Part shown: piece by piece, positions 1 through 64,000 of the stretch
Numbering within the stretch: position 1 is the first letter of the stretch
Layout of the letters: every line of letters begins with the position of its first letter
Origin: Candidatus Ozemibacter sibiricus
GTDB taxonomy: Bacteria > Muiribacteriota > Ozemobacteria > Ozemobacterales > Ozemobacteraceae
Length of the DNA stretch: 64,000 nucleotides
Reading direction: 5' to 3'
Assembly (NCBI GenBank): GCA_003327425.1
Contig: QOQW01000010.1
Location: 62,001-126,000 of the forward strand
Position numbers and translations under genes: made by a program
Notes under the pieces: generated by a model
What the model was told of the DNA's origin: nothing
What the model saw: only the letters and a program-made list of their open reading frames with translations
Database searches by the model: none

Positions 1-65
1 GGCTTGGTATGGGTGTGGGGCCGCAGGCGCGTGCCTTTGCCCGCGGTCGGCAGAATGACCTTCAT
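1..65 (-). CDS. sugar nucleotidyltransferase, N-terminal 21 codons (partial)
   Basis: Only the first 21 codons lie in the window. They read [18 protein letters not shown] and then HTKP, which matches the nucleotide-binding signature (GxGTRLRP-T...KP) at the N terminus of NDP-sugar pyrophosphorylases such as glucose-1-phosphate thymidylyl- or uridylyltransferase. The start codon overlaps the stop of the upstream UDP-glucose dehydrogenase gene (ATGA), so the two are probably translationally coupled. Supplying UDP-glucose for the neighbouring dehydrogenase would fit, but which nucleotide and sugar it uses cannot be told from this fragment. Confidence 0.8.
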
Positions 66-1381
66 GCGTTCCTCCCGATCGAATGGTACTCGAACCCCGC
101 CGCTTTCATCTTGACCGGATCGTAGATGTTCCGTCCATCGATGATCACCGGGCGGGCCAGGGTCGCTTTGATGCGATCGAAGTCGGGCCGGCGGAACTCG
201 TTCCACTCGGTGACGATGACCAGGGCATCGGCCTTCTCGAGCGCCTCGTAACTCTTCTTGACGTAGATGATGCGATCGCCGAAGATCTTGCGCGCCTCGT
301 CCATGGCTTCGGGATCGTAGGCCTGCACGCGCGCGCCGGCCGCCAGCAGCTTCTCGATGATGACGATGGACGGCGCCTCTCGCATGTCGTCGGTGTTGGG
401 CTTGAAGGCCAGCCCCCAGACCGCGATCGTCTTCCCTTTCAGATTGCCCTGGTAGACCTTGGACAGCTTCTTGAACAGCACCTCTTTCTGCTGCTGATTG
501 ACCGCTTCGACCGCTTCCAGGATGCGCAGCGGATAGTGATGCTGGGCGCCCGTGCGAATCAAGGCCTGCACGTCTTTCGGGAAGCAGCTGCCGCCATAGC
601 CGGCTCCCGGGAAGATGAATTGATAGCCGATCCGGCTGTCGGACCCGATGCCTTTGCGGACATTGTCGACGTTGGCGCCGACCAGTTCGCACAGATTGGC
701 GATGTCGTTCATGAAGGAGATCTTGGTGGCCAGCATGGCATTGGCCGCGTATTTCGTCATCTCGGACGACCGCACATCCATGATCAGGATCGGCTTCTCG
801 GTGCGGACGAAGGGCGCGTACAACTCCTTCATCAGCTCGGCGGTACGCGGGTCGTCGCACCCTATCACGACACGATCGGGTTTCATGAAATCGTCGATGG
901 CGTTGCCTTCCTTCAAGAATTCAGGGTTGCTGACCACATCGAAGGGATGGGTCTCGCCCCGTTTTTTCAACTCTTCTTGGATGACCTGCCGCACCCGATC
1001 GCCGGTGCCGACCGGCACCGTCGACTTGTTGACGATGATCCGGAAGCCATCCATGTACCGCCCGATGTCGCGCGCCACGGCCAGCACATGCTTGAGGTCG
1101 GCCGAGCCGTCCTCGCCTGGCGGGGTGCCGACCGCGATGAACAGCATCAGGGCATGCCGGACTGCGTCCTCGATCCGCGTGGTGAACGACAGGCGCTCTT
1201 CGGCGGTGTTGCGCTTGACCAGCTCCTCGAGCCCTGGTTCGTAGATGGGAATGATGCCCTTCTTCAGGCGCTCGATCTTGCTCTCGTCGGTATCGACGCA
1301 GATGACATCGTTGCCCGACTCGGCGAAACACGTGCCGGTCACCAACCCTACATACCCTGTTCCGATCACACCGATCTTCAT
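62..1381 (-). CDS. ugd: UDP-glucose 6-dehydrogenase
   Basis: Cytosolic NAD-dependent enzyme that oxidises UDP-glucose to UDP-glucuronate for surface polysaccharide or LPS sugars. At 439 aa it has the normal family length. Visible are the Rossmann motif GTGYVG (about residues 7-12), the [10 protein letters not shown] segment (about 118-127), the conserved Lys of [11 protein letters not shown] (about 220) and the catalytic Cys in GGSCFPKD (about 266). The C-terminal UDP-binding domain includes [17 protein letters not shown]. An AGAGGA ribosome site lies 9 nt before the ATG. It overlaps the next gene, a sugar nucleotidyltransferase, by 4 nt, and is divergent from the LPS-export permease gene. 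UDP-N-acetylmannosamine or GDP-mannose dehydrogenases are relatives, but the overall sequence fits UDP-glucose best. Confidence 0.95.
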
Positions 1382-1404
1382 GTACCTGGTCCTCTTGGCG
1401 GAAA

Positions 1405-1433
1405 TTTGCGTATTCGCGGAGAGAGGTTATAAT
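1405..1433 (+). promoter_or_regulatory. sigma-70-type promoter of the LptF/G gene
   Basis: A perfect TATAAT at 1428-1433 is preceded at 16-17 bp by a weak -35 (TTGCGT or TTTGCG). The expected start site is about 7 nt before the ATG at 1447, and there is no Shine-Dalgarno sequence, so the mRNA would be nearly leaderless. Confidence 0.5.
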
Positions 1434-1454
1434 ACCACATCCGGCCATGATCAA
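1426..1454 (-). promoter_or_regulatory. sigma-70-type promoter of ugd
   Basis: On the minus strand TTGATC (-35), a 17-bp spacer and TATAAC (-10) lie about 45 nt before the ugd start codon. The elements overlap the divergent lptF/G promoter, so the two may interfere. Assigned by consensus match only. Confidence 0.5.
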
Positions 1455-2526
1455 GACCCTCGACATCTACATTTTCCGACAGCTGATCGCCCCCTTCCTG
1501 TTCGGATTCTTCATGTTCGTGACCGTCATCGCCATCGACCCGCTGATGTCGGCCTTGCAGAACATCGTCAACGACAACGTCCCGATCACCGTGGTCGTGC
1601 GCTGGTTCCTCTACCGCCTGCCGCAAGACATGATCTTCACCTTCCCCATGTCGGTGCTGCTGACCACCCTGCTGGTCTTCGGGCGCATGTCGAAAGACTC
1701 GGAAACCATCGCCCTGCGGGCGGGCGGCATCAACTTCTACCGCATTCTCGTACCGGTCATGGCCTTCGCTCTCACCATCACTGCCATCAGCTTCCTGTTC
1801 AACGAGCTGGTCGTGCCCTATGCCAACCGCCGCGCCAATGAGATCCGACGCACCGAGATCCTCCGCCTGGTCGAGCCGGAAGCCTCCGAGAACTCGATCA
1901 TGCGCGCCTCCGACGGCTCGTTCGTCTACGCCCGGAAAGTGTTCGAGGCCGCCGGCACCATGGAAAAAGTCCTGCTCGAGTACTACCAGGATGGCCGCCT
2001 GACCCGCCGCATCTCGGGCGCCACCGCCCGCTGGAACGGCACATTCTGGATTCTCGAAGGAGCCGTCGACCAGCAGTACGAGGGCGGCACCCTCGCCTCG
2101 CCCACCTTCATCCCTGTGCTGCCGCTGCCGGGGGTGCGCGAAACCCCGGCCGATTTCGCCCGCCAGAGCAAGAAGCCCAACGAGATGAGCTACCGCGAGC
2201 TGGCCGAGCGCATCGAGACCTACAAACGGACCAGCTTCATGGAGACGACCCCGCTCGAGGTCGATCTCGCCCTCAAAACCTCGCTGCCCTTCGCCAGCTT
2301 CTTCTTCGCCATCATCGGCGCCACGTTCGGCCTCACCCATTACCGGAGCGGCGCCTTCATCGGGTTCGGCATCTCGATCATCATCATCTTCATCTATTAC
2401 GTGGTGATGAGCCTGGCCACCGCCCTGGGAAAGTCGGGATACCTTCCGGTCATGCTTTCCGCGTGGGTTCAGAACATCCTGTTCGCGGTGGTCGGCCTCT
2501 ACCTCGTCAGCCGCATCAACGCCTGA
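1447..2526 (+). CDS. LptF/LptG family LPS export permease (YjgP/YjgQ)
   Basis: Inner-membrane subunit of the LptB2FG ABC transporter that extracts LPS from the inner membrane and feeds the periplasmic Lpt bridge. The 359-aa length is normal. Membrane segments are visible near residues 12-32, 55-75 and 95-115, then a periplasmic beta-jellyroll region (about 130-265), then three C-terminal membrane segments (about 275-355). The N-terminal start (DIYIFRQLIAPFLFG) and the GRMSKDSETIALRAGG loop that contacts LptB are typical. Only one such paralogue is in the window and the sequence does not decide between LptF and LptG. It heads a plus-strand run with a UshA-like protein and a DUF2993 protein, so envelope-lipid function is likely for the group. 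Confidence 0.9.
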   Translation: MIKTLDIYIFRQLIAPFLFGFFMFVTVIAIDPLMSALQNIVNDNVPITVVVRWFLYRLPQDMIFTFPMSVLLTTLLVFGRMSKDSETIALRAGGINFYRILVPVMAFALTITAISFLFNELVVPYANRRANEIRRTEILRLVEPEASENSIMRASDGSFVYARKVFEAAGTMEKVLLEYYQDGRLTRRISGATARWNGTFWILEGAVDQQYEGGTLASPTFIPVLPLPGVRETPADFARQSKKPNEMSYRELAERIETYKRTSFMETTPLEVDLALKTSLPFASFFFAIIGATFGLTHYRSGAFIGFGISIIIIFIYYVVMSLATALGKSGYLPVMLSAWVQNILFAVVGLYLVSRINA

Positions 2527-2540
2527 CCGCCCCGTTCAGC

Positions 2541-4538
2541 ATGCTGCGCCACGCGCTTCCCGTCCAGATCCCGGAGCCATTGACCGAGACCCAACCCGCC
2601 GGCGACCATCGCCAGGCTCCTTCCCGGAAAGCCACGCCCCCCCTTCCGGACCGGCCCTCTTCCCTGGCCTTGCCGGTTCGCCGTTGGCACCCCCGCCAGA
2701 CCTCCTGGCGGCCGTGCCGACGCCTTCCTCTCTGGCTCATCCTGCTGGTCGTTCTGACCTGGCCCGGCGTCACCCCGGCGCCGGCCCAGGACGAGCCGCC
2801 TGAGCTGCCGCCGCCCCTCCAGATTCTGGTGATCGGCAATCTGCAAGGAGCGACCGTCGGGTTCGGGCGCCCCGAGCGGGTCGCCCCCGCCGGGCTCGCC
2901 CCATTCGACCGCCCCCGACCCGCCGGCATGCCGGAAGATCCTTCCCAGGCTCACGACCCAGGGGATCCCGTGCCGGCCATCGCCTGGCAGACCCCCGAGT
3001 TCATCGAGACCTGGCGACGCGAACCACCCTGGGCGACCTTGGTCATCGCCGTCGGCAATGATCACTCCCTGTACGCTCCCACCACCTTCCTGGCCCCCGG
3101 CACCCTCGAAGAGTCATTGATCGAGGCCTGCCGCCCCGATGTTCGCACGCTCGGTCCTCTCGATCTGATTCCGTACCGGCGTGGCGGACGCTTGCCCCCG
3201 GCGGTGCAGCAGCGCGTGTGGTCGAATCCGCGTGGGGTCAACGAGGCCCCGACCCCATTCCCGGCCCTGCAGCGGATCGAGGCGGCCGGCCGCCGGATCG
3301 CCGTGCTCTGCCTGATCAGCGAAACCCGCCTGGACGACCTGCCGACGCGCGACTGGGGCATCGAGGGGGCGGAAAACCCCGCCCGCTGCCTGCGCCGTCT
3401 GCGCCCCGCCCTGACCGACATCGATCTGGGACTGGTGGTCTGCCACTTGACCGGCACCGACCTGCGTGAAGTGCTGGCCGAGGCCGACCCGCGCCTGCGC
3501 TTCCTGGTGGTCGAACCAGAGCCCGATGATCTTGATCCCCCCCGCCCCCGGGATACCAGGCTTCCAGGGGCCCCTTCCGTCACCCACCATGAGCATCCCG
3601 CTGAGCGCCCCGGTCGACGCGGCCCCCATGGCCAGGCCCCGGTCGCCTTGCCCCTTCCCGAATCTGTCACCCTTCCCCGCCACACGCCCCTGCCTTCCGA
3701 TCGTCGCCCGCCGGTTTCCGCCCTTCCCCGCGGCCTGCCCTCTCCAGCATCACAACCACATCCCGATGGCCATTCTGCCCCACGCACAACGCTGGCTCCC
3801 CAGCTCGGATCCACCCCGAACACGACAGGCTCTGTCTGCTTCATTCCGCGATATGGCACCACGGTCATCGCCTACCGGTGCGAACGCCGGGAAGGCGCTC
3901 CCGACTGGGAACGCTGGCACCGCTTCTCCCTCGACCTCGCCCGCCTCGGCACCGCCGGCGCCGCTCGCGCCGACCCCGGCCTGGCCGCCTTCACCAAAGA
4001 CTGGCGAACTCCCCGCTTCTATCTGAACCTCAAAGAGCTTCCGACCGGCGCTCTGTACCGACTGTCCCCCGACTTCCATGCCGATCTGGTCCGCCAGAGC
4101 GGGCGAGCCGACCTGGCGATGGTCGCCCTCACCGACGAACCGCCGACCGACCGTCGGGGGCTGACCCCCGCGTTTCTTTTTTCCCGCTTCGCCAATCGCT
4201 GGCTTCGCCAGTATGAACTATCGGGAACCGCCTTGCAAACGTTGTTTTTCGCCCTGGGACGTGGTACCTTTCCTCTTAGGATCGGTCTGGCGGGGGCCTC
4301 TTGCACCTTCCTGGGCGGGGTGCCCTACCAGTGGACGGTCCAGGGCAACCCTGTCGTCGACGGGAAAAGGTACCGAGTCATGCTTGATGCATCCCTCTAT
4401 CACGATCCCCGGCTGGCCCCGGCTCTGACCGGCGGCCGCCCCGCGGGACGGCGCGGCCTCACCCTCTGGGATGCCTGGCTCGAGCTCCTTCCCCAGACCG
4501 CCCACGGGGCCCCAATCGCGGAAGGAGATCGGCGATGA
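2541..4538 (+). CDS. secreted UshA/5'-nucleotidase-like protein, probably catalytically dead
   Basis: About 665 aa from the ATG at 2541. An in-frame extension back into the LptF/G gene is unlikely. A TTG at 2670 could be the true start, because the hydrophobic export segment (LPLWLILLVVLTWPG) lies about 60 residues in, followed by APAQ. The C-terminal third resembles the 5'-nucleotidase C-terminal domain: a loss-of-metal-site protein with RQSGRADLAMV, FANRWLRQYELSGTALQTLF and VDGKRYRVMLD. The N-terminal part follows the metallophosphatase layout, but the expected D-x-H appears as GNLQG and the GHxH site as FLVVEPEPD. Only a lone His (VVCHLTG) is kept. A proline-rich low-complexity stretch (about 335-420) interrupts the fold. 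The stop overlaps the next start (ATGA). I infer a binding or structural role rather than nucleotidase activity. Confidence 0.6.
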   Translation: MLRHALPVQIPEPLTETQPAGDHRQAPSRKATPPLPDRPSSLALPVRRWHPRQTSWRPCRRLPLWLILLVVLTWPGVTPAPAQDEPPELPPPLQILVIGNLQGATVGFGRPERVAPAGLAPFDRPRPAGMPEDPSQAHDPGDPVPAIAWQTPEFIETWRREPPWATLVIAVGNDHSLYAPTTFLAPGTLEESLIEACRPDVRTLGPLDLIPYRRGGRLPPAVQQRVWSNPRGVNEAPTPFPALQRIEAAGRRIAVLCLISETRLDDLPTRDWGIEGAENPARCLRRLRPALTDIDLGLVVCHLTGTDLREVLAEADPRLRFLVVEPEPDDLDPPRPRDTRLPGAPSVTHHEHPAERPGRRGPHGQAPVALPLPESVTLPRHTPLPSDRRPPVSALPRGLPSPASQPHPDGHSAPRTTLAPQLGSTPNTTGSVCFIPRYGTTVIAYRCERREGAPDWERWHRFSLDLARLGTAGAARADPGLAAFTKDWRTPRFYLNLKELPTGALYRLSPDFHADLVRQSGRADLAMVALTDEPPTDRRGLTPAFLFSRFANRWLRQYELSGTALQTLFFALGRGTFPLRIGLAGASCTFLGGVPYQWTVQGNPVVDGKRYRVMLDASLYHDPRLAPALTGGRPAGRRGLTLWDAWLELLPQTAHGAPIAEGDRR

Positions 4539-5347
4539 GCCGTCAAACCGCCATGAGCATCACTTCCCTCATCTGCCTCGCCTGGGTCATCCTGTGCTGC
4601 TGCCCGCGGATCGTCGAAGCCCAGACCGCCCGCCAGCCCGAACAGGTCGCCAAGGCCCCCGCCAGCTGGACCCCCGATCCCGAGATCACCGCCCTGCTGG
4701 CCAGCGATCCCAGCCTGCTCGACCGCCAGCTCGACCTGGCCATGCGCAAGATCCTGAAAGATCCGGCCTCGCTCTCGATCACCATCATCTCCCGCGATCC
4801 CGTGGCCCGCAGCCGCGGGTTTCTCGACCAGGTGAGCATCCGTGAACAACGGGGAACCGTTGACAACCTGGTCCTCGACAAGGCCGACATCGATTTCTAC
4901 GAGGTCCAGCTCGACACCACCAAACTCATGCGAGAAGGGCGGCTCGACACCATCTCGGTCAAGAACATCAACATGGATGTCATCATCCGCGAGGCCGATC
5001 TCAATGCCTACCTGGCCGGGAAAGCCAAGAGCCTCAAGGTCGACAACCCGCGCGTCGAACTGCATCCTGGCCGCATGGAACTGGAAGGCTCGACCCGCTA
5101 CTCGTTCATGAAGGTCAAGTTCTGGGCCGCCGGCGGCTTCGAAGTGGTCGATTCGCGCGAGATCTGGTTCCATGCCCGCAAGATGAAGATGAACAACCTG
5201 GCCATGCCGCGCGCCTTCATCGGGTCGATCGTCAAGCGGATCAACCCTGTCCTAAATCTTGATAAGTTCCCTTTCCGTTTGAACCTCAAGGAGATCAGGA
5301 TCGAGCAAGGGGCCCTCCATTTCACCAGCTTCCGACAGGAGCGCTGA
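4535..5347 (+). CDS. exported DUF2993 (LmeA-like) lipid-binding-fold protein
   Basis: A 270-aa protein with an N-terminal export signal (SLICLAWVILCCCPRIVEA, cleavage near 29-30). The rest resembles DUF2993, a tubular lipid-binding family: charged beta strands such as LDTISVKNINMDVIIREADLN, then GRMELEGSTRYSFMKVKF, and a C-terminal FRLNLKEIRIEQGALHFTS. Family members include mycobacterial LmeA. The start codon overlaps the previous stop by 4 nt, with GGAGATCGGCG before it. Its position behind an LPS-export permease and a 5'-nucleotidase-like protein suggests an envelope-lipid task. The actual ligand is unknown. Confidence 0.65.
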   Translation: MSRQTAMSITSLICLAWVILCCCPRIVEAQTARQPEQVAKAPASWTPDPEITALLASDPSLLDRQLDLAMRKILKDPASLSITIISRDPVARSRGFLDQVSIREQRGTVDNLVLDKADIDFYEVQLDTTKLMREGRLDTISVKNINMDVIIREADLNAYLAGKAKSLKVDNPRVELHPGRMELEGSTRYSFMKVKFWAAGGFEVVDSREIWFHARKMKMNNLAMPRAFIGSIVKRINPVLNLDKFPFRLNLKEIRIEQGALHFTSFRQER

Positions 5348-5407
5348 ACGGCGGCACCGCCGCGATCGCATCACCAGGGGCCCCCGCCGATCGGAAAGGG
5401 GTCGATC

Positions 5408-6229
5408 ATGCGTCAGGTTGCTCTGTTGGCAGTGGTTTGCAGTCTGCTCGGCCTGGCCGCTCCGCTCGTCGCGCGAGAATTCCGCCCTGACGGCGGCGGC
5501 GAACCCACCTCTCGCCTCGAGGTCGAAGTCATCGGGGACGAACGGGGCACCCTGCCTCTCTTCTGGCCTGACCGGGGCTCGCGATGGAGCGAAGGGTATT
5601 GGCAAGGCACCGTCGAAGCCCGCGCTGGGGAACGCTACCGCCTGCGCATCCGCAACCGAACCGGCGGCCGCATCGGCCTGGTCATCGCCGTCGACGGTCG
5701 CAACATCATTTCGGGCGATCGCTCCTGCCTTCGATCGTCCGAAAGCATGTATGTGCTCAATCCTGGTCAGACCGCCGTCTTCCACGGCTGGCGCAGCGGC
5801 CTGAGCCGCGAGAATCGGTTCTATTTCACGACGGCCGAAGATTCCTATGCCGGCGCCTGGGGCGATACCTCACGCCTGGGCACGATCGAAGTGGCCGCCT
5901 TCCAGGAGCGAGCCCGCTTTCGACGGTTGACCCCGCTGCCCTCCCCGCCCTGGTACGATGAAGCGAGGGGGAAGGTCGCCCCCGCCGCCCCCCAGAGAAG
6001 CCGAGCCGAAGGCCTCGCGTGCGAGCGCGATTCCCGCCCCGGAACGGGTTACGGGGAAGAAGTCTATTCGCGCGTGCAGGAGATCGAGTTCGACGCCGAA
6101 CCCTTCCCGTTCGAACGCCAGCTCATCCGCTACGAATGGCCGAGCGGCCGGCGTCGGTACGAGCCGGCGCCGCGCTATCTGCCCGAGGACGACCGCTCCG
6201 GGTTCGCGCCACCGCCTCACGGCCGCTGA
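5408..6229 (+). CDS. conserved secreted protein, function unknown
   Basis: 273 aa with a clear signal peptide (MRQVALLAVVCSLLGLAAPLVA). The mature N-terminal half is beta-rich and has the look of a conserved domain: VEARAGERYRLRIRNRTGGR, VIAVDGRNIISGD, then MYVLNPGQTAVFHGWR, RFYFTTAEDSYAGAWGD and LGTIEVAAFQE. I recall similar unnamed periplasmic proteins but know no function. The C-terminal 90 residues are charged and proline-rich, probably disordered. A GGAAAGGGG ribosome site precedes the ATG, 60 nt after the DUF2993 gene. Its 3' end overlaps the convergent pterin dehydratase gene by 13 nt. Confidence 0.6.
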   Translation: MRQVALLAVVCSLLGLAAPLVAREFRPDGGGEPTSRLEVEVIGDERGTLPLFWPDRGSRWSEGYWQGTVEARAGERYRLRIRNRTGGRIGLVIAVDGRNIISGDRSCLRSSESMYVLNPGQTAVFHGWRSGLSRENRFYFTTAEDSYAGAWGDTSRLGTIEVAAFQERARFRRLTPLPSPPWYDEARGKVAPAAPQRSRAEGLACERDSRPGTGYGEEVYSRVQEIEFDAEPFPFERQLIRYEWPSGRRRYEPAPRYLPEDDRSGFAPPPHGR

Positions 6230-6591
6230 ATCCCCGCCGCCTCGCCGGTCCCCTGGAGCAGGGCATCCGCCAGGGCGCCGACCCGGGCGGCCATGATGAA
6301 ATCGTTCTGGTGCAATCCCTTGATCTTGCCGGTCCGGAACCGTACCTGGCAGAACCCCCATCCTACCGTCAGCACCGGATGATGCCCCTCCGCCTCGGCC
6401 AGCTCGCCGACCCGGATGGCGAACGCCATCGCCTGGGCGAAATCGGGGAACTTGAACTTCCGCTGCAGGGCGGTCGCCTCCTCGACCAGCTCCCAACCCG
6501 GCACCTGGGGCAAGAGGGCCTGGGCTTCCGCCGCAGTCAGGGGCGGCACCCCACCCTGGCAGGGAGTACACTTCAGATCGCAAAGACTCAT
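6217..6591 (-). CDS. phhB: pterin-4a-carbinolamine dehydratase
   Basis: Dehydrates 4a-hydroxytetrahydrobiopterin, recycling the cofactor of aromatic amino acid hydroxylases. Members also occur in bacteria without such hydroxylases, with roles in pterin or molybdenum cofactor metabolism. From the ATG at 6591 it is 124 aa. This start has GGAGG 5-6 nt upstream, and the longer in-frame extension has none. The family core is present: PGWELVEEATALQRKFKFPDF, the EGHHPVLTVGW motif with the catalytic His pair, and the C-terminal LHQNDFIMAARV. It also has a Cys-containing N-terminal tail (CDLKCTPCQGG), which is common in bacterial members. It follows nadA at a 16-nt spacing. Confidence 0.92.
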   Translation of the reverse strand: MSLCDLKCTPCQGGVPPLTAAEAQALLPQVPGWELVEEATALQRKFKFPDFAQAMAFAIRVGELAEAEGHHPVLTVGWGFCQVRFRTGKIKGLHQNDFIMAARVGALADALLQGTGEAAGIQRP

Positions 6592-6607
6592 ACAAACCTC
6601 CGGTCGG

Positions 6608-7681
6608 TCACAGGTCGAGCATGCGCTGCAATGCCAGGCGGGCCGGTTCGCGGATCTCGTCGGCCACACGCACCACGTTCACCCGCCCCGGATTCTCGAG
6701 CACATGCAGCAGATCGCGCGGGCTGTTCTTGTACATGTTCGGGCACATCGACGAGACCAGCGGCAGGATCGTCCGATCGCGATACTGGCGGGCCAGACGG
6801 GTGATCAGGTTGATCTCGGTGCCGATCACGATGGTCGACCCCGGCGGGGCCGCTTCGACATAGCGCACGATGAACCCGGTCGAGCCGGCCGCATCGCTGG
6901 CCGCCACCACCTCCTGCGGACACTCCGGATGGACCACCACCTTCGCCTCGGGATGGGCCTGCCGCGCCTGCCTCACCTGGGCGGTCGAGAACCGGGTATG
7001 CACGTGGCAATGCCCCTTCCACAGCAGAATGCGCGCCTGGCGCAGTACTGCGAGGGAATTGCCCCCGAGGGGCAGCACCGGATCCCAGAGGGTGATCTCG
7101 GCTGGCGGAATCCCCTGGGCCAACGCCGTGTTGCGTCCCAGATGCTGATCTGGCAGGAAGAACACCTTCGGTCGCCGCTGCAAAGCCCACGTCAAGGCCT
7201 TGCCAGCGTTGGCCGAGGTGCAGATGAGGCCGCCATGCAAGCCGCAGAACGCCTTCACCTCGGCCCGCGAGTTGATGTAGGTGACCGGCAGGAAGAGGTC
7301 GTCGGGATTTCCGAGTTCGGCGAGCTGTACCCAGGCGCTCTCGAGTTCGCCGCGCGAGGCCATGTCGGCCATCGGACACCCCGCCTCGAGATCGGGCATG
7401 ACGACGGTCTGTTCGGGCCGGGTCAGGATATCGGCCGCTTCGGCCATGAAATGCACGCCGCAGAAGACGATCAGCCGCGCGTGGCTTTCGGCCGCCTTCT
7501 TCGACAATTCGTAGGAATCGCCCTTGAGATCGGCGAAGCGCACCACCGCCTCGGTCTGGTAGTGATGCCCCAGCACGAGGGCGTCGTCGCCCAGCGCCGC
7601 CCGCGCGGCCGCAATTCTCGCGAAGACCTCGTCATCTGACAGATCCGAATAGGGCTCGGAAGGGAAAGCATCCATGATCAT
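6608..7681 (-). CDS. nadA: quinolinate synthase
   Basis: Condenses iminoaspartate with dihydroxyacetone phosphate to quinolinate in de novo NAD synthesis, using a [4Fe-4S] cluster. 357 aa. The three cluster cysteines are at about 102 (EAGCPMAD), 225 (WKGHCHVHTRF) and 313 (SMCPNMYKN), spaced as in the Bacillus enzyme. LGHHYQ near residue 37, FCGVHFMAE near 73 and GTEINLI near 287 are family signatures. The third codon is also ATG (7675) and has better spacing from the GAGAG ribosome site, so the true start may be two residues in. nadB and nadC are not in the window. It sits between a radical SAM gene and phhB on the same strand. Confidence 0.97.
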   Translation of the reverse strand: MIMDAFPSEPYSDLSDDEVFARIAAARAALGDDALVLGHHYQTEAVVRFADLKGDSYELSKKAAESHARLIVFCGVHFMAEAADILTRPEQTVVMPDLEAGCPMADMASRGELESAWVQLAELGNPDDLFLPVTYINSRAEVKAFCGLHGGLICTSANAGKALTWALQRRPKVFFLPDQHLGRNTALAQGIPPAEITLWDPVLPLGGNSLAVLRQARILLWKGHCHVHTRFSTAQVRQARQAHPEAKVVVHPECPQEVVAASDAAGSTGFIVRYVEAAPPGSTIVIGTEINLITRLARQYRDRTILPLVSSMCPNMYKNSPRDLLHVLENPGRVNVVRVADEIREPARLALQRMLDL

Positions 7682-7738
7682 CTCTCTTTCTATCCGGGCC
7701 CGGCACGGCCGAGCCCGCCTCGATGATGGTTCACAGAC

Positions 7739-9397
7739 TCAAGCCCGGTGGTACCAGTCCTGGCACGACCCACAAGGCGACCCCTCGGGAAATTCCAGGG
7801 CCAGGTGCCGCCGCCGGAACTCCCGGGCCCGATCGCCAGCCCACAGCTCGGCCGCGGTCTGCTCGCGCAGATGGCCCAGCGGCCACTTGCCCTCGAAGTC
7901 ATACGGGCAGGCCGTCACCGTGCCATCCCACAGGATGTGCAGACCCTGCAAGGCATGCAGGCACGGCCGTCGTTTCACCGGGCAGAACCGGGTCTCCCCC
8001 AGCCATGGCACCTGCCCGAGGAAGTCGCTGAAGCCAAGAATCTGCGCCCACTGGACTTTGTCGGGCGGATCGGTCAGCGGCCACCGGAAGAAATGGCTCT
8101 TGAACAGCGGCGTGCCGACCTTTTCCCAGTACTGCAGAAAGGCCCGCGCCGCGGCCCCGTTGCGCTGGTGCTTGACGAAGCTGAACCCCAGATCGGGAAA
8201 CTCATCGGGCGCCGCCGCCTTCCGCTCGGAGGCCCAGGCGGTGAACTTCTCCATCGCTACCCAATCGCAGCCCGGACGCATGACCTCGAACCCTTGCCGC
8301 TCGACCGCATCGACGCTCAGTCGCACCTGGGTCAAGGCAGTCCACGGGAAGGACTCGGCCGGTGGCACCGCCAGCGACGTGCACAGCAGCGTCGGCCAAC
8401 CGCGCAGTGCTTCGATCATCTCGCCGAGGGCTGGATTGGCCAGCGGCTCGCCCATGCCGCTGAACACGAACCGACCATCGAAGGACGGACCCAACCCCTC
8501 GAGATACTGCCGAAAAGCAGCCGCCGCCATATCGCCCCGCGGCCGTTGCATGACGGGCTGCGGGCAGCCGACGCAGCGAGCCGCGCAGCGATTGGTCGGC
8601 TCGATCACCACGCGGCGCGGGCCCTGATCGCACCAGTGGGCCTCCCAGCCCGAACGATGCAACCATCCGACGTAGTCGAACTCGCGACGGCCGAAATCGG
8701 GTCCCTGCGACCGCTCCAGCGTGAGCCAGGCGCGACGACCCACCAGTCGCAGATCGGCCGGGAGTCGCGGCCGATCGCGCGGCGCGTGGAACTCCCCGAT
8801 GGGGAAGGAATAGAGCGGCTTGCGCAACATCCAGACCAACCCGCCCGCGGTCGCCATCAAATCAGGGTGACTGGCCTGCAACCCCTGCAGCAGTTCGGCT
8901 TCGAAGATCGACCAATTGGCGCCCAGCAATCGATCGAACGAGAGGGTGACATTGAATCCCTCGCGGCGATGCAGCGCCAGGCTCGCCTCGAGACCGGCCC
9001 GATCGACCAGCAGGTTGGTCAGGGGAACGACGATCAGGGTCTTCCACTTCCGCCGACGGGTCACCTCGGCCAACGGGCCGCCGGCCCAGCTCCCCAGGCC
9101 TGCGTCATCTTCCATCCCCCAGCGTTCAGGGCACATCCACCACGGCAGGGAGCGCACCTCGGCCCAGGGGTAGGTTTCGACCGGCAGACCGAGGCCACGC
9201 GCCTGCTCCACCAGCGGAGCGTCTTCGACGCGATCGGGCAGGAGCACGACCGGCCCCTCGACGCCGGGGATCCCCTCGAATCGCCTCTTGAAGATGGCTA
9301 GGGGCGGCCCCGCCGCGCCCACCGGCGCGGTCAGATCGAGCAACGGCCGCCAGCGCGAGCGGTAGCCATCCCCCCAGATCACCAGACCGACGGTCAT
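7739..9397 (-). CDS. radical SAM/SPASM protein with N-terminal nucleotidyltransferase-like region (spiro-SPASM-like)
   Basis: 552 aa from the ATG at 9397, chosen because GAGGGGGTG precedes it. The longer frame has no ribosome site. The radical SAM cluster motif CxxxCxxC (NRCAARCVGC) is at about residues 271-278, followed by the GMGEPLANP glycine-rich motif. The C-terminal SPASM-type cysteines are at about 472, 479, 497, 542 and 545, so one or two extra Fe-S clusters are likely. The first 250 residues (PLAIFKRRFEGIPGVEG and VLLPDRVEDAPLVEQA) recall an IspD/SpsF-like nucleotidyltransferase. That two-part layout matches what I know as the spiro-SPASM family, of unknown substrate. No precursor peptide gene was recognised nearby. 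Confidence 0.75.
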   Translation of the reverse strand: MTVGLVIWGDGYRSRWRPLLDLTAPVGAAGPPLAIFKRRFEGIPGVEGPVVLLPDRVEDAPLVEQARGLGLPVETYPWAEVRSLPWWMCPERWGMEDDAGLGSWAGGPLAEVTRRRKWKTLIVVPLTNLLVDRAGLEASLALHRREGFNVTLSFDRLLGANWSIFEAELLQGLQASHPDLMATAGGLVWMLRKPLYSFPIGEFHAPRDRPRLPADLRLVGRRAWLTLERSQGPDFGRREFDYVGWLHRSGWEAHWCDQGPRRVVIEPTNRCAARCVGCPQPVMQRPRGDMAAAAFRQYLEGLGPSFDGRFVFSGMGEPLANPALGEMIEALRGWPTLLCTSLAVPPAESFPWTALTQVRLSVDAVERQGFEVMRPGCDWVAMEKFTAWASERKAAAPDEFPDLGFSFVKHQRNGAAARAFLQYWEKVGTPLFKSHFFRWPLTDPPDKVQWAQILGFSDFLGQVPWLGETRFCPVKRRPCLHALQGLHILWDGTVTACPYDFEGKWPLGHLREQTAAELWAGDRAREFRRRHLALEFPEGSPCGSCQDWYHRA

Positions 9398-9748
9398 CGG
9401 CACCCCCTCAAAACCGGCGAACGGCCCGCACCAGCAAGGGTCAGCGCCCGCGGCCTTCCCCGCCGGCTGGCAGCGGGCAGTCGCGGCCAGCCGCACCGCT
9501 CATGCCCCGTGCCCGCATCAGGGCGCGCCTGTCGTTTTCCCACGGGCCCGAAGCGGACGAGCGCAGCCTGCCGCCGCTCCGATCTGCCGGGTCAGGCCGC
9601 TGGCTGGTCATGTCCATCTCGCTCTGCCATTGCTTCATGGTTCGTTGCTTTCGCCGCTAGATCACGCAAAGTATCGGAAAAAGGATACGAGGTCGGCGCC
9701 CGATGTGCAAATGGGCACCGACCTCGCCAACGGCCTGGGCGATCGAGG
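9398..9748. other. intergenic region between yjfB-like and radical SAM genes
   Basis: 351 bp with no convincing gene. Short frames here are compositionally random. It holds the strong intrinsic terminator of the flagellar unit (9678-9726). The remaining 280 bp are presumably the leader and promoter of the radical SAM gene, in which I could not identify a promoter. Confidence 0.6.
9678..9726 (-). terminator. intrinsic terminator of the fliS/yjfB-like unit
   Basis: A 14-bp stem with one mismatch (9688-9701 with 9713-9726, 11-nt loop) is followed on the minus strand by TTTTT at 9682-9678. It ends the flagellar gene run just downstream of the YjfB-like gene. Confidence 0.85.
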
Positions 9749-9943
9749 TCAGGCCAGGATATCGATATTCTGGCCTTTCCCCTCTTCGGGCAGAGGCGTG
9801 ACCGCCGCTTGCATGCCGACCTGGATCAGCTTCTTGGCCAGGTCGATACTCTGGGCCTGGCTTGCTTGCAGAATCTTCATCAGGTCGGCCACGGCACCGG
9901 CTCCTCCGCCTCCACCCACCCCATTGACCGCCATGCCCCCCAC
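9749..9943 (-). CDS. small YjfB-like putative motility protein
   Basis: 64 aa. After a Gly-rich start (VNGVGGGGGAG), the sequence LMKILQASQAQSIDLAKKLIQVG and the acidic tail ending in NIDILA match the layout of the YjfB putative motility family. This is a small helical protein of unknown mechanism found in flagellated bacteria. It is the last gene of the flagellar run, 22 nt after fliS, and is followed by a strong terminator. The start could be the fourth codon, which is also ATG. Assignment rests on size, helix pattern and context. Confidence 0.65.
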   Translation of the reverse strand: MGGMAVNGVGGGGGAGAVADLMKILQASQAQSIDLAKKLIQVGMQAAVTPLPEEGKGQNIDILA

Positions 9944-9965
9944 CCCCTTTCGTGGTCATCCCGCG

Positions 9966-10406
9966 CTACGCCGCGACGTTCAACCGCGGCTTCGGCGGCG
10001 TCGGCTGCCCGGGCGAACCGGTGTTCTTGGCATGCAGGCGGATCGCCTCCGCCCACGTGTTGCGCAGATCTTCGATCAGCGGCCGAATCTGCCGCATCGG
10101 CTCGGGATCCTTCTTGATGTTGGCCTCGGCCAGCCGGTCGAGAAAGAACAAGTAGAGCCGCTCGAGGTTGATCGCGATCTCTCCCCCCTGTTCTTTGTTC
10201 AAAGCGGTCATCAATTCGGTGAAGATGGCCTGTACTCTGACCAGCAGGTTGCTGATCTTTTCCATGTTCTTCTCGGCGAAGGCTTCTTCGGCCTGTCCCA
10301 TGAACCGCAGGGCACCATCGTACAGCATCAGGATCAAGGTCTCCGGCGAAGCCGTATCGATCTGCGTCTTGCGATAGGTGTTGTTGGACGGAGCCCCGTT
10401 CGTCAT
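9966..10406 (-). CDS. fliS: flagellar export chaperone FliS
   Basis: Binds the C-terminal helices of flagellin in the cytosol, preventing premature polymerisation and delivering it to the flagellar export gate. 146 aa from the ATG at 10406, which overlaps the stop of the upstream maf-type gene (ATGA). The longer upstream frame is a shadow. Family features: NTYRKTQIDTASPETLILMLYDGA at the N terminus, then a helical bundle with AEEAFAEKNMEKISNLLVRV and GGEIAINLERLYLFFLDRL. The C terminus (GSPGQPTPPKPRLNVAA) is a short disordered tail. Translational coupling to a glycosyltransferase suggests that chaperoning and flagellin modification are co-expressed. Confidence 0.95.
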   Translation of the reverse strand: MTNGAPSNNTYRKTQIDTASPETLILMLYDGALRFMGQAEEAFAEKNMEKISNLLVRVQAIFTELMTALNKEQGGEIAINLERLYLFFLDRLAEANIKKDPEPMRQIRPLIEDLRNTWAEAIRLHAKNTGSPGQPTPPKPRLNVAA

Positions 10407-12328
10407 GCCCTCACCCCCATCCGGGCGATGATCGCCTCGAGATCCTTGATGGCGCCCTCGAGCAAAGGCATCTGGTACTCGACGAACCGGCCGTGCGCCT
10501 CGAAGAATTCTTCCAGGCAGGAGAACCATGCCGAGCAGGCGGCGTCGGGAGCGTTCATCAGCTTCCGCAATTCCATGTTGTGGCGGGTCAGGAATTTGGC
10601 CTGGTGCACCGTAAACCACTGGAACAAGGGCTGGGCAGCGCCAACCTTCTCGTGCAAAGCCTGGGCATCGTCGAACTCGGCCCGGGAAGGCCCATCGAGC
10701 GAGGCCATCGATTTTCCTTCCACTTTCTTCCCCACCCTCCGCAATTTGTGCAACACCCGCCGACAATCGGCATCCTGCTGGGCCAGCTCGCGGCGCACCC
10801 CTTCGAACCACGCCCGCATCTCGGGCACCCTGACCCGCACCGGCTCGGCCATGGCTCGGCCGAGTATGTCGGCAATGGGGGCTCCTTTATGAAGATACTG
10901 ATCGATCGTTTCGCGCAGGGTCTGGATCTTCACATGGTTGGTCATCACCCCGCCCTCGGTGGCGTTGATGACGGTCCGATCGGTCTGCTGCAATTGATCT
11001 TCGAACCAGCCACGGTACAGGAACATGTTCTCGTCGGTGTACAAGACCTGACCCGCCGCGTTGGTGAACCGGTGGGTGCCGCGACGCATGATGTATTCCA
11101 GCGTCTCCTGTTCGAGCGAACTGTACGGATGGACCTTGTCGAAGAAGACGTCATCCGAATACGACCCCCGGATGTACAGCCGACCATCCTGGAACGAGAG
11201 ATCGAGCCCGACGAAGATGATGGGGTCGCAGCCCAGCCGCCGGGCCAGATCGAAGGCCGTGGTGGCGATCGACCCCCAGCAGACGACTCGCCCGATCGGT
11301 TCGCGCAGCGGCTCGAGCAACGCCCCCAACCCTGAGCCGAAATTCATGACCATCTGGGGCCCCCGATACCGCTCCCGGATATCGGGGCTCGTCATCGGCT
11401 CCAGGGCCAGCCAGACATCGGGCAGGTCCTCGACCCCGACGAAATCGAGGGAATTGAGGTACGACGGGTCGCCGGCGCACACGATGTGCGGGCGCATCCC
11501 CCGCGCCACCATGGGGCGCAGCACCGTATCGGTCGCGATCAGCAGGAACCGGTCCTGCACCTCCTTCAGCAGATGCAGATTCTTTTCGAGCGACGGCCCG
11601 GCCGCCAGCACGACGCCAGGCACCCCGCGGAACTTGTCGAACAGCCGTCCCACCCCCGGCAGGATGGCCAGAGCGACGACGTTGCGAAAGGTATTGGTGT
11701 GGAAGTGGTGCCCGGCTTTCATGATCGTTACCAGGTTGCCCTTGGACCGGTTGGCCTGGAAACGGATCTTCTCTTTCAGCTTGGCGAAATAGTCTGGAAA
11801 CCGGGCCAGCGTCGGGGGATGCTCGATGATGGCCAGTTGTTCCATCGCCGCCCAGTCGAGAGCCGCGCTCCAGGTGTCGCCGACCTGATCGGGCGTCTGG
11901 CCGACGCACCAGATGAACCGCGGATCGTCCAGGACGGCCCGCAGATCGCGATGGGCCAGAGCCAGCCGGAAGACCTCGGGATCGGGCTCGATGACGAAGA
12001 TGAGCCGCTGGCCGGGGGCATTGCCCAGACGGGCCTGGATCTGATCGAGCAGGTAGCCGAGACCGCACCCGAAGACCAGGGCATGCGACTGCCCGGCGTA
12101 GGCGCTCTCGACCTGCTTGCGCGCTTCCCCGACCGGATCGTAGCGACTGTGGTAGGTGACGGGCTTGCCCCCGGGTTCAGTCACGATCAGGGTGGGCGAC
12201 CCATCTTTGGCGGGGAGCACGTGATAGGCGGCCCCTGCCGAGCGGGGAGGGGCGTGCGCGAGCAGCACCGCCAGCTGCGGCTGGCGCGCCAGCACGCGGC
12301 GGTTCGCTTCCAGGCAGGTGGTGGTCAT
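10403..12328 (-). CDS. Maf-type (DUF115) flagellin glycosyltransferase / motility accessory factor
   Basis: About 641 aa from the ATG at 12328. An alternative ATG lies 10 codons upstream. The DUF115/MptE-like core is recognisable: SRYDPVGEARKQVES, VFGCGLGYLLDQI, VIEPDPEVFRLAL, then VVLAAGPSLEKNLHLLKEV, IATDTVLRPMVARGMRPHIV and FVGLDLSFQDGRLYIRGS. Maf proteins transfer nonulosonic acids (pseudaminic or legionaminic) to Ser/Thr of flagellin before export. This one is coupled to fliS and near both flagellins, as is usual. No nonulosonate biosynthesis genes are in the window, so the sugar is unknown. The C-terminal 150 residues are helical and charged. Confidence 0.87.
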   Translation of the reverse strand: MTTTCLEANRRVLARQPQLAVLLAHAPPRSAGAAYHVLPAKDGSPTLIVTEPGGKPVTYHSRYDPVGEARKQVESAYAGQSHALVFGCGLGYLLDQIQARLGNAPGQRLIFVIEPDPEVFRLALAHRDLRAVLDDPRFIWCVGQTPDQVGDTWSAALDWAAMEQLAIIEHPPTLARFPDYFAKLKEKIRFQANRSKGNLVTIMKAGHHFHTNTFRNVVALAILPGVGRLFDKFRGVPGVVLAAGPSLEKNLHLLKEVQDRFLLIATDTVLRPMVARGMRPHIVCAGDPSYLNSLDFVGVEDLPDVWLALEPMTSPDIRERYRGPQMVMNFGSGLGALLEPLREPIGRVVCWGSIATTAFDLARRLGCDPIIFVGLDLSFQDGRLYIRGSYSDDVFFDKVHPYSSLEQETLEYIMRRGTHRFTNAAGQVLYTDENMFLYRGWFEDQLQQTDRTVINATEGGVMTNHVKIQTLRETIDQYLHKGAPIADILGRAMAEPVRVRVPEMRAWFEGVRRELAQQDADCRRVLHKLRRVGKKVEGKSMASLDGPSRAEFDDAQALHEKVGAAQPLFQWFTVHQAKFLTRHNMELRKLMNAPDAACSAWFSCLEEFFEAHGRFVEYQMPLLEGAIKDLEAIIARMGVRA

Positions 12329-12379
12329 GGGGCGCCCGGGCCCTCCCTTCTTCGGCACAGAATGCCGAGATGACCGGCC

Positions 12380-12985
12380 TCAGGCCGTCTTGAGACTGGC
12401 GAACAGCTCCTGGCAGTCCCGGAGCAGGTCGGGGCATTCGTACTCCAGTACATCGGCCAGACCGACCCAGTCCTGCGTCTCCTGCGACCGACGCAGGGTG
12501 CCAAGATACTCCTGGGTCTTGCCAAGAATCTGCTGCCGGCGCAGCTCTTTCCCCGATTCTTGCATGGCTTCGGCAAACCCCGCGGGAAGATGCGACAGCA
12601 GGGCCGCCAACCAATCCAATCGGTCGACCAGATCGAGGAACAGCGACATGGCCTCTTTGACCTGCCCCAAGCGCAAGGCCTCGGCCGTCCGGCCCGCCAG
12701 CTCGCCCAGCTGCGCCAGCACTTCCGCGCTGTCGGCCACCATGACATGCACCAGCTCGGCAGGGGTGGCCGCCAGCAGATCGATGGCATGGCAGTCAAGG
12801 ACCCGATGAGCCTGCAGGGTCGCGGCATCCTCGGGATCGATGACCTTGCCGTCGGCGGTGATCTTGACGATGGTCAAGCCTTTCCCCTGCAACTCGGCAG
12901 ACAGCGCTTCAAGCAGGCCGGCCAGAGTCACTTCGGGGGTCAGCCCGTCCACCTCGATCGGTTGCTCGTTGACCTGGATCTTCAC
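12380..12985 (-). CDS. unknown protein encoded between fliD and maf
   Basis: 201 aa from a GTG at 12985, which has AAAGGA 7 nt upstream. An in-frame ATG 11 codons earlier lacks such a site. The N terminus (VKIQVNEQPIEVDGLTPEVTLAGLLEAL) reads like a small beta-grasp or ThiS-like strand-helix unit. The rest is alpha-helical: AELVHVMVADSAEVLAQL, RLGQVKEAMSLFLDLVDRL and YLGTLRRSQETQDWVGLADVLEYE. I do not recognise the family. It sits within the filament cluster in the same orientation, so an accessory role in cap or flagellin handling is plausible but unproven. Confidence 0.65.
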   Translation of the reverse strand: MKIQVNEQPIEVDGLTPEVTLAGLLEALSAELQGKGLTIVKITADGKVIDPEDAATLQAHRVLDCHAIDLLAATPAELVHVMVADSAEVLAQLGELAGRTAEALRLGQVKEAMSLFLDLVDRLDWLAALLSHLPAGFAEAMQESGKELRRQQILGKTQEYLGTLRRSQETQDWVGLADVLEYECPDLLRDCQELFASLKTA

Positions 12986-13041
12986 CGCGGCATCCTTTCG
13001 GCCGTGCATGTCTGCCATTATAGCAGACCATCAGAATGGCG

Positions 13042-16000
13042 TCACTTGCCGCCGGTCAGCTGAGCCAACTGGTTGGCGAACGCCTGCGATTGCGTCTGAT
13101 AGCGCGACATGGCCGACTCGAGATCAGAGAACTGCTTGATCAGCGCGTTTTCCCGATTGACCAGACGGTTGTTCTGCCGAATGATCTGGTCGTTGATCAA
13201 CCGAATCTGGCGGTCCATTTCGCTGTTGGAATTGGCCACGCCGCTGCGCCCCACCCGCCGGGTCAGGATGCCATCCGACTTGGTGAACTCGTTGAGGACA
13301 TCCTTCAGTCGGCGCGCGATGCCACGGCCCGATTCGGTGGTCGATTCCCGGGCGAACAACTCGGCCACTTTGTCGGGATTCTCGCGCAGCGCCCGATTCA
13401 ATTTCTCCTCGTCGAGCACCTTCAGCACTCCCGACTGGGTTTCCTGGTAGGCCGAGCCGATCGCACCGGTCGAGATGCCCAGGTCGGACAGACTGTCGAA
13501 TTCCTTGTCGACATTCTTGACCACGCCCGCCATCACCACTCGCATGCGGCTGCGCACCATCGACAGGGTGGAGTCGCCGGCCAGCAACCCGACCTTGAAG
13601 CGCGCCTCGTACGCTTCGAGATCTTCTTTCTTGAGGGCTTTCTTTTCATCGTCCGACAAGCCCTCGAGAGAAAAATCTCGCTTCTCGGTCAGCCGCGTGG
13701 AAATCAGGGAGATGGTCTCGTTGTACACCTTGAGGAACTCATCGATGCCTTTGCGCGCCACTTCGGTATCGGTGGTGATGGTGATCGTTTCGCCCGCGCT
13801 GCCGGTCACATCTTTCAAGGTGAACGTCACACCTTCGATCAGGTCGGAGATCTGATTGGATTGCCTGACCTGGTCGGCGCCGCCCGCCACTTCGTCGATG
13901 CTGAAGATCGCATTCTGCCCGACCTTCTGGGTCGCCCCCAGCAGACCGAGAGCGCTCAGGAAGTTGCTGGTGTCGGAAGGCGCCCCGAGCGCGATCGACA
14001 GGTTGCCGGGCTGGGTCGAGGTCAGTTCCAGCCCGCCCACCGCCGGATCGAACCGGGCTTTGACCCCGACCTTGGCATTGTTGTTGATCATCGAGATGAT
14101 GCCATCGAGGCTCTGAGCGGCCGGATTGGCGATCAGGAAACTGACGCCGTTGATCGTGAAGGTACCCGCCGTCACGGGTACGGCCAGCCCCGAAGCGCTC
14201 AGCATGGCGCTCGATTTGATGTTGGACAAACCATAGGCGCTTTCCAGCGTGGAGCCGGTGGCGGCTCCCGTCACGCTGGTAACGGGCATGTTCATGAGGG
14301 ACGCCAGATTGCCTCCCCACATGTCCTCCACCTTGAGGGTAACGCCGGGCCCTTTGGCGCTGGTGCGAATGACCACGCGCTGCGCGCTGGCATCATAGTA
14401 TGCGTCTTCGATGCCTTTGATGTTCCGCACTTTGTCCAACACGCCATTCAGCGTATCGGTCGCCCCGTACGTGATGTCGGTGGATTCGCCATTGACCGTC
14501 ACCCGCAAGGTGCCCGGGGTCACCCCGGCGGCCAACGGCGGTGACAGAGTGCCCAAAGCCGCCCCGGCCGCCTGGGCCAGGGTCAGGCCGAGGTTGGCGG
14601 TGCTGCGCGCTTCGGCGGCCGCCGCCTGGGACCCACCGATCAGCCCCGTCACCGTCAGGAAATTGCTGGTATCGGTAGGCGAACCCACACCGATGGGGGC
14701 CGACGAGCCATCTTTGCGGGTGAGACGGATGGTATCGGACTTCGCATCGTAGGTGGCATTCACATTGGTCGACGAGGTGATGCGGGCCAGTACGGTCTGC
14801 AGCGTGTCGTTCTGCACATCGACCGAGATCTGCACCCCATCGATCGTCATGGTGCCAGAACGCACCGTGGCCGGGAACGACTCGCTGATCAATTTGAGGC
14901 CGAAATCGGCCGTCGAAGCCGCCGCACCACCCCCGGCGAAGAGGCGACTGGCGAAATTCGAGCCGGGTTGGCTCGCCGTGTCATCCGTGAGCGTGAATCC
15001 TGTGTGGTCGGCGGTGTCAGTATTCGCCAGGACCAACCGACCGGTCGAAGCATCATACCGGAATTCCACCAGACGATGAGCGGGATTGCCCGTCGGAACC
15101 CCGCCCTTGACCAGGGCGCCCGTCGCATCGATCTGGTGATTGAGGGCCTGGATGGCCTCGCCGATGGTGGAAGCCGCCGTCAGGCCGGCCAGATCGAGAG
15201 AGACGCTGTCTCCGCCCCTGATCAGGATCAGCTTCGACGCCGGGTCGATCCCGAGATCGCCCAGGGTGGCATTCAGGCCAGATCGCATCTGGACGAGATT
15301 GGAAGCCCGCACCGGCACGGTCGAAGAAAGGGTGAACGCGGAGGAGGCATCGAACATCCGTGTTATGATGTCTCCCCCGCTGTCGGAAACCGTCATGCTC
15401 TTGCTCGTATCGAGCAATGTCAGACGCACCTGGTTGGTCCGGGTGTCGTACCCGGCCTGCACCTTGCCCTTGAGGTCGGCATCGGCATTGATCTGGGCAT
15501 TGATGGCATTCACCAGATCAGCCGCCGTCGAGGCCGAGTTGAGCGTCGACAGATCGATGGTATGCGAGCCGCCCCCGAAGACAGTGATCTGCAGATTGCC
15601 CGGCGTGATGCCCAGGCCGCCCAGCGTCGTCGACGCTCCGCCCAGCGGCTGGGCGCTTTGAATTCGGTGGCCGGCCTCGAGAGGACCCGCCAGACGCCCG
15701 CTCGAGGCGACCTTGGTCGGCGTGGCCAGTTGCTTGATACGCAGGGTGTAGCTGCCCACTTTGGCCGAGGTGGTGGCCGCGGCGGTCAGGATCTTGTCGT
15801 TGGTCGAGGTGGTTTTCTTCGAGTTGAAGGTCCGGCTGAAGGTCAGATCGGTGGCCCGATTCTGCAGCTCGAACAGCTTGAGATTGATCTCCTGCAGGAG
15901 GGATTTCTGGTAGGAAAGGGTGTTGCGTTTGCGTTCCAGTCGCTCGACAGGGATCTTCTCGACCTGCATCAGCTTGTCGATCAGGCCTTGGGTGTCCATG

Positions 16001-16047
16001 CCGCTGGAGAGCCCGCCGACCCAGTTGCGGGAGATCTTGTCTACCAT
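13042..16047 (-). CDS. fliD: flagellar filament cap protein FliD, enlarged
   Basis: Caps the growing flagellar filament and folds incoming flagellin. At 1001 aa it is about twice the usual 450-550. The FliD N-terminal domain covers about 10-106 (GLSSGMDTQGLIDKLMQVEK and IPVERLERKR) and the FliD C-terminal region about 705-985 (QVRQSNQISDLIEGVTFTLK, FLKVYNETISLI, LSDLGIST and NENALIKQF-like coiled coil). The extra length comes from about five Flagellin_IN-like modules starting near 144, 261, 388, 500 and 618. Each has a GTLxxxxxG, IDL or VDV strand and a helix ending in IN or LN. AAGGAGG lies 4 nt before the ATG. It is followed by the 201-aa unknown gene, maf and fliS. Confidence 0.95.
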   Translation of the reverse strand: MVDKISRNWVGGLSSGMDTQGLIDKLMQVEKIPVERLERKRNTLSYQKSLLQEINLKLFELQNRATDLTFSRTFNSKKTTSTNDKILTAAATTSAKVGSYTLRIKQLATPTKVASSGRLAGPLEAGHRIQSAQPLGGASTTLGGLGITPGNLQITVFGGGSHTIDLSTLNSASTAADLVNAINAQINADADLKGKVQAGYDTRTNQVRLTLLDTSKSMTVSDSGGDIITRMFDASSAFTLSSTVPVRASNLVQMRSGLNATLGDLGIDPASKLILIRGGDSVSLDLAGLTAASTIGEAIQALNHQIDATGALVKGGVPTGNPAHRLVEFRYDASTGRLVLANTDTADHTGFTLTDDTASQPGSNFASRLFAGGGAAASTADFGLKLISESFPATVRSGTMTIDGVQISVDVQNDTLQTVLARITSSTNVNATYDAKSDTIRLTRKDGSSAPIGVGSPTDTSNFLTVTGLIGGSQAAAAEARSTANLGLTLAQAAGAALGTLSPPLAAGVTPGTLRVTVNGESTDITYGATDTLNGVLDKVRNIKGIEDAYYDASAQRVVIRTSAKGPGVTLKVEDMWGGNLASLMNMPVTSVTGAATGSTLESAYGLSNIKSSAMLSASGLAVPVTAGTFTINGVSFLIANPAAQSLDGIISMINNNAKVGVKARFDPAVGGLELTSTQPGNLSIALGAPSDTSNFLSALGLLGATQKVGQNAIFSIDEVAGGADQVRQSNQISDLIEGVTFTLKDVTGSAGETITITTDTEVARKGIDEFLKVYNETISLISTRLTEKRDFSLEGLSDDEKKALKKEDLEAYEARFKVGLLAGDSTLSMVRSRMRVVMAGVVKNVDKEFDSLSDLGISTGAIGSAYQETQSGVLKVLDEEKLNRALRENPDKVAELFARESTTESGRGIARRLKDVLNEFTKSDGILTRRVGRSGVANSNSEMDRQIRLINDQIIRQNNRLVNRENALIKQFSDLESAMSRYQTQSQAFANQLAQLTGGK

Positions 16048-16126
16048 AAAGCCTCCTTGGCCGGGCCCGTCGTTCTCCCTGACGGCCGGCGAAACCCGTG
16101 AACCCCGGGACGTCAGCCCGAGCCGA

Positions 16127-16501
16127 TCACGCCTTCTTGTCGAAGATCATGCCGAGATAATCCTGCATTTTGGCGAACAGTTCAAGCACTTCCTTCGAGG
16201 GAATCTCGCGGATCACCCGATTCGAGACCGAGTCGATCACGGCGACCATCGTCGATTTGGTCTTGTCGTGGATCTGGAACCGCAGCGATCGATCGAAGAT
16301 GACCGCCGTCTGGTTCATCTTCTCGACGGCTTCCTCGACCTTCTTCCGTTGTTTTTCCGGATCCTGCTGCTCTTGTTGGGCCTTGACCGCTTCCTGCTCC
16401 ATGGGTTGCGGAGTACCCAACGTGGGCAAGGTGGTGGCGGGGTCAGGGGGTGAGGCCCCTGCCGCGGGATCGACCATCATTTTCACATTCCCGATTTCCA
16501 T
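16127..16501 (-). CDS. flaG: FlaG family flagellar protein
   Basis: 124 aa. The C-terminal half is the FlaG domain: FDRSLRFQIHDKTKSTMVAVID, then NRVIREIPSKEVLELFAKMQDYLGMIFDKKA. The N-terminal half is Pro/Gln/Glu-rich and probably flexible. FlaG proteins are encoded beside fliD in many bacteria and affect filament length. The mechanism is not settled. AAGGAG sits 6-7 nt before the ATG. It lies between a flagellin gene and fliD with the usual gene order flagellin-flaG-fliD-fliS. Confidence 0.92.
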   Translation of the reverse strand: MEIGNVKMMVDPAAGASPPDPATTLPTLGTPQPMEQEAVKAQQEQQDPEKQRKKVEEAVEKMNQTAVIFDRSLRFQIHDKTKSTMVAVIDSVSNRVIREIPSKEVLELFAKMQDYLGMIFDKKA

Positions 16502-16564
16502 ACATCGCTCCTTTTCGAGAACCTTCCGACGGGGAAACCGACCGGCTCAAAGGTCGCGAGGAAC

Positions 16565-16590
16565 CCCGCCCCCCACGGTCGGGGGGCGGG
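16565..16590 (-). terminator. GC-rich hairpin downstream of flagellin 2
   Basis: A perfect 10-bp stem (16565-16574 with 16581-16590) with a 6-nt loop lies 50 nt after the flagellin stop codon. It lacks a good U-tract, so it may only attenuate transcription into flaG-fliD or stabilise the flagellin mRNA. Confidence 0.45.
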
Positions 16591-16639
16591 CGAATCCTCG
16601 AAGGTCGGCCTCCACCGGGAGTGGACCCGAAGAAGACCG

Positions 16640-18892
16640 TTACCGCAGCAGTTGCAGCACGCCCTGCGGCACCAGGTTGGCCTGCGCCAGCATGGCAGTG
16701 CCGGACTGCGACACGATCTGGTTGCGCGTGAACTCGATCATCTCCTGGGCGATGTCGGCATCGCGCAGCCGCGATTCAGCCGAGGTCAGGTTGCTGTGAG
16801 TGTTGCGCAGGTTGTTGATGGCGAACTCGAGCCGATTCTGGAAGGCACCCAGCTTCGAGCGCTCAGCCGACACCTTGTCGATGGCGTCGTTGATCCGACC
16901 CAGGGCCAGGCTGGCCCCCTCGATGCTGGTCATATCGATGACATCGACGCCCAGCGCCTTGGCCGACATGTTCCCCATGTTGACCTTCATGACCTGCCCC
17001 TGATCAGCGCCGATGTGGAACTGGGGCGAATTGGTGACCACATGGGCCCGGATGTTGGAATCACCGAGGCCATCCCCGATGACATTGATGGCGGACAGGC
17101 CGAGTTTGTCGCGCAGGTTGGCCGTATCGGTGGCGGCTCCCACGCTGATGGCGAAGTTCACCCGGCTTTCCGAATAGGTGCCATCGGAATAGGTCAGCCG
17201 GCCCAAAAGGGTCGAGGTGAAAGCCAGGCTATCGCCGACACGATCAGCCCGCACTTCCGACCCACCCGCCGCCAGCGTATTGTTGATATAGGTCAACATG
17301 GCCCCGATCTCGACCATGTCGGCGACCTGGGCGTCATCCGTCGCGGTGTAGATGGAGATGTTACCAACTCCGACGCCCACCCCATTGTTCTGGCCATCGA
17401 CGATGCTGATCGCCACCTGGCCACCCGTCGCGTTTGGATCATACTGGCTGATGCCTTCGAGAACAAACGCTTTGTCTTTGCTGCCGGTCACCGAGGTGTA
17501 GTAGGTCCCATTCCGCATGCCGATCGCCTGCGAGTTGCCGCTCAGATCGATCCGGCTGGAGATACCCGTCGTGGTCGGATTGAACACCAATTTGATCTCT
17601 CCATCGGAGATCTGGGCTTCGAGCCCGCGGAAGTCGGAGTCGGCTCCGACCGCAATCGAGATCTGCGCCGTCAGGGCCCGCTGAATCCCGCGGAGCGTCC
17701 AGCGACCGGCGTTGACGGTGAGGGTCTGCGTTCCGGCATTGGCTCCCGACGAATCGTAGATATTGATGGTGAACGTTGCATTCGCCGCCAAGCTGAGCCC
17801 CGTTTCGATGCCCTTGTAACCCGCGACCTGCCCGGGTTGCGAATCGAACATGACATCGATGCCCGGAATCATGCCGTAGAACCGACTGTCATTGGTCTGC
17901 GCGGTCACCATGTTGCCGAACGGATCCATGGCGGTCCCCTTGATCACGCCGTTGGATGCCGCTCGGATGGTGCCGACGCCCAGAGCCTGGAGCAGTCCCT
18001 GGTCACCAGCGAAGTTGATGACGCCGCGTTCGCCCATGACCCCGGCCGTCACCTGGAAGTAGCCCCCATCATTGCCGGTGGTGGGGTTGATGAACTGGAT
18101 GGTGGCATTCTTCTGATCGAGACCGTTGGCCCCGCGAATGGCCGTGTCGATCTTGTTGACCAGATCGCCGAGAGTGAACCCACCGTCGATGGTGATCTGG
18201 GTCTGTTTCCCCCAGGAATTGAGAGTCAGGGTCTTGGGAGTGGCCAGGATGAACTGCCCGTTGTTGTCATAGAACTGGGCGACTTTATCGAGGGTGGCCG
18301 AGCCATCGGCGAGAGTCCCATCAGAGCGCAGGGTGAAGATCTGAGACCGAAGCATCTGGGCCGCCCCGGCCTGGGCGAGAGCCAGGCTGATCGAGTAGTC
18401 GCCGCCGACCACCTGGCCGGTGACCAGGCCCTGGAAGTACTTCGAGCTTCCGGTGAACAGACCGGTCTGACTGCCGTCCAGCAGTTTCTTGGTATTGAAC
18501 TCGGTGTTGTAGGCGATCCGGTCGATGTCGTTGCGCAGCTGCAGGACTTCCTTCTGGATCTCCAGGCGGTCGTTGGTCGTCAGGGTATCGTTCGAAGCCT
18601 GGATGGCCAGCTCGCGCATGCGCTGCAGAATGCTGTGGGTTTCATTGAGCGCGCCTTCGGCCGATTGGATCATCGAGATCCCGTCCTGGGCGTTCAGTAC
18701 GGCCCGTGACAGCCCCCGGATCTGCCGGCGCAGCTTCTCGCTGATGGCCAGACCGGCGGCATCATCAGCGGCGCGGTTGATGCGAAGACCTGAACTCAGC
18801 TTCTCGATCGATTTCTCGAGGCGGGTCGAGGTCTGCGTGAGAATACCATGGGTCTTGATCGAAAGAACGTTTTGATTGACACAAAGAGACAT
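16640..18892 (-). CDS. flagellin (750 aa)
   Basis: Structural subunit of the filament, exported by the flagellar type III system. The N-terminal D0/D1 region (about 1-160) has SIEKLSSGLRINRAADDAAGLAISEKLR and SMIQSAEGALNETHSILQRMRELA. The C-terminal D1/D0 region (about 650-750) has AERSKLGAFQNRLEFAINNL and SRLRDADIAQEMIEF, ending in LLR. The central 480 residues form large variable outer domains rich in Thr, Ser, Gly and Asn, which are potential glycosylation sites. GGAGG sits 7 nt before the ATG and a CsrA-type hairpin lies just upstream of that. It is preceded by the terminator of the other flagellin gene, so it is its own unit. It lacks cysteine in the conserved ends, as is usual. Confidence 0.95.
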   Translation of the reverse strand: MSLCVNQNVLSIKTHGILTQTSTRLEKSIEKLSSGLRINRAADDAAGLAISEKLRRQIRGLSRAVLNAQDGISMIQSAEGALNETHSILQRMRELAIQASNDTLTTNDRLEIQKEVLQLRNDIDRIAYNTEFNTKKLLDGSQTGLFTGSSKYFQGLVTGQVVGGDYSISLALAQAGAAQMLRSQIFTLRSDGTLADGSATLDKVAQFYDNNGQFILATPKTLTLNSWGKQTQITIDGGFTLGDLVNKIDTAIRGANGLDQKNATIQFINPTTGNDGGYFQVTAGVMGERGVINFAGDQGLLQALGVGTIRAASNGVIKGTAMDPFGNMVTAQTNDSRFYGMIPGIDVMFDSQPGQVAGYKGIETGLSLAANATFTINIYDSSGANAGTQTLTVNAGRWTLRGIQRALTAQISIAVGADSDFRGLEAQISDGEIKLVFNPTTTGISSRIDLSGNSQAIGMRNGTYYTSVTGSKDKAFVLEGISQYDPNATGGQVAISIVDGQNNGVGVGVGNISIYTATDDAQVADMVEIGAMLTYINNTLAAGGSEVRADRVGDSLAFTSTLLGRLTYSDGTYSESRVNFAISVGAATDTANLRDKLGLSAINVIGDGLGDSNIRAHVVTNSPQFHIGADQGQVMKVNMGNMSAKALGVDVIDMTSIEGASLALGRINDAIDKVSAERSKLGAFQNRLEFAINNLRNTHSNLTSAESRLRDADIAQEMIEFTRNQIVSQSGTAMLAQANLVPQGVLQLLR

Positions 18893-18915
18893 GCTCTTTC
18901 CTCCTTGACTTTCCT

Positions 18916-18937
18916 CTCCGTACGTCCTTGTACGGAG
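18916..18937 (-). promoter_or_regulatory. CsrA-binding hairpin in the flagellin 2 leader
   Basis: Read on the minus strand, CTCCGTAC and GTACGGAG form a perfect 8-bp stem that presents AAGGAC in a 6-nt loop. The core GUACAAGGACGU matches the CsrA SELEX consensus RUACARGGAUGU at 11 of 12 positions. It lies 11 nt upstream of the GGAGG ribosome site, which itself contains a second GGA. csrA and fliW are encoded 3 kb upstream. Translational repression of flagellin by CsrA, relieved by FliW, is the expected outcome. Confidence 0.75.
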
Positions 18938-19030
18938 TCACACAACCACCCAGGACTCTTAGCGGTCGGCCAGCACCCCCTTTCGAGTTTTTCCAGTCAT
19001 CAAGACAGGGTTTCCCGTTTCCTATTCAGG

Positions 19031-19058
19031 GTATCGACCTCTTGGATCGGAAAGTTTC
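19031..19058 (-). promoter_or_regulatory. possible sigma-28-type promoter of flagellin 2
   Basis: Minus strand GAAACTTT (-35-like; consensus TAAAGTTT) and GTCGATAC (-10-like; consensus GCCGATAA), giving GAAA-N16-GTCGATAC. The N16 spacing equals that seen upstream of flgM and flgK in this window. The match is imperfect, so this is tentative. Confidence 0.35.
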
Positions 19059-19167
19059 CCGGCATAAACATGGCTTTTCAGGCAAATTTGGCAAAAGAAA
19101 GATATAGACAGGCGTTTTTGCTCTGAACCAACTATTTTGCGGCCATTTTCTTTCTTTTTCGATCGCC

Positions 19168-19213
19168 AAAAACTTCCGGCGGCCCTCAGGGAGCTACCCC
19201 CAGAGGGCCGCCG
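19168..19213 (-). terminator. intrinsic terminator of flagellin 1
   Basis: A perfect 11-bp stem (19177-19187 with 19203-19213) is followed on the minus strand by TTTTT at 19172-19168. It separates the two flagellin transcription units. Confidence 0.87.
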
Positions 19214-19240
19214 AGAAGCTGATGGAACGGGAGGTGACCG

Positions 19241-21838
19241 TTACCGCAAGAGATCGAGCACCCGTTGGGAGGTCACGTTGGCTTGCGCCAGCATGGCGTT
19301 GCTCGATTGCTGGAGCACCTGGAACCTGGTCAGTTCGATGACCTCGCGAGCCATGTCGACGTCGCGGATGCGGGAGTCGGAAGCCGCCATGTTCTGCAGG
19401 GCGACGTTCAGACTGTTGTTCGTATACTCCATCCGGTTCTGGATGGCGCCCAGCTTGGCTCGTTCAGAGGAAATGCGCTGCAGCGCCTTGTCGATCAGCC
19501 CGATCGCCTCTTCCGCCACCCGGATGTTGGTCAGATCGAGGTCTTCGATGCCCAGGGCCCGGCAGTCGGTCCGGATGATGTTCGATTTCGCCGTGTGCCC
19601 TTGGTTTGGGCCGATCTGGAATTGGATGAAGGCATCCCGGATATGCATCGTGAATTTATACTGCCCGGTGCCATTGTCGTAGGTCTGGGGAATGACGCTC
19701 CAGACGCTCCGGATGGTATTGGCCGAATTGGGATCGCCCAGATCAGTGAAAGTGATGGAGCCATTCTCGCCCGGGGTGGTAGCGTAGAATCGCAAGGTCT
19801 GGGTACCCGTTTCGATCTCCACCGCCATCTTGGCCCCGGGCACCTGATTGACCGCATTGTTGTACAAGTTGGCGATGCTGGCCAAGGTGCGGAACGAACC
19901 ACCGGTCGCCGGATCGCCGGCGGCCACCGTCAGCGAAACGGCAGTGCCGTTTTCATCGACCGTCAAGAAGTGCAGGTCATCGGTCGGACTGGTCCCGCCG
20001 ACCACGTAGCCGAAGTTGGTCTTGGTCTGATCGTAGGCGAAATTCTGGATGACGGGAGAACCATTCACGGCGGCAATGGCTTGCCCATTGTACAGGCGGA
20101 TATCAGTCAGAGGTGCACCCAAGCCGAGATCGACAATGCTGAATCCTGAGTAGATACCGGTTTCGAGAGATTGCAGCTGCAAGACCCCGCCGACGTCATA
20201 GGCTTTGATCAAAAGCCCGCCCATCTGCAGATTGATGGCTTCGGCGATCGATTTGACCCCGCCCGCCGAGTAGTTGGCGTTGAGGGTGATGTTGATGATG
20301 TTGGTCGGATCGTGCCGATCAGCGATGGCGAACCCCAGGTTGTTGACGCTGAAGTCGAACACGCTGACGACGCCCAGCCCCTTCAGGGTGCCTGGCGTTC
20401 CGCCGCTGCCCGTGTACCGTCCGGTGGCAATGCCCAGTTCGGTCGACCCGGTGTAGTTGGCGATGCTGACGTAGGCCGAACTGCCCGTGTTGGTGGTGTA
20501 GAACTCGATGGCATAGGAATCGTTGACCCGGGCCCGCGCGAAGCTGCCGCCGCTGATGAGCGTCGCATTGATGATGGAAGCCACCTGGGACATGGCGAAA
20601 TCGCCACTGGGAATGTTCACGGTGACCGGAACCGCCGATCCGCCGGTGCGCGAGTCGGCCACCGTGAATTGGATGGGCAGGCTGATGCGCACGCCAAGAG
20701 TGGCGGAAGCCGTTCTCGCGTAGGCGTTGGTCGGCGGCTGGAAGACCAGATCGAGCCCCTCGATCAACCCGCTGGCGCGATGGCCCGCGATCTGGGTGTT
20801 GATGATCTTGCGCGAGCCGGGGGGCATCCCCAGATTGACCACCGCGATCGAATAGACCGGATCCACCGGCGCGATGACTTCCTGGAACCCCAGCGCCTTG
20901 ACCAGGCTTTCCTCCCCGGTGAAGTTGACTCGACCGACCTTGCCATTCTTGCCCGAGGTCACGGCCATCTGGCCATTGTTTTCGCCATAGTCGTAGAAGA
21001 TGGCCGACGAGGCCTCGAAATGGAGACCGTTGCCCAGCTGGTCGGTCGTCATGGCGGCCTGGATCCGCTGGGCCAGCTGGTTGAGCGTCAGATCCTTGCT
21101 GACCGTCAGGGCGCCTTGGTGATTATCCCCTTGAATGTACAAGGTCTGCGGCAAGTCGAGGATGAAATACCCGTTCTGGTCGTAGAAATTCGAAATCGAC
21201 TGCAGCGTGGTGCTGCCCGAAGCGATCTGGCCATCGGTGCGGACGAAGATGGCCGAGCGCTGCACCTGGGCGGTCCCCTTCAACTGCCGAGGGCCGTAGG
21301 GGGTCATCTCCTCTTTGGGCATGACCATGACCGAAAAATCAGAGAAGGTGAGGACCGCGCCGGTCACCACCCCATCGAGGTTCTTCGGACTGCTCGTCGA
21401 GACGTTGGCCGTCCCGCTGCCATCCAGCAATTTCTTGGTGTTGAACTCGGTGCCCCAGGAGATGCGGTTGATATCCTCCTTCAGTTGCGCGATCTCTTTC
21501 TGGATCTCGAGGCGATCGGTGGTGGTCAAGGTGTCGTTGGACGCCTGGATCGCCAGTTCCCGCATGCGCTGCAACATGGCATGGATCTCATTGAGGGCCC
21601 CTTCCGCCGTCTGGATGAGGCTGATGCCATCCTGGACGTTCATGATGGCCCGGTTGATGCCCCGGACCTGGGTCCTCAGCTTCTCCGAGATGGTGAGCCC
21701 GGCCGCGTCATCTGCCGCTTTGTTGATGCGAAGCCCCGAGGACAGGCGCTCGATCGAGCCCGACAACCGGCTGTCATTGAACGCCAGGTTCATGTGGGCG
21801 TTGAGGGCGGTGACGTTGGTATTAATGCGCAGGGCCAT
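19241..21838 (-). CDS. flagellin (865 aa)
   Basis: Second filament subunit, longer than its neighbour. The N-terminal D0/D1 region (about 1-165) begins MALRINTNVTALNAHMNLA and contains IERLSSGLRINKAADDAAG. The C-terminal region has ERAKLGAIQNRMEYTNNSL and SDSRIRDVDMAREVIELTR, ending DLLR. About 600 central residues form outer domains. The region is beta-rich, with many Thr, Ser, Gly and Asn. It parallels the 750-aa flagellin in part (FYDQNGYFILDLPQTL against FYDNNGQFILATPKTL), so the two are paralogues. GGAGG lies 6 nt before the ATG. The gene has its own terminator and follows csrA. Whether both are used together or under different conditions is not visible. Confidence 0.95.
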   Translation of the reverse strand: MALRINTNVTALNAHMNLAFNDSRLSGSIERLSSGLRINKAADDAAGLTISEKLRTQVRGINRAIMNVQDGISLIQTAEGALNEIHAMLQRMRELAIQASNDTLTTTDRLEIQKEIAQLKEDINRISWGTEFNTKKLLDGSGTANVSTSSPKNLDGVVTGAVLTFSDFSVMVMPKEEMTPYGPRQLKGTAQVQRSAIFVRTDGQIASGSTTLQSISNFYDQNGYFILDLPQTLYIQGDNHQGALTVSKDLTLNQLAQRIQAAMTTDQLGNGLHFEASSAIFYDYGENNGQMAVTSGKNGKVGRVNFTGEESLVKALGFQEVIAPVDPVYSIAVVNLGMPPGSRKIINTQIAGHRASGLIEGLDLVFQPPTNAYARTASATLGVRISLPIQFTVADSRTGGSAVPVTVNIPSGDFAMSQVASIINATLISGGSFARARVNDSYAIEFYTTNTGSSAYVSIANYTGSTELGIATGRYTGSGGTPGTLKGLGVVSVFDFSVNNLGFAIADRHDPTNIINITLNANYSAGGVKSIAEAINLQMGGLLIKAYDVGGVLQLQSLETGIYSGFSIVDLGLGAPLTDIRLYNGQAIAAVNGSPVIQNFAYDQTKTNFGYVVGGTSPTDDLHFLTVDENGTAVSLTVAAGDPATGGSFRTLASIANLYNNAVNQVPGAKMAVEIETGTQTLRFYATTPGENGSITFTDLGDPNSANTIRSVWSVIPQTYDNGTGQYKFTMHIRDAFIQFQIGPNQGHTAKSNIIRTDCRALGIEDLDLTNIRVAEEAIGLIDKALQRISSERAKLGAIQNRMEYTNNSLNVALQNMAASDSRIRDVDMAREVIELTRFQVLQQSSNAMLAQANVTSQRVLDLLR

Positions 21839-21857
21839 GGTTTGCCTCCATACGTAT

Positions 21858-21899
21858 CAGGGTGACTTATCTCTCCTTATGTGGGGCTTATTCACCCTG
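21858..21899 (-). promoter_or_regulatory. leader hairpin with GGA loop before flagellin 1
   Basis: CAGGGTGA and TCACCCTG (8-bp perfect inverted repeat) enclose a loop with AUAAGGAGAG, and a second GGA lies in the ribosome site GUAUGGAGG 5 nt beyond the stem. Two GGA sites, one overlapping the ribosome site, is the layout of the Bacillus hag leader bound by CsrA. CsrA binding here is inferred. Confidence 0.5.
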
Positions 21900-21909
21900 T
21901 CCTAATATC

Positions 21910-21938
21910 CCATCGGACTTCGTGGACCTCATCCATTA
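21910..21938 (-). promoter_or_regulatory. weak sigma-28-like promoter candidate for flagellin 1
   Basis: TAAT-N17-TCCGATGG on the minus strand, about 70 nt before the start codon. The -10 keeps CCGAT but the rest and the spacing are off consensus. Low confidence. Confidence 0.28.
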
Positions 21939-22012
21939 GGGCGAATTCCGATGGTTAAATCCGTTTATTAGGTTTTTTCTCGTCGTTCCTTCATTTTTCG
22001 TGCAGTACGGAA

Positions 22013-22264
22013 CTACTTTGACTTTTTCTCCAGATTTTTGAGGATTTCCTGGGGCAGGGCCTTGAGGGCGTCCAGGTTCTTGGTCTTGGCCGCGAGACGA
22101 TTCTCGCGCTGAATCTCTTCGTAGACCTCCCAACGATGGACCTTGACCGACTTGGGAGCGTTGATGCCGATCTTGACCTGGTCTTTCCCGATGTCGACCA
22201 GGACGATCTCGATGTCGTCCCCGATGATGATCTTCTCGTTGATCCGGCGTGTCAGTACCAGCAT
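22013..22264 (-). CDS. csrA: carbon storage regulator / translational regulator CsrA
   Basis: Small dimeric RNA-binding protein that binds GGA loops near ribosome sites and blocks translation. In flagellated bacteria with FliW it represses flagellin. 83 aa. It begins [20 protein letters not shown] and continues [23 protein letters not shown], the complete CsrA fold including the RNA-contacting first strand (LTRR) and the later VHR segment. A 30-residue charged C-terminal extension is longer than in enteric CsrA, a feature of FliW-partnered CsrA. Its start codon overlaps the fliW stop (TGATG). It lies directly upstream of the flagellin genes, whose leaders carry GGA hairpins. Confidence 0.96.
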
Positions 22265-22782
22265 CAGCCCCGGCCCTCCTTCTTCGGAGAGTCGGTCGAG
22301 GCAGGCGCGTCCGCCGGAGGTTGAGCGGCAGCCGCCAGGCGGCGGGCCCGGTCTTCCATGGCAGCCAGGATGCTGGTTTTCAGCGAATGAGCGGGATTGT
22401 TCGAGATGATCTGGCGGCCGCGTCGTGTCTTGACATTGATCACCAGGGGCCCCTGGAGATTGGCCGTCATGTCGCGAGGGTTGTCGGGAATGGTGACGAT
22501 GGCGTACAGCACGATATCCTCGACGGCTTGCACGCCGAGGAATTCGACATCGGCATCGCTGATTTCGAGATCGTAGGCGAACATGAACTGGAGCGGTTCG
22601 ATGATGACGAACGCCAGGTCGCCCTTGTCGAGGCATTGCAGCCAGCGGAACGGCCCTCCATCCTGGGTATTGAGAATGACGAACCGGTGAGCGTCTTCGA
22701 ATCCCAGGAGCCCTTCGGAAAACTCGACGATCTCCTCTGGGGCGACCTCGATCTCCCCGAAGCGCGTGGTGGTGATCTTCAT
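22264..22782 (-). CDS. fliW: flagellar assembly factor FliW
   Basis: Binds CsrA as an antagonist and flagellin as a partner, coupling flagellin export to flagellin translation. 172 aa. Typical sequence: [21 protein letters not shown], then [33 protein letters not shown] and [21 protein letters not shown], followed by [16 protein letters not shown]. The last 25 residues are a disordered Ala/Pro/Lys tail beyond the usual end. It follows flgL at a 16-nt gap and overlaps csrA by one base, so the two are translated together. Confidence 0.96.
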
Positions 22783-22798
22783 ACCTGACCGTTCTCCG

Positions 22799-25700
22799 CT
22801 ATTTGAGGAATTCCATCAGCGTGGTCTGCATGATCTGGGCCCCGCTTTGCAGGGCTGCCCGGAAGGCAGTCTCGAGCATGGTCATCCGCGTGATGGCTTC
22901 CGTCATATCAACATTTTCGACCACATCAAGCAGTTTATTTAGATGCAAATTGATGTTGTCGCGTTTTTCCTGCGCGGCCGTGGCCCGATTCGTCTTGACG
23001 CCGACCTCGGCATGGAATTTCAAGACCCGCTCGATATCCTCCTGGATGAACTTGATGCTCTGCTCCGAAATGGCTTTGGCATCATTGCGCAGCAGGTTGT
23101 CCCGCAGATCGGCCAGGGTCGAGAAGATGCTGCGCGAGCCGCCCAGACCGAGCGCCGAGGCCGGCGCCGGCTCGCCGGGTTCCAGTTCCCTGACCTTGAT
23201 GAAGGGCTGATCTTTCGTGTTGGTCAGGTTCAACCGCTTGCCGTCGGGGTTGATCCAGGCCGCGAGGTTGAACCGGTAATCGCTCCGCGAGAACCGATCG
23301 AGCAGCTCCCCGATCGTCTTGACACCGGTCAGATCGATCTCGCCAGAAAATTCGCCGCTCTGCACGAACACCTTGCCCAGGGGCACCCCGCCCTCATTGA
23401 CCCGCAACGCCGAAATGCGGGTCGAATCGCGCAACCCGGGATCGACATCCCGGCCGATCAACCGGGTATCGAGCGTCCAGCCCGCGATGCCCAGGTCGGC
23501 CGCGGTCGTCGAGTCGACGTCGATGATCTCGAGCCTGCCCGTCGCCCCGTGATTCTTGTCGATGATCTCCAGGCCGTTGCGGGCGGCATTGATGCGGGCT
23601 TCGATGTACAGTCCGTTCCCCGGATCATTGAGCCGTTGCAGCACATCGTCGATGGTCACGCACCCCCGCAGATCGATGGCCTTGAAATGCCCTGCCTTGT
23701 CGGTGATGCGGATGGTACCGAGATTCACGCCTTGATTCGCGGTCCGGCTGCAGTTGAGGGCGGCCAGCTCGGTATCGCCTTCGACGGCCGGGTTCAGATC
23801 GATCCCCCCGATGAGGGTGGGCAGCGCCTTCAGAAAGATCGGCGCTCCGGTGATGGTGCCTTTGGCGAAGCGGCTGGCCCCGACGATGAACCCCAGGTCG
23901 CGCGCGGTATTGGTCTGTTCTTCGATCTGCAGCCCCGGCGCTCCGGCCGCGCTGCGGACGACGAACCGGTTGTTGACCTCGTCGAACGTCGCCTGGAACT
24001 TCTCGAGCGCGTTGATCCGGTCGAGCACATCCTGGATGGTTCTCGCCCCCGTCAGATCGACCGGCACCGGCTGGCCATCGGCCCCGCGGATGGTGATCAG
24101 GGCCGGTTCGGGGGGCGGGTTGAGATCGGCCAGGAGCGAAGCGGTGGTCAGCCCTGGCGGTTGCAGCGATTCCCCGATCAGGGTCGAGCCCTGAGTGGAT
24201 CCGAGCAAGCCGAGCCGCCGCGCCATGGTGGTGATGTCGCGCACGGCGATCGGCTCCCCGTCGGGGAGGCCGCTGATGGCGAACGATTTGCCGGCCACCG
24301 GGGTGGTGTTGTCGATGACCACGATACGGTTGTTGGGCGCATCGAATGAGGCGGTCTGCCGGCCGCCGGTGCCCAGATTGATGGCATCGATGACATCCTG
24401 CACGGTGACCGCCGCCGACAGGTCGAGGCGGGAGTTGATGCCGTCGCGACCCGTGATGTTGATCACGCCCAGATGCACACCCTGGCCGCCCTTCAGCGCC
24501 GACAGGGGCGTGCCCAGACCGGTCATCTGCGGATCGCTGAACCCGTTGATGATGTTGGTCGAACCGGCGTCCTGCCACAACCCGAGGTCGGCCGCCGTAT
24601 CCAGGCGGCCATTCACCTCGCGGATCTGGAAATGCACCCCCGGCACCGGCGTCGTGTTGTCGGTGATGACCATCCGCTTGGTCGCGGTGTCGAAGGTCGC
24701 CGTCTGGCGGCCGCCGGTGTCGTTGTTGATGGCGTCGATGACATCTTTGATGGTGATGGCGTTGCGCAGATCGACGATGACCGACACCCCGTCGCTGCCC
24801 GTGATGCTGAGGAACCCCTTCTCGACCCCCTTCCCGCCGTTGAGCGCGCTCAGCGGCGTGGTCTCGGCCTGAATGACGGGATCGAACGTGGAGATGATGG
24901 TGGTACCGGGCCAGGCGTCCTTCAACAGGCCCAGATCGGCCGCGGTGTGTGCCGGCAGGTCTTTGATATACAGCTGATTCTTCTTCGAAGACACCGTGAA
25001 TTCGCCGGTACCGCCGGTCTTGTCGGTGATCTCGAGCCGTCGATGGATCATGTCGTATTTCGCTTCGAGGGCGGTTCCCCCATCGACAGCATTGATCCGG
25101 TTGATGACATCCTGGACGGTGACGGCGTCGGTGAGATCGATGCGACGGTTGAGGCCATCGCGCGTATTGATGCTGAGGAAGCCGAGATCGACCCCGCGCC
25201 CGCCGTTGAGACGCGACAACGGAACGTTGACCCCATCCATGGCCGGGTCGGACAGCCCGACCAGCACGTTGGTCCGTCCGGCGCTGCGATAGATGCCCAG
25301 GTCGACCGCCGTATTGGACGGCACCTCTTCGATGCCGGCCTCGAACGAGCCAGTGCGGCCGATCTGATGGAGCACATCATCCAGGCGATGGGCGTAGGTC
25401 AGGTCGATCCGGTGGTCGATGCCGTTGGCGTCGGTGATGATGATGATCCCAGGCTGCACGCCTTTCCCGCCATTGAGCATGGCCAGGGGGAGGTTGCCAT
25501 TGAGCGGCGGCATGGCCGTGCTGAAGGACGGCTGGGGCACGATGGGTTGGCCGCGGAAGAACAGTTCGGCGCCCGTGATGTTCTTGGTCAGCAGCACCCC
25601 CTTCTCGATCTCGGTGGCCATTTTCTTGTTGTCACCGGCATAGATGACATCGAGCACGTGCTGCAGGTTCAACGCCGGCCGGGTGGTGCCATCGGGGAAC

Positions 25701-26185
25701 GTCACCACGTTGGCCATGCTGCCCGGCGTCAAGCCGTTCAGGGTCTTGATCGGCTTGGTCTTGACGTCATGGCCGGCGAACAGGTACTCCCCGCCGATAT
25801 CGGTGTTGGCGATGTCGACCACGTGCAGGAGCAGTTGCTCGACTTCCTTGGCGATGGCGTCGCGATCGGCCTGGACGAGAGTATCGTTGGCGCCCTGCAC
25901 CGCCAGTTCCCGCACCCGTTGCAAGGTGGCCTCGAGGTCGGTGAGCACCGCATCGGTGTTGTCGAGCCATTCCTTGGTGCGGGCGATGTTGCGAGCATAC
26001 TGAGAGCCTTCGAGCAGCTCGGTGCGATGCTGCATGGTGAGCGCGTTGTTGATGGGGTTTTCGGAAGGGCGCTGGATCTGCTTGCCCGAACTCACCTGGA
26101 TCTGCGTTTTGTTCAGCTCGGCGTGATTGCGATTCAGCACACGCAGGAAGGAGTTGACCACCCATTGGTTCGACACGCGCATCAT
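22799..26185 (-). CDS. flgL: hook-filament junction protein FlgL, greatly enlarged
   Basis: Second junction protein between hook and filament. 1128 aa against the usual 300-500. The N-terminal flagellin-like part (1-150) has VSSGKQIQRPSENPINNALT and LQRVRELAVQGANDTL. The C-terminal helix region (about 1015-1128) has NINLHLNKLLDVVENVDMTEAITRMTM. In between lie seven Flagellin_IN-type modules starting near 237, 326, 448, 564, 687, 810 and 926. Each has LNGGxGV, a strand such as GxIxITDxxG, an IDL strand and a TIxDVIDAIN helix. Spacing is about 90-125 residues. AGGAGG precedes tandem ATG codons. It lies in the flgM-flgN-flgK-flgL-fliW-csrA run. Confidence 0.93.
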   Translation of the reverse strand: MMRVSNQWVVNSFLRVLNRNHAELNKTQIQVSSGKQIQRPSENPINNALTMQHRTELLEGSQYARNIARTKEWLDNTDAVLTDLEATLQRVRELAVQGANDTLVQADRDAIAKEVEQLLLHVVDIANTDIGGEYLFAGHDVKTKPIKTLNGLTPGSMANVVTFPDGTTRPALNLQHVLDVIYAGDNKKMATEIEKGVLLTKNITGAELFFRGQPIVPQPSFSTAMPPLNGNLPLAMLNGGKGVQPGIIIITDANGIDHRIDLTYAHRLDDVLHQIGRTGSFEAGIEEVPSNTAVDLGIYRSAGRTNVLVGLSDPAMDGVNVPLSRLNGGRGVDLGFLSINTRDGLNRRIDLTDAVTVQDVINRINAVDGGTALEAKYDMIHRRLEITDKTGGTGEFTVSSKKNQLYIKDLPAHTAADLGLLKDAWPGTTIISTFDPVIQAETTPLSALNGGKGVEKGFLSITGSDGVSVIVDLRNAITIKDVIDAINNDTGGRQTATFDTATKRMVITDNTTPVPGVHFQIREVNGRLDTAADLGLWQDAGSTNIINGFSDPQMTGLGTPLSALKGGQGVHLGVINITGRDGINSRLDLSAAVTVQDVIDAINLGTGGRQTASFDAPNNRIVVIDNTTPVAGKSFAISGLPDGEPIAVRDITTMARRLGLLGSTQGSTLIGESLQPPGLTTASLLADLNPPPEPALITIRGADGQPVPVDLTGARTIQDVLDRINALEKFQATFDEVNNRFVVRSAAGAPGLQIEEQTNTARDLGFIVGASRFAKGTITGAPIFLKALPTLIGGIDLNPAVEGDTELAALNCSRTANQGVNLGTIRITDKAGHFKAIDLRGCVTIDDVLQRLNDPGNGLYIEARINAARNGLEIIDKNHGATGRLEIIDVDSTTAADLGIAGWTLDTRLIGRDVDPGLRDSTRISALRVNEGGVPLGKVFVQSGEFSGEIDLTGVKTIGELLDRFSRSDYRFNLAAWINPDGKRLNLTNTKDQPFIKVRELEPGEPAPASALGLGGSRSIFSTLADLRDNLLRNDAKAISEQSIKFIQEDIERVLKFHAEVGVKTNRATAAQEKRDNINLHLNKLLDVVENVDMTEAITRMTMLETAFRAALQSGAQIMQTTLMEFLK

Positions 26186-26251
26186 ATCGGTTGCCTCCTG
26201 GACTGCCGCGGGTCTGGATCGCGGTCAGCCTGTCGGATCGGATCAGAGAGC

Positions 26252-28252
26252 TCAGATCATGCCGTTGATGATCTTGTCGAGCATGGCATCGACCGTCGAA
26301 ATGGCTTTGGCGGCCGCGTTGTAGGCATGCTGGAATTTGAGGAGGTTGGCCAGTTCTTCATCGAGCGAGACTCCCGACAGTTCCTGGCGCTTGGCATCGA
26401 GCTGCACCATCAGATCATTGCGGTAGGTATATTGGCGCTCGTAGGTCTGGCTCTTGGTGGCCGCCTCGGTGATGATGGCATTGTAGAATTCGTTGAAGTT
26501 GGCCTTCCCGCCATTGAACCAGGGCTGATGCTTGATCTGGGCGATCCGGATGGCGTTGGCCCCGTCGCCATCGCCGTTGTACGAGGGCAGCCGGTCGGTC
26601 GGACTCTCGAGGGTGCCGCCGGCCGCCGCGATGGTGTTGACATCGGCCACGATGTGGTCCATCAAGGCGAAGTTCCTGGCCGCATCTTTGAAGGGGCGGT
26701 TGACATCATCGCTGGTCAGCGGTTGGAAGAAATTGCGTCCCGTCTGCCCATCGAGCCCGAAGCCCTGCCGGTGCACCGCGTTGACCTCGGCCACCAGGCG
26801 CCAGGCCATCTCGTCGAGCTTGTCGCGCAGGCTGTTGAGATCGCCGTCCCGCACCTGGAGCAGGCCCTTGATCTTGCCGCCCAGCACGATCGGCCGCAGG
26901 TCGAGCTGCGCCACCCCCGGGCTTCTGAGCTCCAGAATGACGCCGGGGATGGCGTCGCGCACCACATTGGCCGCCGACACATAGCGGGTCCCGCCCACGG
27001 TGAAGATGGCATCGCGCGCCGCCACCTTGGTCTGCAGATTGAGCACGGTGAACAGGTTGCTGGTACCGTTGGCATAGGTCATGGCGTGGGCCGTGCCTGT
27101 CTGGGTCGAGGTCAGCACCAGCTTGCCCCCCTCGTTGACCTGCGCCTGCACATTCAGGTTGGCCGTGTTGAGCATGGCGGCCAGGCCGGCCATCGTGGTG
27201 TGCTCGGCATCGAGGTAGAACTGGCGCCCGTTGATGACGAAGGTGCCGCTGGTCACCCCGAAGTCTGACAGGGGGCCGGTAACCGGGAAGAATGACAGGA
27301 ACGATTCGGTCTGATGAGCCTGCGCCGTCTGCTCGACTCCCAGGGTCAGGTTCCGTTGCATGGCGGTATGCGAGATGACGGCCGAGGCCACCTCGGGTTT
27401 GTTCGACATCTCCGGGTAGGCCCCTTCCACACTGATCGTGTTGGGCAGTCCAGCCTCTTTCTGGACGATGTTCAGATGGAACGCGAAACTGTGGTCGACC
27501 AGCAGCTCGTGGCCGGCCCGCAGACGCAGGTGGCCCTTGCTGTCCCAGTCGGTGTCGACCTTGATCAGCTTCGACAGTTCTTCGATCAGCGATTGCCGGC
27601 GATCGCGCAGATCATTGGCCCGGCCCTGCCCCAGCTCGGCCGTCTCGATCTCGACATTGACCGCGGCGATCTGGGAGATCAGGTTGTTGGCCTGGGTGAC
27701 CGCATCGGCCAACTGGTTCTCGATGCTGCCCTGGTAGGCATGGTCGGGCACGCCCTGCAACCGCCGCAAGCGCAGGTCGACATCCCGGAAGAAGGCGGCC
27801 AGATTCTGCGCGTTCTCGACGAGATTGGTGCGCAGTTCGGCACGGGAGGGACTGACCGAGAGGTCTTCCCAGGCGGCCCAGAACTTGTCGAGCATGTCGC
27901 GCACGGTGGCCTCGTTGGGCTCGTTGAAGATGGCCTCGACCTCTTTCAACAGGTCATTGGCCGCTTGGAACTCCTTCAACGACGAGTACTCGCGAACGAT
28001 CTTCTCGTCGATAAACATGTCGCGCAGATGCTCGATCTTGGTGACCTCGACGCCTGTTCCCAGCTGCTGGCCGGTGACGGGAGCGTTGAAGGAAGGGATG
28101 CACCAGGGGTCGGTGGCCGAGAGAACGGCCCGCTGTCGGGCGTAGCCTTCGGTATTGGCGTTGGCGATGTTGTGGGACGTGACGTCCATCGCCGCGCGCT
28201 GGGCCAGGATCGCCCGTTTCCCCAGCTCGAGGCCAAAGAATGTTGCCCGCAT
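26252..28252 (-). CDS. flgK: hook-filament junction protein FlgK
   Basis: First junction protein at the hook tip, exported with chaperone FlgN. 666 aa, somewhat longer than common (about 450-600). The N-terminal rod/hook motif is clear (AMDVTSHNIANANTEGYARQ, residues about 22-41), as is the C-terminal DEELANLLKFQHAYNAAAKAISTVDAML. A Flagellin_IN-like segment lies in the middle (GVTSGTFVINGRQFYLD and TMAGLAAMLN, near 335-375). GAGGAGG precedes the ATG. A sigma-28-type promoter and a GGA hairpin are found upstream. flgL follows 66 nt downstream. Confidence 0.95.
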   Translation of the reverse strand: MRATFFGLELGKRAILAQRAAMDVTSHNIANANTEGYARQRAVLSATDPWCIPSFNAPVTGQQLGTGVEVTKIEHLRDMFIDEKIVREYSSLKEFQAANDLLKEVEAIFNEPNEATVRDMLDKFWAAWEDLSVSPSRAELRTNLVENAQNLAAFFRDVDLRLRRLQGVPDHAYQGSIENQLADAVTQANNLISQIAAVNVEIETAELGQGRANDLRDRRQSLIEELSKLIKVDTDWDSKGHLRLRAGHELLVDHSFAFHLNIVQKEAGLPNTISVEGAYPEMSNKPEVASAVISHTAMQRNLTLGVEQTAQAHQTESFLSFFPVTGPLSDFGVTSGTFVINGRQFYLDAEHTTMAGLAAMLNTANLNVQAQVNEGGKLVLTSTQTGTAHAMTYANGTSNLFTVLNLQTKVAARDAIFTVGGTRYVSAANVVRDAIPGVILELRSPGVAQLDLRPIVLGGKIKGLLQVRDGDLNSLRDKLDEMAWRLVAEVNAVHRQGFGLDGQTGRNFFQPLTSDDVNRPFKDAARNFALMDHIVADVNTIAAAGGTLESPTDRLPSYNGDGDGANAIRIAQIKHQPWFNGGKANFNEFYNAIITEAATKSQTYERQYTYRNDLMVQLDAKRQELSGVSLDEELANLLKFQHAYNAAAKAISTVDAMLDKIINGMI

Positions 28253-28280
28253 GACGCCTCCTCGGCGGCGCTCTTCTCTT

Positions 28281-28293
28281 CGTCATCCTGACG
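28281..28293 (-). promoter_or_regulatory. GGA triloop hairpin in the flgK leader
   Basis: On the minus strand CGTCA-GGA-TGACG forms a 5-bp stem with GGA in the loop, and the surrounding AGGAUG matches the CsrA core. A second AAGGACGU lies about 20 nt upstream and the ribosome site GAGGAGG has two further GGA. CsrA control of flgK is a reasonable inference. Confidence 0.45.
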
Positions 28294-28329
28294 TGCGCCC
28301 GGGAAACGTCCTTTTTTCCCCTATAATCT

Positions 28330-28357
28330 GTATCGGCTCACGATTCCGAAGACCTTA
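28330..28357 (-). promoter_or_regulatory. sigma-28-type promoter of flgK-flgL
   Basis: TAAG-N16-GCCGATAC on the minus strand, close to the flagellar sigma-28 consensus TAAA-N15-GCCGATAA. It lies about 78 nt before the flgK start, in a 248-bp gap after flgN. Confidence 0.65.
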
Positions 28358-28500
28358 GGGGAAAGTTCCGTCGAGAAAGAAACCGCCCACCAACCCAGGC
28401 CACGGTCGGCCCCCAGGTGACACTGATGGAACACGAGGCGGCGCCCCGTGCCAGGGTCCGGACCATCGCGGGCGGGAAGCAGGACGCCTGCTCTCTCCGC

Positions 28501-28986
28501 TCAGGCCTTGCGGTCGATGAGGGCCGAAATGGGCTGCTTCGGTCGGGTGGGGCCGGCCGGACCATAGGTGGCCCCGCCGGGAATGCTGGTGATCAGCTTG
28601 ATCGTGTACTGGGTCAGTTCGAGGGCCTGCTCGAGCAGTTTCTGGTTCTCTTCATTGATGGCGCGGATCTGGCCGCCCAGATCGCGCAATTGGGTGCCCA
28701 ACATCCACAGGTCGCTCTTGGCATCGGCCGGTTCGATGCGCTCGAGGAGCTGCTCGAGGGTGAGAGCAGCGTCGCCCGCCACCTCGGCGGTGGCGGCGCG
28801 ACGGTCGTCCTCGAGGTTCATGAGATGCTGGACCAGTCGCTCCTCTTCGGAGACGATGGTCATCAACTCGGTGGAGAACTTCTCGAGCAAGAGCTTGCGC
28901 TTGCGCTGCGACAGCTCGAGCAGCTTCTGGGAAACGGCCAGTTCCTGGCGAAGGACCTGCTTGAGCTGGTCGATCGGCCCTGGCAC
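28501..28986 (-). CDS. flgN: FlgN family flagellar export chaperone
   Basis: Cytosolic chaperone for FlgK and FlgL. 161 aa from a GTG at 28986, 7 nt after the flgM stop. Mostly alpha-helical with long heptad-like stretches: LKQVLRQELAVSQKLLELSQRK, LEQLLERIEPAD and LGGQIRAINEENQKLLEQALEL, the last being the family's C-terminal NxxLL-type segment. The tail (PAGPTRPKQPISALIDRKA) is flexible. Identity is by helix pattern and by position between flgM and flgK, which is the standard gene order. Confidence 0.85.
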   Translation of the reverse strand: MPGPIDQLKQVLRQELAVSQKLLELSQRKRKLLLEKFSTELMTIVSEEERLVQHLMNLEDDRRAATAEVAGDAALTLEQLLERIEPADAKSDLWMLGTQLRDLGGQIRAINEENQKLLEQALELTQYTIKLITSIPGGATYGPAGPTRPKQPISALIDRKA

Positions 28987-28993
28987 GTGGGGG

Positions 28994-29377
28994 TCAGCCC
29001 TCCCAGGGGTCGGTCAGCACCCGGCTGGCCAGCAACCGTTCGGCGACCTTCTCGGGGGGGATGTTGTACTGACCGGATTCGAACAGCTTTTTGATGCGTT
29101 CGACCTTCTCGGCCCGGATGTCGGGCTCATTGGCCACCACCTCGGCCGCGAAGCGGGCGGTTTCGACCGGATCGGCTTGCGGCACGGGCTTCCCCGCAAA
29201 GACCGGACGGGCGAGGTTGAGACCGCTGGGGGGGTGGAAGGTCGGCTTGGCCGCGCCGGCGGTCGCGCCGGTCGCCTCTTGCATGACTTTCTTGAATGCA
29301 TCCCCGGAATCCCCCTGGGTCTTCTTGACCTGATCCTGGTAGATCCGCGCGATGTCGATCCGATTGGAAACCTTCAT
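28994..29377 (-). CDS. flgM: anti-sigma-28 factor FlgM
   Basis: Binds and inhibits the flagellar sigma factor (FliA/SigD) until it is exported through the finished hook. 127 aa. The C-terminal sigma-binding part is recognisable: VETARFAAEVVANEPDIRAEKV, then RIKKLFESGQYNIPPEKVAERLL. The N-terminal part begins MKVSNRIDIARIYQDQ and is otherwise low-complexity. AGGAGG precedes the ATG. Its own promoter is of the sigma-28 type, giving the usual feedback loop. The sigma factor gene itself is not in the window. Confidence 0.92.
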   Translation of the reverse strand: MKVSNRIDIARIYQDQVKKTQGDSGDAFKKVMQEATGATAGAAKPTFHPPSGLNLARPVFAGKPVPQADPVETARFAAEVVANEPDIRAEKVERIKKLFESGQYNIPPEKVAERLLASRVLTDPWEG

Positions 29378-29448
29378 GGTTCCTCCTGACTCCCTGAGCT
29401 CTCCCCCTGGTGTCTGGTCTCGTTGGCGGGGGACACCTCCAAGACCGA

Positions 29449-29476
29449 ATATCGGATGGATTTCCGGGTTTATTTA
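29449..29476 (-). promoter_or_regulatory. sigma-28-type promoter of flgM-flgN
   Basis: TAAA-N16-TCCGATAT on the minus strand, about 70 nt before flgM. The match resembles both the enteric and the Bacillus SigD consensus. The region is AT-rich against a GC-rich background. Confidence 0.72.
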
Positions 29477-29653
29477 GCAGAATGCTTCCATTCTACGCAT
29501 CAGGTGGCTGAAAGTCAAATCCCTTCCCGGCGCCACCCGCGCCAGATCAAGGCTGGATGGCCATCCGCCGGTGCCGATGGCGATGCCCAGCCGGGCAACG
29601 GCTGGACCGCCAGGCGACGACGGCACACCAGAACGGACGGCCCTGGACGAACA

Positions 29654-29673
29654 CCGGCCGGATCACCGGCCGG
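29654..29673 (-). terminator. possible terminator hairpin at the comF stop codon
   Basis: CCGGCCGG repeated around a 4-nt loop makes an 8-bp self-complementary stem spanning the comF stop. There is no U-tract, so termination is uncertain. Confidence 0.3.
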
Positions 29674-30373
29674 GCTCTTCCATGCGAGGATGGAGGCGAG
29701 GAGGATGAGCCAGGGTCAGGGCGACGACCGACCGGGGCCGCAACGCCAGCAGCGCGTTCCGACAGGCGGCGAGCGTGGCGCCGGTCGTCACCACATCGTC
29801 GACCAGACAGAGGCGAAGGCCCCCGAAGGCCTCCGGACGCAGCCCCTGGGCCAGAGCGAAAGCCCCAGCCAGATTGGTGGCTCGTTCGTCCTCGGAGCAT
29901 TCGGCTTGCGGCCGGGTGGCCTTGATCCGAACCAGGGCCCGACTGCCGGGTTTGTTCCAGACCCTGGCCACAGCCAGAGCATAGAGCCAGGCCTGGTTGA
30001 ACCCCCGCGCCGCTTCACGCTCCACATGCAGCGGAACGGGAATGAACACGTCCGGCGCGGCCACCGACCACGGAGGACCGGCCACCGCCGCCGCCAGCTC
30101 GGCCAGGCGAAGGGCGGTTCGGCGCGACGGCCGGTATTTGGCGATCTTGATGGCTTCAGCCACCACTCCTTCATACGGCGCCAGAGCCAGGGTCTCCCCT
30201 GGGATGGCCAGATCGGTCACCAGGGAAGGGGCAACGAAGGACCGCATCAAACCTTCATCGCAGGATGGGCACAATACCCTTCCCCATGGGGAGGGCGACC
30301 CACAGAGATGGCACCGGAAGGGAAGAATGGCCTCGAGCAACGCCCTTCCCCAAGCACGCAGGGCCTCCTTCAT
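29663..30373 (-). CDS. comF: ComF family amidophosphoribosyltransferase-like protein
   Basis: 236 aa. The N terminus has a zinc ribbon (CHLCGSPSPWGRVLCPSC, about residues 21-38). The C-terminal domain is a type I phosphoribosyltransferase with the PRPP loop LVDDVVTTGATLAAC (about 191-205). VFIPVPLHVEREAARGFNQA is the classic ComF/GntX stretch. ComF is needed for DNA uptake in competent bacteria, and homologues are widespread in non-competent ones. It follows lpxA at 37 nt and probably belongs to the tail of the bam-lpx transcript. No other competence genes are in view. Confidence 0.92.
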   Translation of the reverse strand: MKEALRAWGRALLEAILPFRCHLCGSPSPWGRVLCPSCDEGLMRSFVAPSLVTDLAIPGETLALAPYEGVVAEAIKIAKYRPSRRTALRLAELAAAVAGPPWSVAAPDVFIPVPLHVEREAARGFNQAWLYALAVARVWNKPGSRALVRIKATRPQAECSEDERATNLAGAFALAQGLRPEAFGGLRLCLVDDVVTTGATLAACRNALLALRPRSVVALTLAHPPRLHPRMEEPGR

Positions 30374-30410
30374 CAGGAAGCCCTGCCCATGGTGAACGAT
30401 GAACGGACCC

Positions 30411-31235
30411 TCAGAGGTCGCCAGCGTCGCCGCCCCGTTCGGCGCTGCCGGACATGCGGGTGCGCTTGTAGATGCCGCGTTTGCTGGCTTTGACGAAGGC
30501 CACGAAGTCCTGGACGAAGGGGTCGGCCATCTCGGGCCGGGTCTCGAGTTCGGCCAGCGCCTGCCGCACGTTCAGGGACGAGCGATAGAACAACCGATAG
30601 ACCTGGCGAATGCGTTCGATGCTCTCGCGCGGCACCCCATTCCGCTTGAGGCCGATGCCGTTCAACCCGATCACCCGGGCAGGGTTGCCGTCGATCTTGA
30701 CGAACGGCGGCACATCTTTGGTGATCTTGCTCATGCCACCGATCATCACATACCCGCCGACATGGCAGAACTGGTGGACGCCGACGAACCCGCCGAGGAC
30801 CGCACGATCGCCGACGTGGACATGCCCCGCCAGGGTCGCGGCATTGGCGAAGATGCAGTGGCTGCCGACGTGGCAGTTATGGGCGATGTGCGAAAAGTTC
30901 ATGAACATGTTGCCATCGCCGATCGTGGTGGTGTTCCCTTCGCCCTCGGCGAGATGGACGGTGACGAATTCCCGGAAGCAGTTCCCCTTACCGATCACGA
31001 TGTAGCTAGGCTTGCCATCATACTTCAGATCTTGGGGCGGACACCCCAGGGTCACGTGGGGACACAGGACATTGTCTGACCCCAACGTGGTCCAGCCTTC
31101 CAGATGGCAGTGCGCGCCGATCCGGCAGTTGGCGCCGATGGTGACGTGGGGGCCGATGACGACATACGGGCCGACCTCGACCGAGGGATGGACATTCGCC
31201 CCGGGAGCAATGATCGCAGTGGGGTGGATGGTCAT
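30411..31235 (-). CDS. lpxA: UDP-N-acetylglucosamine acyltransferase
   Basis: First enzyme of lipid A synthesis, transferring 3-hydroxyacyl from acyl carrier protein to UDP-GlcNAc. 274 aa. The left-handed beta-helix hexapeptides run through about residues 1-190 (HPTAIIAPGANVHPSVEVGPYVVIGPHVTIGANC). The catalytic His lies in MNFSHIAHNCHVGSHC (about 110-125), and GLNGIGLKRNGVPRE begins the helical C-terminal domain. The C-terminal tail (YKRTRMSGSAERGGDAGDL) is about 15 residues longer than usual. Last lpx gene of the operon, 18 nt after the LpxC-FabZ fusion gene. Confidence 0.96.
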   Translation of the reverse strand: MTIHPTAIIAPGANVHPSVEVGPYVVIGPHVTIGANCRIGAHCHLEGWTTLGSDNVLCPHVTLGCPPQDLKYDGKPSYIVIGKGNCFREFVTVHLAEGEGNTTTIGDGNMFMNFSHIAHNCHVGSHCIFANAATLAGHVHVGDRAVLGGFVGVHQFCHVGGYVMIGGMSKITKDVPPFVKIDGNPARVIGLNGIGLKRNGVPRESIERIRQVYRLFYRSSLNVRQALAELETRPEMADPFVQDFVAFVKASKRGIYKRTRMSGSAERGGDAGDL

Positions 31236-31253
31236 GTTGCAGCGCCCTTTCCC

Positions 31254-32543
31254 TTAGACGATGGTGAACATCAATTCCGCGGCGGTGACTTCTTCTCCGT
31301 CGACCCGCGCCTCGACCGCCACTTTGCCGGTATTGCCCCGCACTTTCAGCACCTTGACATGCAGCTCGAGACGATCGCCCGGCACGACGGGGCGACGGAA
31401 GCGCACACCATCGATGCCGACGAAGAATGGCAGCTTGCCTTTGTGCTCAGGCTGAGACAGGAACAGCACCCCGGCGACCTGGGCCATGGCCTCGATCAGC
31501 AGCACCCCCGGCATCACGGCGCGTTGCGGGAAATGACCCTGGAAGAACTCCTCATTGCCGGTCACGTTCTTGATGCCGATCGCCGATTTCCCCGGGTCGA
31601 GGGCGACGATCTTGTCGATCAGCAGCATCGGATACCGGTGGGGGAGGATGGACTTGATCTCTTCGTAGGTCATCATGCCGGAGGGCTTCCTTTCCTGGAT
31701 CTCCTGGAACCGTTGACAGAGCCGGCGCGCAAACCGGCAGTTGTAGGCATGCCCAGTCTTGTGGGCGATGACATGCCCACGCAGCCTCTTCCCTATTAAC
31801 GCCAAATCCCCTATCAGGTCAAGGATTTTGTGCAGGACGAATTCCTGGGGATCGCGCACGCCTTCGGGATTCATGCAGGTGCCATCGGCCTTGATGACCA
31901 CCGCATTCTCGAGACTGCCGCCCAACGCCAGGCGCTTCTCGCGCAGCATGTCGAACTCATGAACGAAACCGAAGGTGCGAGCCCGGCTGATGCGGTCGAA
32001 GAACAGGGTCTCTTCGACTTCCACATGGAGGATCTGCGGAGGAATGAGATTCCCAGGGTAGGCCAGGGTGAAAGTCACCTCGAAGCGGTCAGAGGGCAGG
32101 TAGGTCAGGGCTCGATCGCCTTCTTCGAGCTGGCAGATCTCGGGAAGTCGGCAGAAGGTTCGGGGCAGGTCCTGCTCGACGCGGCCCGCCTGCCGCAGGG
32201 CCTCGGCGAAGGGGCGGGCCGAGCCATCCATGGCCGGCGGCTCCGGGCCGTCGAGGTCGAGCCAGAGATTGTCGATGCCCAGCCCGTAGGCCCCGGCCAT
32301 CAGGTGTTCGACGGTATGGACCCGGGCCTCGCCCACGCCGAGAGTGGTGCCGCGCAGCACCTCGACCACATTGGCGATGGCAGCGGGGATGACGGGAGTG
32401 CCGGGCAGGTCGAGCCGTCGGAACCGGATGCCCTGGCCCGGCTCGCCCGGGCGGGCGGTCAGGCGGACGGGGCGCCCGGTGTGCAGGCCGATCCCTTCCA
32501 TGGTGAAGGGGGCCCCGATGGTGCACTGCCGTTCGCCACTCAT
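31254..32543 (-). CDS. lpxC/fabZ: bifunctional UDP-3-O-acyl-N-acetylglucosamine deacetylase / 3-hydroxyacyl-ACP dehydratase (LpxC-FabZ fusion)
   Basis: 429 aa joining two enzymes. LpxC (about 1-285) removes acetate in the committed step of lipid A synthesis. Its zinc ligands and base are present at nearly E. coli numbering: HTVEHLM (His 80, Glu 79), LHKILDLIGD (His 238, Asp 242) and HKTGHAYN (His 265). FabZ (about 291-429) dehydrates 3-hydroxyacyl-ACP in fatty acid synthesis and has LPHRYPMLLID, the catalytic His 337 in GHFPQRAVMPGVLLIEAMAQ and Glu 351. The linker is very short. Such fusions are known in Bacteroidetes and some other diderms. It would set the split of hydroxyacyl-ACP between LPS and phospholipid in one polypeptide. 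Confidence 0.95.
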   Translation of the reverse strand: MSGERQCTIGAPFTMEGIGLHTGRPVRLTARPGEPGQGIRFRRLDLPGTPVIPAAIANVVEVLRGTTLGVGEARVHTVEHLMAGAYGLGIDNLWLDLDGPEPPAMDGSARPFAEALRQAGRVEQDLPRTFCRLPEICQLEEGDRALTYLPSDRFEVTFTLAYPGNLIPPQILHVEVEETLFFDRISRARTFGFVHEFDMLREKRLALGGSLENAVVIKADGTCMNPEGVRDPQEFVLHKILDLIGDLALIGKRLRGHVIAHKTGHAYNCRFARRLCQRFQEIQERKPSGMMTYEEIKSILPHRYPMLLIDKIVALDPGKSAIGIKNVTGNEEFFQGHFPQRAVMPGVLLIEAMAQVAGVLFLSQPEHKGKLPFFVGIDGVRFRRPVVPGDRLELHVKVLKVRGNTGKVAVEARVDGEEVTAAELMFTIV

Positions 32544-32552
32544 GGGTCTTGA

Positions 32553-33221
32553 TCAGAAGGCGCGCAGATAGACGAGCCGATAGAGGCTGGCCTGGTCGTC
32601 AGGCGCATCGAGACGGCGGGCATACTCGACGCTGACCCCCGGATAGGGCCGCAGCTTCACGCCGACCGTCGTCTGGTCGTGGATCCGTTCCCCGGCCACG
32701 ACCACGAGGGGAAAGACCGTCTTCTCGAGCCCGAAGAAGGTCTCTTTGTCGGTGGTGACCGGATCTTTGTAGACCCCGGCATGCGCCGTGACCCCGAAGG
32801 CTTCGATGGTCTTCGAGCCGGCCAGGAAGAAGATCTTCGAGCCCAGTTCGGTGCGGAAATCGGAGACGCCCCAGACGATGTTGGGCAGATAGGTGTCTTC
32901 TTCGAGCACGTTGAGCTTGAGGTTGAAGACCGTACGGTCTTTGGTGGCCCCGTTCAGATGGCGCACCATCGACACCTCGGCAAATCTGCCGAGCAGCTTC
33001 TGGGAAATCATGGTCAGGGAATGACTGTCGTCGCTGACGTACGCCGCCTCGCTCCGGCAATAGCCGGTCGGAATGGTGAAACAGGCCGAGCCCATGGAGC
33101 GCAGGCGCAGGCGGGTCCAATCGTCGGGCGGGGTCGCCGCCCAGGCCGCCGCCGCCAGGCTGGAAAGCCCGGCGAACGCCAGCCAGAAGGCCAGAGAGTG
33201 CAACAGGGAGTGTCGGTTCAT
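32553..33221 (-). CDS. exported protein of unknown function in the lpx operon
   Basis: 222 aa with a signal peptide (LAFWLAFAGLSSLAAAAWA). The mature part looks beta-rich, with alternating strands such as GKTIEAFGVTAHAGVYKD-like and TTVGVKLRPYPGVSVEYARR, and ends in an aromatic residue (LVYLRAF), as outer-membrane barrel proteins often do. Its size would allow an 8-stranded barrel. I do not recognise the family. The start overlaps the lpxD stop by 4 nt (ATGA) and the LpxC-FabZ gene follows 9 nt downstream. Tight coupling to lipid A genes suggests an envelope role. Confidence 0.6.
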   Translation of the reverse strand: MNRHSLLHSLAFWLAFAGLSSLAAAAWAATPPDDWTRLRLRSMGSACFTIPTGYCRSEAAYVSDDSHSLTMISQKLLGRFAEVSMVRHLNGATKDRTVFNLKLNVLEEDTYLPNIVWGVSDFRTELGSKIFFLAGSKTIEAFGVTAHAGVYKDPVTTDKETFFGLEKTVFPLVVVAGERIHDQTTVGVKLRPYPGVSVEYARRLDAPDDQASLYRLVYLRAF

Positions 33222-34306
33222 GAGCCGTCCTTGGTCAATCGGGCCAGTTCTTCGGTCAAGCGGGCCAGTTCTGCTTCGAGGCGGTGAACGGTGCGCACCA
33301 GTTCAGGCAGTCGGCGCTGGGCCAGCATGATCCGCTTTTCCTCGGCATGCGGCTTGAGAGGGAACCCCGATACCACCTGCCCGGGCGGCACGTCCTCGGT
33401 GACCACGCCGCGAGCGGCCACCGTGGTCCCGCGGCCGACCCGCACGTGACCGACCGTACCGACCTGCCCCGCCAGGGTGACCCGGTCCTCCAGGATGGTA
33501 CTGCCGGAGAGGCCGACCTGGGCCACGATCAAGCAGTCTTTCCCGACCTGGACATTGTGGGCAAGGTGGACCAGATTGTCGATCTTGGTGCCATCGCCGA
33601 CCCGGGTGCAGCCCATGGTGGCACGATCGATGGTCACGTTGGCCCCGATCTCGACCCGGGCGCCGATCTCCACCACCCCGACCTGCGGGATTTTGGCATG
33701 GCCGGCGGCGGTGGTATGGAATCCGAAGCCATCGCTGCCGATGACGGCTCCCGAGTGGATGATCGAGTCGTCGCCGACGCGGCACCCCTCGCGCAGCACC
33801 ACCTGCGGATAGAGGTGCGCGCCGGCGCCGACCCGGGCGCCGCGCCCGACGAACACCTGGGCATCGATCCGGGCCCGCGGCCCGATGACGGCCCCTGCCT
33901 CGACGACGGCCAGCGGCCCGACCATGGCCGTGGGATCGACCGTGGCGTCTTCATCGACGAAGGCCGTGGGATGGATGCCGGGCCGCCAGGGCGGTTCGGG
34001 ATGGAAATAGGCCAGGGCAGCGAGCAAGCCCTGGTAGGCCGAAGGGAACCGGATGGCCGGCAGCGGCAGGGGCCCGGCCTTCTCGGCGGCGATGACGGCA
34101 GCGGCGCGGCTGTGGCGCAGCTCCTCGAGATGCTTGCCGACCTGTTTGACCTCGGTCAGAAAGGTGATCTGGTCGGGGCCGGCTTCCGTGATAGGGGCGA
34201 TGCCGGTGATGGTAGGCCCCGGGGCGGGGCCGTCCAGGCGGCCCCCCAGGGTGCGCGCCAACGCTTCGAGGGTCAGGGCCATGACGGCTGGGGCTTCTGT
34301 ATGCAC
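33218..34306 (-). CDS. lpxD: UDP-3-O-(3-hydroxyacyl)glucosamine N-acyltransferase
   Basis: Adds the second hydroxyacyl chain in lipid A synthesis. 362 aa from a GTG. An ATG at the ninth codon (34282, MALTLEALA) is an equally good start, and neither has a strong ribosome site. The N-terminal uridine-binding domain (about 10-105) is followed by beta-helix hexapeptides (about 110-320) with HPTAFVDEDATVDPTAMVG, GSDGFGFHTTAAGHAKIPQVG and the catalytic His in LVHLAHNVQVGKDC. The C-terminal coiled helix (VHRLEAELARLTEELARL) is also typical. Ends with a 4-nt overlap into the next gene. Confidence 0.96.
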   Translation of the reverse strand: MHTEAPAVMALTLEALARTLGGRLDGPAPGPTITGIAPITEAGPDQITFLTEVKQVGKHLEELRHSRAAAVIAAEKAGPLPLPAIRFPSAYQGLLAALAYFHPEPPWRPGIHPTAFVDEDATVDPTAMVGPLAVVEAGAVIGPRARIDAQVFVGRGARVGAGAHLYPQVVLREGCRVGDDSIIHSGAVIGSDGFGFHTTAAGHAKIPQVGVVEIGARVEIGANVTIDRATMGCTRVGDGTKIDNLVHLAHNVQVGKDCLIVAQVGLSGSTILEDRVTLAGQVGTVGHVRVGRGTTVAARGVVTEDVPPGQVVSGFPLKPHAEEKRIMLAQRRLPELVRTVHRLEAELARLTEELARLTKDGS

Positions 34307-34364
34307 TGTCAGAGGGAATGGCCATCCCGGGCGGGGAGATCCGGCCGCCCGGGTGGATAACGAC

Positions 34365-34991
34365 TTACTTGCTCTTGGGCCTGGCCGGAGCCGCCGTTGC
34401 CGGAGCGGGGGTGGCCGCCGGAGCGGCCGTAGCGGGCGCCTTCCCCTTGTTCAATTCGGCGAGCACTTCATCGGTGATGTCGATGCCGCCGAAATAGCAG
34501 AACCGCTTCTCGAACACGGCTTCCAGCCCCTTGGCGGCGGCGATCTTCTTGATGACCAGATCGACGGTGTCGTCGAGCGTTTTGGACAGGGCGCCCATCT
34601 TCTCATCTTCCAGTTCGTACAGCCGCTTCTGGGATTCCTCGAAGAATTTCTGGATTTCGGAGTTGGCGTTGGCCAGGGCTTCCCGCTCGGCTTTCAGCTT
34701 GGGCTCGAGCTTCTTGGCTTCGGCCTCCTTCTTGGCGTCGCGCAGATCCTGAATCTGCTTGGCGGTCTGCATGTATCTGGTATTGAGATCGGTCAATTCC
34801 TGTTTCTTGGCGTCGAGCTGCTTTTGGAGCTTGGCCTTTTCGCTCTCGAGCAGCTCTTTGGTCTTCTGGGTCTCGGAATATTTGGCGAAGATCTTGGCGG
34901 CATCGACATAGCCGAACTGGAAGGCGAACACGGTCGAGCCCGCGAACACCAGCAGCAGGGTAAATGCAGACAGGCGAAGGGACAGTCTCAT
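34365..34991 (-). CDS. periplasmic chaperone Skp/OmpH family protein
   Basis: Binds unfolded outer-membrane proteins on the way to BamA. 208 aa. A signal peptide (LSAFTLLLVFAGSTVFA) is followed by FGYVDAAKIFAKYSETQ, the conserved first strand of OmpH. A long coiled coil follows (about 40-135, KAKLQKQLDAKKQELTDL and the like), then DLVIKKIAAAKGLEAVFEK, the return segment, and GGIDITDEVLAELN. The C-terminal 30 residues are Ala/Pro/Lys-rich. Position directly after bamA and before lpxD is the common arrangement. AAGGAG precedes the ATG. Confidence 0.92.
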   Translation of the reverse strand: MRLSLRLSAFTLLLVFAGSTVFAFQFGYVDAAKIFAKYSETQKTKELLESEKAKLQKQLDAKKQELTDLNTRYMQTAKQIQDLRDAKKEAEAKKLEPKLKAEREALANANSEIQKFFEESQKRLYELEDEKMGALSKTLDDTVDLVIKKIAAAKGLEAVFEKRFCYFGGIDITDEVLAELNKGKAPATAAPAATPAPATAAPARPKSK

Positions 34992-35070
34992 GGGATGTGC
35001 TTTCTCCTTGGCGTAGGTTTCTCTCCAGAACTCGATGGCGAACGCGCCGGGCCGGGCGGGGCCGGCGCGC

Positions 35071-36783
35071 TCAGAACGAACTGCCGAAGTTGAAGTAGGT
35101 GCGACCGTCGCCGCGATCGGAAGCCTTGGCGTGGTCGATGGCGACAGGGCCGAGGGGGGTCTGCAGGCGCAGGCCGATGCCGGCGCCGCGTTTCATGTCG
35201 AAGTCGCGATCGATGCGGTTGTAATCGAGGCCCCAGACGCCTCCCATGTCGAAGAATCCGACCACATCGAAGTTCTTGGCGATGCGCTGCCGCAGTTCGA
35301 AGTTGCCATAGACGATCTTGGTGCCGAGGAACTCGCGTTCCCGGTAGCCGCGCACCGTATCGCTGCCCCCGACCGAGAACATGTCATAGATGGGCACGAA
35401 GCCCTCGCTGATGGTGGTGCGCCCCGCCACCCCCTGCACGGCGAAGATGGTGCGCTTCCCCTTGGATACGGGGTAGTAGCGCCGCAGGGCCAGGACGTAC
35501 TTGGTGTATTGGTTGTCCCCGCGCAGCAGGCCGCCGGTGGTTTCGACCCAGAACGAATCATGGACCCCGCCGGTCGGGCGGAAGCGGTTGTCGCGCGAAT
35601 CCTTGTCGAGAACCATGCCGAGGGTCTGCAGGCGACCGTTGACCACGCCCAACGGGGTAGCGACGGTGGAATCGGTCTGCTTGATCTTCACGTCTTCATC
35701 GCGGAAGCGGAAGGACAGATCGACATCGCGTCGGATCCGGCGCCCGAGAGTGATGTTGCCACCCCGGCGCTCTTCGTCATATTGCGTCAGGGTATCGCCC
35801 GCGGCATACAGGTTGCGGGTGTATTTGGTGTTGTAGAGATCGATGCCGAAGCTGCGCGGCTTGTCATTGAGCCAGGGATCGAAATAGCCCAGCTCATAGG
35901 TCTTGATGCCGCCGAACTCGGTCTTCAGGTAGACCCGCTTGCCTTCGCCCTTCCAGTTGTTCTGCGAGAGGTTGGCGAAACCGACCAGCCCGTTGAGCGA
36001 ACTGTAGCCGCCGCCGATGCCGGCCCGCCCCGTCTTCTGTTCGACCACCTGGATCACCAGGACCACTTCCTCCGGTTTGGCGCCCGGCAGATGATCACGC
36101 TTGACCTCTTCGAAGAACCCGAGATTGTAGATGCGCTGCAGATCGCGCACGATGATGTTGTTGTCGTAGATCTGGCCGGGTTTGGCGGTCAACTCCCGCC
36201 GCACCACCTTTTCCTTGGTCTTCTTGAGGCCTTCGATGCGGATCTCGGAGAGGATCCCTTCGGTGATTTCGATGAAGATCTTGCTGCCTTTATCTTTGAC
36301 GTAGGCATCGCTGACCTTCGAGAACAGGAATCCTTCGCGGGCCAGCAGCTCGTTGACGTTCTGGATGTCCTGGGTCAGCAGTTTGGAATTGAAGACGGTA
36401 CCCGTCTTGCTTTCCATGGCGGATTGGATCTTCTCGGCGGAGACCTTCGTGCAGCCTTTGATTTCAATCTCGCCGATGATGGCATTCTCTTCGACCTTGA
36501 AGACGAGGATCTTGCCTTTATCACCGGTCCGAACCTCCGCCCCGACGTAGGAGAAATAGCCCATCTCGCCCAGCCGGGCGATCTCGGCCTGGATGGCTTC
36601 AGGGGTCAATCGATCACCCGGTTTCAGACCGACATTCAGCAAGATGGTCTTTTCAGGGATCATCTTGGCGCCTTCTACGGCGAACCCCATGACGAGGTTG
36701 CTCTCGTAGGCCTGGGCAGTGGCCCCCAACGCCAGGGAGATCAAAATCGGCAGCAGGACGAGAGGGAGGATTTGTCTGCTCAT
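35071..36783 (-). CDS. bamA: outer-membrane protein assembly factor BamA with three POTRA domains
   Basis: Omp85-family insertase for outer-membrane barrels. 570 aa, shorter than the roughly 800 aa of proteobacterial BamA. A signal peptide (LLPILISLALGATAQA) is followed by three POTRA domains (about 28-98, 99-175 and 176-245) in place of five. The 16-strand barrel covers about 250-570. The VRGYREREF motif of lid loop 6 is present near 477, and the C terminus ends in YFNFGSSF, a beta-signal. GGYSSLNGLVGFANLSQNN marks the barrel start. AAGGAAG precedes the ATG and a strong promoter lies upstream. First gene of the bamA-ompH-lpxD-lpxC/fabZ-lpxA operon. Confidence 0.93.
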   Translation of the reverse strand: MSRQILPLVLLPILISLALGATAQAYESNLVMGFAVEGAKMIPEKTILLNVGLKPGDRLTPEAIQAEIARLGEMGYFSYVGAEVRTGDKGKILVFKVEENAIIGEIEIKGCTKVSAEKIQSAMESKTGTVFNSKLLTQDIQNVNELLAREGFLFSKVSDAYVKDKGSKIFIEITEGILSEIRIEGLKKTKEKVVRRELTAKPGQIYDNNIIVRDLQRIYNLGFFEEVKRDHLPGAKPEEVVLVIQVVEQKTGRAGIGGGYSSLNGLVGFANLSQNNWKGEGKRVYLKTEFGGIKTYELGYFDPWLNDKPRSFGIDLYNTKYTRNLYAAGDTLTQYDEERRGGNITLGRRIRRDVDLSFRFRDEDVKIKQTDSTVATPLGVVNGRLQTLGMVLDKDSRDNRFRPTGGVHDSFWVETTGGLLRGDNQYTKYVLALRRYYPVSKGKRTIFAVQGVAGRTTISEGFVPIYDMFSVGGSDTVRGYREREFLGTKIVYGNFELRQRIAKNFDVVGFFDMGGVWGLDYNRIDRDFDMKRGAGIGLRLQTPLGPVAIDHAKASDRGDGRTYFNFGSSF

Positions 36784-36821
36784 GGTCTTCCTTTGATGCT
36801 AAGGCTGAACAAAGTATCGGC

Positions 36822-36850
36822 ATATTACTGTCCCCCTTGAAGGATGTCAA
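36822..36850 (-). promoter_or_regulatory. sigma-70-type promoter of the bamA-lpx operon
   Basis: A perfect TTGACA (-35) at 36850-36845, a 17-bp spacer and TAATAT (-10) at 36827-36822 on the minus strand. The predicted leader is about 32 nt. The best housekeeping promoter in the window. Confidence 0.72.
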
Positions 36851-36979
36851 GGCAACCCCCGCTGTCCGCCAGGCGAAGAGCCCGCCTCCGAAGCCCATTT
36901 TCGGTTTTCCCCGAGGGCACGGCTCCGATCGGATGCGGATGTCTTGGCTCCTCGATTCTCCAGCTCTTCCAGCGAAGGC

Positions 36980-37008
36980 TTGATCTTCCTGGGCAGGTTG
37001 ATTATGCT
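36980..37008 (+). promoter_or_regulatory. sigma-70-type promoter of the DnaB-like gene
   Basis: TTGATC, 17-bp spacer, TATGCT, about 70 nt before the GTG start. The 294-bp divergent region between bamA and this gene otherwise shows nothing I recognise. Confidence 0.5.
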
Positions 37009-37077
37009 GGGGCCAGGCGGACCGGTCTGCCCAGGCGACCGGTGTCGAACCACTTCTGAGATTGCAGGAGGCCGGCT

Positions 37078-39276
37078 GTGGCGAAGTGTCCAGACTGTCA
37101 TCGTGAACTCCCCTTGAGCGGCAAGTGTCCCTTCTGCCAGAAGACGGCTGGCCCCACCGGCGGATTCTCCCTGAAAGGACTATTGTCGAAGTCCCCTCAG
37201 AACGCCGACAACGCCGCTCCTGGGGCGGGAAGCCCACGGCCGGCGCCCTCGCCGACCGCCACCCCCGCCGCCCCGCCCCCTGTCTCGCCGCCACCGGCGC
37301 CTCCGACCACGCCTCCCGTGACGCCTCCCACCGCCCCCGCCGAGGCCCTCCCGCCCCTGCCCGACCCCCAGCCCGCACCGCCGGCGGCCGCCCCTCCTTC
37401 GCCCGAGGCCCCAGCGCCGGACGCCGGTCCGTCCATCATGGCCACCCTGCGCGCCAAGGCCGGGGGCGCGGCCTCCGGCATGGTCCCGCCCCCGCCGCCG
37501 CCGCTGGGCGCCGCCGGCGCTCCGCCTCGCCCGGCGGCCCCGCCTCCGGGGCCGAAGCCGGCGACCGGCGCCAGCACCCCCGGCATGCCGGGCCCGCGCC
37601 CGGTCACGACTGGCACAGAACTGGTCAAGCGTTCGCCCGAGCCTGGTGCCGAAACGGCCGACAGCGAGGCCGGCGACGCCAAAGGCATCTTTTCCTCCCA
37701 GGTCACCGGCTTCGGCGACGAGGAAATGGAGTGCGCCGTGCTGGCCGGCCTCTTGAACGATAATTACATCCTCGAAACGGCGACCAGCAAAGGTCTGGTC
37801 ATCGAACTGTTCTCGACCAAATACTCCCGCGCCGTCTGCAAGGCCATCCTGGCCCTGCGCGAGGAAAACCGCGAAGGCTCGCTGATCGACAAGATCGTCA
37901 TCAAGAACAAGCTCAAGCAGATGGGCCTGTTCGACCTGCCGATGCAGAATTTCCTGAACCGGGTGATGGCGCAGCCCTGTCCCACTCTCGACCAGGTCCT
38001 CCATTACATGGAGCTGATGAAGGAGCAGGCCCTGCGGCGGAAGCTGAAGGAGATCTCGCAGACCATCGCCTCCTACATCGAGGCGCCGGCCACCGCCGGC
38101 GTCACCCTCGAGACCTTCACCAACAGCATCATCGAGGAACTGCGCAACGTCCAGAAGGCCAAGACCACCAAGCGGATCAACCTCATCAAGGATGAGATGA
38201 AGGAGATCATCCGCGATATCGACCAGCGCGAGATCAACGGCGAGGTCGAAATCATCGGGTTCTCGTTCGAGCCCTTCCATTATCTGAACATCGCGCTGTC
38301 GGGGTTCCGCAAGGGGTTCATGTACGCCATCGCCGGGGCGCCCCGCCGCGGCAAGACCACCTTCACTCTCGAACTGGCCACCGCCGTGGCGACCAACTGC
38401 AAGATCCCCGTGCTGTTCTTCACCTATGAACAGACCAAGAAGAACCTGACCTACCGCCTGCTCGCCAAGGAGAGCCGCCTCAACCCCGACTCCCTGCAGC
38501 GCAAGAAGGTCCGCTCCGACATGATCATGGATGCCAAGTTCATGGGCGGCTGGAAGAAGATGCAGGCCTACATGGACTACTTCTACATCATCGAGGCGAC
38601 CAAGGCCGACACCATCGATCGCATCCGGTCCTATGCCTACAACGTCATGCAGGACTTCAACACCGAGGACATCATGATCTTCGTGGACTACATCCAGAAG
38701 ATGCCGCTGTCTCGGGCCTACAATGACGAGAAATTCAAGGTCGAAGAGATCTCGACCGAGCTGAAGGCGCTGTCGATCGAGCTGAACAATCCGATCATGA
38801 CGATCAGCTCGCTGTCGAAAGAGGGCTGCATGATCGACGCCACCCCCAACGCCGAGCGGCCCACCATGTACCATTGCAAAGGGTCGGGCGACCTCGAATA
38901 CGACCTCGACTGCGCCATGATCCAGGCCAAGGACTGGGGCGACACCAAGGAGCTGCATGCCCAGCTCCAGCACAAAGCCGAAGAGATGGGGAAGGATGCC
39001 ACCCGGGTGCCGAAGGTCGACGTGGTCAACCTCTACCTCGACAAGAACCGCGACGCCCCGGAAGGCATCTACTCCGTCATGCAGTATCTCTTCTTCATCG
39101 AAGACAACAAGTTCATCGAACTGGGACCGAAGTACGAAGACGATCGCTACCGGTTCAGCAAGATCGAAAGCCTGGTCGACGATCTCATCCAGCGCAACTA
39201 CATCGTCTTCTACGACCGCGACCGCGAGTCCCAGCACCAGAAAGGCCGCGTCCAGATCAAACTGAAGAACGTCTGA
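37078..39276 (+). CDS. DnaB-like helicase with N-terminal zinc ribbon and proline-rich linker
   Basis: 732 aa from a GTG with AGGAGG 6 nt upstream. An N-terminal zinc ribbon (Cys 4, 7, 17 and 20) leads into a 150-residue Pro/Ala-rich linker (about 45-195). A DnaB N-terminal-like helical domain follows (about 213-320), and then the RecA-type ATPase domain (about 390-720). Walker A is GAPRRGKTTF (420-429) and Walker B is IFVDYIQ (534-540). SGDLEYDLDCAM (603-614) corresponds to the DnaB SGxIEQDAD segment, and NLYLDKNRDAPEG (651-663) to its KxRxGxxG strand. Replicative DnaB is about 450 aa with no such N terminus. It could be this organism's replicative helicase or a specialised paralogue. No dnaG, rplI or phage gene is adjacent. 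Confidence 0.8.
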   Translation: MAKCPDCHRELPLSGKCPFCQKTAGPTGGFSLKGLLSKSPQNADNAAPGAGSPRPAPSPTATPAAPPPVSPPPAPPTTPPVTPPTAPAEALPPLPDPQPAPPAAAPPSPEAPAPDAGPSIMATLRAKAGGAASGMVPPPPPPLGAAGAPPRPAAPPPGPKPATGASTPGMPGPRPVTTGTELVKRSPEPGAETADSEAGDAKGIFSSQVTGFGDEEMECAVLAGLLNDNYILETATSKGLVIELFSTKYSRAVCKAILALREENREGSLIDKIVIKNKLKQMGLFDLPMQNFLNRVMAQPCPTLDQVLHYMELMKEQALRRKLKEISQTIASYIEAPATAGVTLETFTNSIIEELRNVQKAKTTKRINLIKDEMKEIIRDIDQREINGEVEIIGFSFEPFHYLNIALSGFRKGFMYAIAGAPRRGKTTFTLELATAVATNCKIPVLFFTYEQTKKNLTYRLLAKESRLNPDSLQRKKVRSDMIMDAKFMGGWKKMQAYMDYFYIIEATKADTIDRIRSYAYNVMQDFNTEDIMIFVDYIQKMPLSRAYNDEKFKVEEISTELKALSIELNNPIMTISSLSKEGCMIDATPNAERPTMYHCKGSGDLEYDLDCAMIQAKDWGDTKELHAQLQHKAEEMGKDATRVPKVDVVNLYLDKNRDAPEGIYSVMQYLFFIEDNKFIELGPKYEDDRYRFSKIESLVDDLIQRNYIVFYDRDRESQHQKGRVQIKLKNV

Positions 39277-39424
39277 GCCCCGCCCGTTGGGCGAGATATT
39301 CCTGCTATTCGCATCCCGATGGCCGCTGCGGAGGAGCCAACCGCTGCCGGGAACGATGTCTGAGCATCGTTCAGGATGCCTGGCGGCGGTGCTCCAGCAG
39401 CCAATCGGCTCGAGGAGGGTAGCC

Positions 39425-41671
39425 ATGGGTCTGTACAGGTGGTTGCTGATCGTCGCCGTGATGGTTGGTCCGCTCTGGCCCGCACCGGTCGGGGCGCAAC
39501 CGGCGGCTTCCACGAGCGAGGGGGCTGGCGAGACCCGCATCGACCGCCTGCTCGAGCGGATGACCCTCGACGAGAAGATCGGCCAGATGACCCTGTTCAC
39601 CAGCACCTGGGCGCAGACCGGGCCCACCATGGACCCCGCCTATCTCGATCATGTGCGGGCCGGACGATGCGGAGCCATCTTCAACGCGATGACCGCCAGC
39701 TATACCCGGTGGCTGCAACGGATCGCCGTCGAGGAGACCCGCCTGGGCATTCCGCTGCTGTTCGGCTATGATGTGATCCACGGCCATCGGACCATCTTCC
39801 CCATTCCCCTGGCCGAATCCTGCTCCTGGGACCTGGCCGCCATCGAGCAGTCGGCCCGGATCGCCGCCATCGAGGCGGCGGCCGAAGGCATCCACTGGAC
39901 TTTCGCCCCGATGGTCGATATCGCCCGCGACCCTCGCTGGGGGCGCATCGCCGAAGGCGCCGGCGAAGATGTCTGGCTGGCCTGCCGGATCGCCGAAGCC
40001 CGGGTACGTGGCTTCCAGGGCACCGACCTGCGGCGCCCCGACACCATCGCGGCCTGCGCCAAGCATTTCGCCGCCTACGGGGCGGCCCAGGCCGGCCGCG
40101 ACTACCATACCGCCGATGTGTCCGAGCGCACGCTCGAAGAGGTCTACCTGCCGCCCTTCGAGGCCTGTGTCAAAGCGGGGGTGCGCACCGTCATGACCGC
40201 CTTCAACGAGATCGCCGGGCATCCTTGCACGGCTCATCCGTATCTGTTGAGCGACCTGCTGCGCGGGCGCTGGGGCTTCACCGGCATGGTCGTCTCCGAC
40301 TATACCGCGATCAACGAGCTGGTACCGCATGGCTATGCCGCCGACGAGGCCGAGGCCGGCCGCCGCGCCGTGCTCGCCGGGGTCGACATGGACATGCAGG
40401 GCGCCGTCTTCCTCACCCATCTGCGTCGTCAGGTCGAACGGGGCGAGGTGCCCATGGCCCGCCTCGATGAGGCCGTCCGCCGGATTCTCACGCTGAAGGA
40501 GGAGCTGGGGTTGTTCGATGACCCCTACCGGTACTGCGATGAGGCGAGAGAGAAGCGGGTGGTCTTCTCGGCCCGACACCAGGCGGCAGCGCGCGCCATG
40601 GCCCGACGATCGATGGTGCTGCTCAAGAATGACGGCGGGGTGCTGCCTCTGCGCCCGAACCTGCGCTCGCTGGCTGTCATCGGGCCGCTGGCCGAGGCCA
40701 CCGTCGATCTGCTGGGCAACTGGCATGCGGCCGGCGATGGCAGCAAGGTCGTCTCGATTCTGCAGGCGGTGCGCGAACGGGTCGGCCCGGGCTGTCAGGT
40801 GCGATTCGCCAAAGGATGCGAGGTCGAAGGGCACGACCGTTCCGGGTTCCGCGCCGCTCTCGCCGCCGCCCGCGACGCCGAGGCGGTGCTGCTCGTGCTG
40901 GGCGAGCGCGAGAACATGAGCGGGGAAGCGGCCTCGCGCGTCGATATCGACCTGCCCGGCGTGCAGAACGAGCTGGCCGAGGCCATCGCCCGCCTGGGAC
41001 GGCCGACCGCCGCCGTGCTGTTGAACGGCCGGCCGCTCGCTCTGACCCGGCTGCACGCCGCGGTGCCGGCCATCCTCGAAGCGTGGTTCCCCGGCTCGCT
41101 GGGCGGCCGGGCCGTCGCCGATGTCGTCTTCGGCGACCATGCGCCCTCGGGCAAGCTGACCGTCACCTTCCCCCGACACGTCGGGCAGATTCCCATCTAT
41201 TACAGCATGAAGAACACAGGGCGGCCGCTGGTCGCCGACCAGAAGTACACCAGCCGCTACCTGGACTGCCCCAACACGCCGCTCTACCCCTTCGGCCACG
41301 GGCTGACCTACACCACCTTCGCCTACTCCGACCTGCAGGTCGAACCGCCCGTCGTCGATGGCGGCAAGAGCGTGACCGTCCGGGTCACCGTGCGCAATAC
41401 CGGCTCCCGTGAGGGCGAAGAGGTCGTCCAGTGCTACCTGCGCGACCTCGCCGCCTCGGTCACCCGTCCGGTCAAGGAACTGCGAGGCTTCCGCCGCCTG
41501 CGGCTCGCCCCCGGCGCCAGCGCCACCATCGAATTCACCTTGGGGGCTGGCGATCTCTCCTTCCGCCGCGCCGACGGCACCTGGGGCTGGGAACCCGGCG
41601 AGTTCAGGGTCATGGTCGGCGGCAGTTCCGATCTCACGCTCGAAGGATCTTTTCACATACGCGACAACTGA
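39425..41671 (+). CDS. secreted glycoside hydrolase family 3 beta-glucosidase-like enzyme
   Basis: Hydrolyses terminal beta-linked glucose or xylose residues in the periplasm or outside the cell. 748 aa from the ATG at 39425, which has GGAGGG 6 nt upstream and starts a signal peptide (LLIVAVMVGPLWPAPVGA). GH3 architecture: TIM-barrel domain (about 35-360) with KHFAAYGA and the nucleophile Asp 292 in MVVSDYTAINEL (most relatives have SDW). A second domain carries the acid/base (about 400-620, LLKNDGGVLPLRP and GERENMSGEAASR). A C-terminal fibronectin-type III-like domain follows (about 650-740, VRVTVRNTGSREGEEVVQCYL). It lies directly upstream of the glycosyltransferase gene, 2 nt apart, so the two are co-transcribed. 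Confidence 0.93.
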   Translation: MGLYRWLLIVAVMVGPLWPAPVGAQPAASTSEGAGETRIDRLLERMTLDEKIGQMTLFTSTWAQTGPTMDPAYLDHVRAGRCGAIFNAMTASYTRWLQRIAVEETRLGIPLLFGYDVIHGHRTIFPIPLAESCSWDLAAIEQSARIAAIEAAAEGIHWTFAPMVDIARDPRWGRIAEGAGEDVWLACRIAEARVRGFQGTDLRRPDTIAACAKHFAAYGAAQAGRDYHTADVSERTLEEVYLPPFEACVKAGVRTVMTAFNEIAGHPCTAHPYLLSDLLRGRWGFTGMVVSDYTAINELVPHGYAADEAEAGRRAVLAGVDMDMQGAVFLTHLRRQVERGEVPMARLDEAVRRILTLKEELGLFDDPYRYCDEAREKRVVFSARHQAAARAMARRSMVLLKNDGGVLPLRPNLRSLAVIGPLAEATVDLLGNWHAAGDGSKVVSILQAVRERVGPGCQVRFAKGCEVEGHDRSGFRAALAAARDAEAVLLVLGERENMSGEAASRVDIDLPGVQNELAEAIARLGRPTAAVLLNGRPLALTRLHAAVPAILEAWFPGSLGGRAVADVVFGDHAPSGKLTVTFPRHVGQIPIYYSMKNTGRPLVADQKYTSRYLDCPNTPLYPFGHGLTYTTFAYSDLQVEPPVVDGGKSVTVRVTVRNTGSREGEEVVQCYLRDLAASVTRPVKELRGFRRLRLAPGASATIEFTLGAGDLSFRRADGTWGWEPGEFRVMVGGSSDLTLEGSFHIRDN

Positions 41672-41673
41672 TC

Positions 41674-44451
41674 ATGCCTTTCTCTCCAGACTCCCTTCCA
41701 CCTCTCGATCGCGCCTTGGCCCTGCTGCAGCAGGGCCGTCGCGCCGAAGCGGAACCCTTGTTCCGGCAGGCACTGGCCCTGGAACCAACCAATCTGGCTG
41801 CCGCCTATTCGCTGACGGTGCTTCTGCTGCAGCTCGATCGCCTCGAGGAGGCTCTCGAACAAGCCCAGATCGGAACCAGGAACCATCCCACATGTGCTCC
41901 GCTCTGGCATGTCCTCGGCCAGATCTGGCAACGGCTCGGGCGTCCGACCGATGCCCTGGCGGCCTACGATCAAGCTCTCGTCCATGACCCCACCTGCGTC
42001 GATGTGCTGATCAACAGCAGTGCGTTGCTCCATGAACAACGACAGTACAAAGAAGCTCTGTTGCGATTGCATCGGGCCGTAGAGGCTGATCCCTCACGCG
42101 ATCTCGCCTGGGCCAATTACGGCATTCTGCTGTCAGAATTCAAACAGACCTTGCATGCGATCCATGCCTTCGAGCAATTGGTTCTGCGCAATCCCGACTA
42201 CCCCTTCGGCCTGGGCCTGTTGACCTTCGAGCGCCTCCATCTGTGCGACTGGCGCGATTTTTCCTGGTTGTCGGAACAGATCATCAGCGGCGTCCGAGCC
42301 GGTCGGAAGACCTGCAAAACGTTGGCGTTCATGGCCTTGAGCGACGATGCGGGCGATGTTCGACGCTGCACCGAGATCTATACCGCGCACCAGCACCCGC
42401 ACCGCTTCCCCCCCCTCTGGCGGGGAGAGACCTATTCCCACGCTCGCCTGCGGGTAGCCTACGTTTCTCCCGATTTCCGCGACCACCCCGTGGGACATCT
42501 CCTGGCAGGCGTCCTCGAGGGCCATGATCACACCCGCGTCGAAACCTACGGCATCTCGCTTGGGGAAAACGATGGCAGCCGCCATCATCAACGGATCGTG
42601 GCCGCTTTGGACCATTTTTACGAAGTGCTCGACAAGACCCCAGCCCAGATCGCAGCCTTGATACGCTCTTTGGACATCGACGTGGCCGTCGACCTGGCCG
42701 GCTATACCGCCGGCTCGCGAACCGATATCTTCCTGCACCGCCCAGCTCCTGTCCAGGTGAACTACCTGGGATACGCCGGCACCATGGGGCTGCCGTGCTA
42801 TGATTTCATCCTGGCCGATGCGCAGGTGATCCCCCCCAACGCGCGCCATCACTATTCCGAGCAGGTCTTTGCGTTGCCTCACTGCTATCTTCCCGTGGCC
42901 AGCGGCTGTCCACCGGCTGTGCCGCTCCCGCGGGCCGCCTATGGCTTGCCCGACCAGGCCTTTGTGTTCTGTGCCTTCGGCCACGATTACAAGATCCATC
43001 CCGAGATCTTTCGCATCTGGATGAAGCTGTTGCAAGCCATCCCCGGCAGTGTTCTGTGGCTGATGTCACGGCACGAGACCACCATTGCCAATCTTCGCCA
43101 GGCCGCTCACCACCACCAGATCGATCCCGCTCGGCTGGTCTTCGCCAGCCGGGTGCCCCGCATCGAAGACCATCTCGCGCGCTATCAGGTCGCCGACCTG
43201 TTCCTCGATCCCTGGCCGTATGGCTCCCATACGACCTCGGCCGACGCCCTGATGGTCGGGTTGCCGGTGATCACCTATCAAGGAGGGGCTTTCCATTCGC
43301 GAGTGGCATCGAGCTTGCTGACGACATTGGGCCTTCCCGAACTGATCACCCATTCATTCGAAGAATACTTCACCCTGGCATGCAAACTCGCCAAGGACCG
43401 GAACCGCCTGGCGACCTACCGCCAGCGTCTGCAGGCCATCCATCCGCCCAGCCTCCTGTCAGGAAGACGTTTTGCCGCTTCTCTGGAAGAAGCCTTTGCC
43501 GCCATGCTGGCGGATCGCTTGCCCCGCCACCCTGCTCTGGAACGATTTATGCTGACAGCCAATGCGAGCGGCCCTGCGACATCGTCTTCCCAACCGGCAC
43601 CTGCGTTCATCCTGCCCAGCGAAAACCCCAACCGGCCCGTCGAACATGATTCCCGGGTGTCTCGTTCCTCCCCGCGTCTGGTCATCGTGGTCCCCATTTA
43701 TAAACCCACGCTCAACCTTTTGGAGCAGTTTTCCCTGGACCAGCTGAAGCAAACCGCCCTCCATCGCACGATCACCTTCGTTGGCCCTCGTCATCTCGAT
43801 GTTTCCTACTACCGATTTCGTTATCCCGAATTTGGCATTCGGCTCTACGACGACCGCTATTTTGCATCGATCCAAGGCTACAATCATCTTCTGCTCGACC
43901 CCGATTTTTACGCCGGATTCGACTCGGCCGATTTTGTCCTCATCCATCAAACCGATGCCCTCCTTTTGCACGACGATCTCGATCAATGGATGCACATGGG
44001 ATATGATTACGTCGGCGCGCCATGGCCAGGCGGCCTCGAGATTCTTCTCCAGTTTGGCCGTTACGCCAGGCATGGAGGACTCCAGGTCAAGGCGTATGTG
44101 GGCAACGGCGGCTTCAGCCTGCGTTCCATCCGTGGCACCCGCCATGTCCTGGTCGAACTGGGGGAAATGCGCGACTATTGGATCCGCTCCAACAGCAGTG
44201 AAGATCTTTTCTTCGGCTTTGCCGGCACCATCTCGAACGCCTTCCGCCTCCCCAATCAAATGGTGGCTGCCCGCTTCGCTTTGGAACTGGAACCACAAAA
44301 ATTCTTCGATCTGCATGACGGAACCATCCCCACCGGGTGCCATGCCTGGTGGAAGCATGATCTGGAATTCTGGAAGGGAATCATCATCAAGGTCGCCGAA
44401 AAGCGGGATTCTGCAGGGATTAAGAATCCTGCACCGACGCCAGGGTTCTGA
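41674..44451 (+). CDS. TPR / GT41 (O-GlcNAc-transferase-like) / DUF5672 fusion glycosyltransferase
   Basis: 925 aa with three parts. TPR helices (about 10-185) would recognise protein substrates. A GT41 catalytic region (about 258-615) has SPDFRDHPVGHL (His 271 and His 275), FCAFGHDYKIHPEIF with the conserved Lys 440, and SADALMVGLPVITYQGG with SRVASSLLTTLGLPELI, matching human OGT landmarks. A C-terminal DUF5672 domain (about 668-890) has VIVVPIYKPTLNLLEQF, the IHQTDALLLHDDL acidic motif and GYDYVGAPWPGG, and is itself probably a second glycosyltransferase. A Ser/Pro linker (about 628-665) separates them. The start is 2 nt after the GH3 stop with no ribosome site, so translation is coupled. 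Predicted cytosolic protein or glycan glycosylation. Confidence 0.85.
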   Translation: MPFSPDSLPPLDRALALLQQGRRAEAEPLFRQALALEPTNLAAAYSLTVLLLQLDRLEEALEQAQIGTRNHPTCAPLWHVLGQIWQRLGRPTDALAAYDQALVHDPTCVDVLINSSALLHEQRQYKEALLRLHRAVEADPSRDLAWANYGILLSEFKQTLHAIHAFEQLVLRNPDYPFGLGLLTFERLHLCDWRDFSWLSEQIISGVRAGRKTCKTLAFMALSDDAGDVRRCTEIYTAHQHPHRFPPLWRGETYSHARLRVAYVSPDFRDHPVGHLLAGVLEGHDHTRVETYGISLGENDGSRHHQRIVAALDHFYEVLDKTPAQIAALIRSLDIDVAVDLAGYTAGSRTDIFLHRPAPVQVNYLGYAGTMGLPCYDFILADAQVIPPNARHHYSEQVFALPHCYLPVASGCPPAVPLPRAAYGLPDQAFVFCAFGHDYKIHPEIFRIWMKLLQAIPGSVLWLMSRHETTIANLRQAAHHHQIDPARLVFASRVPRIEDHLARYQVADLFLDPWPYGSHTTSADALMVGLPVITYQGGAFHSRVASSLLTTLGLPELITHSFEEYFTLACKLAKDRNRLATYRQRLQAIHPPSLLSGRRFAASLEEAFAAMLADRLPRHPALERFMLTANASGPATSSSQPAPAFILPSENPNRPVEHDSRVSRSSPRLVIVVPIYKPTLNLLEQFSLDQLKQTALHRTITFVGPRHLDVSYYRFRYPEFGIRLYDDRYFASIQGYNHLLLDPDFYAGFDSADFVLIHQTDALLLHDDLDQWMHMGYDYVGAPWPGGLEILLQFGRYARHGGLQVKAYVGNGGFSLRSIRGTRHVLVELGEMRDYWIRSNSSEDLFFGFAGTISNAFRLPNQMVAARFALELEPQKFFDLHDGTIPTGCHAWWKHDLEFWKGIIIKVAEKRDSAGIKNPAPTPGF

Positions 44452-44554
44452 TGAATGGGAACTGCCGAAGGATGAGGAGAAATCCTCTCCCCCCAGCCCT
44501 GGAGGGCATAAAAATTTCTGGAGATCTTCGTAGTGACAACCGGAGGACCTCTTG

Positions 44555-45277
44555 ATGGAATGTGGCGTCTGTGGCGGAACCTCTTTTGTCCGGTTCCCGG
44601 TTCTGTGGCCCCAGCTCATCACTGATTGGCAACTCTCGCCACGCGAGGTTGAGTACATCAATCGCCAGCAAGGCGAGATCTGCCTCCAATGCCGGGCCAA
44701 TCTGCGGTCGATCGCGCTGGCCAATGCCATTCGCCGCTTCTTGAATACGGATCAGGTATTGCGAGCCGCGCTCGCAGGACCGCCCGGAGCAGACCTGGCC
44801 GTCCTCGAGATCAATGAAGCCGGCAGCTTAACCCCGACCCTGAGGCAATGTCACGGTCACTGTCTTGGGGTTTATCCCCACGTCGATATCCACCAGCTTC
44901 CTTTTCCCGATGCCAGTTTCGATCTTGTCGTACATTCTGACACGCTCGAACATGTGGCCCAACCCATCCATGCCCTGGTCGAATGCCGCCGCGTCCTGCG
45001 ACCGGGAGGAGCTCTCTGTTTCACCGTTCCGTTGGTCATCGGGCGTTTGTCCCGTTCACGGCAGGGACTGAGTCCCAGCTACCATGGAACGGTCACCACC
45101 ACCGCCCCCGACTTCATGGTACAGACCGAATTTGGGGCTGACGCCTGGACCTACCTGATGGAGGCCGGATTTGCGGAAGTCACCCTGATCGCCGTGGAGT
45201 TCCCAGCCGCGGTTGCGTTCTTGGCTCGCCAGAACGGACAGTGGACCGGTCCAGCCGGCCGCGAACCTGCCACCTGA
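44555..45277 (+). CDS. SAM-dependent methyltransferase with N-terminal zinc-finger-like cysteines
   Basis: 240 aa from the ATG at 44555, which has CGGAGGA 8 nt upstream. The N-terminal CGVCGG and CLQCRANLRS make a probable zinc site (Cys about 3, 6, 42 and 45). Class I methyltransferase features follow: DLAVLEINEAGSL (motif I position, degenerate), VDIHQLPFPDASFDLVVHSDTLEHVAQP, then ECRRVLRPGGALCFTVPL. It is of the methyltransferase type 11 group, which often modifies sugars. Located directly after the glycosyltransferase fusion, so methylation of the glycan it makes is the likely role. The substrate is unknown. Confidence 0.8.
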   Translation: MECGVCGGTSFVRFPVLWPQLITDWQLSPREVEYINRQQGEICLQCRANLRSIALANAIRRFLNTDQVLRAALAGPPGADLAVLEINEAGSLTPTLRQCHGHCLGVYPHVDIHQLPFPDASFDLVVHSDTLEHVAQPIHALVECRRVLRPGGALCFTVPLVIGRLSRSRQGLSPSYHGTVTTTAPDFMVQTEFGADAWTYLMEAGFAEVTLIAVEFPAAVAFLARQNGQWTGPAGREPAT

Positions 45278-45298
45278 TTCACCTCCGGAGGTTCACCA

Positions 45299-46006
45299 AT
45301 GCACCCTTCTGCCATGCTCAACGGCAAACAATTCTTCGACACGTACCAATCGGCATTCGCCGATCTGCCCGGGGTCCTGGTGCTGGACATCGGAGCCCAG
45401 AATGTCAACGGCTCCCTCAAAGAAGTTTGCCCCGCAGGCTTTCGCTACGTAGGGGTCGATTTCGTGGCGGGGCAGGGAGTCGATGTGGTGCTGACCGATC
45501 CGTATGTCCTGCCTTTTCCTGACGCTTCCGCTGACATCGTGGTATCCAGTTCGTGTTTCGAGCATTCCGAACTCTTCTGGGTGGTGTTCCTCGAGATCAT
45601 GCGCGTGCTGAAGCCCAGAGGCCTGTTCTATCTCAACGCTCCTGCCAACGGCATGATCCACCGTTATCCGGTGGACTGCTGGCGATTCTTTCCGGACAGC
45701 GGATTGGCCCTGGTGACCTGGGCACGCCGCCACGGCATGCGCGCCCTCCTCCTGGAATCGTATATCAGTCGTCAACAGCCAAGTCAGCAGATTTTCGATC
45801 AATGGAACGATTTTGTCGCAGTGTTCCTGCGAGACGAAACCTGCCTCGATCGGTTTCCCCGCCGGATCCTCGATACCAAAACGGACTTCGAAAATGGCCG
45901 CCGCGCCGGCCTCGATACCATTCTGCAACCAAGCGCCTTGAATGAAGATCAGAAAAAGCTGGCCTTGATCAGTCAAGTCGTCGCCAATCATGTCCGAGTT
46001 TCCTGA
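45299..46006 (+). CDS. SAM-dependent methyltransferase
   Basis: 235 aa. Class I methyltransferase: VLVLDIGAQNVNGSLKEV (motif I), YVGVDFVAGQGVDVVL, then LPFPDASADIVVSSSCFEHSELF and IMRVLKPRGLFYLNAP. The C-terminal part with HRYPVDCWRFFPDSGLAL is common in methyltransferases of polysaccharide gene clusters. CCTCCGGAGG precedes the ATG. The last 17 nt overlap the next gene. Distinct in sequence from the methyltransferase encoded just upstream. Confidence 0.82.
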   Translation: MHPSAMLNGKQFFDTYQSAFADLPGVLVLDIGAQNVNGSLKEVCPAGFRYVGVDFVAGQGVDVVLTDPYVLPFPDASADIVVSSSCFEHSELFWVVFLEIMRVLKPRGLFYLNAPANGMIHRYPVDCWRFFPDSGLALVTWARRHGMRALLLESYISRQQPSQQIFDQWNDFVAVFLRDETCLDRFPRRILDTKTDFENGRRAGLDTILQPSALNEDQKKLALISQVVANHVRVS

Positions 46007-46868
46007 CCGCTCCTCGATCCGTCTCTATCAGATTTTCTATCGCGACGATCAACAGCCATGTCTCGATCCGGGCATGCTCCCTTGGGACAATCGGAACAAC
46101 CCCCGTCCCGAGTGGTGTGAATACTGGATCATGCGGTCAGCCAATCAGGAACCGCAGCGGTTCTTCGGTGACCTCACCGGGTTCTTCAGCTGGCGATGCA
46201 CAGACAAACTCGGCTTTGGCGCTGAACAGATCCGAAGATTCCTGCAGGCCCACCCTGGGGCGGATGGGTATCTCTTCAGTCCCGCCGTTTTTCAAGTGGC
46301 TTTCTATCGAAATGTCTGGGAACAGGGAGAGACCTGGCATCCGGGACTGACCGCCCTGGCCCAGCACCTTCTTGACACACTCGGGTATCACGTCGATCTT
46401 GCGACCAGCATCGATCACCATTTGACCACCGCCTTCTGCAATTACTGGGTGGCTCGCCGCCCTTTCTGGGAAGCCTACTTCGCATTCATGGAACCCATCT
46501 TCTCCTACCTTGAATCCCGGCGAGAACAGCCAAGCGATCCCTTTTGGCAACCACGGTTCGGTTCAAGCGGCAGCTCTGACCACATCCAGGCTTTGCCCGT
46601 GATTCCCTATCTGGTGGAGCGGCTGTTTTCGGTGTTCGTCAAACTGCATCCTGAGTTCACCATTGCCGCATGGGAATATGCCTGGCCCGACCTCCAACGC
46701 CGGACGTACCATGCCGCTGGCTTGATTCCCCTCGCCAATTGGTGTAAGCGGCAACTGGCAGCGACCGGCGATCCATTCTTTCTCCAGTGCTTCCAGCGCC
46801 TGCGCCAGGAAATGGCCCAGGCCGTGGCACGGACCCTGCAGGAAAACCCCCAAGCCACCATCGGATGA
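45990..46868 (+). CDS. unknown protein of the glycan cassette
   Basis: 292 aa. It starts inside the previous gene. No signal peptide or membrane segment. The opening (SIRLYQIFYRDDQQPCLDPGMLPWDN with NPRPEWCEYWIMR) and the following FFSWRCTDKLGFGAEQIRRFL recall a family of unnamed proteins that I have seen beside bacterial glycosyltransferases. Aromatic residues and Asp are frequent, and the middle (WHPGLTALAQHLL and DHHLTTAFCNYWVA) is helical. It may be a glycosyltransferase-like enzyme, but no catalytic motif can be named. Last gene of the plus-strand cassette, converging on the second GT41 gene 40 nt away. Confidence 0.6.
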   Translation: MSEFPDRSSIRLYQIFYRDDQQPCLDPGMLPWDNRNNPRPEWCEYWIMRSANQEPQRFFGDLTGFFSWRCTDKLGFGAEQIRRFLQAHPGADGYLFSPAVFQVAFYRNVWEQGETWHPGLTALAQHLLDTLGYHVDLATSIDHHLTTAFCNYWVARRPFWEAYFAFMEPIFSYLESRREQPSDPFWQPRFGSSGSSDHIQALPVIPYLVERLFSVFVKLHPEFTIAAWEYAWPDLQRRTYHAAGLIPLANWCKRQLAATGDPFFLQCFQRLRQEMAQAVARTLQENPQATIG

Positions 46869-46908
46869 TGGTGACTGCTGTCGCTGGCGCCTTGCCGAAA
46901 GCGGCCCT

Positions 46909-48723
46909 TCAGCCAAGCTCGGCGACCAACCGGGAGAAGTGGGCTTCCAGATGGCGAACAAAACGCGGGGTGTCGAACAGAGCCCCCGATGTGCGCACGT
47001 TTTGGAGATGCGCGCGCATGGACTGGGTTGTCTGAGGGTCATGCGCCAGCGCCACCGCCCGCTCTTCGTAGTCGGCCGTATTCCAGGTGATCAACTCCGG
47101 CAGGCCGGCCGCCCGCAACAAGGCGCCGGCCATCCGCGAGGCGAAGGCACGCCCACTGAGCGTCAACACCGGACAGGCCATCCATAGGGCATCGTTGGCA
47201 GTCGTCCCCGCATTGAAGGGGAACGTGTCGAGGAACAGATCCGCCAGCTGATATCTGGCCAGGTAAGCGGCGGGCGGCACATGGGGGGCGAAGATCAAAC
47301 GATCAGGACAGACGCCGCCAGCGGCGGCGGCCTGGCGAAGATGGATTTCCACCCAGGGGTTGTCGGCATATAACCAGAGCACGCTGCCAGGCACGCGCTG
47401 CAGGATGCGCATCCAGACAGCGAAGAGTTCTGGAGTGATTTTGGTCGGATTGTTGAAGCAGCAGAACACATAACCCTCTGGCGGAAGTCCACATTCTCCG
47501 CGCGTCGGAGCAGGCCCGCCCTGCCGATGACGATCGCTGACCTGGAACACATCGGGCATATACAGAGGTTTCTCGGTAAAATAGGGCGCTAGTTCAGGCG
47601 GCAGCACGAACGCATCGGCGATGACATAGTCGATCCAAGGGAAAGCGGTGGTGGCCGGCAAGCCCAGGTAGGTGATCTGGATCGGCGCCGGACGGTAGGC
47701 CAGCAAGCGCGGTCTGGCTCCCAACGTCTGCCCCTGCAGATCGATCAGAATGTCGATTTCCCGCTCGCGAATCAGGCGAGCGGCCTCTTCGTCGGACAGA
47801 TGCCCGATGGGAACAAAAAAATCCATGGCTTTGACCAAGCGCTGTCGCAAGGGAGAATCGCCCACGGAAGTCCAACAGAAGCCATACACTTCGAAATGGT
47901 CGCGATCATGCAGCTCGAACAATTCGACGGTCAACATCGCCACCGGATGCAGGCAGAAATCCGATGAGCAGTAGCCCACCCGAATCCGGGGGTGATGGTA
48001 CGGAGGAACGGGGGGCAAGGGGGCAGCAAGGGGCGGCACTCGCTGGGCGACATACCGGCGCGCGGCCTCGAGTTGCACCTGCGGATCGTCAGTTAAACTG
48101 AGAAGGGCCAGCACTGAGATGGCTTGCCTGGCGTTGTCGAGATCAAGCCCGGGCAGGGGTGCGACCACCGGCCAGGAACAGGTTTTTTCCCGGAGATAGA
48201 TCCAATGATGGAGCACATCCGCTTGCCTGGGATCCAGCAACAAGCTCCGGGTGAGAGCCTCCACCGCTCGCATCAGGTGTTGTCGGTCTTCCAGCACTCG
48301 CCCCAGATTGTTGAGGGTAGTTTTGTAAATTTCCTGCTGGTCAGTTTCAGGAGGTGGGCCCAGGGCGTCAATCCACTGCCATTCGGCCAAAGCGGCAGGA
48401 ATCTGACCCAGCCGCTCATACGTCAAGCCAAGATTGAAACGAGCCGGAAGGAAATCGGGAGCGATCCGCAAGGCTTGACCATAGGCTTCTCTTGCGCCAG
48501 CCCAATCTCCCTGCGCAAACTGCAGAACGCCGAGATTGTACCAGGCCACATGGGCCATCGCCCCCCCCCCGCGCTGCAGCCAGGTCTGATACAAGAGGCA
48601 AGCCAGCTTGCTCAACCCAGCTTGTTCCAGACTCTGCGCCGCTTGCATCAGAGCTGACAGACTCAATTGCCGATCCCAGGCCTGCTGCAGCCAGACGGGC
48701 AGGTGGGCGACGACGGGTTCCAT
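46909..48723 (-). CDS. TPR / GT41 O-GlcNAc-transferase-like (SPINDLY-type) glycosyltransferase
   Basis: 604 aa. TPR helices cover about 20-175 (WYNLGVLQFAQGDWAGAREAYG, then AAYG-type repeat ARFNLGLTYERLGQIPAAL). The GT41 catalytic region is about 245-600: VGYCSSDFCLHPVAML, IDLQGQTLGARP, FCCFNNPTKITPELFAVW with the conserved Lys, NAGTTANDALWMACPVLTLSG and SRMAGALLRAAGLPELI. All main OGT landmarks are kept, so activity is likely. Family enzymes transfer GlcNAc, fucose or other sugars to Ser/Thr. The start is 68 nt after the octapeptide-repeat gene on the same strand, so the two probably share a transcript. AGGAG abuts the ATG, which is unusually close. The nearby repeat protein is the obvious candidate substrate; flagellin is another. 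Confidence 0.87.
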   Translation of the reverse strand: MEPVVAHLPVWLQQAWDRQLSLSALMQAAQSLEQAGLSKLACLLYQTWLQRGGGAMAHVAWYNLGVLQFAQGDWAGAREAYGQALRIAPDFLPARFNLGLTYERLGQIPAALAEWQWIDALGPPPETDQQEIYKTTLNNLGRVLEDRQHLMRAVEALTRSLLLDPRQADVLHHWIYLREKTCSWPVVAPLPGLDLDNARQAISVLALLSLTDDPQVQLEAARRYVAQRVPPLAAPLPPVPPYHHPRIRVGYCSSDFCLHPVAMLTVELFELHDRDHFEVYGFCWTSVGDSPLRQRLVKAMDFFVPIGHLSDEEAARLIREREIDILIDLQGQTLGARPRLLAYRPAPIQITYLGLPATTAFPWIDYVIADAFVLPPELAPYFTEKPLYMPDVFQVSDRHRQGGPAPTRGECGLPPEGYVFCCFNNPTKITPELFAVWMRILQRVPGSVLWLYADNPWVEIHLRQAAAAGGVCPDRLIFAPHVPPAAYLARYQLADLFLDTFPFNAGTTANDALWMACPVLTLSGRAFASRMAGALLRAAGLPELITWNTADYEERAVALAHDPQTTQSMRAHLQNVRTSGALFDTPRFVRHLEAHFSRLVAELG

Positions 48724-48778
48724 CTCCTCGGTGCTGCGCCCGCCGAACGCGGGGTTGTCGGTTTACAAGGTTGTCACA

Positions 48779-48792
48779 AGAGCGATCGCTCT
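48779..48792. repeat. 14-bp perfect palindrome at the end of the repeat gene
   Basis: AGAGCGATCGCTCT overlaps the stop region of the octapeptide-repeat gene, 56 nt before the GT41 start. It could be a protein site or a small mRNA hairpin. There is no U-tract on the minus strand, so it is not an obvious terminator. Confidence 0.4.
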
Positions 48793-51395
48793 CAGATGGG
48801 AAGAGCGGCGATCTGGGCCGTCGACATGGCCGCGATCTGCGAGGAGGTCAGCGCCTGCACCTGGGCCGTGGTCATATTGCTGATCTGCAAGGTGGTCAAG
48901 GCTTGAATCTGGGATGTGGTCAGATAGGGGATCTGGCTGGTCTTCAGGACAGGGATCTGCGATGTGGTCAGGCCGCTTTGGATCTGCTGAGTGGTGAGAG
49001 CGGCGATCTGGGATGAGGTGAGAGCCTGCAGATCCTGGGATTCGATCGCTTGCACTTGCTGCGTGGTCAACGCCGCAATCTGGGAAGACAGCAACGCACG
49101 GAATTGGTTCGTCGTCAGGGCCACGATTTGCTGAGTGGAGAATCCTGCTTGAATCTGGCTGGGGGTGAACCCTGTCACCTGAGTGGAGCTGAGAGCGGCA
49201 AGATCCTGCGTTTCCAGAGCAGCCACTTGAGCATTGGTCAGAGCCGCCAACTGCGAGGTGGTCAAACCGGACATCTGGGAGGTGGTCAGCGCCACGACGC
49301 CTGCCGATCCAATCGCCTGAATCTGGGAGGTGGTCAAAGATCCAAGCTGGGAAGTGGTAAGCGCACTGATCTGCGAGGTGGTGATCGCCGCCATCTGCGC
49401 CGTCGAAAGGGCGGCGAGATCCGCGCCATCGATACCCCGCAAAGCACTGGTGGAGAGGATTGGCAGCTGGGCAGTCGTGAAGGCTTTGATTTGATCGCTG
49501 CCGAGAGCCTTCAACTGGGCAGAGTTCAGAGTTTGAACTTGAGAGGAGGTCAAGGCAGCGATATTGCTCGTGGACATGCCGACGATCTGGGCGGTGGTCA
49601 GCGATGCCAGGTCGATCGTTTCCATGGCCACCATCTGGGCGGTGGTCAGGGCTCCCAATTGGGCCGAGGTCAGACCCTTGACCTGAGAAGTGGTCAGGGC
49701 CTGGATGTCTTCGGTCCCGAACGCCCGAATCTGGTCGGTGGTCAGCGCCGCCAGTTGGGCGGTCGTCAGCGCCGCGGTCTGCAGCGACGTCAGGGCAGCG
49801 ATCTGCGTTGTATTCAGAGCGGCCAGATCAGAACCGTCGATCCCCTTGATGGCGGCTGTCGATAGGGCGGCCAGTTGCGTCGAAGTGAAGGCTTTGATCT
49901 GATCGCTGCCCAGGGCCTTCAATTGCGCTGAAGACAAGGCTTGCGCCTGAGCCGTGGTCAACGCGGCCACATTGCTCGTGGCCATGCCGACAATCTGGGC
50001 GGTGGTCAGCGATGCCAGGTCGATCGTTTCCATGGCCACCATCTGGGCGGTGGTCAGGGCTCCCAATTGGGCCGAGGTCAGACCCTTGACCTGAGACGTG
50101 GTCAGGGCCTGGATGTCTTCGGTCCCGAACGCCCGAATCTGGTCGGTGGTCAGCGCCGCCAGTTGGGCGGTCGTCAGCGCCGCGGTCTGCAGCGACGTCA
50201 GGGCAGCGATCTGCGCTGTATTCAGAGCGGCCAGATCAGAACCGTCGATGCCCTTGATGGCGGCAGTCGATACCAGGGCCAGTTGCGTCGAGGTGAAGGC
50301 TTTGATCTGATCGCTGCCCAGGGCCTTCAATTGCGAAGAGGACAAGGCCTGTACCTGAGCGGGGGTCAGCACCGCCACGTTGCTCGTGGACATGCCAACG
50401 ATCTGGGAGGTAGTCAGAGCGGCCAGGTCGACCGTTTCCATGGCCACCATCTGGGCGGTGGTCAGGGCTCCCAATTGGGCCGAGGTCAGACCCTTGACCT
50501 GAGACGTGGTCAGGGCCTGGATGTCTTCGGTCCCGAACGCCCGAATCTGGTCGGTGGTCAGCGCCGCCAGTTGGGCGGTCGTCAGCGCGGCCGTCTGCGA
50601 CGACGTCAGAGCGGCAATCTGCGCTGTATTCAGAGCGGCCAGATCAGAACCGTCGATGCCCTTGATGGCCGCCGTCGACAGCGCGGCCAATTGAGCAGTG
50701 TTGAATGCTTTGATCTGATCGCTGCCCAGGGCTTTCAGTTGGGTCGAGGTCAACGCTTGGACGTGCGCGGTATTCAGGACAGCAATCTGGGCAGTGGTCA
50801 GACCGATCACCTGCGAAGAGGACATAGCGGCCAGATCAACCGTTTCCAGGGCAGCTACCTGGCTGGTCGTCAGAGCAGCAATCTGGGCGGAGGTTAAGCC
50901 TTTCACCTGCGAGGTGGTTAAAGCTTGGATATCTTGCGTATCGAATGCTTGGATCTGGGAGGTGGTCAAGGCCGCCAATTGCGAAGAGGTCAAGGCTGCA
51001 CTCTGCGCGCTGGTGAAAGCCGCCACCTGAGATGTCGTCAATCCTGTCAGATCACCAGGATCGATGGCTTGAACCTGACTTGTGGAGAGGGCGGCCAGGT
51101 TCGAAGTCGTGAGAGCCTTCACTTGACTGTCGGTTAAGGCCTTAACCTGAGCCGTGGTCAAGGCCTTGGCCTGATTGGCGGTCAGCAGTTGAATATTGTA
51201 GGTTTGAAGAGCTTGCACCTGACTGGAATTCAGAACCACCAGATCCCGAGTTTCGATGGCGGTGATCTGGGTGCTGGTCAACGCTGCCACCTGCGCGGTT
51301 GTCATCGCTTTGAAATCGGCCGTCCCAAGATTGGCAATCTGAGTGGTGGTTAAAGCCGCAATCTGCGAAGGACTCATTCCAATCACGATAGACAT
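48792..51395 (-). CDS. octapeptide-repeat protein, Thr/Ser-rich, function unknown
   Basis: 867 aa from the ATG at 51395, which has AAGGGGA upstream. A longer frame to 51500 lacks one and has unrelated sequence. Apart from MSIVI and a final ALPI the whole protein is about 107 octads of consensus A-L-T-T-x-Q-(I/V/L)-x, two of which have nine residues. Most octads carry two Thr or Ser and one Gln. A higher-order period of 17 octads (136 residues) is marked by variants such as GIDGSDLA, ALGSDQIK and AFGTEDIQ. I see no Cys or Trp, signal peptide, membrane segment or other domain. Similar ALTTxQ repeats occur in bacterial proteins loosely labelled adhesion or heme-utilisation. A TxxQ helix-cap pattern or a solenoid are both possible. 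A perfect sigma-28 promoter lies upstream and a GT41 gene downstream. Confidence 0.9.
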   Translation of the reverse strand: MSIVIGMSPSQIAALTTTQIANLGTADFKAMTTAQVAALTSTQITAIETRDLVVLNSSQVQALQTYNIQLLTANQAKALTTAQVKALTDSQVKALTTSNLAALSTSQVQAIDPGDLTGLTTSQVAAFTSAQSAALTSSQLAALTTSQIQAFDTQDIQALTTSQVKGLTSAQIAALTTSQVAALETVDLAAMSSSQVIGLTTAQIAVLNTAHVQALTSTQLKALGSDQIKAFNTAQLAALSTAAIKGIDGSDLAALNTAQIAALTSSQTAALTTAQLAALTTDQIRAFGTEDIQALTTSQVKGLTSAQLGALTTAQMVAMETVDLAALTTSQIVGMSTSNVAVLTPAQVQALSSSQLKALGSDQIKAFTSTQLALVSTAAIKGIDGSDLAALNTAQIAALTSLQTAALTTAQLAALTTDQIRAFGTEDIQALTTSQVKGLTSAQLGALTTAQMVAMETIDLASLTTAQIVGMATSNVAALTTAQAQALSSAQLKALGSDQIKAFTSTQLAALSTAAIKGIDGSDLAALNTTQIAALTSLQTAALTTAQLAALTTDQIRAFGTEDIQALTTSQVKGLTSAQLGALTTAQMVAMETIDLASLTTAQIVGMSTSNIAALTSSQVQTLNSAQLKALGSDQIKAFTTAQLPILSTSALRGIDGADLAALSTAQMAAITTSQISALTTSQLGSLTTSQIQAIGSAGVVALTTSQMSGLTTSQLAALTNAQVAALETQDLAALSSTQVTGFTPSQIQAGFSTQQIVALTTNQFRALLSSQIAALTTQQVQAIESQDLQALTSSQIAALTTQQIQSGLTTSQIPVLKTSQIPYLTTSQIQALTTLQISNMTTAQVQALTSSQIAAMSTAQIAALPI
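49580..50803 (-). repeat. three near-identical 408-bp tandem repeats within the octapeptide-repeat gene
   Basis: Units at about 49580-49987, 49988-50395 and 50396-50803 are nearly identical for long stretches. For example the segment beginning at 49705 recurs at 50113 and 50521, and in diverged form at 50929. 408 bp is exactly 17 octads, so gain or loss keeps the frame. Flanking units (about 49172-49579 and 50804-51211) have the same period but have diverged. This suggests recent expansion by unequal recombination. Confidence 0.9.
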
Positions 51396-51820
51396 ATCAA
51401 TCCCCTTTCCGCGAGCCGAACAACCCGCAGGTGAAATGTTCTCGGGCGAAGGCAGCCACGACGGTGGTTCCCCTTTGTCCATCGACAAAGAAAGCCGCAT
51501 CGACCAGAAGACTCATCCTTAAGTATGCCCATGATCCTCTGGCAAAGACCCTTCCATGGGGTCCATCAGGCCCCTTGATTATCTCTGGGGGAAAAGAAGA
51601 GCGATGTCGGCGCGCGTCCCGATCGTCAAGGGTGGACCGATCAAGAGCCCAGGTCAGATGTTGCCATCCGAGGGGCCTGCTCGCCCATTCGGGGTTTACA
51701 TCCCGAGAGAGGGATTCTCCCTTGGCGGCCGTTGGCATTCGACAATCCATCCTTGGTGACGATAACCAAGCGGGACGTTCAAGCTTGGCTTTGGCGGGCC
51801 TTCCTTTGCCCTCGTTAACT

Positions 51821-51847
51821 TTATCGGCAATTTTTCAGAAAACTTTA
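51821..51847 (-). promoter_or_regulatory. perfect flagellar sigma-28 promoter of the octapeptide-repeat gene
   Basis: On the minus strand TAAAGTTT (51847-51840), an 11-bp spacer and GCCGATAA (51828-51821) match the enteric FliA consensus TAAAGTTT-N11-GCCGATAA at all 16 positions. An A8 tract 14 bp upstream of the -35 could act as an UP element. The next gene in this direction is the octapeptide-repeat protein, about 420 nt downstream. Confidence 0.88.
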
Positions 51848-51905
51848 GAGGGAAATCGCAATTTTTTTTGCCACCTCCCAGACCTGCGGAAAATGCGGTT
51901 CATAG

Positions 51906-51939
51906 CGCCTCGCCCCTCCCTGGCAGGAGGGGCGAGGCG
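51906..51939 (-). terminator. hairpin terminator of the phospholipase D-family gene
   Basis: A perfect 14-bp GC-rich stem (51906-51919 with 51926-51939) with a 6-nt loop, 37 nt after the stop codon. On the minus strand a short TTTT follows about 14 nt later, so it is a strong hairpin with a weak U-tract. Confidence 0.55.
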
Positions 51940-51975
51940 GAAAAACCTTGTCGGGAAGCCGGTTTTCGCGGCCGA

Positions 51976-53514
51976 TCAGATCAGGGGGCGCAACCAGCCA
52001 AGCTTCAAGAGCATCTGGAGGCGGCTCATCACCTTGGGGTCGGAGTGCGTTTCGGGCCCGAAGACGGTCTTGATGGTGCCATCCGGTTCGACCTTCACCT
52101 TGTATTCGTGGGAGTTGGCGATGTCCTGCTCGATCTTCTTGGCCACCTGGGTGGCGAAGGCGGGCGACTTGATGACCGCCACCTGCTCGGAATTGACCTG
52201 TTCGCTGATGTAGTCCATGTTGTAGGTGCCGATGACGGCAACTTTGCGATCGAAGACGAACACCTTGGAGTGCAGCTTGTTCGTCAGCTTGTAGCCGAAG
52301 ATGCGCAGACCCGGGTTGTCGGCCAGGATCTTCTTCCAGTCACCGATGAACATGGCCTGGGTCAGCAGACTGTCGGTGCTCATCGGACTGTTGGTCTGGA
52401 TCACGATCTTGACCCCACGTCGGTTGGCCCGCTTGATGGCGGCTTCCATCTCCGGAGTGAGCACGACATAGGGGTTCTGGATCAGGATCTCGCTCCTGGC
52501 CGTGTTGAAGAAGGAGATGAGGTTCCAGGTGATGTCGTTGCGGAAGCCCTTCTTGGAATGCTTGTCGAGCAGCCGAGCGGCCATCGGGCGCTGTCCCTCG
52601 AACAGCCGGAAGGCCGCGTAGCCGGGCAGATGCTTGTACTGAGACAATTCTTTGTTGTATTTCTCGACGATCGCCACCAGGTCTTTGGAAAACTTCGCGG
52701 GATCGACCCGATACAGCCCCTGGCCGAGCAGGTAGCGTCGCATGCAATGGTAGGCGAGATCGAGTTCGCGATGCATGTCCTTCCAGTTGCCGAACAGGTC
52801 GCCACTGAACTTGAAGTTGCTGTGCTGGGCGAATTCTTCGTCGAAGGCCTGTTTCGTCTGCTTCGCCACGACCTTGCTCTTGATCAGCACGTCGGTATCG
52901 CGATAGACGGTCGGCAGGTCGCGCGGATCAACGAAATAGTTCTTGGAAATGTTGCGCCCGCCGGTAATGACATACTCATCGTCGACCAGGAGGATCTTGT
53001 CGTGATTGCTGGCCATGATGTTGCGGATGTCGGCGAACGCCTGCAGCAGATTGGCGCTGACCGGGTTGAAGGTCTTGATCGTCACGTTGGGGAACTTGCT
53101 CAGTTCCTGCATCACATCCTGGCCGAAGAAGGTGCGCGTCAGGGTCTTGGTCCCGCGGGCATCGAGCATGATGCGGATCTTGACCCCTTCCCGAGCCTTC
53201 TTGAGCAGCATGCCCAGCATGCTGTGCCCGAAGATGTCCTGCTCGACGATGAAATAGGTGGTGTCGATGGACGATCGGGCGTTGTCCATGATGGCCCAGC
53301 GCGCATACCAGGCCGGCACATTGTCGGGCAGGAACCGCACCAGAGCTTGCGAATCATAGGTGTTGCACTGGATGCGATCGAAGAACTCCTCGACCCCGAT
53401 GTTCGGCCCGGCCTCGGGAACGGCCGGAGACGCCGCCGGAGCAGGAGCGGCAGACACCGCCCCGATCAGAGCCAGAACCATCAAGGACAGGAACAGAGCC
53501 AGACGGCGGTTCAT
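51976..53514 (-). CDS. exported phospholipase D-family protein (cardiolipin synthase-like)
   Basis: 512 aa with a signal peptide (LFLSLMVLALIGAVSAAPA) and an Ala/Pro linker. Two HKD motifs mark the PLD fold: NHDKILLVDDEYVITGGRN (about 170-188) and LHSKVFVFDRKVAVIGTYNMD (about 416-436). Flanking text such as YFIVEQDIFGHSML and AREGVKIRIMLDARGTKT resembles ClsC/YmdC-type cardiolipin synthases. Export to the periplasm is unusual for cardiolipin synthesis, so phospholipid remodelling or a nuclease-like role are alternatives. GGGAGG precedes the ATG. It stands alone with its own promoter and terminator. Confidence 0.88.
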   Translation of the reverse strand: MNRRLALFLSLMVLALIGAVSAAPAPAASPAVPEAGPNIGVEEFFDRIQCNTYDSQALVRFLPDNVPAWYARWAIMDNARSSIDTTYFIVEQDIFGHSMLGMLLKKAREGVKIRIMLDARGTKTLTRTFFGQDVMQELSKFPNVTIKTFNPVSANLLQAFADIRNIMASNHDKILLVDDEYVITGGRNISKNYFVDPRDLPTVYRDTDVLIKSKVVAKQTKQAFDEEFAQHSNFKFSGDLFGNWKDMHRELDLAYHCMRRYLLGQGLYRVDPAKFSKDLVAIVEKYNKELSQYKHLPGYAAFRLFEGQRPMAARLLDKHSKKGFRNDITWNLISFFNTARSEILIQNPYVVLTPEMEAAIKRANRRGVKIVIQTNSPMSTDSLLTQAMFIGDWKKILADNPGLRIFGYKLTNKLHSKVFVFDRKVAVIGTYNMDYISEQVNSEQVAVIKSPAFATQVAKKIEQDIANSHEYKVKVEPDGTIKTVFGPETHSDPKVMSRLQMLLKLGWLRPLI

Positions 53515-53547
53515 CGAACAACCTCCCGCATCGTGAAATCTTCCTCC

Positions 53548-53556
53548 AGTATAGCA
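53548..53556 (-). promoter_or_regulatory. extended -10 promoter of the phospholipase D-family gene
   Basis: TGCTATACT (TGn plus a 5/6 match to TATAAT) on the minus strand, about 34 nt before the start codon, with no recognisable -35. Confidence 0.42.
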
Positions 53557-53622
53557 GATTGGCCAGGCCGGTGCGACCTCGGCATGCTCTCTCGACCTCG
53601 CACCTCATCGGCCGCAATGACA

Positions 53623-53644
53623 AACCCCCGCCGCAGCGGGGGTT
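53623..53644 (-). terminator. intrinsic terminator of the glycine-zipper protein gene
   Basis: AACCCCCGC and GCGGGGGTT form a 9-bp stem with a 4-nt loop and a short TTTG, about 30 nt after the stop codon. Confidence 0.62.
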
Positions 53645-53674
53645 CGCAACGGAGTCGAGAGGAAGGGCTGCCGA

Positions 53675-54385
53675 TTACTTGCCCGCCGACAGATTCTGGT
53701 AGGTCTGATAGGCGTTCAGATAGATCTTATGGGCTTCGGCGGCCGCCTTGGAGTCGCCCTTCTGGGTGGCCTCGATGTAATTCTGGTAGGCCGCCTTGTA
53801 TTTGCTTTCGGCAGCCTGGATCTCGGCGGAGCGATCACCGGAGACGGTCACACCCAGCGAGCTGGCGGCCGGAACGGTGGGGGTGAAGGCCGGTGACGAA
53901 GTCGAGCGTGCCCCGCCGAACAGATTGCTGACGCCACTGGTGGCCTTTTTGAACAGGATGCCGCCGGTGATGGTGTTGTCGGCGCTATGCAGGATGCGCA
54001 TGGCCATGCGACCGAGGAAGGCCCCCAGGAGGAACCCGCCGACCATGCCGACGGCGCCCGGCCCCAGGGCCATCGCGCCCACGACGCCCCCGGCCAGCGT
54101 GGCCAGATTGGTCAGGCTGCTGGTGCCATAGCCAGTGATGATGCCACCAGCGATCCAGCCCATGATGCCGCCGGCGATCATGCCGAGAGGCGGACAGAAC
54201 GCCCCGCACAACGAGGCGCCGATGACGGCCCCGGCGACCTTGCCGGCGATGCCGGCCAGCGGCCGGATGGCTTGCAGGAAGCTGCCGAGAATGCCGGCGT
54301 GGGCCGGCCGCGCCGGCAGCAGGAAGAACGAGGTGACGATCGACAGGATCAACAGCATGCTCACGGGGCGCTTGGCGGTTTTCAT
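53675..54385 (-). CDS. exported glycine-zipper membrane protein, function unknown
   Basis: 236 aa from the ATG at 54385, which has GAGGAGG upstream. The longer frame lacks it. A signal peptide (MLLILSIVTSFFLLPARPAHA) is followed by about 110 residues of Gly/Ala-rich hydrophobic helices with repeated GxxxG spacing (GMIAGGIMGWIAGGIITGYG and GGVVGAMALGPGAVGMVGGF), as in glycine-zipper proteins that insert in membranes. The C-terminal 70 residues are a polar linker and then a helix with short internal similarity (ESKYKAAYQNYIEATQKGD and AHKIYLNAYQTYQNL). I know no function. Single gene with its own terminator. Confidence 0.6.
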   Translation of the reverse strand: MKTAKRPVSMLLILSIVTSFFLLPARPAHAGILGSFLQAIRPLAGIAGKVAGAVIGASLCGAFCPPLGMIAGGIMGWIAGGIITGYGTSSLTNLATLAGGVVGAMALGPGAVGMVGGFLLGAFLGRMAMRILHSADNTITGGILFKKATSGVSNLFGGARSTSSPAFTPTVPAASSLGVTVSGDRSAEIQAAESKYKAAYQNYIEATQKGDSKAAAEAHKIYLNAYQTYQNLSAGK

Positions 54386-54426
54386 GGGAAACCTCCTCTG
54401 GCAACGCATTCGATGGAATTTTCTCC

Positions 54427-54435
54427 ATTTTAACA
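54427..54435 (-). promoter_or_regulatory. possible extended -10 promoter of the glycine-zipper gene
   Basis: TGTTAAAAT on the minus strand (TGn plus TAAAAT), about 42 nt before the start, with a weak TTGCGG at 18 bp. Confidence 0.33.
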
Positions 54436-54526
54436 AACGAACGGCGTACCCCGCAAGGGTCGCTCCAGATCAGGGTTGGCACCCTGCCCGGCACGCGCCG
54501 CCTGCCATCGCCCGGCCCCCGGGGTC

Positions 54527-55714
54527 TCACCTCGCACCCGGTCGCACCCAAGCCTCGGGTAGGCGGTGGCCAGGCGCGCGCTTCTTCAGGAAAGCCCCCA
54601 CCCGGCAGGCCACGTTGTTCCGTAGACTCATCCAGAACAATGGGATGTCCCCGAGGTGGAAGTCGCCGGCCTCGGCATTGAACTGCTCTTCGTACCAGGA
54701 CGCCCGCGGCATTGCCACCTCGACCAGGCCATCGACCACCTGGGCGTCGAAAAGATCGCGCACCAACGGCCCCGGTTCAGGCAGATCGGGGGACACATCG
54801 GGCAGAGCGCCGGGATTGGGAAAGGACGCCACCGCCGGCCGATCGGCGTCCCAGGTGAGGGGGTTGATGGCCAGCGGGAAGGCCGTGTTGACCGTGAAGG
54901 GAGGGAACCGTTCGTCGGCCGTCCAGCCGCAGACCAGATGGGGCCCGGCGCCCGGCGCCACCGTGGCCCAGGCCACGAACCCGCCGGTCTCGTCGGGCCG
55001 CCGCAGGAACGGCAGGCCGTCGAAACTGTCGCGACCCACATACTGGCCGGGCAGCCAGGCCGCTACCAGATCCTGGGCCAGGGGCTGGCCGACCACGAAC
55101 TCGTTGAGCAGACGGATGGCCAGCGCCGTCCCCTGGCTGTGCCCGGCGATCACGAACGGCCGCCCCTGCCGGAACCGGGCGAGATAATGGCGGAAGGCGG
55201 CTCGGATGTCTTCGTAGGCCTGATCGAGAGCCGCCCTTCCAGCCCCGCTGCGATCGAGGAAGGCACCCAGCGAGGCCTGCCGATAGCGGGGCGCAAAGAC
55301 CCGCGTCGCGCCGTTGAACGCGCTGGCCTGGAACCGCAGCGCCCCCCGGTCGGTGAGCAGATTGACGGTCGGCTCGTCCAGACCGGCATTGCGCACCTCT
55401 TCATCGAGACAGGTGGTAGGATGGATGAAGAAGGTATCGACCGCCGCCGTGGCCTGGCCGTCGGCCAGACCGTCGCCCCCGGCCGGCAGGAAATCGGCGC
55501 CATCGACCTTCCAGGGCAGAGCCGCCCAATGCTCCTCGCGAGCGTAATCGGGCGCCGCCGGAACCGGCCGGGAAGCGACTTCCACCCCGCAGGCCCATGG
55601 CGCCCCGACCAGAAGCAGCACCAGGGCCAGCCACCTTACCCATCGGCGGCCGCCCCAGGCCCTCCATTCCTGCACCGAGGGCCGACCCTCGCCCGACGCC
55701 GCTCGTTCCCCCAC
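54527..55714 (-). CDS. DUF3089 alpha/beta-hydrolase-like exported protein
   Basis: 395 aa from a GTG 6 nt after the previous stop. A GTG 13 codons in (about 55675) is another option. A hydrophobic export segment (WLALVLLLVGAPWACG) has a Cys that might be lipid-modified, though the lipobox is poor. DUF3089 signatures follow: VDTFFIHPTTCLDEE, LRFQASAFNGATRVFAPRYRQ and then the nucleophile elbow GHSQG in FVIAGHSQGTALAIRLLNEF. Members are putative serine esterases of unknown substrate. Last gene of the beta-propeller, GNAT, CsgG-like, DUF3089 run. Confidence 0.8.
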   Translation of the reverse strand: MGERAASGEGRPSVQEWRAWGGRRWVRWLALVLLLVGAPWACGVEVASRPVPAAPDYAREEHWAALPWKVDGADFLPAGGDGLADGQATAAVDTFFIHPTTCLDEEVRNAGLDEPTVNLLTDRGALRFQASAFNGATRVFAPRYRQASLGAFLDRSGAGRAALDQAYEDIRAAFRHYLARFRQGRPFVIAGHSQGTALAIRLLNEFVVGQPLAQDLVAAWLPGQYVGRDSFDGLPFLRRPDETGGFVAWATVAPGAGPHLVCGWTADERFPPFTVNTAFPLAINPLTWDADRPAVASFPNPGALPDVSPDLPEPGPLVRDLFDAQVVDGLVEVAMPRASWYEEQFNAEAGDFHLGDIPLFWMSLRNNVACRVGAFLKKRAPGHRLPEAWVRPGAR

Positions 55715-55720
55715 CAGCAG

Positions 55721-56656
55721 CTACTGGTCGAATACGACGACGTCGCCTTCTTTGAGATCCTTGATCGCGGGGCAATGCAGCAAGGCATCTTCGGGCTGCA
55801 CTTCGGCCACCACGGCTTCGCCGACCTGCCGGCGCGAGCGCCAGACGACCCGGCCGGCGGAGTTCTTGATCTCGCGCGTCGAAAAGACCCGGCCTTTCGT
55901 GCCCACCTGCAGACCGGAACTCGCCCCCATGTCGATGACGATGCCGTCGGGGCTGACCGCCAGAACCTTGGCTTCCTTGACGAACAGCGAGGCCAGACGG
56001 CTCATCAGGCGATCGAGCGACTGGTTGGTGGCGCGACCGATCATCGATTTGTCGAACTCGGCCTGGCCGATCTTCAACCCCCCGACGAAGATCTTCTTCA
56101 AATCGCCCGCCATCAGAATGGCCCCCGACGTCTGGTTCTTCCCTTCGGCCTCTTCTGACAGTACCAACCGCCCCGTATGGAGGTCGATCACCTCGATGCC
56201 GAGGCGGACATAGGCGGTCGTCTTCTTGTGCTGCAGCCCCTGCATCTGCACCATGCTGGACAGCGCGCCCAGCGTGGTGTCGCGCGAGTAGTGCCCGAAG
56301 TCGAGCACCCGCCCGACGATCAGGTAGTCGGCGCCCTGGAAACCGCCTTTCTCAGGGAAGGTCGAAGGATCGAAATAGCCATCATCGGCCAGTTGCAGCT
56401 CGCCTTTCATGTTGTGCAGCTCTTCGCGATCGACGACCAGCACCTTGCCGGTCGCCATGATCCGCTTGCGCAGCAGCTGGGCCAGGCCTTCGCCCAGGGG
56501 GTAGTCGAACCCGGCGCCCGTTTTGAAGGGCAGCACGGCCACCCGCGGTCGCGCCTCGACCGCGGAACCGGCGATCAGCCACAGCGCGATCAGACCACAC
56601 CCGAGCCATCGGGCTACACGCTGGCCGCGCACCGAAGAACGGAGAAACAGGTCCAT
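55721..56656 (-). CDS. CsgG/FlgT-like exported protein
   Basis: 311 aa from the ATG at 56656, which has GAGGAG 6 nt upstream. A signal segment (LGCGLIALWLIAGSAVEA) is followed by a CsgG-like domain: RVAVLPFKTGAGFDYPLGEGLAQLLRKR-type start, VLVVDREELHNMKGELQL, ADYLIVGRVLDFGH and then IEVIDLHTGRLVLSEEAEGK. The last 100 residues (VLAVSPDGIVIDMGASSGLQVGTKGRVFS) resemble the FlgT C-terminal domain. CsgG forms the curli secretion pore, but many relatives are simply periplasmic. There is no lipobox Cys here and no curlin gene in view. Confidence 0.7.
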   Translation of the reverse strand: MDLFLRSSVRGQRVARWLGCGLIALWLIAGSAVEARPRVAVLPFKTGAGFDYPLGEGLAQLLRKRIMATGKVLVVDREELHNMKGELQLADDGYFDPSTFPEKGGFQGADYLIVGRVLDFGHYSRDTTLGALSSMVQMQGLQHKKTTAYVRLGIEVIDLHTGRLVLSEEAEGKNQTSGAILMAGDLKKIFVGGLKIGQAEFDKSMIGRATNQSLDRLMSRLASLFVKEAKVLAVSPDGIVIDMGASSGLQVGTKGRVFSTREIKNSAGRVVWRSRRQVGEAVVAEVQPEDALLHCPAIKDLKEGDVVVFDQ

Positions 56657-56666
56657 GGGATGCTCC

Positions 56667-57137
56667 TCAAGACAGCGATCGTCGCATGATGAGTCTGGCC
56701 TTGCCAGGGCCCAGCAGATCGGGAACGAGCCGTTCCCGGACAAAGCCTTCTTTCTCGTACAAGCTCACAGCGGGCAGGTTGGCGGGATCGACCGTCAGTT
56801 CCAGGAAGGGGACTCCTGCTCTGGCCAGGTCGGCCAGGATGAACTGCAGCAGCCGGCGGCCCATCTGCCGTCCCCGCCAGGCCTGCCCGACCGCCAACCC
56901 CAGCAGGAAGGCGCCGGGGCCATCGAGTCGGCCCAGCACGACCGCCTGGCCCGTCACCTGGCCCTCCAGGCGGGCGACATAGAGGCGTCCGGTCAGCGCC
57001 AGCAGGCGCAGGTTGGCCGCGGTCAGCCCATCGGCCGCGAACGCCTCGCGATCGAGGGCAGCGAAGGCCTCCAGATCGCTCCAGGTCGGCGGCTCGGGCA
57101 ACCGTTCGATGATCAGCGTCTGGTCAGCCTCGGCCAT
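56667..57137 (-). CDS. GNAT family N-acetyltransferase
   Basis: 156 aa from the ATG at 57137, with GGAGGGG upstream. A GTG two codons earlier overlaps the previous stop. The acetyl-CoA binding motif is GLAVGQAWRGRQMGRRLLQF (R/QxxGxG/A position), followed by LELTVDPANLPAVSLYEKEGF, typical of RimI-like enzymes. The substrate could be a protein N terminus or a small molecule and cannot be told from sequence. It lies between the beta-propeller gene and the CsgG-like gene. Confidence 0.85.
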   Translation of the reverse strand: MAEADQTLIIERLPEPPTWSDLEAFAALDREAFAADGLTAANLRLLALTGRLYVARLEGQVTGQAVVLGRLDGPGAFLLGLAVGQAWRGRQMGRRLLQFILADLARAGVPFLELTVDPANLPAVSLYEKEGFVRERLVPDLLGPGKARLIMRRSLS

Positions 57138-57139
57138 TG

Positions 57140-59125
57140 TCACCCCTCCCCCCCCTCGCCGGTGGCGGGCGAACCGGCCGGCACCGCGCCCTGCTTCCTG
57201 ACCGCGAAGCGGCCGAAGCCCCCCTCGGCCAGCAGGTGGAAATCGGCGCGGCTGGCGGAGGGAAGCACCTCCAACACCCGGTCAGGATAAGGATAGCGCG
57301 CCCGCAGGGTGCCCAATACATCGATCAACAGCAGTTCGTCCAGCGTGGTCGCCCCCACGACGCCTTCGACGTGCAACGCCAGGCGGGCCACCGGCCCGGG
57401 CAGGGGCACCCGGATCCGGCTCTTGAGCCGGTTCTGGATGACCAGCAGCTCGGCCGACTTGTCCCAGGCTACGAAGACCACGTCTTCCCCGGGGTGGAAG
57501 GCCAGGGCGACGGGCGCCCCCCCGCCCACCACATGCCGATAGATCACCTCGCCCGTCCAGGCGTGGAACGTGATCGCGCCTCCTTCTCCTCCCAGCGCCC
57601 ACCCCGCCGCGCCGGGCAACAGCCCGAGGTGGCTCCCGGCTCCGCCCGTGGGCACGGTAGCCCGCACCACTCCCTCGGCGTCGAGCAGGTGGATGCCGGC
57701 GTGGCCCTGCAGGGCTGCCTGCGTCGGCGTGCCGACCAGGCGCCGGATCGGCTCGCTGATGGGCAGCGGATGCGCGGGGTGGCGCGGGTTCGCCAAGTAG
57801 GAGACGCGGCCAGCGTCATCGACCAGCAAGAAGGCGCCATTGCCGAAGAGATGGACCTCGGCGAAGGTGCCCAGCGACCGGAAGGCCTCCGAACCGTCGA
57901 GATGGAAACCGAGCACCCCCTGGGCGGAGAGAACGATGGCCAGATCGGCAGCAGCATCGACCGCCAGGTCGCGCACCGGGCCTCCCGTCAGGCGGGTGGC
58001 CCAGATCTCCTCACCCAGGTCGTTGAGGCAGGTCAGTTGCGCCTGTCCATCCCACAGCAGGGCATATTCGACCTGGTCCGCGCCCGTCCAGAGGCGAGCG
58101 CGGGGCCGATCGCCGGCCGCCGCCCGCGGCAGTTCGACCAGCCACCGCCGCTGAAAAGCGCAGGAATCCGGCTGGGCGGGGGGAGCGACGACCTCGGCGA
58201 AGCCGGCCCGCGTCAGATCGCGAGCGGCGCCGGACTGCAGACCGACGATCGCCCCTTCGGCAGTGGCCAGCCAGATGGTCTGCCCATCCTGGCTGAGACG
58301 GGCGGTCAGGAGGGTGCCGCCAAGGTCGTCCTCCCAGAGGGGGAAGCCATGGTCATCGAGCAGGCACAGGTGCCCATGCCGGCTGTAGACCAGGGTCTGG
58401 CGCGTCTCGGCCGCATGCGACAGGCCGGCTGCTTCGAACGGCACGCGAGCCCGCCAGACGCCGGCGCTGGTCGGCACATGGAACCCGAACACGCCCCCCG
58501 CCCGATCGAGGGCGAAGACATGCTCGCCATCGGCCGTGATGGCCACATCGATCACCGGGTCGAGCCCCAGGAAAGAGGCGGCCGGCTGGCCGGAGCGCGC
58601 CACGATGGCCAGTCCTTCCCCGCGTTCGTCCTGGCAGGCGAAGGCCACCAGCTCTCCGTCGTGGGTGATGGCGAGGGCGGCCGGCAGTTTCAACAGGTTC
58701 CGGTAGGTCCAGCGGGGGCGGGAGGCCCGGTCGGCCAGGATGACGGTCGGGTCGCGGGTCAGGAAGGCGAAGTGCTGCCCCGAGCCGCTGATGATGCCGC
58801 TCATAGCCGGGAATACCCGCTTCTTCCACTGCACCTGCCCGGTGGCGTCGAGCAGCATGGCCGAGCCCCCGTCCAGGACGGCCAGCACTTCTTGCGTCTC
58901 AGAGGCGCTCACCGACCGGAAGACTCCGCCCACGTCGGCGCGCCATAGAGCCTGGCCACGGTGGTCGATCCAGGAGAGGGCGCCATCAGCCCCGACCACG
59001 ACGCCGCCCTGGCGGGTGCCCGTGGCCGCGGCCAGCTTCAAAGGCCCGGTCTGGGTCCGCCAGGCTTCATGGAATGCCAGTTTGGCCGGCATTCCGGCGG
59101 AACTGGGGTGGTCCTTCCCGGTCAT
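57140..59125 (-). CDS. beta-propeller (WD40/PQQ-like) protein, function unknown
   Basis: 661 aa with no evident signal peptide. Repeated strand patterns of a beta-propeller run through the whole length, for example GALSWIDHRGQALWRADVGG, SAMLLDATGQVQWKKRVFP, GHLCLLDDHGFPLWEDDLGG and GQAQLTCLNDLGEEIWATRL. The recurring D-x-x-G-x-x-x-W turn is PQQ-like. Two propellers of six to eight blades would fit. No enzyme motif was found, so a scaffold or sensor role is likely. First gene of a tightly packed four-gene run. The start follows AAGGAAGAATCACC. Confidence 0.7.
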   Translation of the reverse strand: MTGKDHPSSAGMPAKLAFHEAWRTQTGPLKLAAATGTRQGGVVVGADGALSWIDHRGQALWRADVGGVFRSVSASETQEVLAVLDGGSAMLLDATGQVQWKKRVFPAMSGIISGSGQHFAFLTRDPTVILADRASRPRWTYRNLLKLPAALAITHDGELVAFACQDERGEGLAIVARSGQPAASFLGLDPVIDVAITADGEHVFALDRAGGVFGFHVPTSAGVWRARVPFEAAGLSHAAETRQTLVYSRHGHLCLLDDHGFPLWEDDLGGTLLTARLSQDGQTIWLATAEGAIVGLQSGAARDLTRAGFAEVVAPPAQPDSCAFQRRWLVELPRAAAGDRPRARLWTGADQVEYALLWDGQAQLTCLNDLGEEIWATRLTGGPVRDLAVDAAADLAIVLSAQGVLGFHLDGSEAFRSLGTFAEVHLFGNGAFLLVDDAGRVSYLANPRHPAHPLPISEPIRRLVGTPTQAALQGHAGIHLLDAEGVVRATVPTGGAGSHLGLLPGAAGWALGGEGGAITFHAWTGEVIYRHVVGGGAPVALAFHPGEDVVFVAWDKSAELLVIQNRLKSRIRVPLPGPVARLALHVEGVVGATTLDELLLIDVLGTLRARYPYPDRVLEVLPSASRADFHLLAEGGFGRFAVRKQGAVPAGSPATGEGGEG

Positions 59126-59425
59126 GGTGATTCTTCCTTTCTGCGTCGGTCCGCTTCAAGGCCGGCCAGGGGCACTGGCCCTCATTCGTCTCCGGGCCAG
59201 AGCCCTTGGCCCATGGGCAGCCCCGGAACATGCCTGGCGGGGCGGGCATCACTCATTCTCATCGGCAGGCTCGGGCGAAGTGGTCGGTCTGTCCACAGAT
59301 TCGTGTCACACCGCTCGCCCAGTGTACCCAATCCTGACTTCACCGACAAGGTGGATGGCCCTGGCCATGGTATACTTCTCGCGACCGCCCTCAGATCGCT
59401 GCGTTGGCGCGAAAGGAGAAGCCGC
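59126..59425. other. divergent intergenic region, 300 bp
   Basis: Separates the beta-propeller gene (minus) from a secreted protein gene (plus). It holds an extended -10 promoter at 59368-59376 for the latter. I see no promoter of consensus type for the minus-strand gene and no small gene. Confidence 0.5.
59368..59376 (+). promoter_or_regulatory. extended -10 promoter
   Basis: TGGTATACT, about 50 nt before the ATG at 59426, without a clear -35. The form matches the element upstream of the phospholipase D-family gene. Confidence 0.42.
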
Positions 59426-60868
59426 ATGCGCATTTCATGCCTCGCCCTGGTCGCCGTCGTCACCCTGCTCACCCTTGCGGGCCTCGGTCCCTCCACAATG
59501 CCAGCCGCTCGGGCGGCCGACACCATGATGCAGGACGGCATCTGGATCATGAACACCACGTCGGATGTCGTGCAGGCCGAGATCGACAAGAAGAGCGAGA
59601 CGATCTGCCTGCCGCGCATCGAGTTCACCCAGGAGGTCGATCCGGCCGAGCTGCAGAAAGCCCTCAAAGACGGCATCAAGCGTCAGGGGGCGATCTTCCA
59701 CCTCTATCATGACGGGCTCGGGCGCCCCAAGCGGATCGGCAACCTGCTGTTCTCGCAAGACGTCTACCTGAAAGACTTGAAAATGACCTACATCGGGTAC
59801 CTGCGCAGCCTGGGCTACAAGTTCAAGATCAGCAAGACGCCCGCCTTCGAGGATCCCGCCTACCTGCGCAACGTGCAAAGCGGGGCCTATCTGGCCGAGA
59901 AGCGCCAGCAGACCGGGGCGGCCGGCACGGCAGGCGGCCCCGGTTCGACCGGGACCGACGCTGGCCGCCCCGACCAGCCCGCCCGACCAGGGCAGCCCGC
60001 CCAGCCCCTGCGTCCCATTCCCAGCGGCGGCAGTGGCGATCCCAATCTCACCCGCACCTCCTGGGATGTCATGCCGGCCGGTGTGCTCCCGCCCGGCGTC
60101 CGCAAAACGAAGAAGGAACTCGACGAAAAGATCCGGGAAATCAAGAACCGCCCCTACCAGAAAGAGATCATCCAGGTCGACCCGGTTCGTTGGGCCAGCG
60201 GACGGATGGGCCGCCTCGCCGCCGACGGCACCATCATCGGCGCCGTGGTCGAAGGCCAGCGCCCCCTCCTGCGCCTGCGCCCGCCGGCCGGGGCACCGCC
60301 CGACTGGCTGACCCCGGCCCGGATCGACGCCCTGGCCTCGCAGCCCTGCGAGTTCATCCTGCACCGCAGCGCCGCCGGCCGCGATCTCGTCCAGCAGGGC
60401 GTCTACCCTCTGGCCGACATCTACTTCGTCGATCTGGGCCTGACCTGGAACGACTGGCTGACCAGCGAAGGCCTGCCGCCCGCGCCAGAACCCGCCGAAC
60501 CCGGCATGGCCACGGCCCCCATCCGGCTGGCCGTCAAAGTGGTGGACGGCACCTGGAAGGGCCTCAAAGCCCCGGTGCTGGCCGAGGTTGCCTTCCCCGC
60601 CGCGCCCAGCGGGGTGCTGCCGACCGAACTGCTGCGCACCGCCTCGCCCGAGCGCCCGCTCGGCGACGTCAAGACCTTCCTGGCCAGATTCAACGCCGCC
60701 ACCGTCGGCCAGCCGGTCAGCGTCTCGATGCTGTTCTGCCCGGATGGCCGTCCCTACCTCGAACTCGGTCAGAAGCGCGCCCAGCGCGTCCTCTTCCCCA
60801 AGCTGAACAACAAGACCCTGGCCATCCTGCTGCAGGAGATGGCTGGCCCGAGCCCCGGCCCGCGCTAG
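59426..60868 (+). CDS. secreted protein of unknown function with repeated domain
   Basis: 480 aa from the ATG at 59426, which has AAAGGAG upstream and begins a signal peptide (MRISCLALVAVVTLLTLAGLG). The mature protein has two related parts of about 120 residues joined by a Gly/Pro/Gln-rich linker (about 175-215). The first has QGAIFHLYHDGLGRPKRIGNLLFSQDVYLKDLKMTYIGYLRSLGY. The second has CEFILHRSAAGRDLVQQGVYPLADIYFVDLGLTWNDWLTSEGL. The pattern resembles the nuclease-like (SNase-type) strand order, but the active-site residues I would expect are not visible. A third Pro-rich part follows. No function assigned. Confidence 0.6.
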   Translation: MRISCLALVAVVTLLTLAGLGPSTMPAARAADTMMQDGIWIMNTTSDVVQAEIDKKSETICLPRIEFTQEVDPAELQKALKDGIKRQGAIFHLYHDGLGRPKRIGNLLFSQDVYLKDLKMTYIGYLRSLGYKFKISKTPAFEDPAYLRNVQSGAYLAEKRQQTGAAGTAGGPGSTGTDAGRPDQPARPGQPAQPLRPIPSGGSGDPNLTRTSWDVMPAGVLPPGVRKTKKELDEKIREIKNRPYQKEIIQVDPVRWASGRMGRLAADGTIIGAVVEGQRPLLRLRPPAGAPPDWLTPARIDALASQPCEFILHRSAAGRDLVQQGVYPLADIYFVDLGLTWNDWLTSEGLPPAPEPAEPGMATAPIRLAVKVVDGTWKGLKAPVLAEVAFPAAPSGVLPTELLRTASPERPLGDVKTFLARFNAATVGQPVSVSMLFCPDGRPYLELGQKRAQRVLFPKLNNKTLAILLQEMAGPSPGPR

Positions 60869-60894
60869 CTGCGGCCTTCTCCCCAGACGCCACA

Positions 60895-60917
60895 GCGGCC
60901 GGGAAGCGCCCGGCCGC
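60895..60917. terminator. GC-rich hairpin between convergent genes
   Basis: A perfect 9-bp stem (GCGGCCGGG with CCCGGCCGC) and a 5-nt loop in the 153-bp gap between convergent genes. No U-tract on either strand. Confidence 0.35.
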
Positions 60918-61021
60918 CGGCGACCGCCAAAGCCGACACGAGCCGGGGCCGACATCGGCGCCGAAAAGCCCGGTTGGTGCTCCTTCCCGCCGCCAGCGCC
61001 GCGGCCGCGGCGAAGCCCCGG

Positions 61022-62365
61022 TCAGCCCCGATAGGCCTGGGCGATGCCTTCCTCCATGGCGTGCCAGAGCGTTTCCACCCCTTCGAGACCGACCGACCAG
61101 CGGACCAGCCCCTCGGTGATGCCGCGGGCCCGGCGATCGGCCTCGGGAACGCCCGAGTGGGTCATCGAGGCGGGATGCTGGATGTAGCTGACCGCGCTGC
61201 CCAGACTGACGGCCAGTTCCATCGGGGTGGTGTAGGAGGCGAAATAATCCATCAGGCGCACCCCTGGTTCATACCCGCCCTGGAGTTCGAAGGCGATCAT
61301 GCCGCCGAAGGCCCGCATCTGGCGTTTGGCCACGGCATGCTGCGGGTGCGACGGCAACCCGGGGTAGTAGACCCGCGCCACCTTGGGGTGCTTCTCGAGC
61401 CGGCGGGCCAGTTCGAGGGCGGAGGCGCAGACCCGCTCCATGCGCAAATGCAGGGTCTGCACTCCCTGCGCGTTCAGCCAGGAATCGAAGGGGCTGGGGG
61501 TGGGCCCGTGATCTTTGTAGACAGGGAACAGGTGGTCGCCCACGAAATTCCAGGGTCCGATCACCACTCCCCCCACGCTGGTGGAATGCCCGTTGACATA
61601 TTTGGTCAAGCTCTGGATGGTGATGTCGGCCCCGAGCCGGAACGGCTGCTGCAGGAACGGCGTGGCGAAGGTGTTGTCGACGACCAGGGGCACACCGTGT
61701 TTCTCGGTGAGACGCGAGATGCCCTCGAGATCGGAAATCTGCAGGGTGGGATTGTCGGGAGTCTCGAGGAACAGCATCGCCACGTGCGGCGTCTCTTCCA
61801 GAGCCCGCTCGACGGCCTTCAGATCGGTCATATCGATGAAGCGGCTGGTCACTCCGAACTTCTCGAGCGACCGGAAGAAGCTGTCGGTGCAACCGTAGAC
61901 ATTGCCGCTGAGGATGGCGGTGCCGCTCTTGACCAGCGCGAAGGTGGTGCAGGCGATGGCGGCCATGCCCGAGGCGAAGACCAGCGAACCGATGGTCGGC
62001 TTGCGTTCATCGGCTTTCAGAGCGGCGTCGATGATGTGCTGGCAGTCGAGCTGGAACAGCACCTTCTCGAGGTATTCGGTGGTCGGATTGCCCAGGCGGG
62101 TGTAGATGCGCGCATAGGGTTTCTCGCCGCTCTTCGATTTGCCCAGGAACCGTTCGGCCCCATCCTTCACGTTGCGGAAACTGAAGGTCGACTTCTGGAC
62201 GATGTTGGGCAGGCCGATCCCGACGCCGATCGAGGCGAACCGATCTTCCGACAGGAACCGCTCGTCGGTGCGGGCATACTTCTGCTTGCGCTCGAACCAT
62301 CTGGGATACCACTCGTGCATCGTCTTCACGTCCATTCCTCCGTGGTTGGGATAGGCTTTTCCCAT
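61022..62365 (-). CDS. Cys/Met metabolism PLP-dependent enzyme (methionine gamma-lyase / cystathionine gamma-lyase type)
   Basis: 447 aa. Fold-type I PLP enzyme with YTRLGNPTTEYLEK (about 88-101), SGMAAI near 132, LETPDNPTLQISDL (about 200-213) and the PLP lysine 255 in SLTKYVNGHST. It could cleave methionine or cystathionine or act in trans-sulfuration, and these cannot be separated reliably by eye. The N-terminal 40 residues are longer than usual. A GTG at codon 13 (62329) has GGAGG at ideal spacing and may be the true start, while the ATG at 62365 has only AGGAT. TTGTCG-N17-TAGGAT just upstream could be its promoter. Confidence 0.9.
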   Translation of the reverse strand: MGKAYPNHGGMDVKTMHEWYPRWFERKQKYARTDERFLSEDRFASIGVGIGLPNIVQKSTFSFRNVKDGAERFLGKSKSGEKPYARIYTRLGNPTTEYLEKVLFQLDCQHIIDAALKADERKPTIGSLVFASGMAAIACTTFALVKSGTAILSGNVYGCTDSFFRSLEKFGVTSRFIDMTDLKAVERALEETPHVAMLFLETPDNPTLQISDLEGISRLTEKHGVPLVVDNTFATPFLQQPFRLGADITIQSLTKYVNGHSTSVGGVVIGPWNFVGDHLFPVYKDHGPTPSPFDSWLNAQGVQTLHLRMERVCASALELARRLEKHPKVARVYYPGLPSHPQHAVAKRQMRAFGGMIAFELQGGYEPGVRLMDYFASYTTPMELAVSLGSAVSYIQHPASMTHSGVPEADRRARGITEGLVRWSVGLEGVETLWHAMEEGIAQAYRG

Positions 62366-62890
62366 ATCCTACCGCGCCCAGCCCCGTACGACAAATGGGC
62401 GGTTCCAGGGCGGTGGCCAGCCCAGGCGGAAATCCCCGTCGCCAGCGAACCGGCCTCGCGGTGGCGAGCGGGGCAACCATCGATCGCTGGGATGGGCGTC
62501 TCCGGCAGGCCGATCGCCAGCCCTCGCCAACCCCCAGAGATACCCGCCGCGCCCAGCCGACGGCCCGCCCGCGATCTACGGCCTGGCACCAGCTCGCCAA
62601 ACTGCGGACATACTCGCCGTGTCCAGACGGCTTCCGTTGTCGACGAGCGCCAGACTCGGGCAAGGTCACCGCAAGGGCACGCGCGTGCCGACCGGAGGCC
62701 GATCACCTCTTTGGAGAAGCGCGAAGGCCGCCAGCGTCAGGGGCGGCGATGCCCGCTGCAAGCAGCGTCGGATCCAGCGCTCGACCGGTTTGGGCGTGGC
62801 CAGTGCCAACCGTGAGGCCGGGTCGTCATCGGCACGACTCTGCCCCGCCCCGCCTGGGCGGCCTGTTGTTCTAGGCCGAAAGCGCGGCAG
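62366..62890. other. 525-bp GC-rich region without a recognisable gene
   Basis: Frames of 100-160 codons exist on both strands but read as Arg/Pro/Ala-rich random sequence without domain features. No ribosome site, repeat or terminator with a U-tract was seen. It may include the leader of the PLP enzyme gene or a decayed gene. Confidence 0.5.
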
Positions 62891-63967
62891 TCAGCGCACC
62901 TTCCCTCCGTCGAGGAGCGGGTTGGGGAGCATGTAGTCGGTACGGTCGGCGGCGGTGAGAGGGCGGCGCCAGTCGCCGTTCACGAACATGCGGTTCAGTT
63001 TGCGGCCGAAGATGGCGCCGATGCGGTTGATGTAGTCTTCCTGCTTGTCGGGGCCTTCGAGCGCGAGCGACCCCAGCGACTCGATCTCGGCCACCGCCCG
63101 CGCTACCACCGGCGCCCGCATCATGCCGTAGAGCGCGATGCCGAAGAAGTGGTACCAGGCCCCGTAGTTGTCGCCGAACTCGCAGGTGTCATGGCGCAGG
63201 TAGGCCAGCTTCTTCTGCAACGGATCGTTCTGCCGATCGACCCGGTACGGATTGCCGGCCAGCACGTTCTCGGCGGTCAGCATGGTCAGGTAGAGATTGC
63301 CGTGGTTGAGGACATAGCTTTCGCGGAACAGATCATGGATCTGCACCGACCGATCGGGATACTGCATGAGCCGGGCGACCAGGGCCTTCTCCTGGCCGGT
63401 GACGGCGTAGCGGCTGGTCCAGCCGCAGGCGAGCAGCAGAAACAGCTTCGAACGCAGGAAGAGAGGGGAGGGAAACTCTTTCTGCCGGCGGAAGATGACC
63501 CGGCCCAGGCGGTGCCAGAAGCCATACCACAGGTAGCGCTTGGCCTCGGGGCTCCATTCATGCTCTTCCCCGAGGGTCGGCACGATCTTGGGATACTGCT
63601 GGATGACCTGGCGGAAGGCGTTGATCAGCCGGTCGGGGTCGATCGGCCGGGTCTTGCCGATCTTGAAGCCGGCGGCGGTGACCGCCTGTTTCTGCTGCGC
63701 CTCGAGGGCTTTCAGTTCGCGCTCGCGGTCGATCTCGGCCTGGGGATAATCGCCCTTGACCAGCGTCGACAGGAGCTTCATCGGCACGGTGTCGAGCATG
63801 CGGATCAAGTAGGCATCGCCCTTGGGATCGACCAGCTTGAGCCCGTCCTGCTGGTAGTGCTGAGCGACCGACAACTTCTTCAGCCAGTCCTTGAACTCGC
63901 CAGCCCTGACCCCTGACGAACCGACCAGCAGGATCATCACCAGCCACAGCCACATGCGTGTTCTCAT
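62891..63967 (-). CDS. secreted protein of unknown function
   Basis: 358 aa from the ATG at 63967, which has GGAGAAG upstream and starts a signal peptide (MRTRMWLWLVMILLVGSSGVRA). The mature protein is mostly helical, with FKDWLKKLSVAQHYQQDGLKL at the start, then ERELKALEAQQKQAVTAAGF. A region rich in aromatic residues follows (KRYLWYGFWHRLGRVIFRRQ and DNYGAWYHFFGIALYGMM), which could be a hydrolase- or lyase-like alpha barrel. I do not recognise it. The frame continues upstream to 63991, but without a ribosome site. Last complete gene in the window. Confidence 0.65.
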   Translation of the reverse strand: MRTRMWLWLVMILLVGSSGVRAGEFKDWLKKLSVAQHYQQDGLKLVDPKGDAYLIRMLDTVPMKLLSTLVKGDYPQAEIDRERELKALEAQQKQAVTAAGFKIGKTRPIDPDRLINAFRQVIQQYPKIVPTLGEEHEWSPEAKRYLWYGFWHRLGRVIFRRQKEFPSPLFLRSKLFLLLACGWTSRYAVTGQEKALVARLMQYPDRSVQIHDLFRESYVLNHGNLYLTMLTAENVLAGNPYRVDRQNDPLQKKLAYLRHDTCEFGDNYGAWYHFFGIALYGMMRAPVVARAVAEIESLGSLALEGPDKQEDYINRIGAIFGRKLNRMFVNGDWRRPLTAADRTDYMLPNPLLDGGKVR

Positions 63968-64000
63968 GACGCTTCTCCGTTGGCGATACAAACGCTTGTC

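Follow-up and report, generated by a model that had tools for sequence, protein, structure and literature searches.

An exact sigma-28 promoter match precedes a putative two-gene unit of an ALTTAQ repeat protein and a GT41 glycosyltransferase in Candidatus Ozemibacter sibiricus

Introduction

In Haemophilus, the HMW1A/HMW1C system combines a cytoplasmic GT41-family enzyme with the large surface protein that it modifies, both being encoded together. Glycosylation by HMW1C is N-linked, and the substrate leaves the cell by two-partner secretion. GT41 enzymes of eukaryotes also modify intracellular proteins, and few bacterial OGTs are known whose natural substrate has been defined. The flagellin O-glycosyltransferase FlmG of Caulobacter is a TPR-GT enzyme that modifies flagellins before their export (PMC7591256), and the Campylobacter proteins FspA, CiaI, and FlaC are sigma-28-linked proteins that are secreted through the flagellum (PMC5223770).

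Here we describe a locus of the Ozemobacteraceae that shares features with each of these systems. Its putative product resembles FspA, CiaI, and FlaC as a non-structural or accessory protein that would be made with the late flagellar genes and perhaps exported by the flagellar apparatus, but the Campylobacter proteins are not octapeptide-repeat solenoids and have no known co-encoded dedicated OGT. The glycosyltransferase of the locus and FlmG are alike as cytoplasmic TPR and GT-B enzymes that act, here by prediction, on Ser/Thr of flagellar substrates, but the former tracks an ALTTAQ repeat gene and not flagellin. To HMW1C-type enzymes it has a weak similarity (E about 1e-6). It shares the TPR and GT41 architecture and the catalytic motifs with the GT41/O-GlcNAc transferases XcOGT (2jlb), human OGT, and SPINDLY, and differs from them in being paired with one repeat-protein gene.

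Genomic Context

The Ozemobacteraceae are a lineage of the Riflebacteria. The analysed stretch of 64,000 nucleotides (the window; G000:C52:62001-126000) is part of a draft genome of 5.68 Mb with 63% GC. In the sister species of the same genus (G002), the corresponding stretch is located on contig CALLCO010000078.1. The window contains the following features:

51906..51939, minus strand: strong GC-rich hairpin without a T run, separating the upstream PLDc gene from the promoter (sequence and folding)
51862..51869, minus strand: A8 tract, UP-element-like, upstream of the -35 element (from the sequence; 7/8 in the sister species)
51821..51847, minus strand: putative sigma-28 (FliA) promoter TAAAGTTT-N11-GCCGATAA, an exact consensus match unique in the genome
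51396..51815, minus strand: long 5' leader of about 420 nt
51796..51811, minus strand: hairpin GGGC-AAAGGAAG-GCCC (GGGC-AAAGGA-NN-GCCC) by the predicted transcript start, 14/16 positions kept in the sister species
48792..51395, minus strand: ALTTAQ octapeptide-repeat protein, 867 aa (PF20080)
46909..48723, minus strand: TPR and GT41 (OGT-type) glycosyltransferase, 604 aa (PF13844, E 4.6e-76)
41431..44451, plus strand: second GT41 gene (TPR-GT41-DUF5672), pointing at the repeat gene

The Sigma-28 Box

On the minus strand, positions 51847..51821 read TAAAGTTT-TCTGAAAAATT-GCCGATAA and agree with the E. coli-type FliA consensus at 16/16 positions, with a spacer of 11 nt; both consensus motifs of E. 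coli FliA are printed in PMC4183435 and PMC2859248. This full match had been reported in a preliminary description of the window, and it is the only one in the window (none in 100 shuffles) as well as across the whole 5.68 Mb genome. From its base composition, 5.68 Mb of this genome should contain 0.0003 exact matches, 0.017 sites that deviate at just one position, and 0.47 that deviate at just two; one site of each kind was found. When up to three mismatches were allowed, the genome contained no excess of matches (8 places versus 14 for a reversed-pattern control), which indicates that only the top sites are informative. Sites with two or three mismatches were not clearly enriched across the family relative to the reversed control either, and therefore only sites with no or one mismatch (up to two within the genus) were used. 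The box also surpasses all sites of the flagellar cluster, as claimed before: the best of these, TAAGGTCT-N12-GCCGATAC at 28357 before flgK and GAAACTTT-N12-GTCGATAC at 19058 before a flagellin gene, are both imperfect.

The box of the sister species, TAAAGTTT-N11-GCCGATAC, retains 15/16 positions, compared with only 5/11 in the spacer and an overall identity of 54% in the intergenic region. Since 9 of the 553 alignment positions also reach 15/16 by the same count, conservation of the box taken alone is supportive, not decisive. The A8 tract that had been noted just upstream of the box was located at 51869..51862. Farther upstream, the GC-rich hairpin at 51906..51939, roughly matched in position by a hairpin of different sequence in the sister species, may act as insulator or terminator.

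Between the predicted transcription start, at about 51815, and the ATG of the repeat gene (51395), there are about 420 nt. The leader is poorly conserved in the sister species except at its ends, and a pattern search of 48600-52100 revealed no sigma-70-like promoter. An open frame within the leader (51397-51750) was considered as a gene and discarded: it had no match in Pfam or NCBIfam, and it was only weakly similar to the sister frame (35% over 71 residues), the DNA here being about half identical, so that it looks non-coding. In the hairpin at 51796..51811, the stem and the GGA loop are kept in the sister species, with a fold z of only -0.95; its resemblance to a CsrA site is a lead only. 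Elsewhere in the window (22013-22636, minus strand), the gene directly upstream of a flagellin gene encodes a protein of 207 aa in which residues 125-176 form an internal CsrA domain.

The Sigma-28 Regulon

The gene flgM, which encodes the anti-sigma-28 factor, is among the classic targets of FliA. The genome encodes FliA (G000:C26; TIGR02479, 286 bits, above the curated cut-off), and 74 nt downstream of its sole site with one mismatch begins a gene for a protein that barely passes the FlgM cut-off (PF04316). In another genome, G001, a box with two mismatches precedes a clear relative of this FlgM protein. The sister species has a nearly identical two-mismatch site, which, judged by this match, probably also precedes a flgM relative. 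The three genomes of the genus together contain six places with at most two mismatches (two for the reversed pattern), and five of the six are the sites of ALTTAQ genes and of flgM or flgM-like genes. The flgK site in G017 reads TAATTTTA-N12-GCCGATAA, and the start regions following the flgK sites of G017 and the window are nearly identical. The flgK promoter of the lineage has a similar -10 element (GCCGATAC/A, then AGATWATAGGGGAAAA), in genus g4 as well as in the window.

The upstream regions of the family's flagellin genes mostly lacked a strong box (the reading frame was wrong for a few loci) and hence did not help to train a sigma-28 matrix. Before ALTTAQ genes outside genus g1, the box is weak in genus g4, where it has several mismatches and a spacer of N10, and absent in G014, suggesting that sigma-28 control may be genus-specific. 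About 100 nt upstream of the ALTTAQ start, three loci of genus g4 have a TAAA/CAAA...CCGA block in common.

Further sites were recorded. In the window's genome, a sigma-28-like site with two mismatches (G000:C39:120534; L058) is followed after 71 nt by an open frame of 476 aa or more, and an exact box in G007 lies 75 nt before an unannotated open frame of 368 aa (G007:C11:279616; L105). Reading the genes downstream of the exact boxes in G006 and G019 yielded nothing clear.

The earlier assignment of the repeat gene to the late flagellar regulon is thus backed by the presence of FliA, the site before flgM, the conservation in the sister species, and the proximity of ALTTAQ genes to flagellin genes. 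These observations argue strongly for reading the box as a late flagellar promoter, and transcription of the repeat gene would very probably depend on FliA.

A Putative Two-Gene Transcription Unit

The repeat gene had been regarded as the only gene downstream of the box, but it is followed on the same strand by the GT41 gene (46909-48723) after a gap of 68 nt; the sister species has the same gene order with a gap of 91 nt. A pattern search detected no T-tailed terminator between the two genes on this strand, and no Rfam elements were matched within the window. A transcription unit consisting of the ALTTAQ repeat gene and the GT41 gene behind one sigma-28 promoter is well supported by this arrangement.

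The ALTTAQ Repeat Protein

The preliminary description had correctly given the protein a length of 867 aa and an octapeptide repeat, and 62 of the 83 spacings between units are exactly 8. Its view of the protein as unknown does not hold, since the family is already catalogued in Pfam as PF20080 (ALTTAQ repeat), which matched 27 stretches of the protein (E 4.5e-207; 670 bits versus a gathering threshold of 26.4). A functional paper on PF20080 was not found in the searched literature, nor was a description of a link between PF20080 and sigma-28 or GT41. In total, 84 octapeptide-like units with the consensus L-T-T-A/S-Q-I/V-A/K/Q-A were identified; the repeat is rich in Thr, Ser, and Gln, with Thr and Ser accounting for 26% of the residues of the protein. 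An AF2 model of the first 331 aa, computed from an alignment of twelve natural relatives, has a pLDDT of 94.8 and confidently predicts a solenoid built of short helices, one for each octapeptide. A Foldseek search with this model gave remote matches only (best match mesothelin, TM 0.27). By sequence, the nearest solved chain is an octapeptide-repeat chain of 120 residues deposited as HeliScrew4 (PDB 9zem; phmmer E 1e-14).

The protein had further been described as surface- or filament-like. This is not evident from its sequence, which contains neither a signal peptide or hydrophobic signal-like stretch nor a secretion domain, the C-terminus consisting of repeats, and no recognised flagellar export signal was found in it.

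A tandem unit of 408 bp (136 residues; 3.2 copies, 90% identical) is located inside the repeat gene at 49477-50770. The gene of the sister species is about half as long, and ALTTAQ proteins of different species have lengths of 459, 867, about 2025, and up to about 3770 aa. The tandem unit and this range of lengths suggest a fast turnover of repeats.

GT41 Enzymes and Their Co-Occurrence with ALTTAQ Genes

The 604-aa enzyme aligns with XcOGT (2jlb) over most of its length (E 2e-89) and has kept the active-site His and UDP-site Lys motifs (SSDFCLHPVA and CCFNNPTKI). Genes of the second GT41 type are found near ALTTAQ genes in other genera, too. In a GT41 tree the second-type enzymes formed one clade, and the type I enzymes linked to ALTTAQ were placed close together across the two phyla.

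ALTTAQ genes and full-length GT41 genes occur in the identical 8 of 22 family genomes (G000, G002, G007, G009, G012, G014, G017, and G021). The probability of an identical distribution by chance is 1/C(22,8) = 3e-6 if related genomes are counted as independent. In three genera, one genome lacks both genes (G001, G016, and G005) and its genus-mates carry both. A partial GT41 gene at a contig end was found in G038, which is outside the 22 genomes scored for both genes. As flagellins are present in 24/24 family genomes and full-length GT41, among the 22 scored, only together with ALTTAQ, the enzyme tracks the repeat protein and not flagellin. Judging from this gene pairing, the GT41 enzyme quite probably O-glycosylates the repeat protein.

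The pair also occurs outside the family. The gammaproteobacterial MAG BB34 contains an ALTTAQ gene followed by a GT41 gene (57-60% identical; a binning error is possible), and in the proteobacterial genome G412 the same order is seen with type I secretion system (T1SS) genes just beyond. Inhella carries T1SS genes and a GT41 gene no farther than about 10 kb from its ALTTAQ gene. In the phylum of Inhella, as sampled, few ALTTAQ proteins passed E 1e-9 (8/399). The other six among these are of a looser type, and no GT41 gene was present in the stretches read; the pairing thus holds for the strict type. Several genomes of this phylum (loci L145, L147, L150, and L156) encode a looser form of the repeat (TQLDGLTSLQLTAL) in proteins reaching about 5700 aa, with GT41 absent from the stretches read.

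Flagellar Neighborhood and Export

In three genera, ALTTAQ genes belong to flagellin clusters or lie close to them. In G007, two flagellin genes, flaG, the ALTTAQ gene, and the GT41 gene follow each other on one strand. The nearest flagellin-type or fliD gene is about 22-30 kb away from the repeat gene in the window and in G017, the flagellin genes of the window being located 22-35 kb from the operon. In G012, the distance to a flagellin-type or fliD gene is comparable for one repeat gene, which is truncated at a contig end, and no flagellin was found on the contig that carries the repeat genes of G014. T1SS genes are close to the pair in two of the three proteobacterial loci (G412 and Inhella), which indicates that the ALTTAQ family does not need a flagellum. 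None of the ALTTAQ-bearing Ozemobacteraceae possesses a T1SS HlyD above the curated cut-off; such proteins were detected only in G011 and G018, which both lack ALTTAQ. The hallmarks of a type I secreted adhesin are accordingly missing for the window protein, which ends in repeats and whose genome has no curated HlyD. From the sigma-28 timing and the arrangement in G007, we infer flagellar export as the simplest explanation; that the repeat protein leaves the cell through the flagellar apparatus is a serious possibility that falls a little short of being probable.

Discussion

The exact box and its conservation, the FliA and FlgM findings, the anatomy of the operon, and the co-occurrence of ALTTAQ and GT41, all read from genome sequences, are consistent with the following model. 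A FliA (sigma-28) promoter would drive the repeat gene and the GT41 gene as an operon, which would come on late, after completion of the hook and export of FlgM, alongside the other late flagellar genes. The first gene would give rise to a long Thr/Ser/Gln-rich solenoid in which each octapeptide forms one short helix, and the second to a cytoplasmic TPR-OGT of the GT41 family that O-glycosylates Ser/Thr residues of this product. The glycosylated solenoid would then leave the cell, most likely by the flagellar export apparatus, and may serve outside as an adhesin or filament-associated accessory. Taken as a whole, this reading is about evenly poised between being right and wrong. The leader of about 420 nt is unusual and counts against it.

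That the box is a chance sequence without promoter activity is highly improbable. The local stretch is AT-richer than its 63% GC genome, which makes such a match somewhat likelier, but only about 0.0003 exact matches are expected per genome, the box is kept in the sister species, and the second-best site precedes the gene for FlgM. More weight attaches to the idea that sigma-28 merely sets the timing and that a glycosylated repeat adhesin of the cell surface, unrelated to the flagellar filament, exits elsewhere, by a diverged type I or another system. This alternative, unlikely in our view but the leading one, agrees with the ABC, HlyD, and OEP genes found no more than about 10 kb from ALTTAQ and GT41 in G412 and Inhella, the non-repeat domain at the end of the G412 protein, and the HlyD-like genes below the cut-off in all Ozemobacteraceae. 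It is weakened by the absence of a curated T1SS HlyD from the ALTTAQ-bearing members of the family, by the window protein, which ends in repeats and has no C-terminal secretion domain, and by the G007 pair inside a flagellin cluster.

The repeat protein might also stay in the cytoplasm as a scaffold or ruler, for instance at the flagellar pole or in chemoreceptor arrays, and be regulated by O-glycosylation. The missing signal peptide and the intracellular targets of eukaryotic GT41 enzymes would fit such a role, which we nevertheless consider improbable because the number of repeats varies widely between species, as in surface proteins, and the proteobacterial relatives are encoded near secretion genes. 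Even less credence is given to the enzyme being an FlmG-like flagellin glycosyltransferase and the repeat protein a bystander in its operon. Caulobacter FlmG offers a precedent (PMC7591256), and flagellin genes lie at 22-35 kb in the window; however, all 24 genomes have flagellins, and full-length GT41 genes are found only with ALTTAQ, plus in one genome unscored for ALTTAQ. A role of the enzyme as flagellin modifier was rejected on this phylogenetic profile.

Under the preferred reading of a FliA-controlled operon whose glycosylated product is exported by the flagellum, the protein might represent a new class of flagellum-exported proteins, and one glyco-adhesin module of repeat protein and OGT might have been plugged into two export systems, flagellar here and type I elsewhere. 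We put this forward as a speculative and rather unlikely extension. The finding has grown from a single gene into an operon, which pairs a catalogued repeat protein with a dedicated enzyme of the OGT type. With ALTTAQ and this enzyme encoded side by side, a concrete enzyme-substrate hypothesis can be formulated, for which the sigma-28 box supplies the timing. An acceptor with such exceptionally regular Thr/Ser residues would make a convenient OGT model, and the repeat protein itself may be a surface glycoprotein tied to the flagella of an uncultured lineage.

Follow-up and report, generated by a model that had tools for sequence, protein, structure and literature searches.

Why would a gene for an octapeptide-repeat protein, positioned outside the flagellar cluster, be preceded by a perfect promoter of the flagellar sigma factor sigma-28 (FliA), and what could its product do? 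The question is raised by a 64,000-nt stretch of the Candidatus Ozemibacter sibiricus genome (contig QOQW01000010.1; hereafter the window), the minus strand of which holds, from upstream to downstream:

51862-51869, minus strand: A8 tract, UP-element-like, upstream of the -35 box; read directly (T8 on the plus strand)
51840-51847, minus strand: sigma-28 -35 box TAAAGTTT, exact match; 8/8 identical in congener G002
51821-51828, minus strand: sigma-28 -10 box GCCGATAA, exact match with an 11-nt spacer; 7/8 identical in G002
51796-51811, minus strand: promoter-proximal mini-hairpin GGGC-AAAGGAAG-GCCC, beginning 9 nt after the -10 box
51396-51795, minus strand: remaining 5' leader, ~400 nt, mostly unconserved, with the ribosome-binding site AAAGGGGATTG conserved beside the start codon
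48792-51395, minus strand: ALTTAQ octapeptide-repeat protein, 867 aa (PF20080)
46909-48723, minus strand: TPR + GT41 O-GlcNAc-transferase-type protein, 604 aa (PF13844, 4.6e-76)

The sigma-28 promoter and its regulon company

Class 3 promoters recognized by sigma-28 (FliA) in E. coli and Salmonella follow the consensus TAAAGTTT-N11-GCCGATAA. An earlier note on this DNA had claimed a perfect minus-strand match with an A8 tract just upstream, and both are present: the promoter at 51821-51847, TAAAGTTT-TCTGAAAAATT-GCCGATAA, agrees with the consensus in spacer length and at 16/16 positions (0 mismatches), and the tract occupies 51862-51869. Like all our regulon scans of the genome, the search for further sites was a pattern search. 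Throughout the 5.68-Mb genome the site of the ALTTAQ gene is the sole perfect match, next to one site with 1 mismatch, one with 2 and five with 3, while ~5e-5 perfect and 0.005 one-mismatch sites are expected by chance per genome (dinucleotide model, 65% G+C); for the shuffled window, the expectation is 0.03 matches at ≤3 mismatches. Since a reversed control pattern gave 14 matches in total at ≤3 mismatches in the whole genome, sites with 3 mismatches, such as C52:29025, were discarded as noise. The site had also been held superior to the promoters of the flagellar cluster here, which is borne out, as the runner-up in the window, upstream of flgK, carries 3 mismatches and a 12-nt spacer.

Conservation is concentrated on the boxes. 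In G002 (locus L065), the orthologous gene is preceded at the equivalent position by TAAAGTTT-N11-GCCGATAC, with the A8 tract in the equivalent place; 15/16 box positions are identical to the window, as compared to merely 5/11 in the spacer. Identity amounts to 37/48 in the 48 nt downstream of the promoter, 157/315 (50%, with indels) in the remaining leader before rising again at the start codon, and 37/90 in the intergenic stretch farther upstream. The promoter is thus kept in the only further congener with an ALTTAQ gene. Congener G001 has neither repeat gene nor promoter, despite retaining the neighbouring PLD gene (83% identical), so that promoter and gene come and go together. As the promoter is retained in the congener, synthesis of the repeat protein probably coincides with that of the flagellum.

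The genome also provides the machinery known from class 3 promoters. It encodes a FliA/WhiG-family sigma factor (TIGR02479, 286 bits versus a cut-off of 189.6) related to the solved E. coli FliA (6pmi), as well as an anti-sigma factor of the FlgM family (PF04316, 25.3 bits versus a cut-off of 25). The single one-mismatch site, C14:110114, has the first base of its -35 box 101 nt upstream of this flgM gene and is kept in three congeners as TTAAGTTT, TTAAGTTC and TCAACTTT, each followed by -N11-GCCGATAA. With flgM as the second-best site of the genome and FliA present, the sigma-28 consensus is therefore meaningful in this organism. Sequence comparison indicates that the promoter is real and probably functional, and the conserved boxes, together with a promoter-hairpin layout shared with flgM and flgK (see below), make its use by sigma-28 (FliA) very likely.

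Congruent with this, placement of the gene in the late flagellar regulon, as the earlier note proposed, is well supported by the conservation in the congener, by flgM as second-best site, by the hairpin in common with flgK and flgM and by the FliA/WhiG sigma factor. The placement does not extend to the other Ozemobacteraceae genera, where the sequences upstream of ALTTAQ genes, as judged by eye, are mostly sigma-70-like, with a weaker sigma-28 candidate on contig 31 of G012 (TAAATTGG-N12-GCCGATAA). Control by sigma-28 would hence be a trait of the genus and not of the protein family; on these comparisons the wiring is lineage-specific, and not part of the general function of the gene.

Most flagellin promoters of the family match the E. 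coli sigma-28 consensus poorly, and de novo inspection recovered conserved GNCGATAN -10 boxes in part of them. Two further conserved arrangements were observed, each in three congeners. TAAACTCC-N12-GTCGATA (L129:5545, L132:7062 and L133:3845) lies 40-43 nt upstream of a gene whose product, of 156-159 aa, likely bears a signal peptide (MKIDRKHLGLIVASFIALSFNSHFAQA...); this gene is one more candidate for control by sigma-28. The second, TAAATGTT-N12-GTCGATA (L130:6761, L131:6224 and L134:6673), lies upstream of a gene for a 43-aa CxxC zinc-ribbon-like protein.

The repeat protein, its GT41 partner and a proposed role

The product had been described as an unknown protein of 867 aa. The length is correct with a start at 51395 (Met36 of the mechanical open reading frame), where G002 conserves AAAGGGGATTG and the ATG, but the protein has relatives: it is a member of PF20080, the ALTTAQ repeat (E 4.5e-207, 669.9 bits versus a curated cut-off of 26.4). 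It is devoid of Cys, consists of 26.5% Ser+Thr and displays an octad periodicity as well as a 136-residue super-repeat; reading the N-terminus by eye, no signal peptide is apparent. AlphaFold2, run on residues 1-190 with an alignment of 13 sequences (pLDDT 93), yielded one short helix per octad, and the prediction is accordingly of a long, thin rod built from one-turn octad helices. Foldseek with this model returned weak superhelix matches alone (mesothelin, TM 0.37). At the sequence level, PDB entry 9zem (HeliScrew4) matches across 108 residues (E 1.1e-14) and shares the octad pattern, but is apparently artificial, a designed octad-repeat protein to judge from its name and sequence; a limited literature search retrieved no publication on HeliScrew4, nor one naming the ALTTAQ repeat.

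Among relatives the N-terminal pattern is conserved (about 50-60% identity in most aligned sequences), and lengths range from 455-460 aa in G002, counted from the start codon, up to about 3770 aa in G007 (L067), where the protein adjoins flagellins. Giant ALTTAQ genes are likewise found in G014, two on contig 44 (3715 and 2019 aa) and one on contig 125 (2427 aa; L068-L070), and ALTTAQ-like proteins are also encoded by IMG/VR contigs classed as viral (L178-L184).

Contrary to what had been stated, the promoter has a further gene downstream besides the repeat gene, since the TPR-GT41 gene (46909-48723) begins on the same strand 68 bp past the ALTTAQ stop codon; from this arrangement, co-transcription of the two is likely. 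The encoded enzyme is closest to the Xanthomonas campestris OGT (2jlb, 2e-89), aligned over residues 59-589 and hence the full catalytic region, with a far weaker similarity to the N-linking HMW1C type (about 1e-6). The gene order is identical in G002 and in a gammaproteobacterial MAG (L064), and ALTTAQ genes have a GT41 gene beside them or nearby in G002, G009, G014 and G017 of the family as well as in that MAG. Outside the family this applies to 11/16 scanned loci, a raw count without a background rate from loci that are mainly plasmid records, clade-biased toward Rhizobiaceae and Cereibacter. A nearby GT41 gene is absent at L066, L067, L205, L209, L211 and L213. The neighbourhood thus recurs in more than one phylum, and it is moderately probable that the neighbouring GT41 enzyme O-glycosylates the ALTTAQ protein. 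The recurrent pairing suggests a natural substrate for a class of bacterial OGTs.

A second TPR-GT41 protein of the window (41431-44451, plus strand) is fused to DUF5672 and has methyltransferase genes alongside. It is encoded between the ALTTAQ operon and the flagellar cluster, in what is probably a glycosylation island.

What surrounds the pair differs between lineages. The PF20080 proteins on Pseudomonadota plasmids share the repeat unit, the N-terminal pattern and the GT41 neighbourhood with the protein of the window; in Pseudomonadota, ALTTAQ-GT41 often has type I secretion genes nearby, as on plasmids of Cereibacter, Pseudomonas and Pseudoroseomonas, whereas here there is a sigma-28 promoter and none of the window genes examined is a type I (ABC-HlyD) partner. 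In the own genome, a single HMM for HlyD (TIGR01843) gave no match above the cut-off, with weak sub-threshold matches existing. In Rhodovastum a flagellar cluster sits beside ALTTAQ-GT41, the single such case among the Pseudomonadota loci scanned, and in G007, another Ozemobacteraceae genus, the ALTTAQ gene directly follows flagellin-flagellin-flaG, with a Maf-type (MptE-like) gene on the opposite side of the flagellins. The description of the protein as surface- or filament-like is plausible, as it fits these flagellin loci and the glycosylation and secretion genes of relatives. ALTTAQ proteins are present in more than one phylum under misleading names, with the plasmid-encoded forms annotated as 'heme utilization protein' or 'ICE nucleation protein'.

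Sequence comparison supports the promoter, its conservation, the regulon company, the gene pair and the fold; for transcription, co-transcription, glycosylation, export route, location and function of the unit, we infer the following. RNA polymerase with FliA (sigma-28) would transcribe the ALTTAQ and TPR-GT41 genes late in flagellar assembly, as a unit of the late flagellar regulon alongside flgM and flgK, and the mRNA would start with a small hairpin resembling those of the flgM and flgK mRNAs. The GT41 enzyme would attach an O-linked sugar to the Ser/Thr-rich rod in the cytoplasm, and the product would be exported to the surface of the cell or to its flagellum, where it would serve as a glycoprotein for adhesion or coating. 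Its route, the least certain step, would most likely be the flagellar export apparatus, favoured because no partners for type I secretion turned up; judged from the genomic context, we consider exit by flagellar export a tentative possibility. Taken in full, a late-flagellar, glycosylated and exported ALTTAQ protein with a GT41 partner is the reading that we favour to a moderate degree. A more specific version, in which a glycosylated helical-screw rod leaves via the flagellar apparatus and coats or tips the flagellum, with ALTTAQ-GT41 as a mobile cassette using the available exporter, is rather unlikely; if the pair is served by type I secretion in Pseudomonadota, the cassette would be borrowing whichever exporter is at hand.

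The EtpA/EtpC pair of enterotoxigenic E. coli offers a comparison. EtpC belongs to the GT41/HMW1C type, and EtpA is not known to be under sigma-28 control. EtpA is a secreted adhesin that bridges flagellar ends to host cells, with EtpC as a putative glycosyltransferase (PMC4073130). As in the ALTTAQ locus, a large protein is combined with a dedicated glycosyltransferase and a flagellar connection, a works-like analogy and not a claim of homology, but the ALTTAQ locus comes without a two-partner transporter, with another fold and with an OGT-like rather than an HMW1C-like enzyme.

Alternatively, the protein could remain cytoplasmic and offer, for instance, a scaffold or binding platform to the GT41 enzyme or to flagellin glycosylation, congruent with the missing signal peptide, with a solenoid fold typical for binding scaffolds and with flagellins and a Maf-like (MptE-like) gene in the same region. 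Such a role is nevertheless unlikely, considering that ALTTAQ genes of Pseudomonadota adjoin type I secretion genes and that sizes from 455 to about 3770 aa hint at a repetitive exported product and not a defined scaffold. For the exported glycoprotein favoured here, placing an ALTTAQ protein in the flagellar regulon along with an O-GlcNAc-type transferase of its own supplies a concrete and testable role, that of a flagellar or surface glycoprotein.

The leader, its hairpin and CsrA-type elements

The ALTTAQ mRNA would carry a 5' leader of about 418 nt, with the mini-hairpin just past the predicted transcription start at about 51813-51815, an addition directly downstream of the promoter that sets it, like flgM and flgK of the family, apart from the FliA class 3 promoters. 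The loop AAAGGA contains a CsrA-type AAGGA, and G002 carries GGGC-AAAGGATT-GCCC at the identical offset. The flgK transcript of the window presents GGGAAA-AAAGGACG-TTTCCC at the same offset from its -10 box, and in most other members of the family the flgK leader retains a GGG...CCC hairpin following the GNCGATAN box. Overall the element follows 10/22 GNCGATAN-type boxes upstream of flagellar or ALTTAQ genes, as compared to 3-7% of random 40-mers, a proportion inflated because the test was devised after some sequences had been seen. Genome-wide, the layout CGATA-N6-16-GGGNAAA-N4-13-CCC, itself drawn from the flgM, flgK and ALTTAQ loci, matched 6, 2 and 5 times in three congeners (reversed control 0, 2 and 0), and the only loci common to the genome of the window (G000) and G002 are flgM, flgK and ALTTAQ (reversed control 0 in each). 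As the folding energy of the window copy is unremarkable (z -0.19; G002 copy z -3.1), the case for the hairpin is made by its position and its recurrence. A site for CsrA or for transcript stability is one possible role, with CsrA binding to the AAAGGA loop suggested by the motif.

Such mini-hairpins are also conserved as a GGGGAAA...TTTCCC type in flgK leaders (window about 28300-28340, minus strand; L147-L162) and flgM leaders (L139-L146), and at flgK, flgM and some flagellin genes they start about 7-15 nt past the sigma-28 -10 box, possibly representing a new 5' leader element.

The long leader, the focus of conservation on the promoter and the first ~50-75 nt, the CsrA-type loop and the presence of csrA and fliW within the same flagellar cluster would also fit a real promoter that chiefly yields a regulatory RNA from the 5' leader, for example one titrating CsrA, with the repeat gene expressed mostly from elsewhere. 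This is improbable. No sigma-70-like promoter was found on this strand in 51396-51795, leaving the gene without a second promoter-like site upstream, and the terminator-like site inside the leader (51505-51493) is weak; moreover, a single CsrA-type hairpin is conserved in both genomes, the promoter is present only where the ALTTAQ gene is, and the ribosome-binding site of the gene is conserved. An Rfam search of the leader returned nothing relevant. A 117-aa open reading frame within the leader (51397-51750) was not taken for a gene, as its region shows ~50% identity with indels in the congener. Finally, a promoter match by chance, or a relic without function, is very improbable in the light of the 5e-5 perfect matches expected per genome, the selective conservation of the boxes relative to the spacer and the hairpin layout in common with flgM and flgK.

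The promoter-proximal hairpin on the flgM and flgK transcripts of the family represents a second testable point. The fliW gene (PF02623, 22264-22782) and csrA (domain within 22013-22636) lie in the flagellar cluster between flgL and flagellin. Leaders of Ozemobacteraceae flagellin genes (window 19241-28252, minus strand; L086-L115) harbour two CsrA-type hairpins, GCAAGGATGC and GATTCAAGGAGGAATC, the latter overlying the Shine-Dalgarno sequence, an arrangement that resembles the two CsrA sites of the B. subtilis hag leader (PMC6070490).
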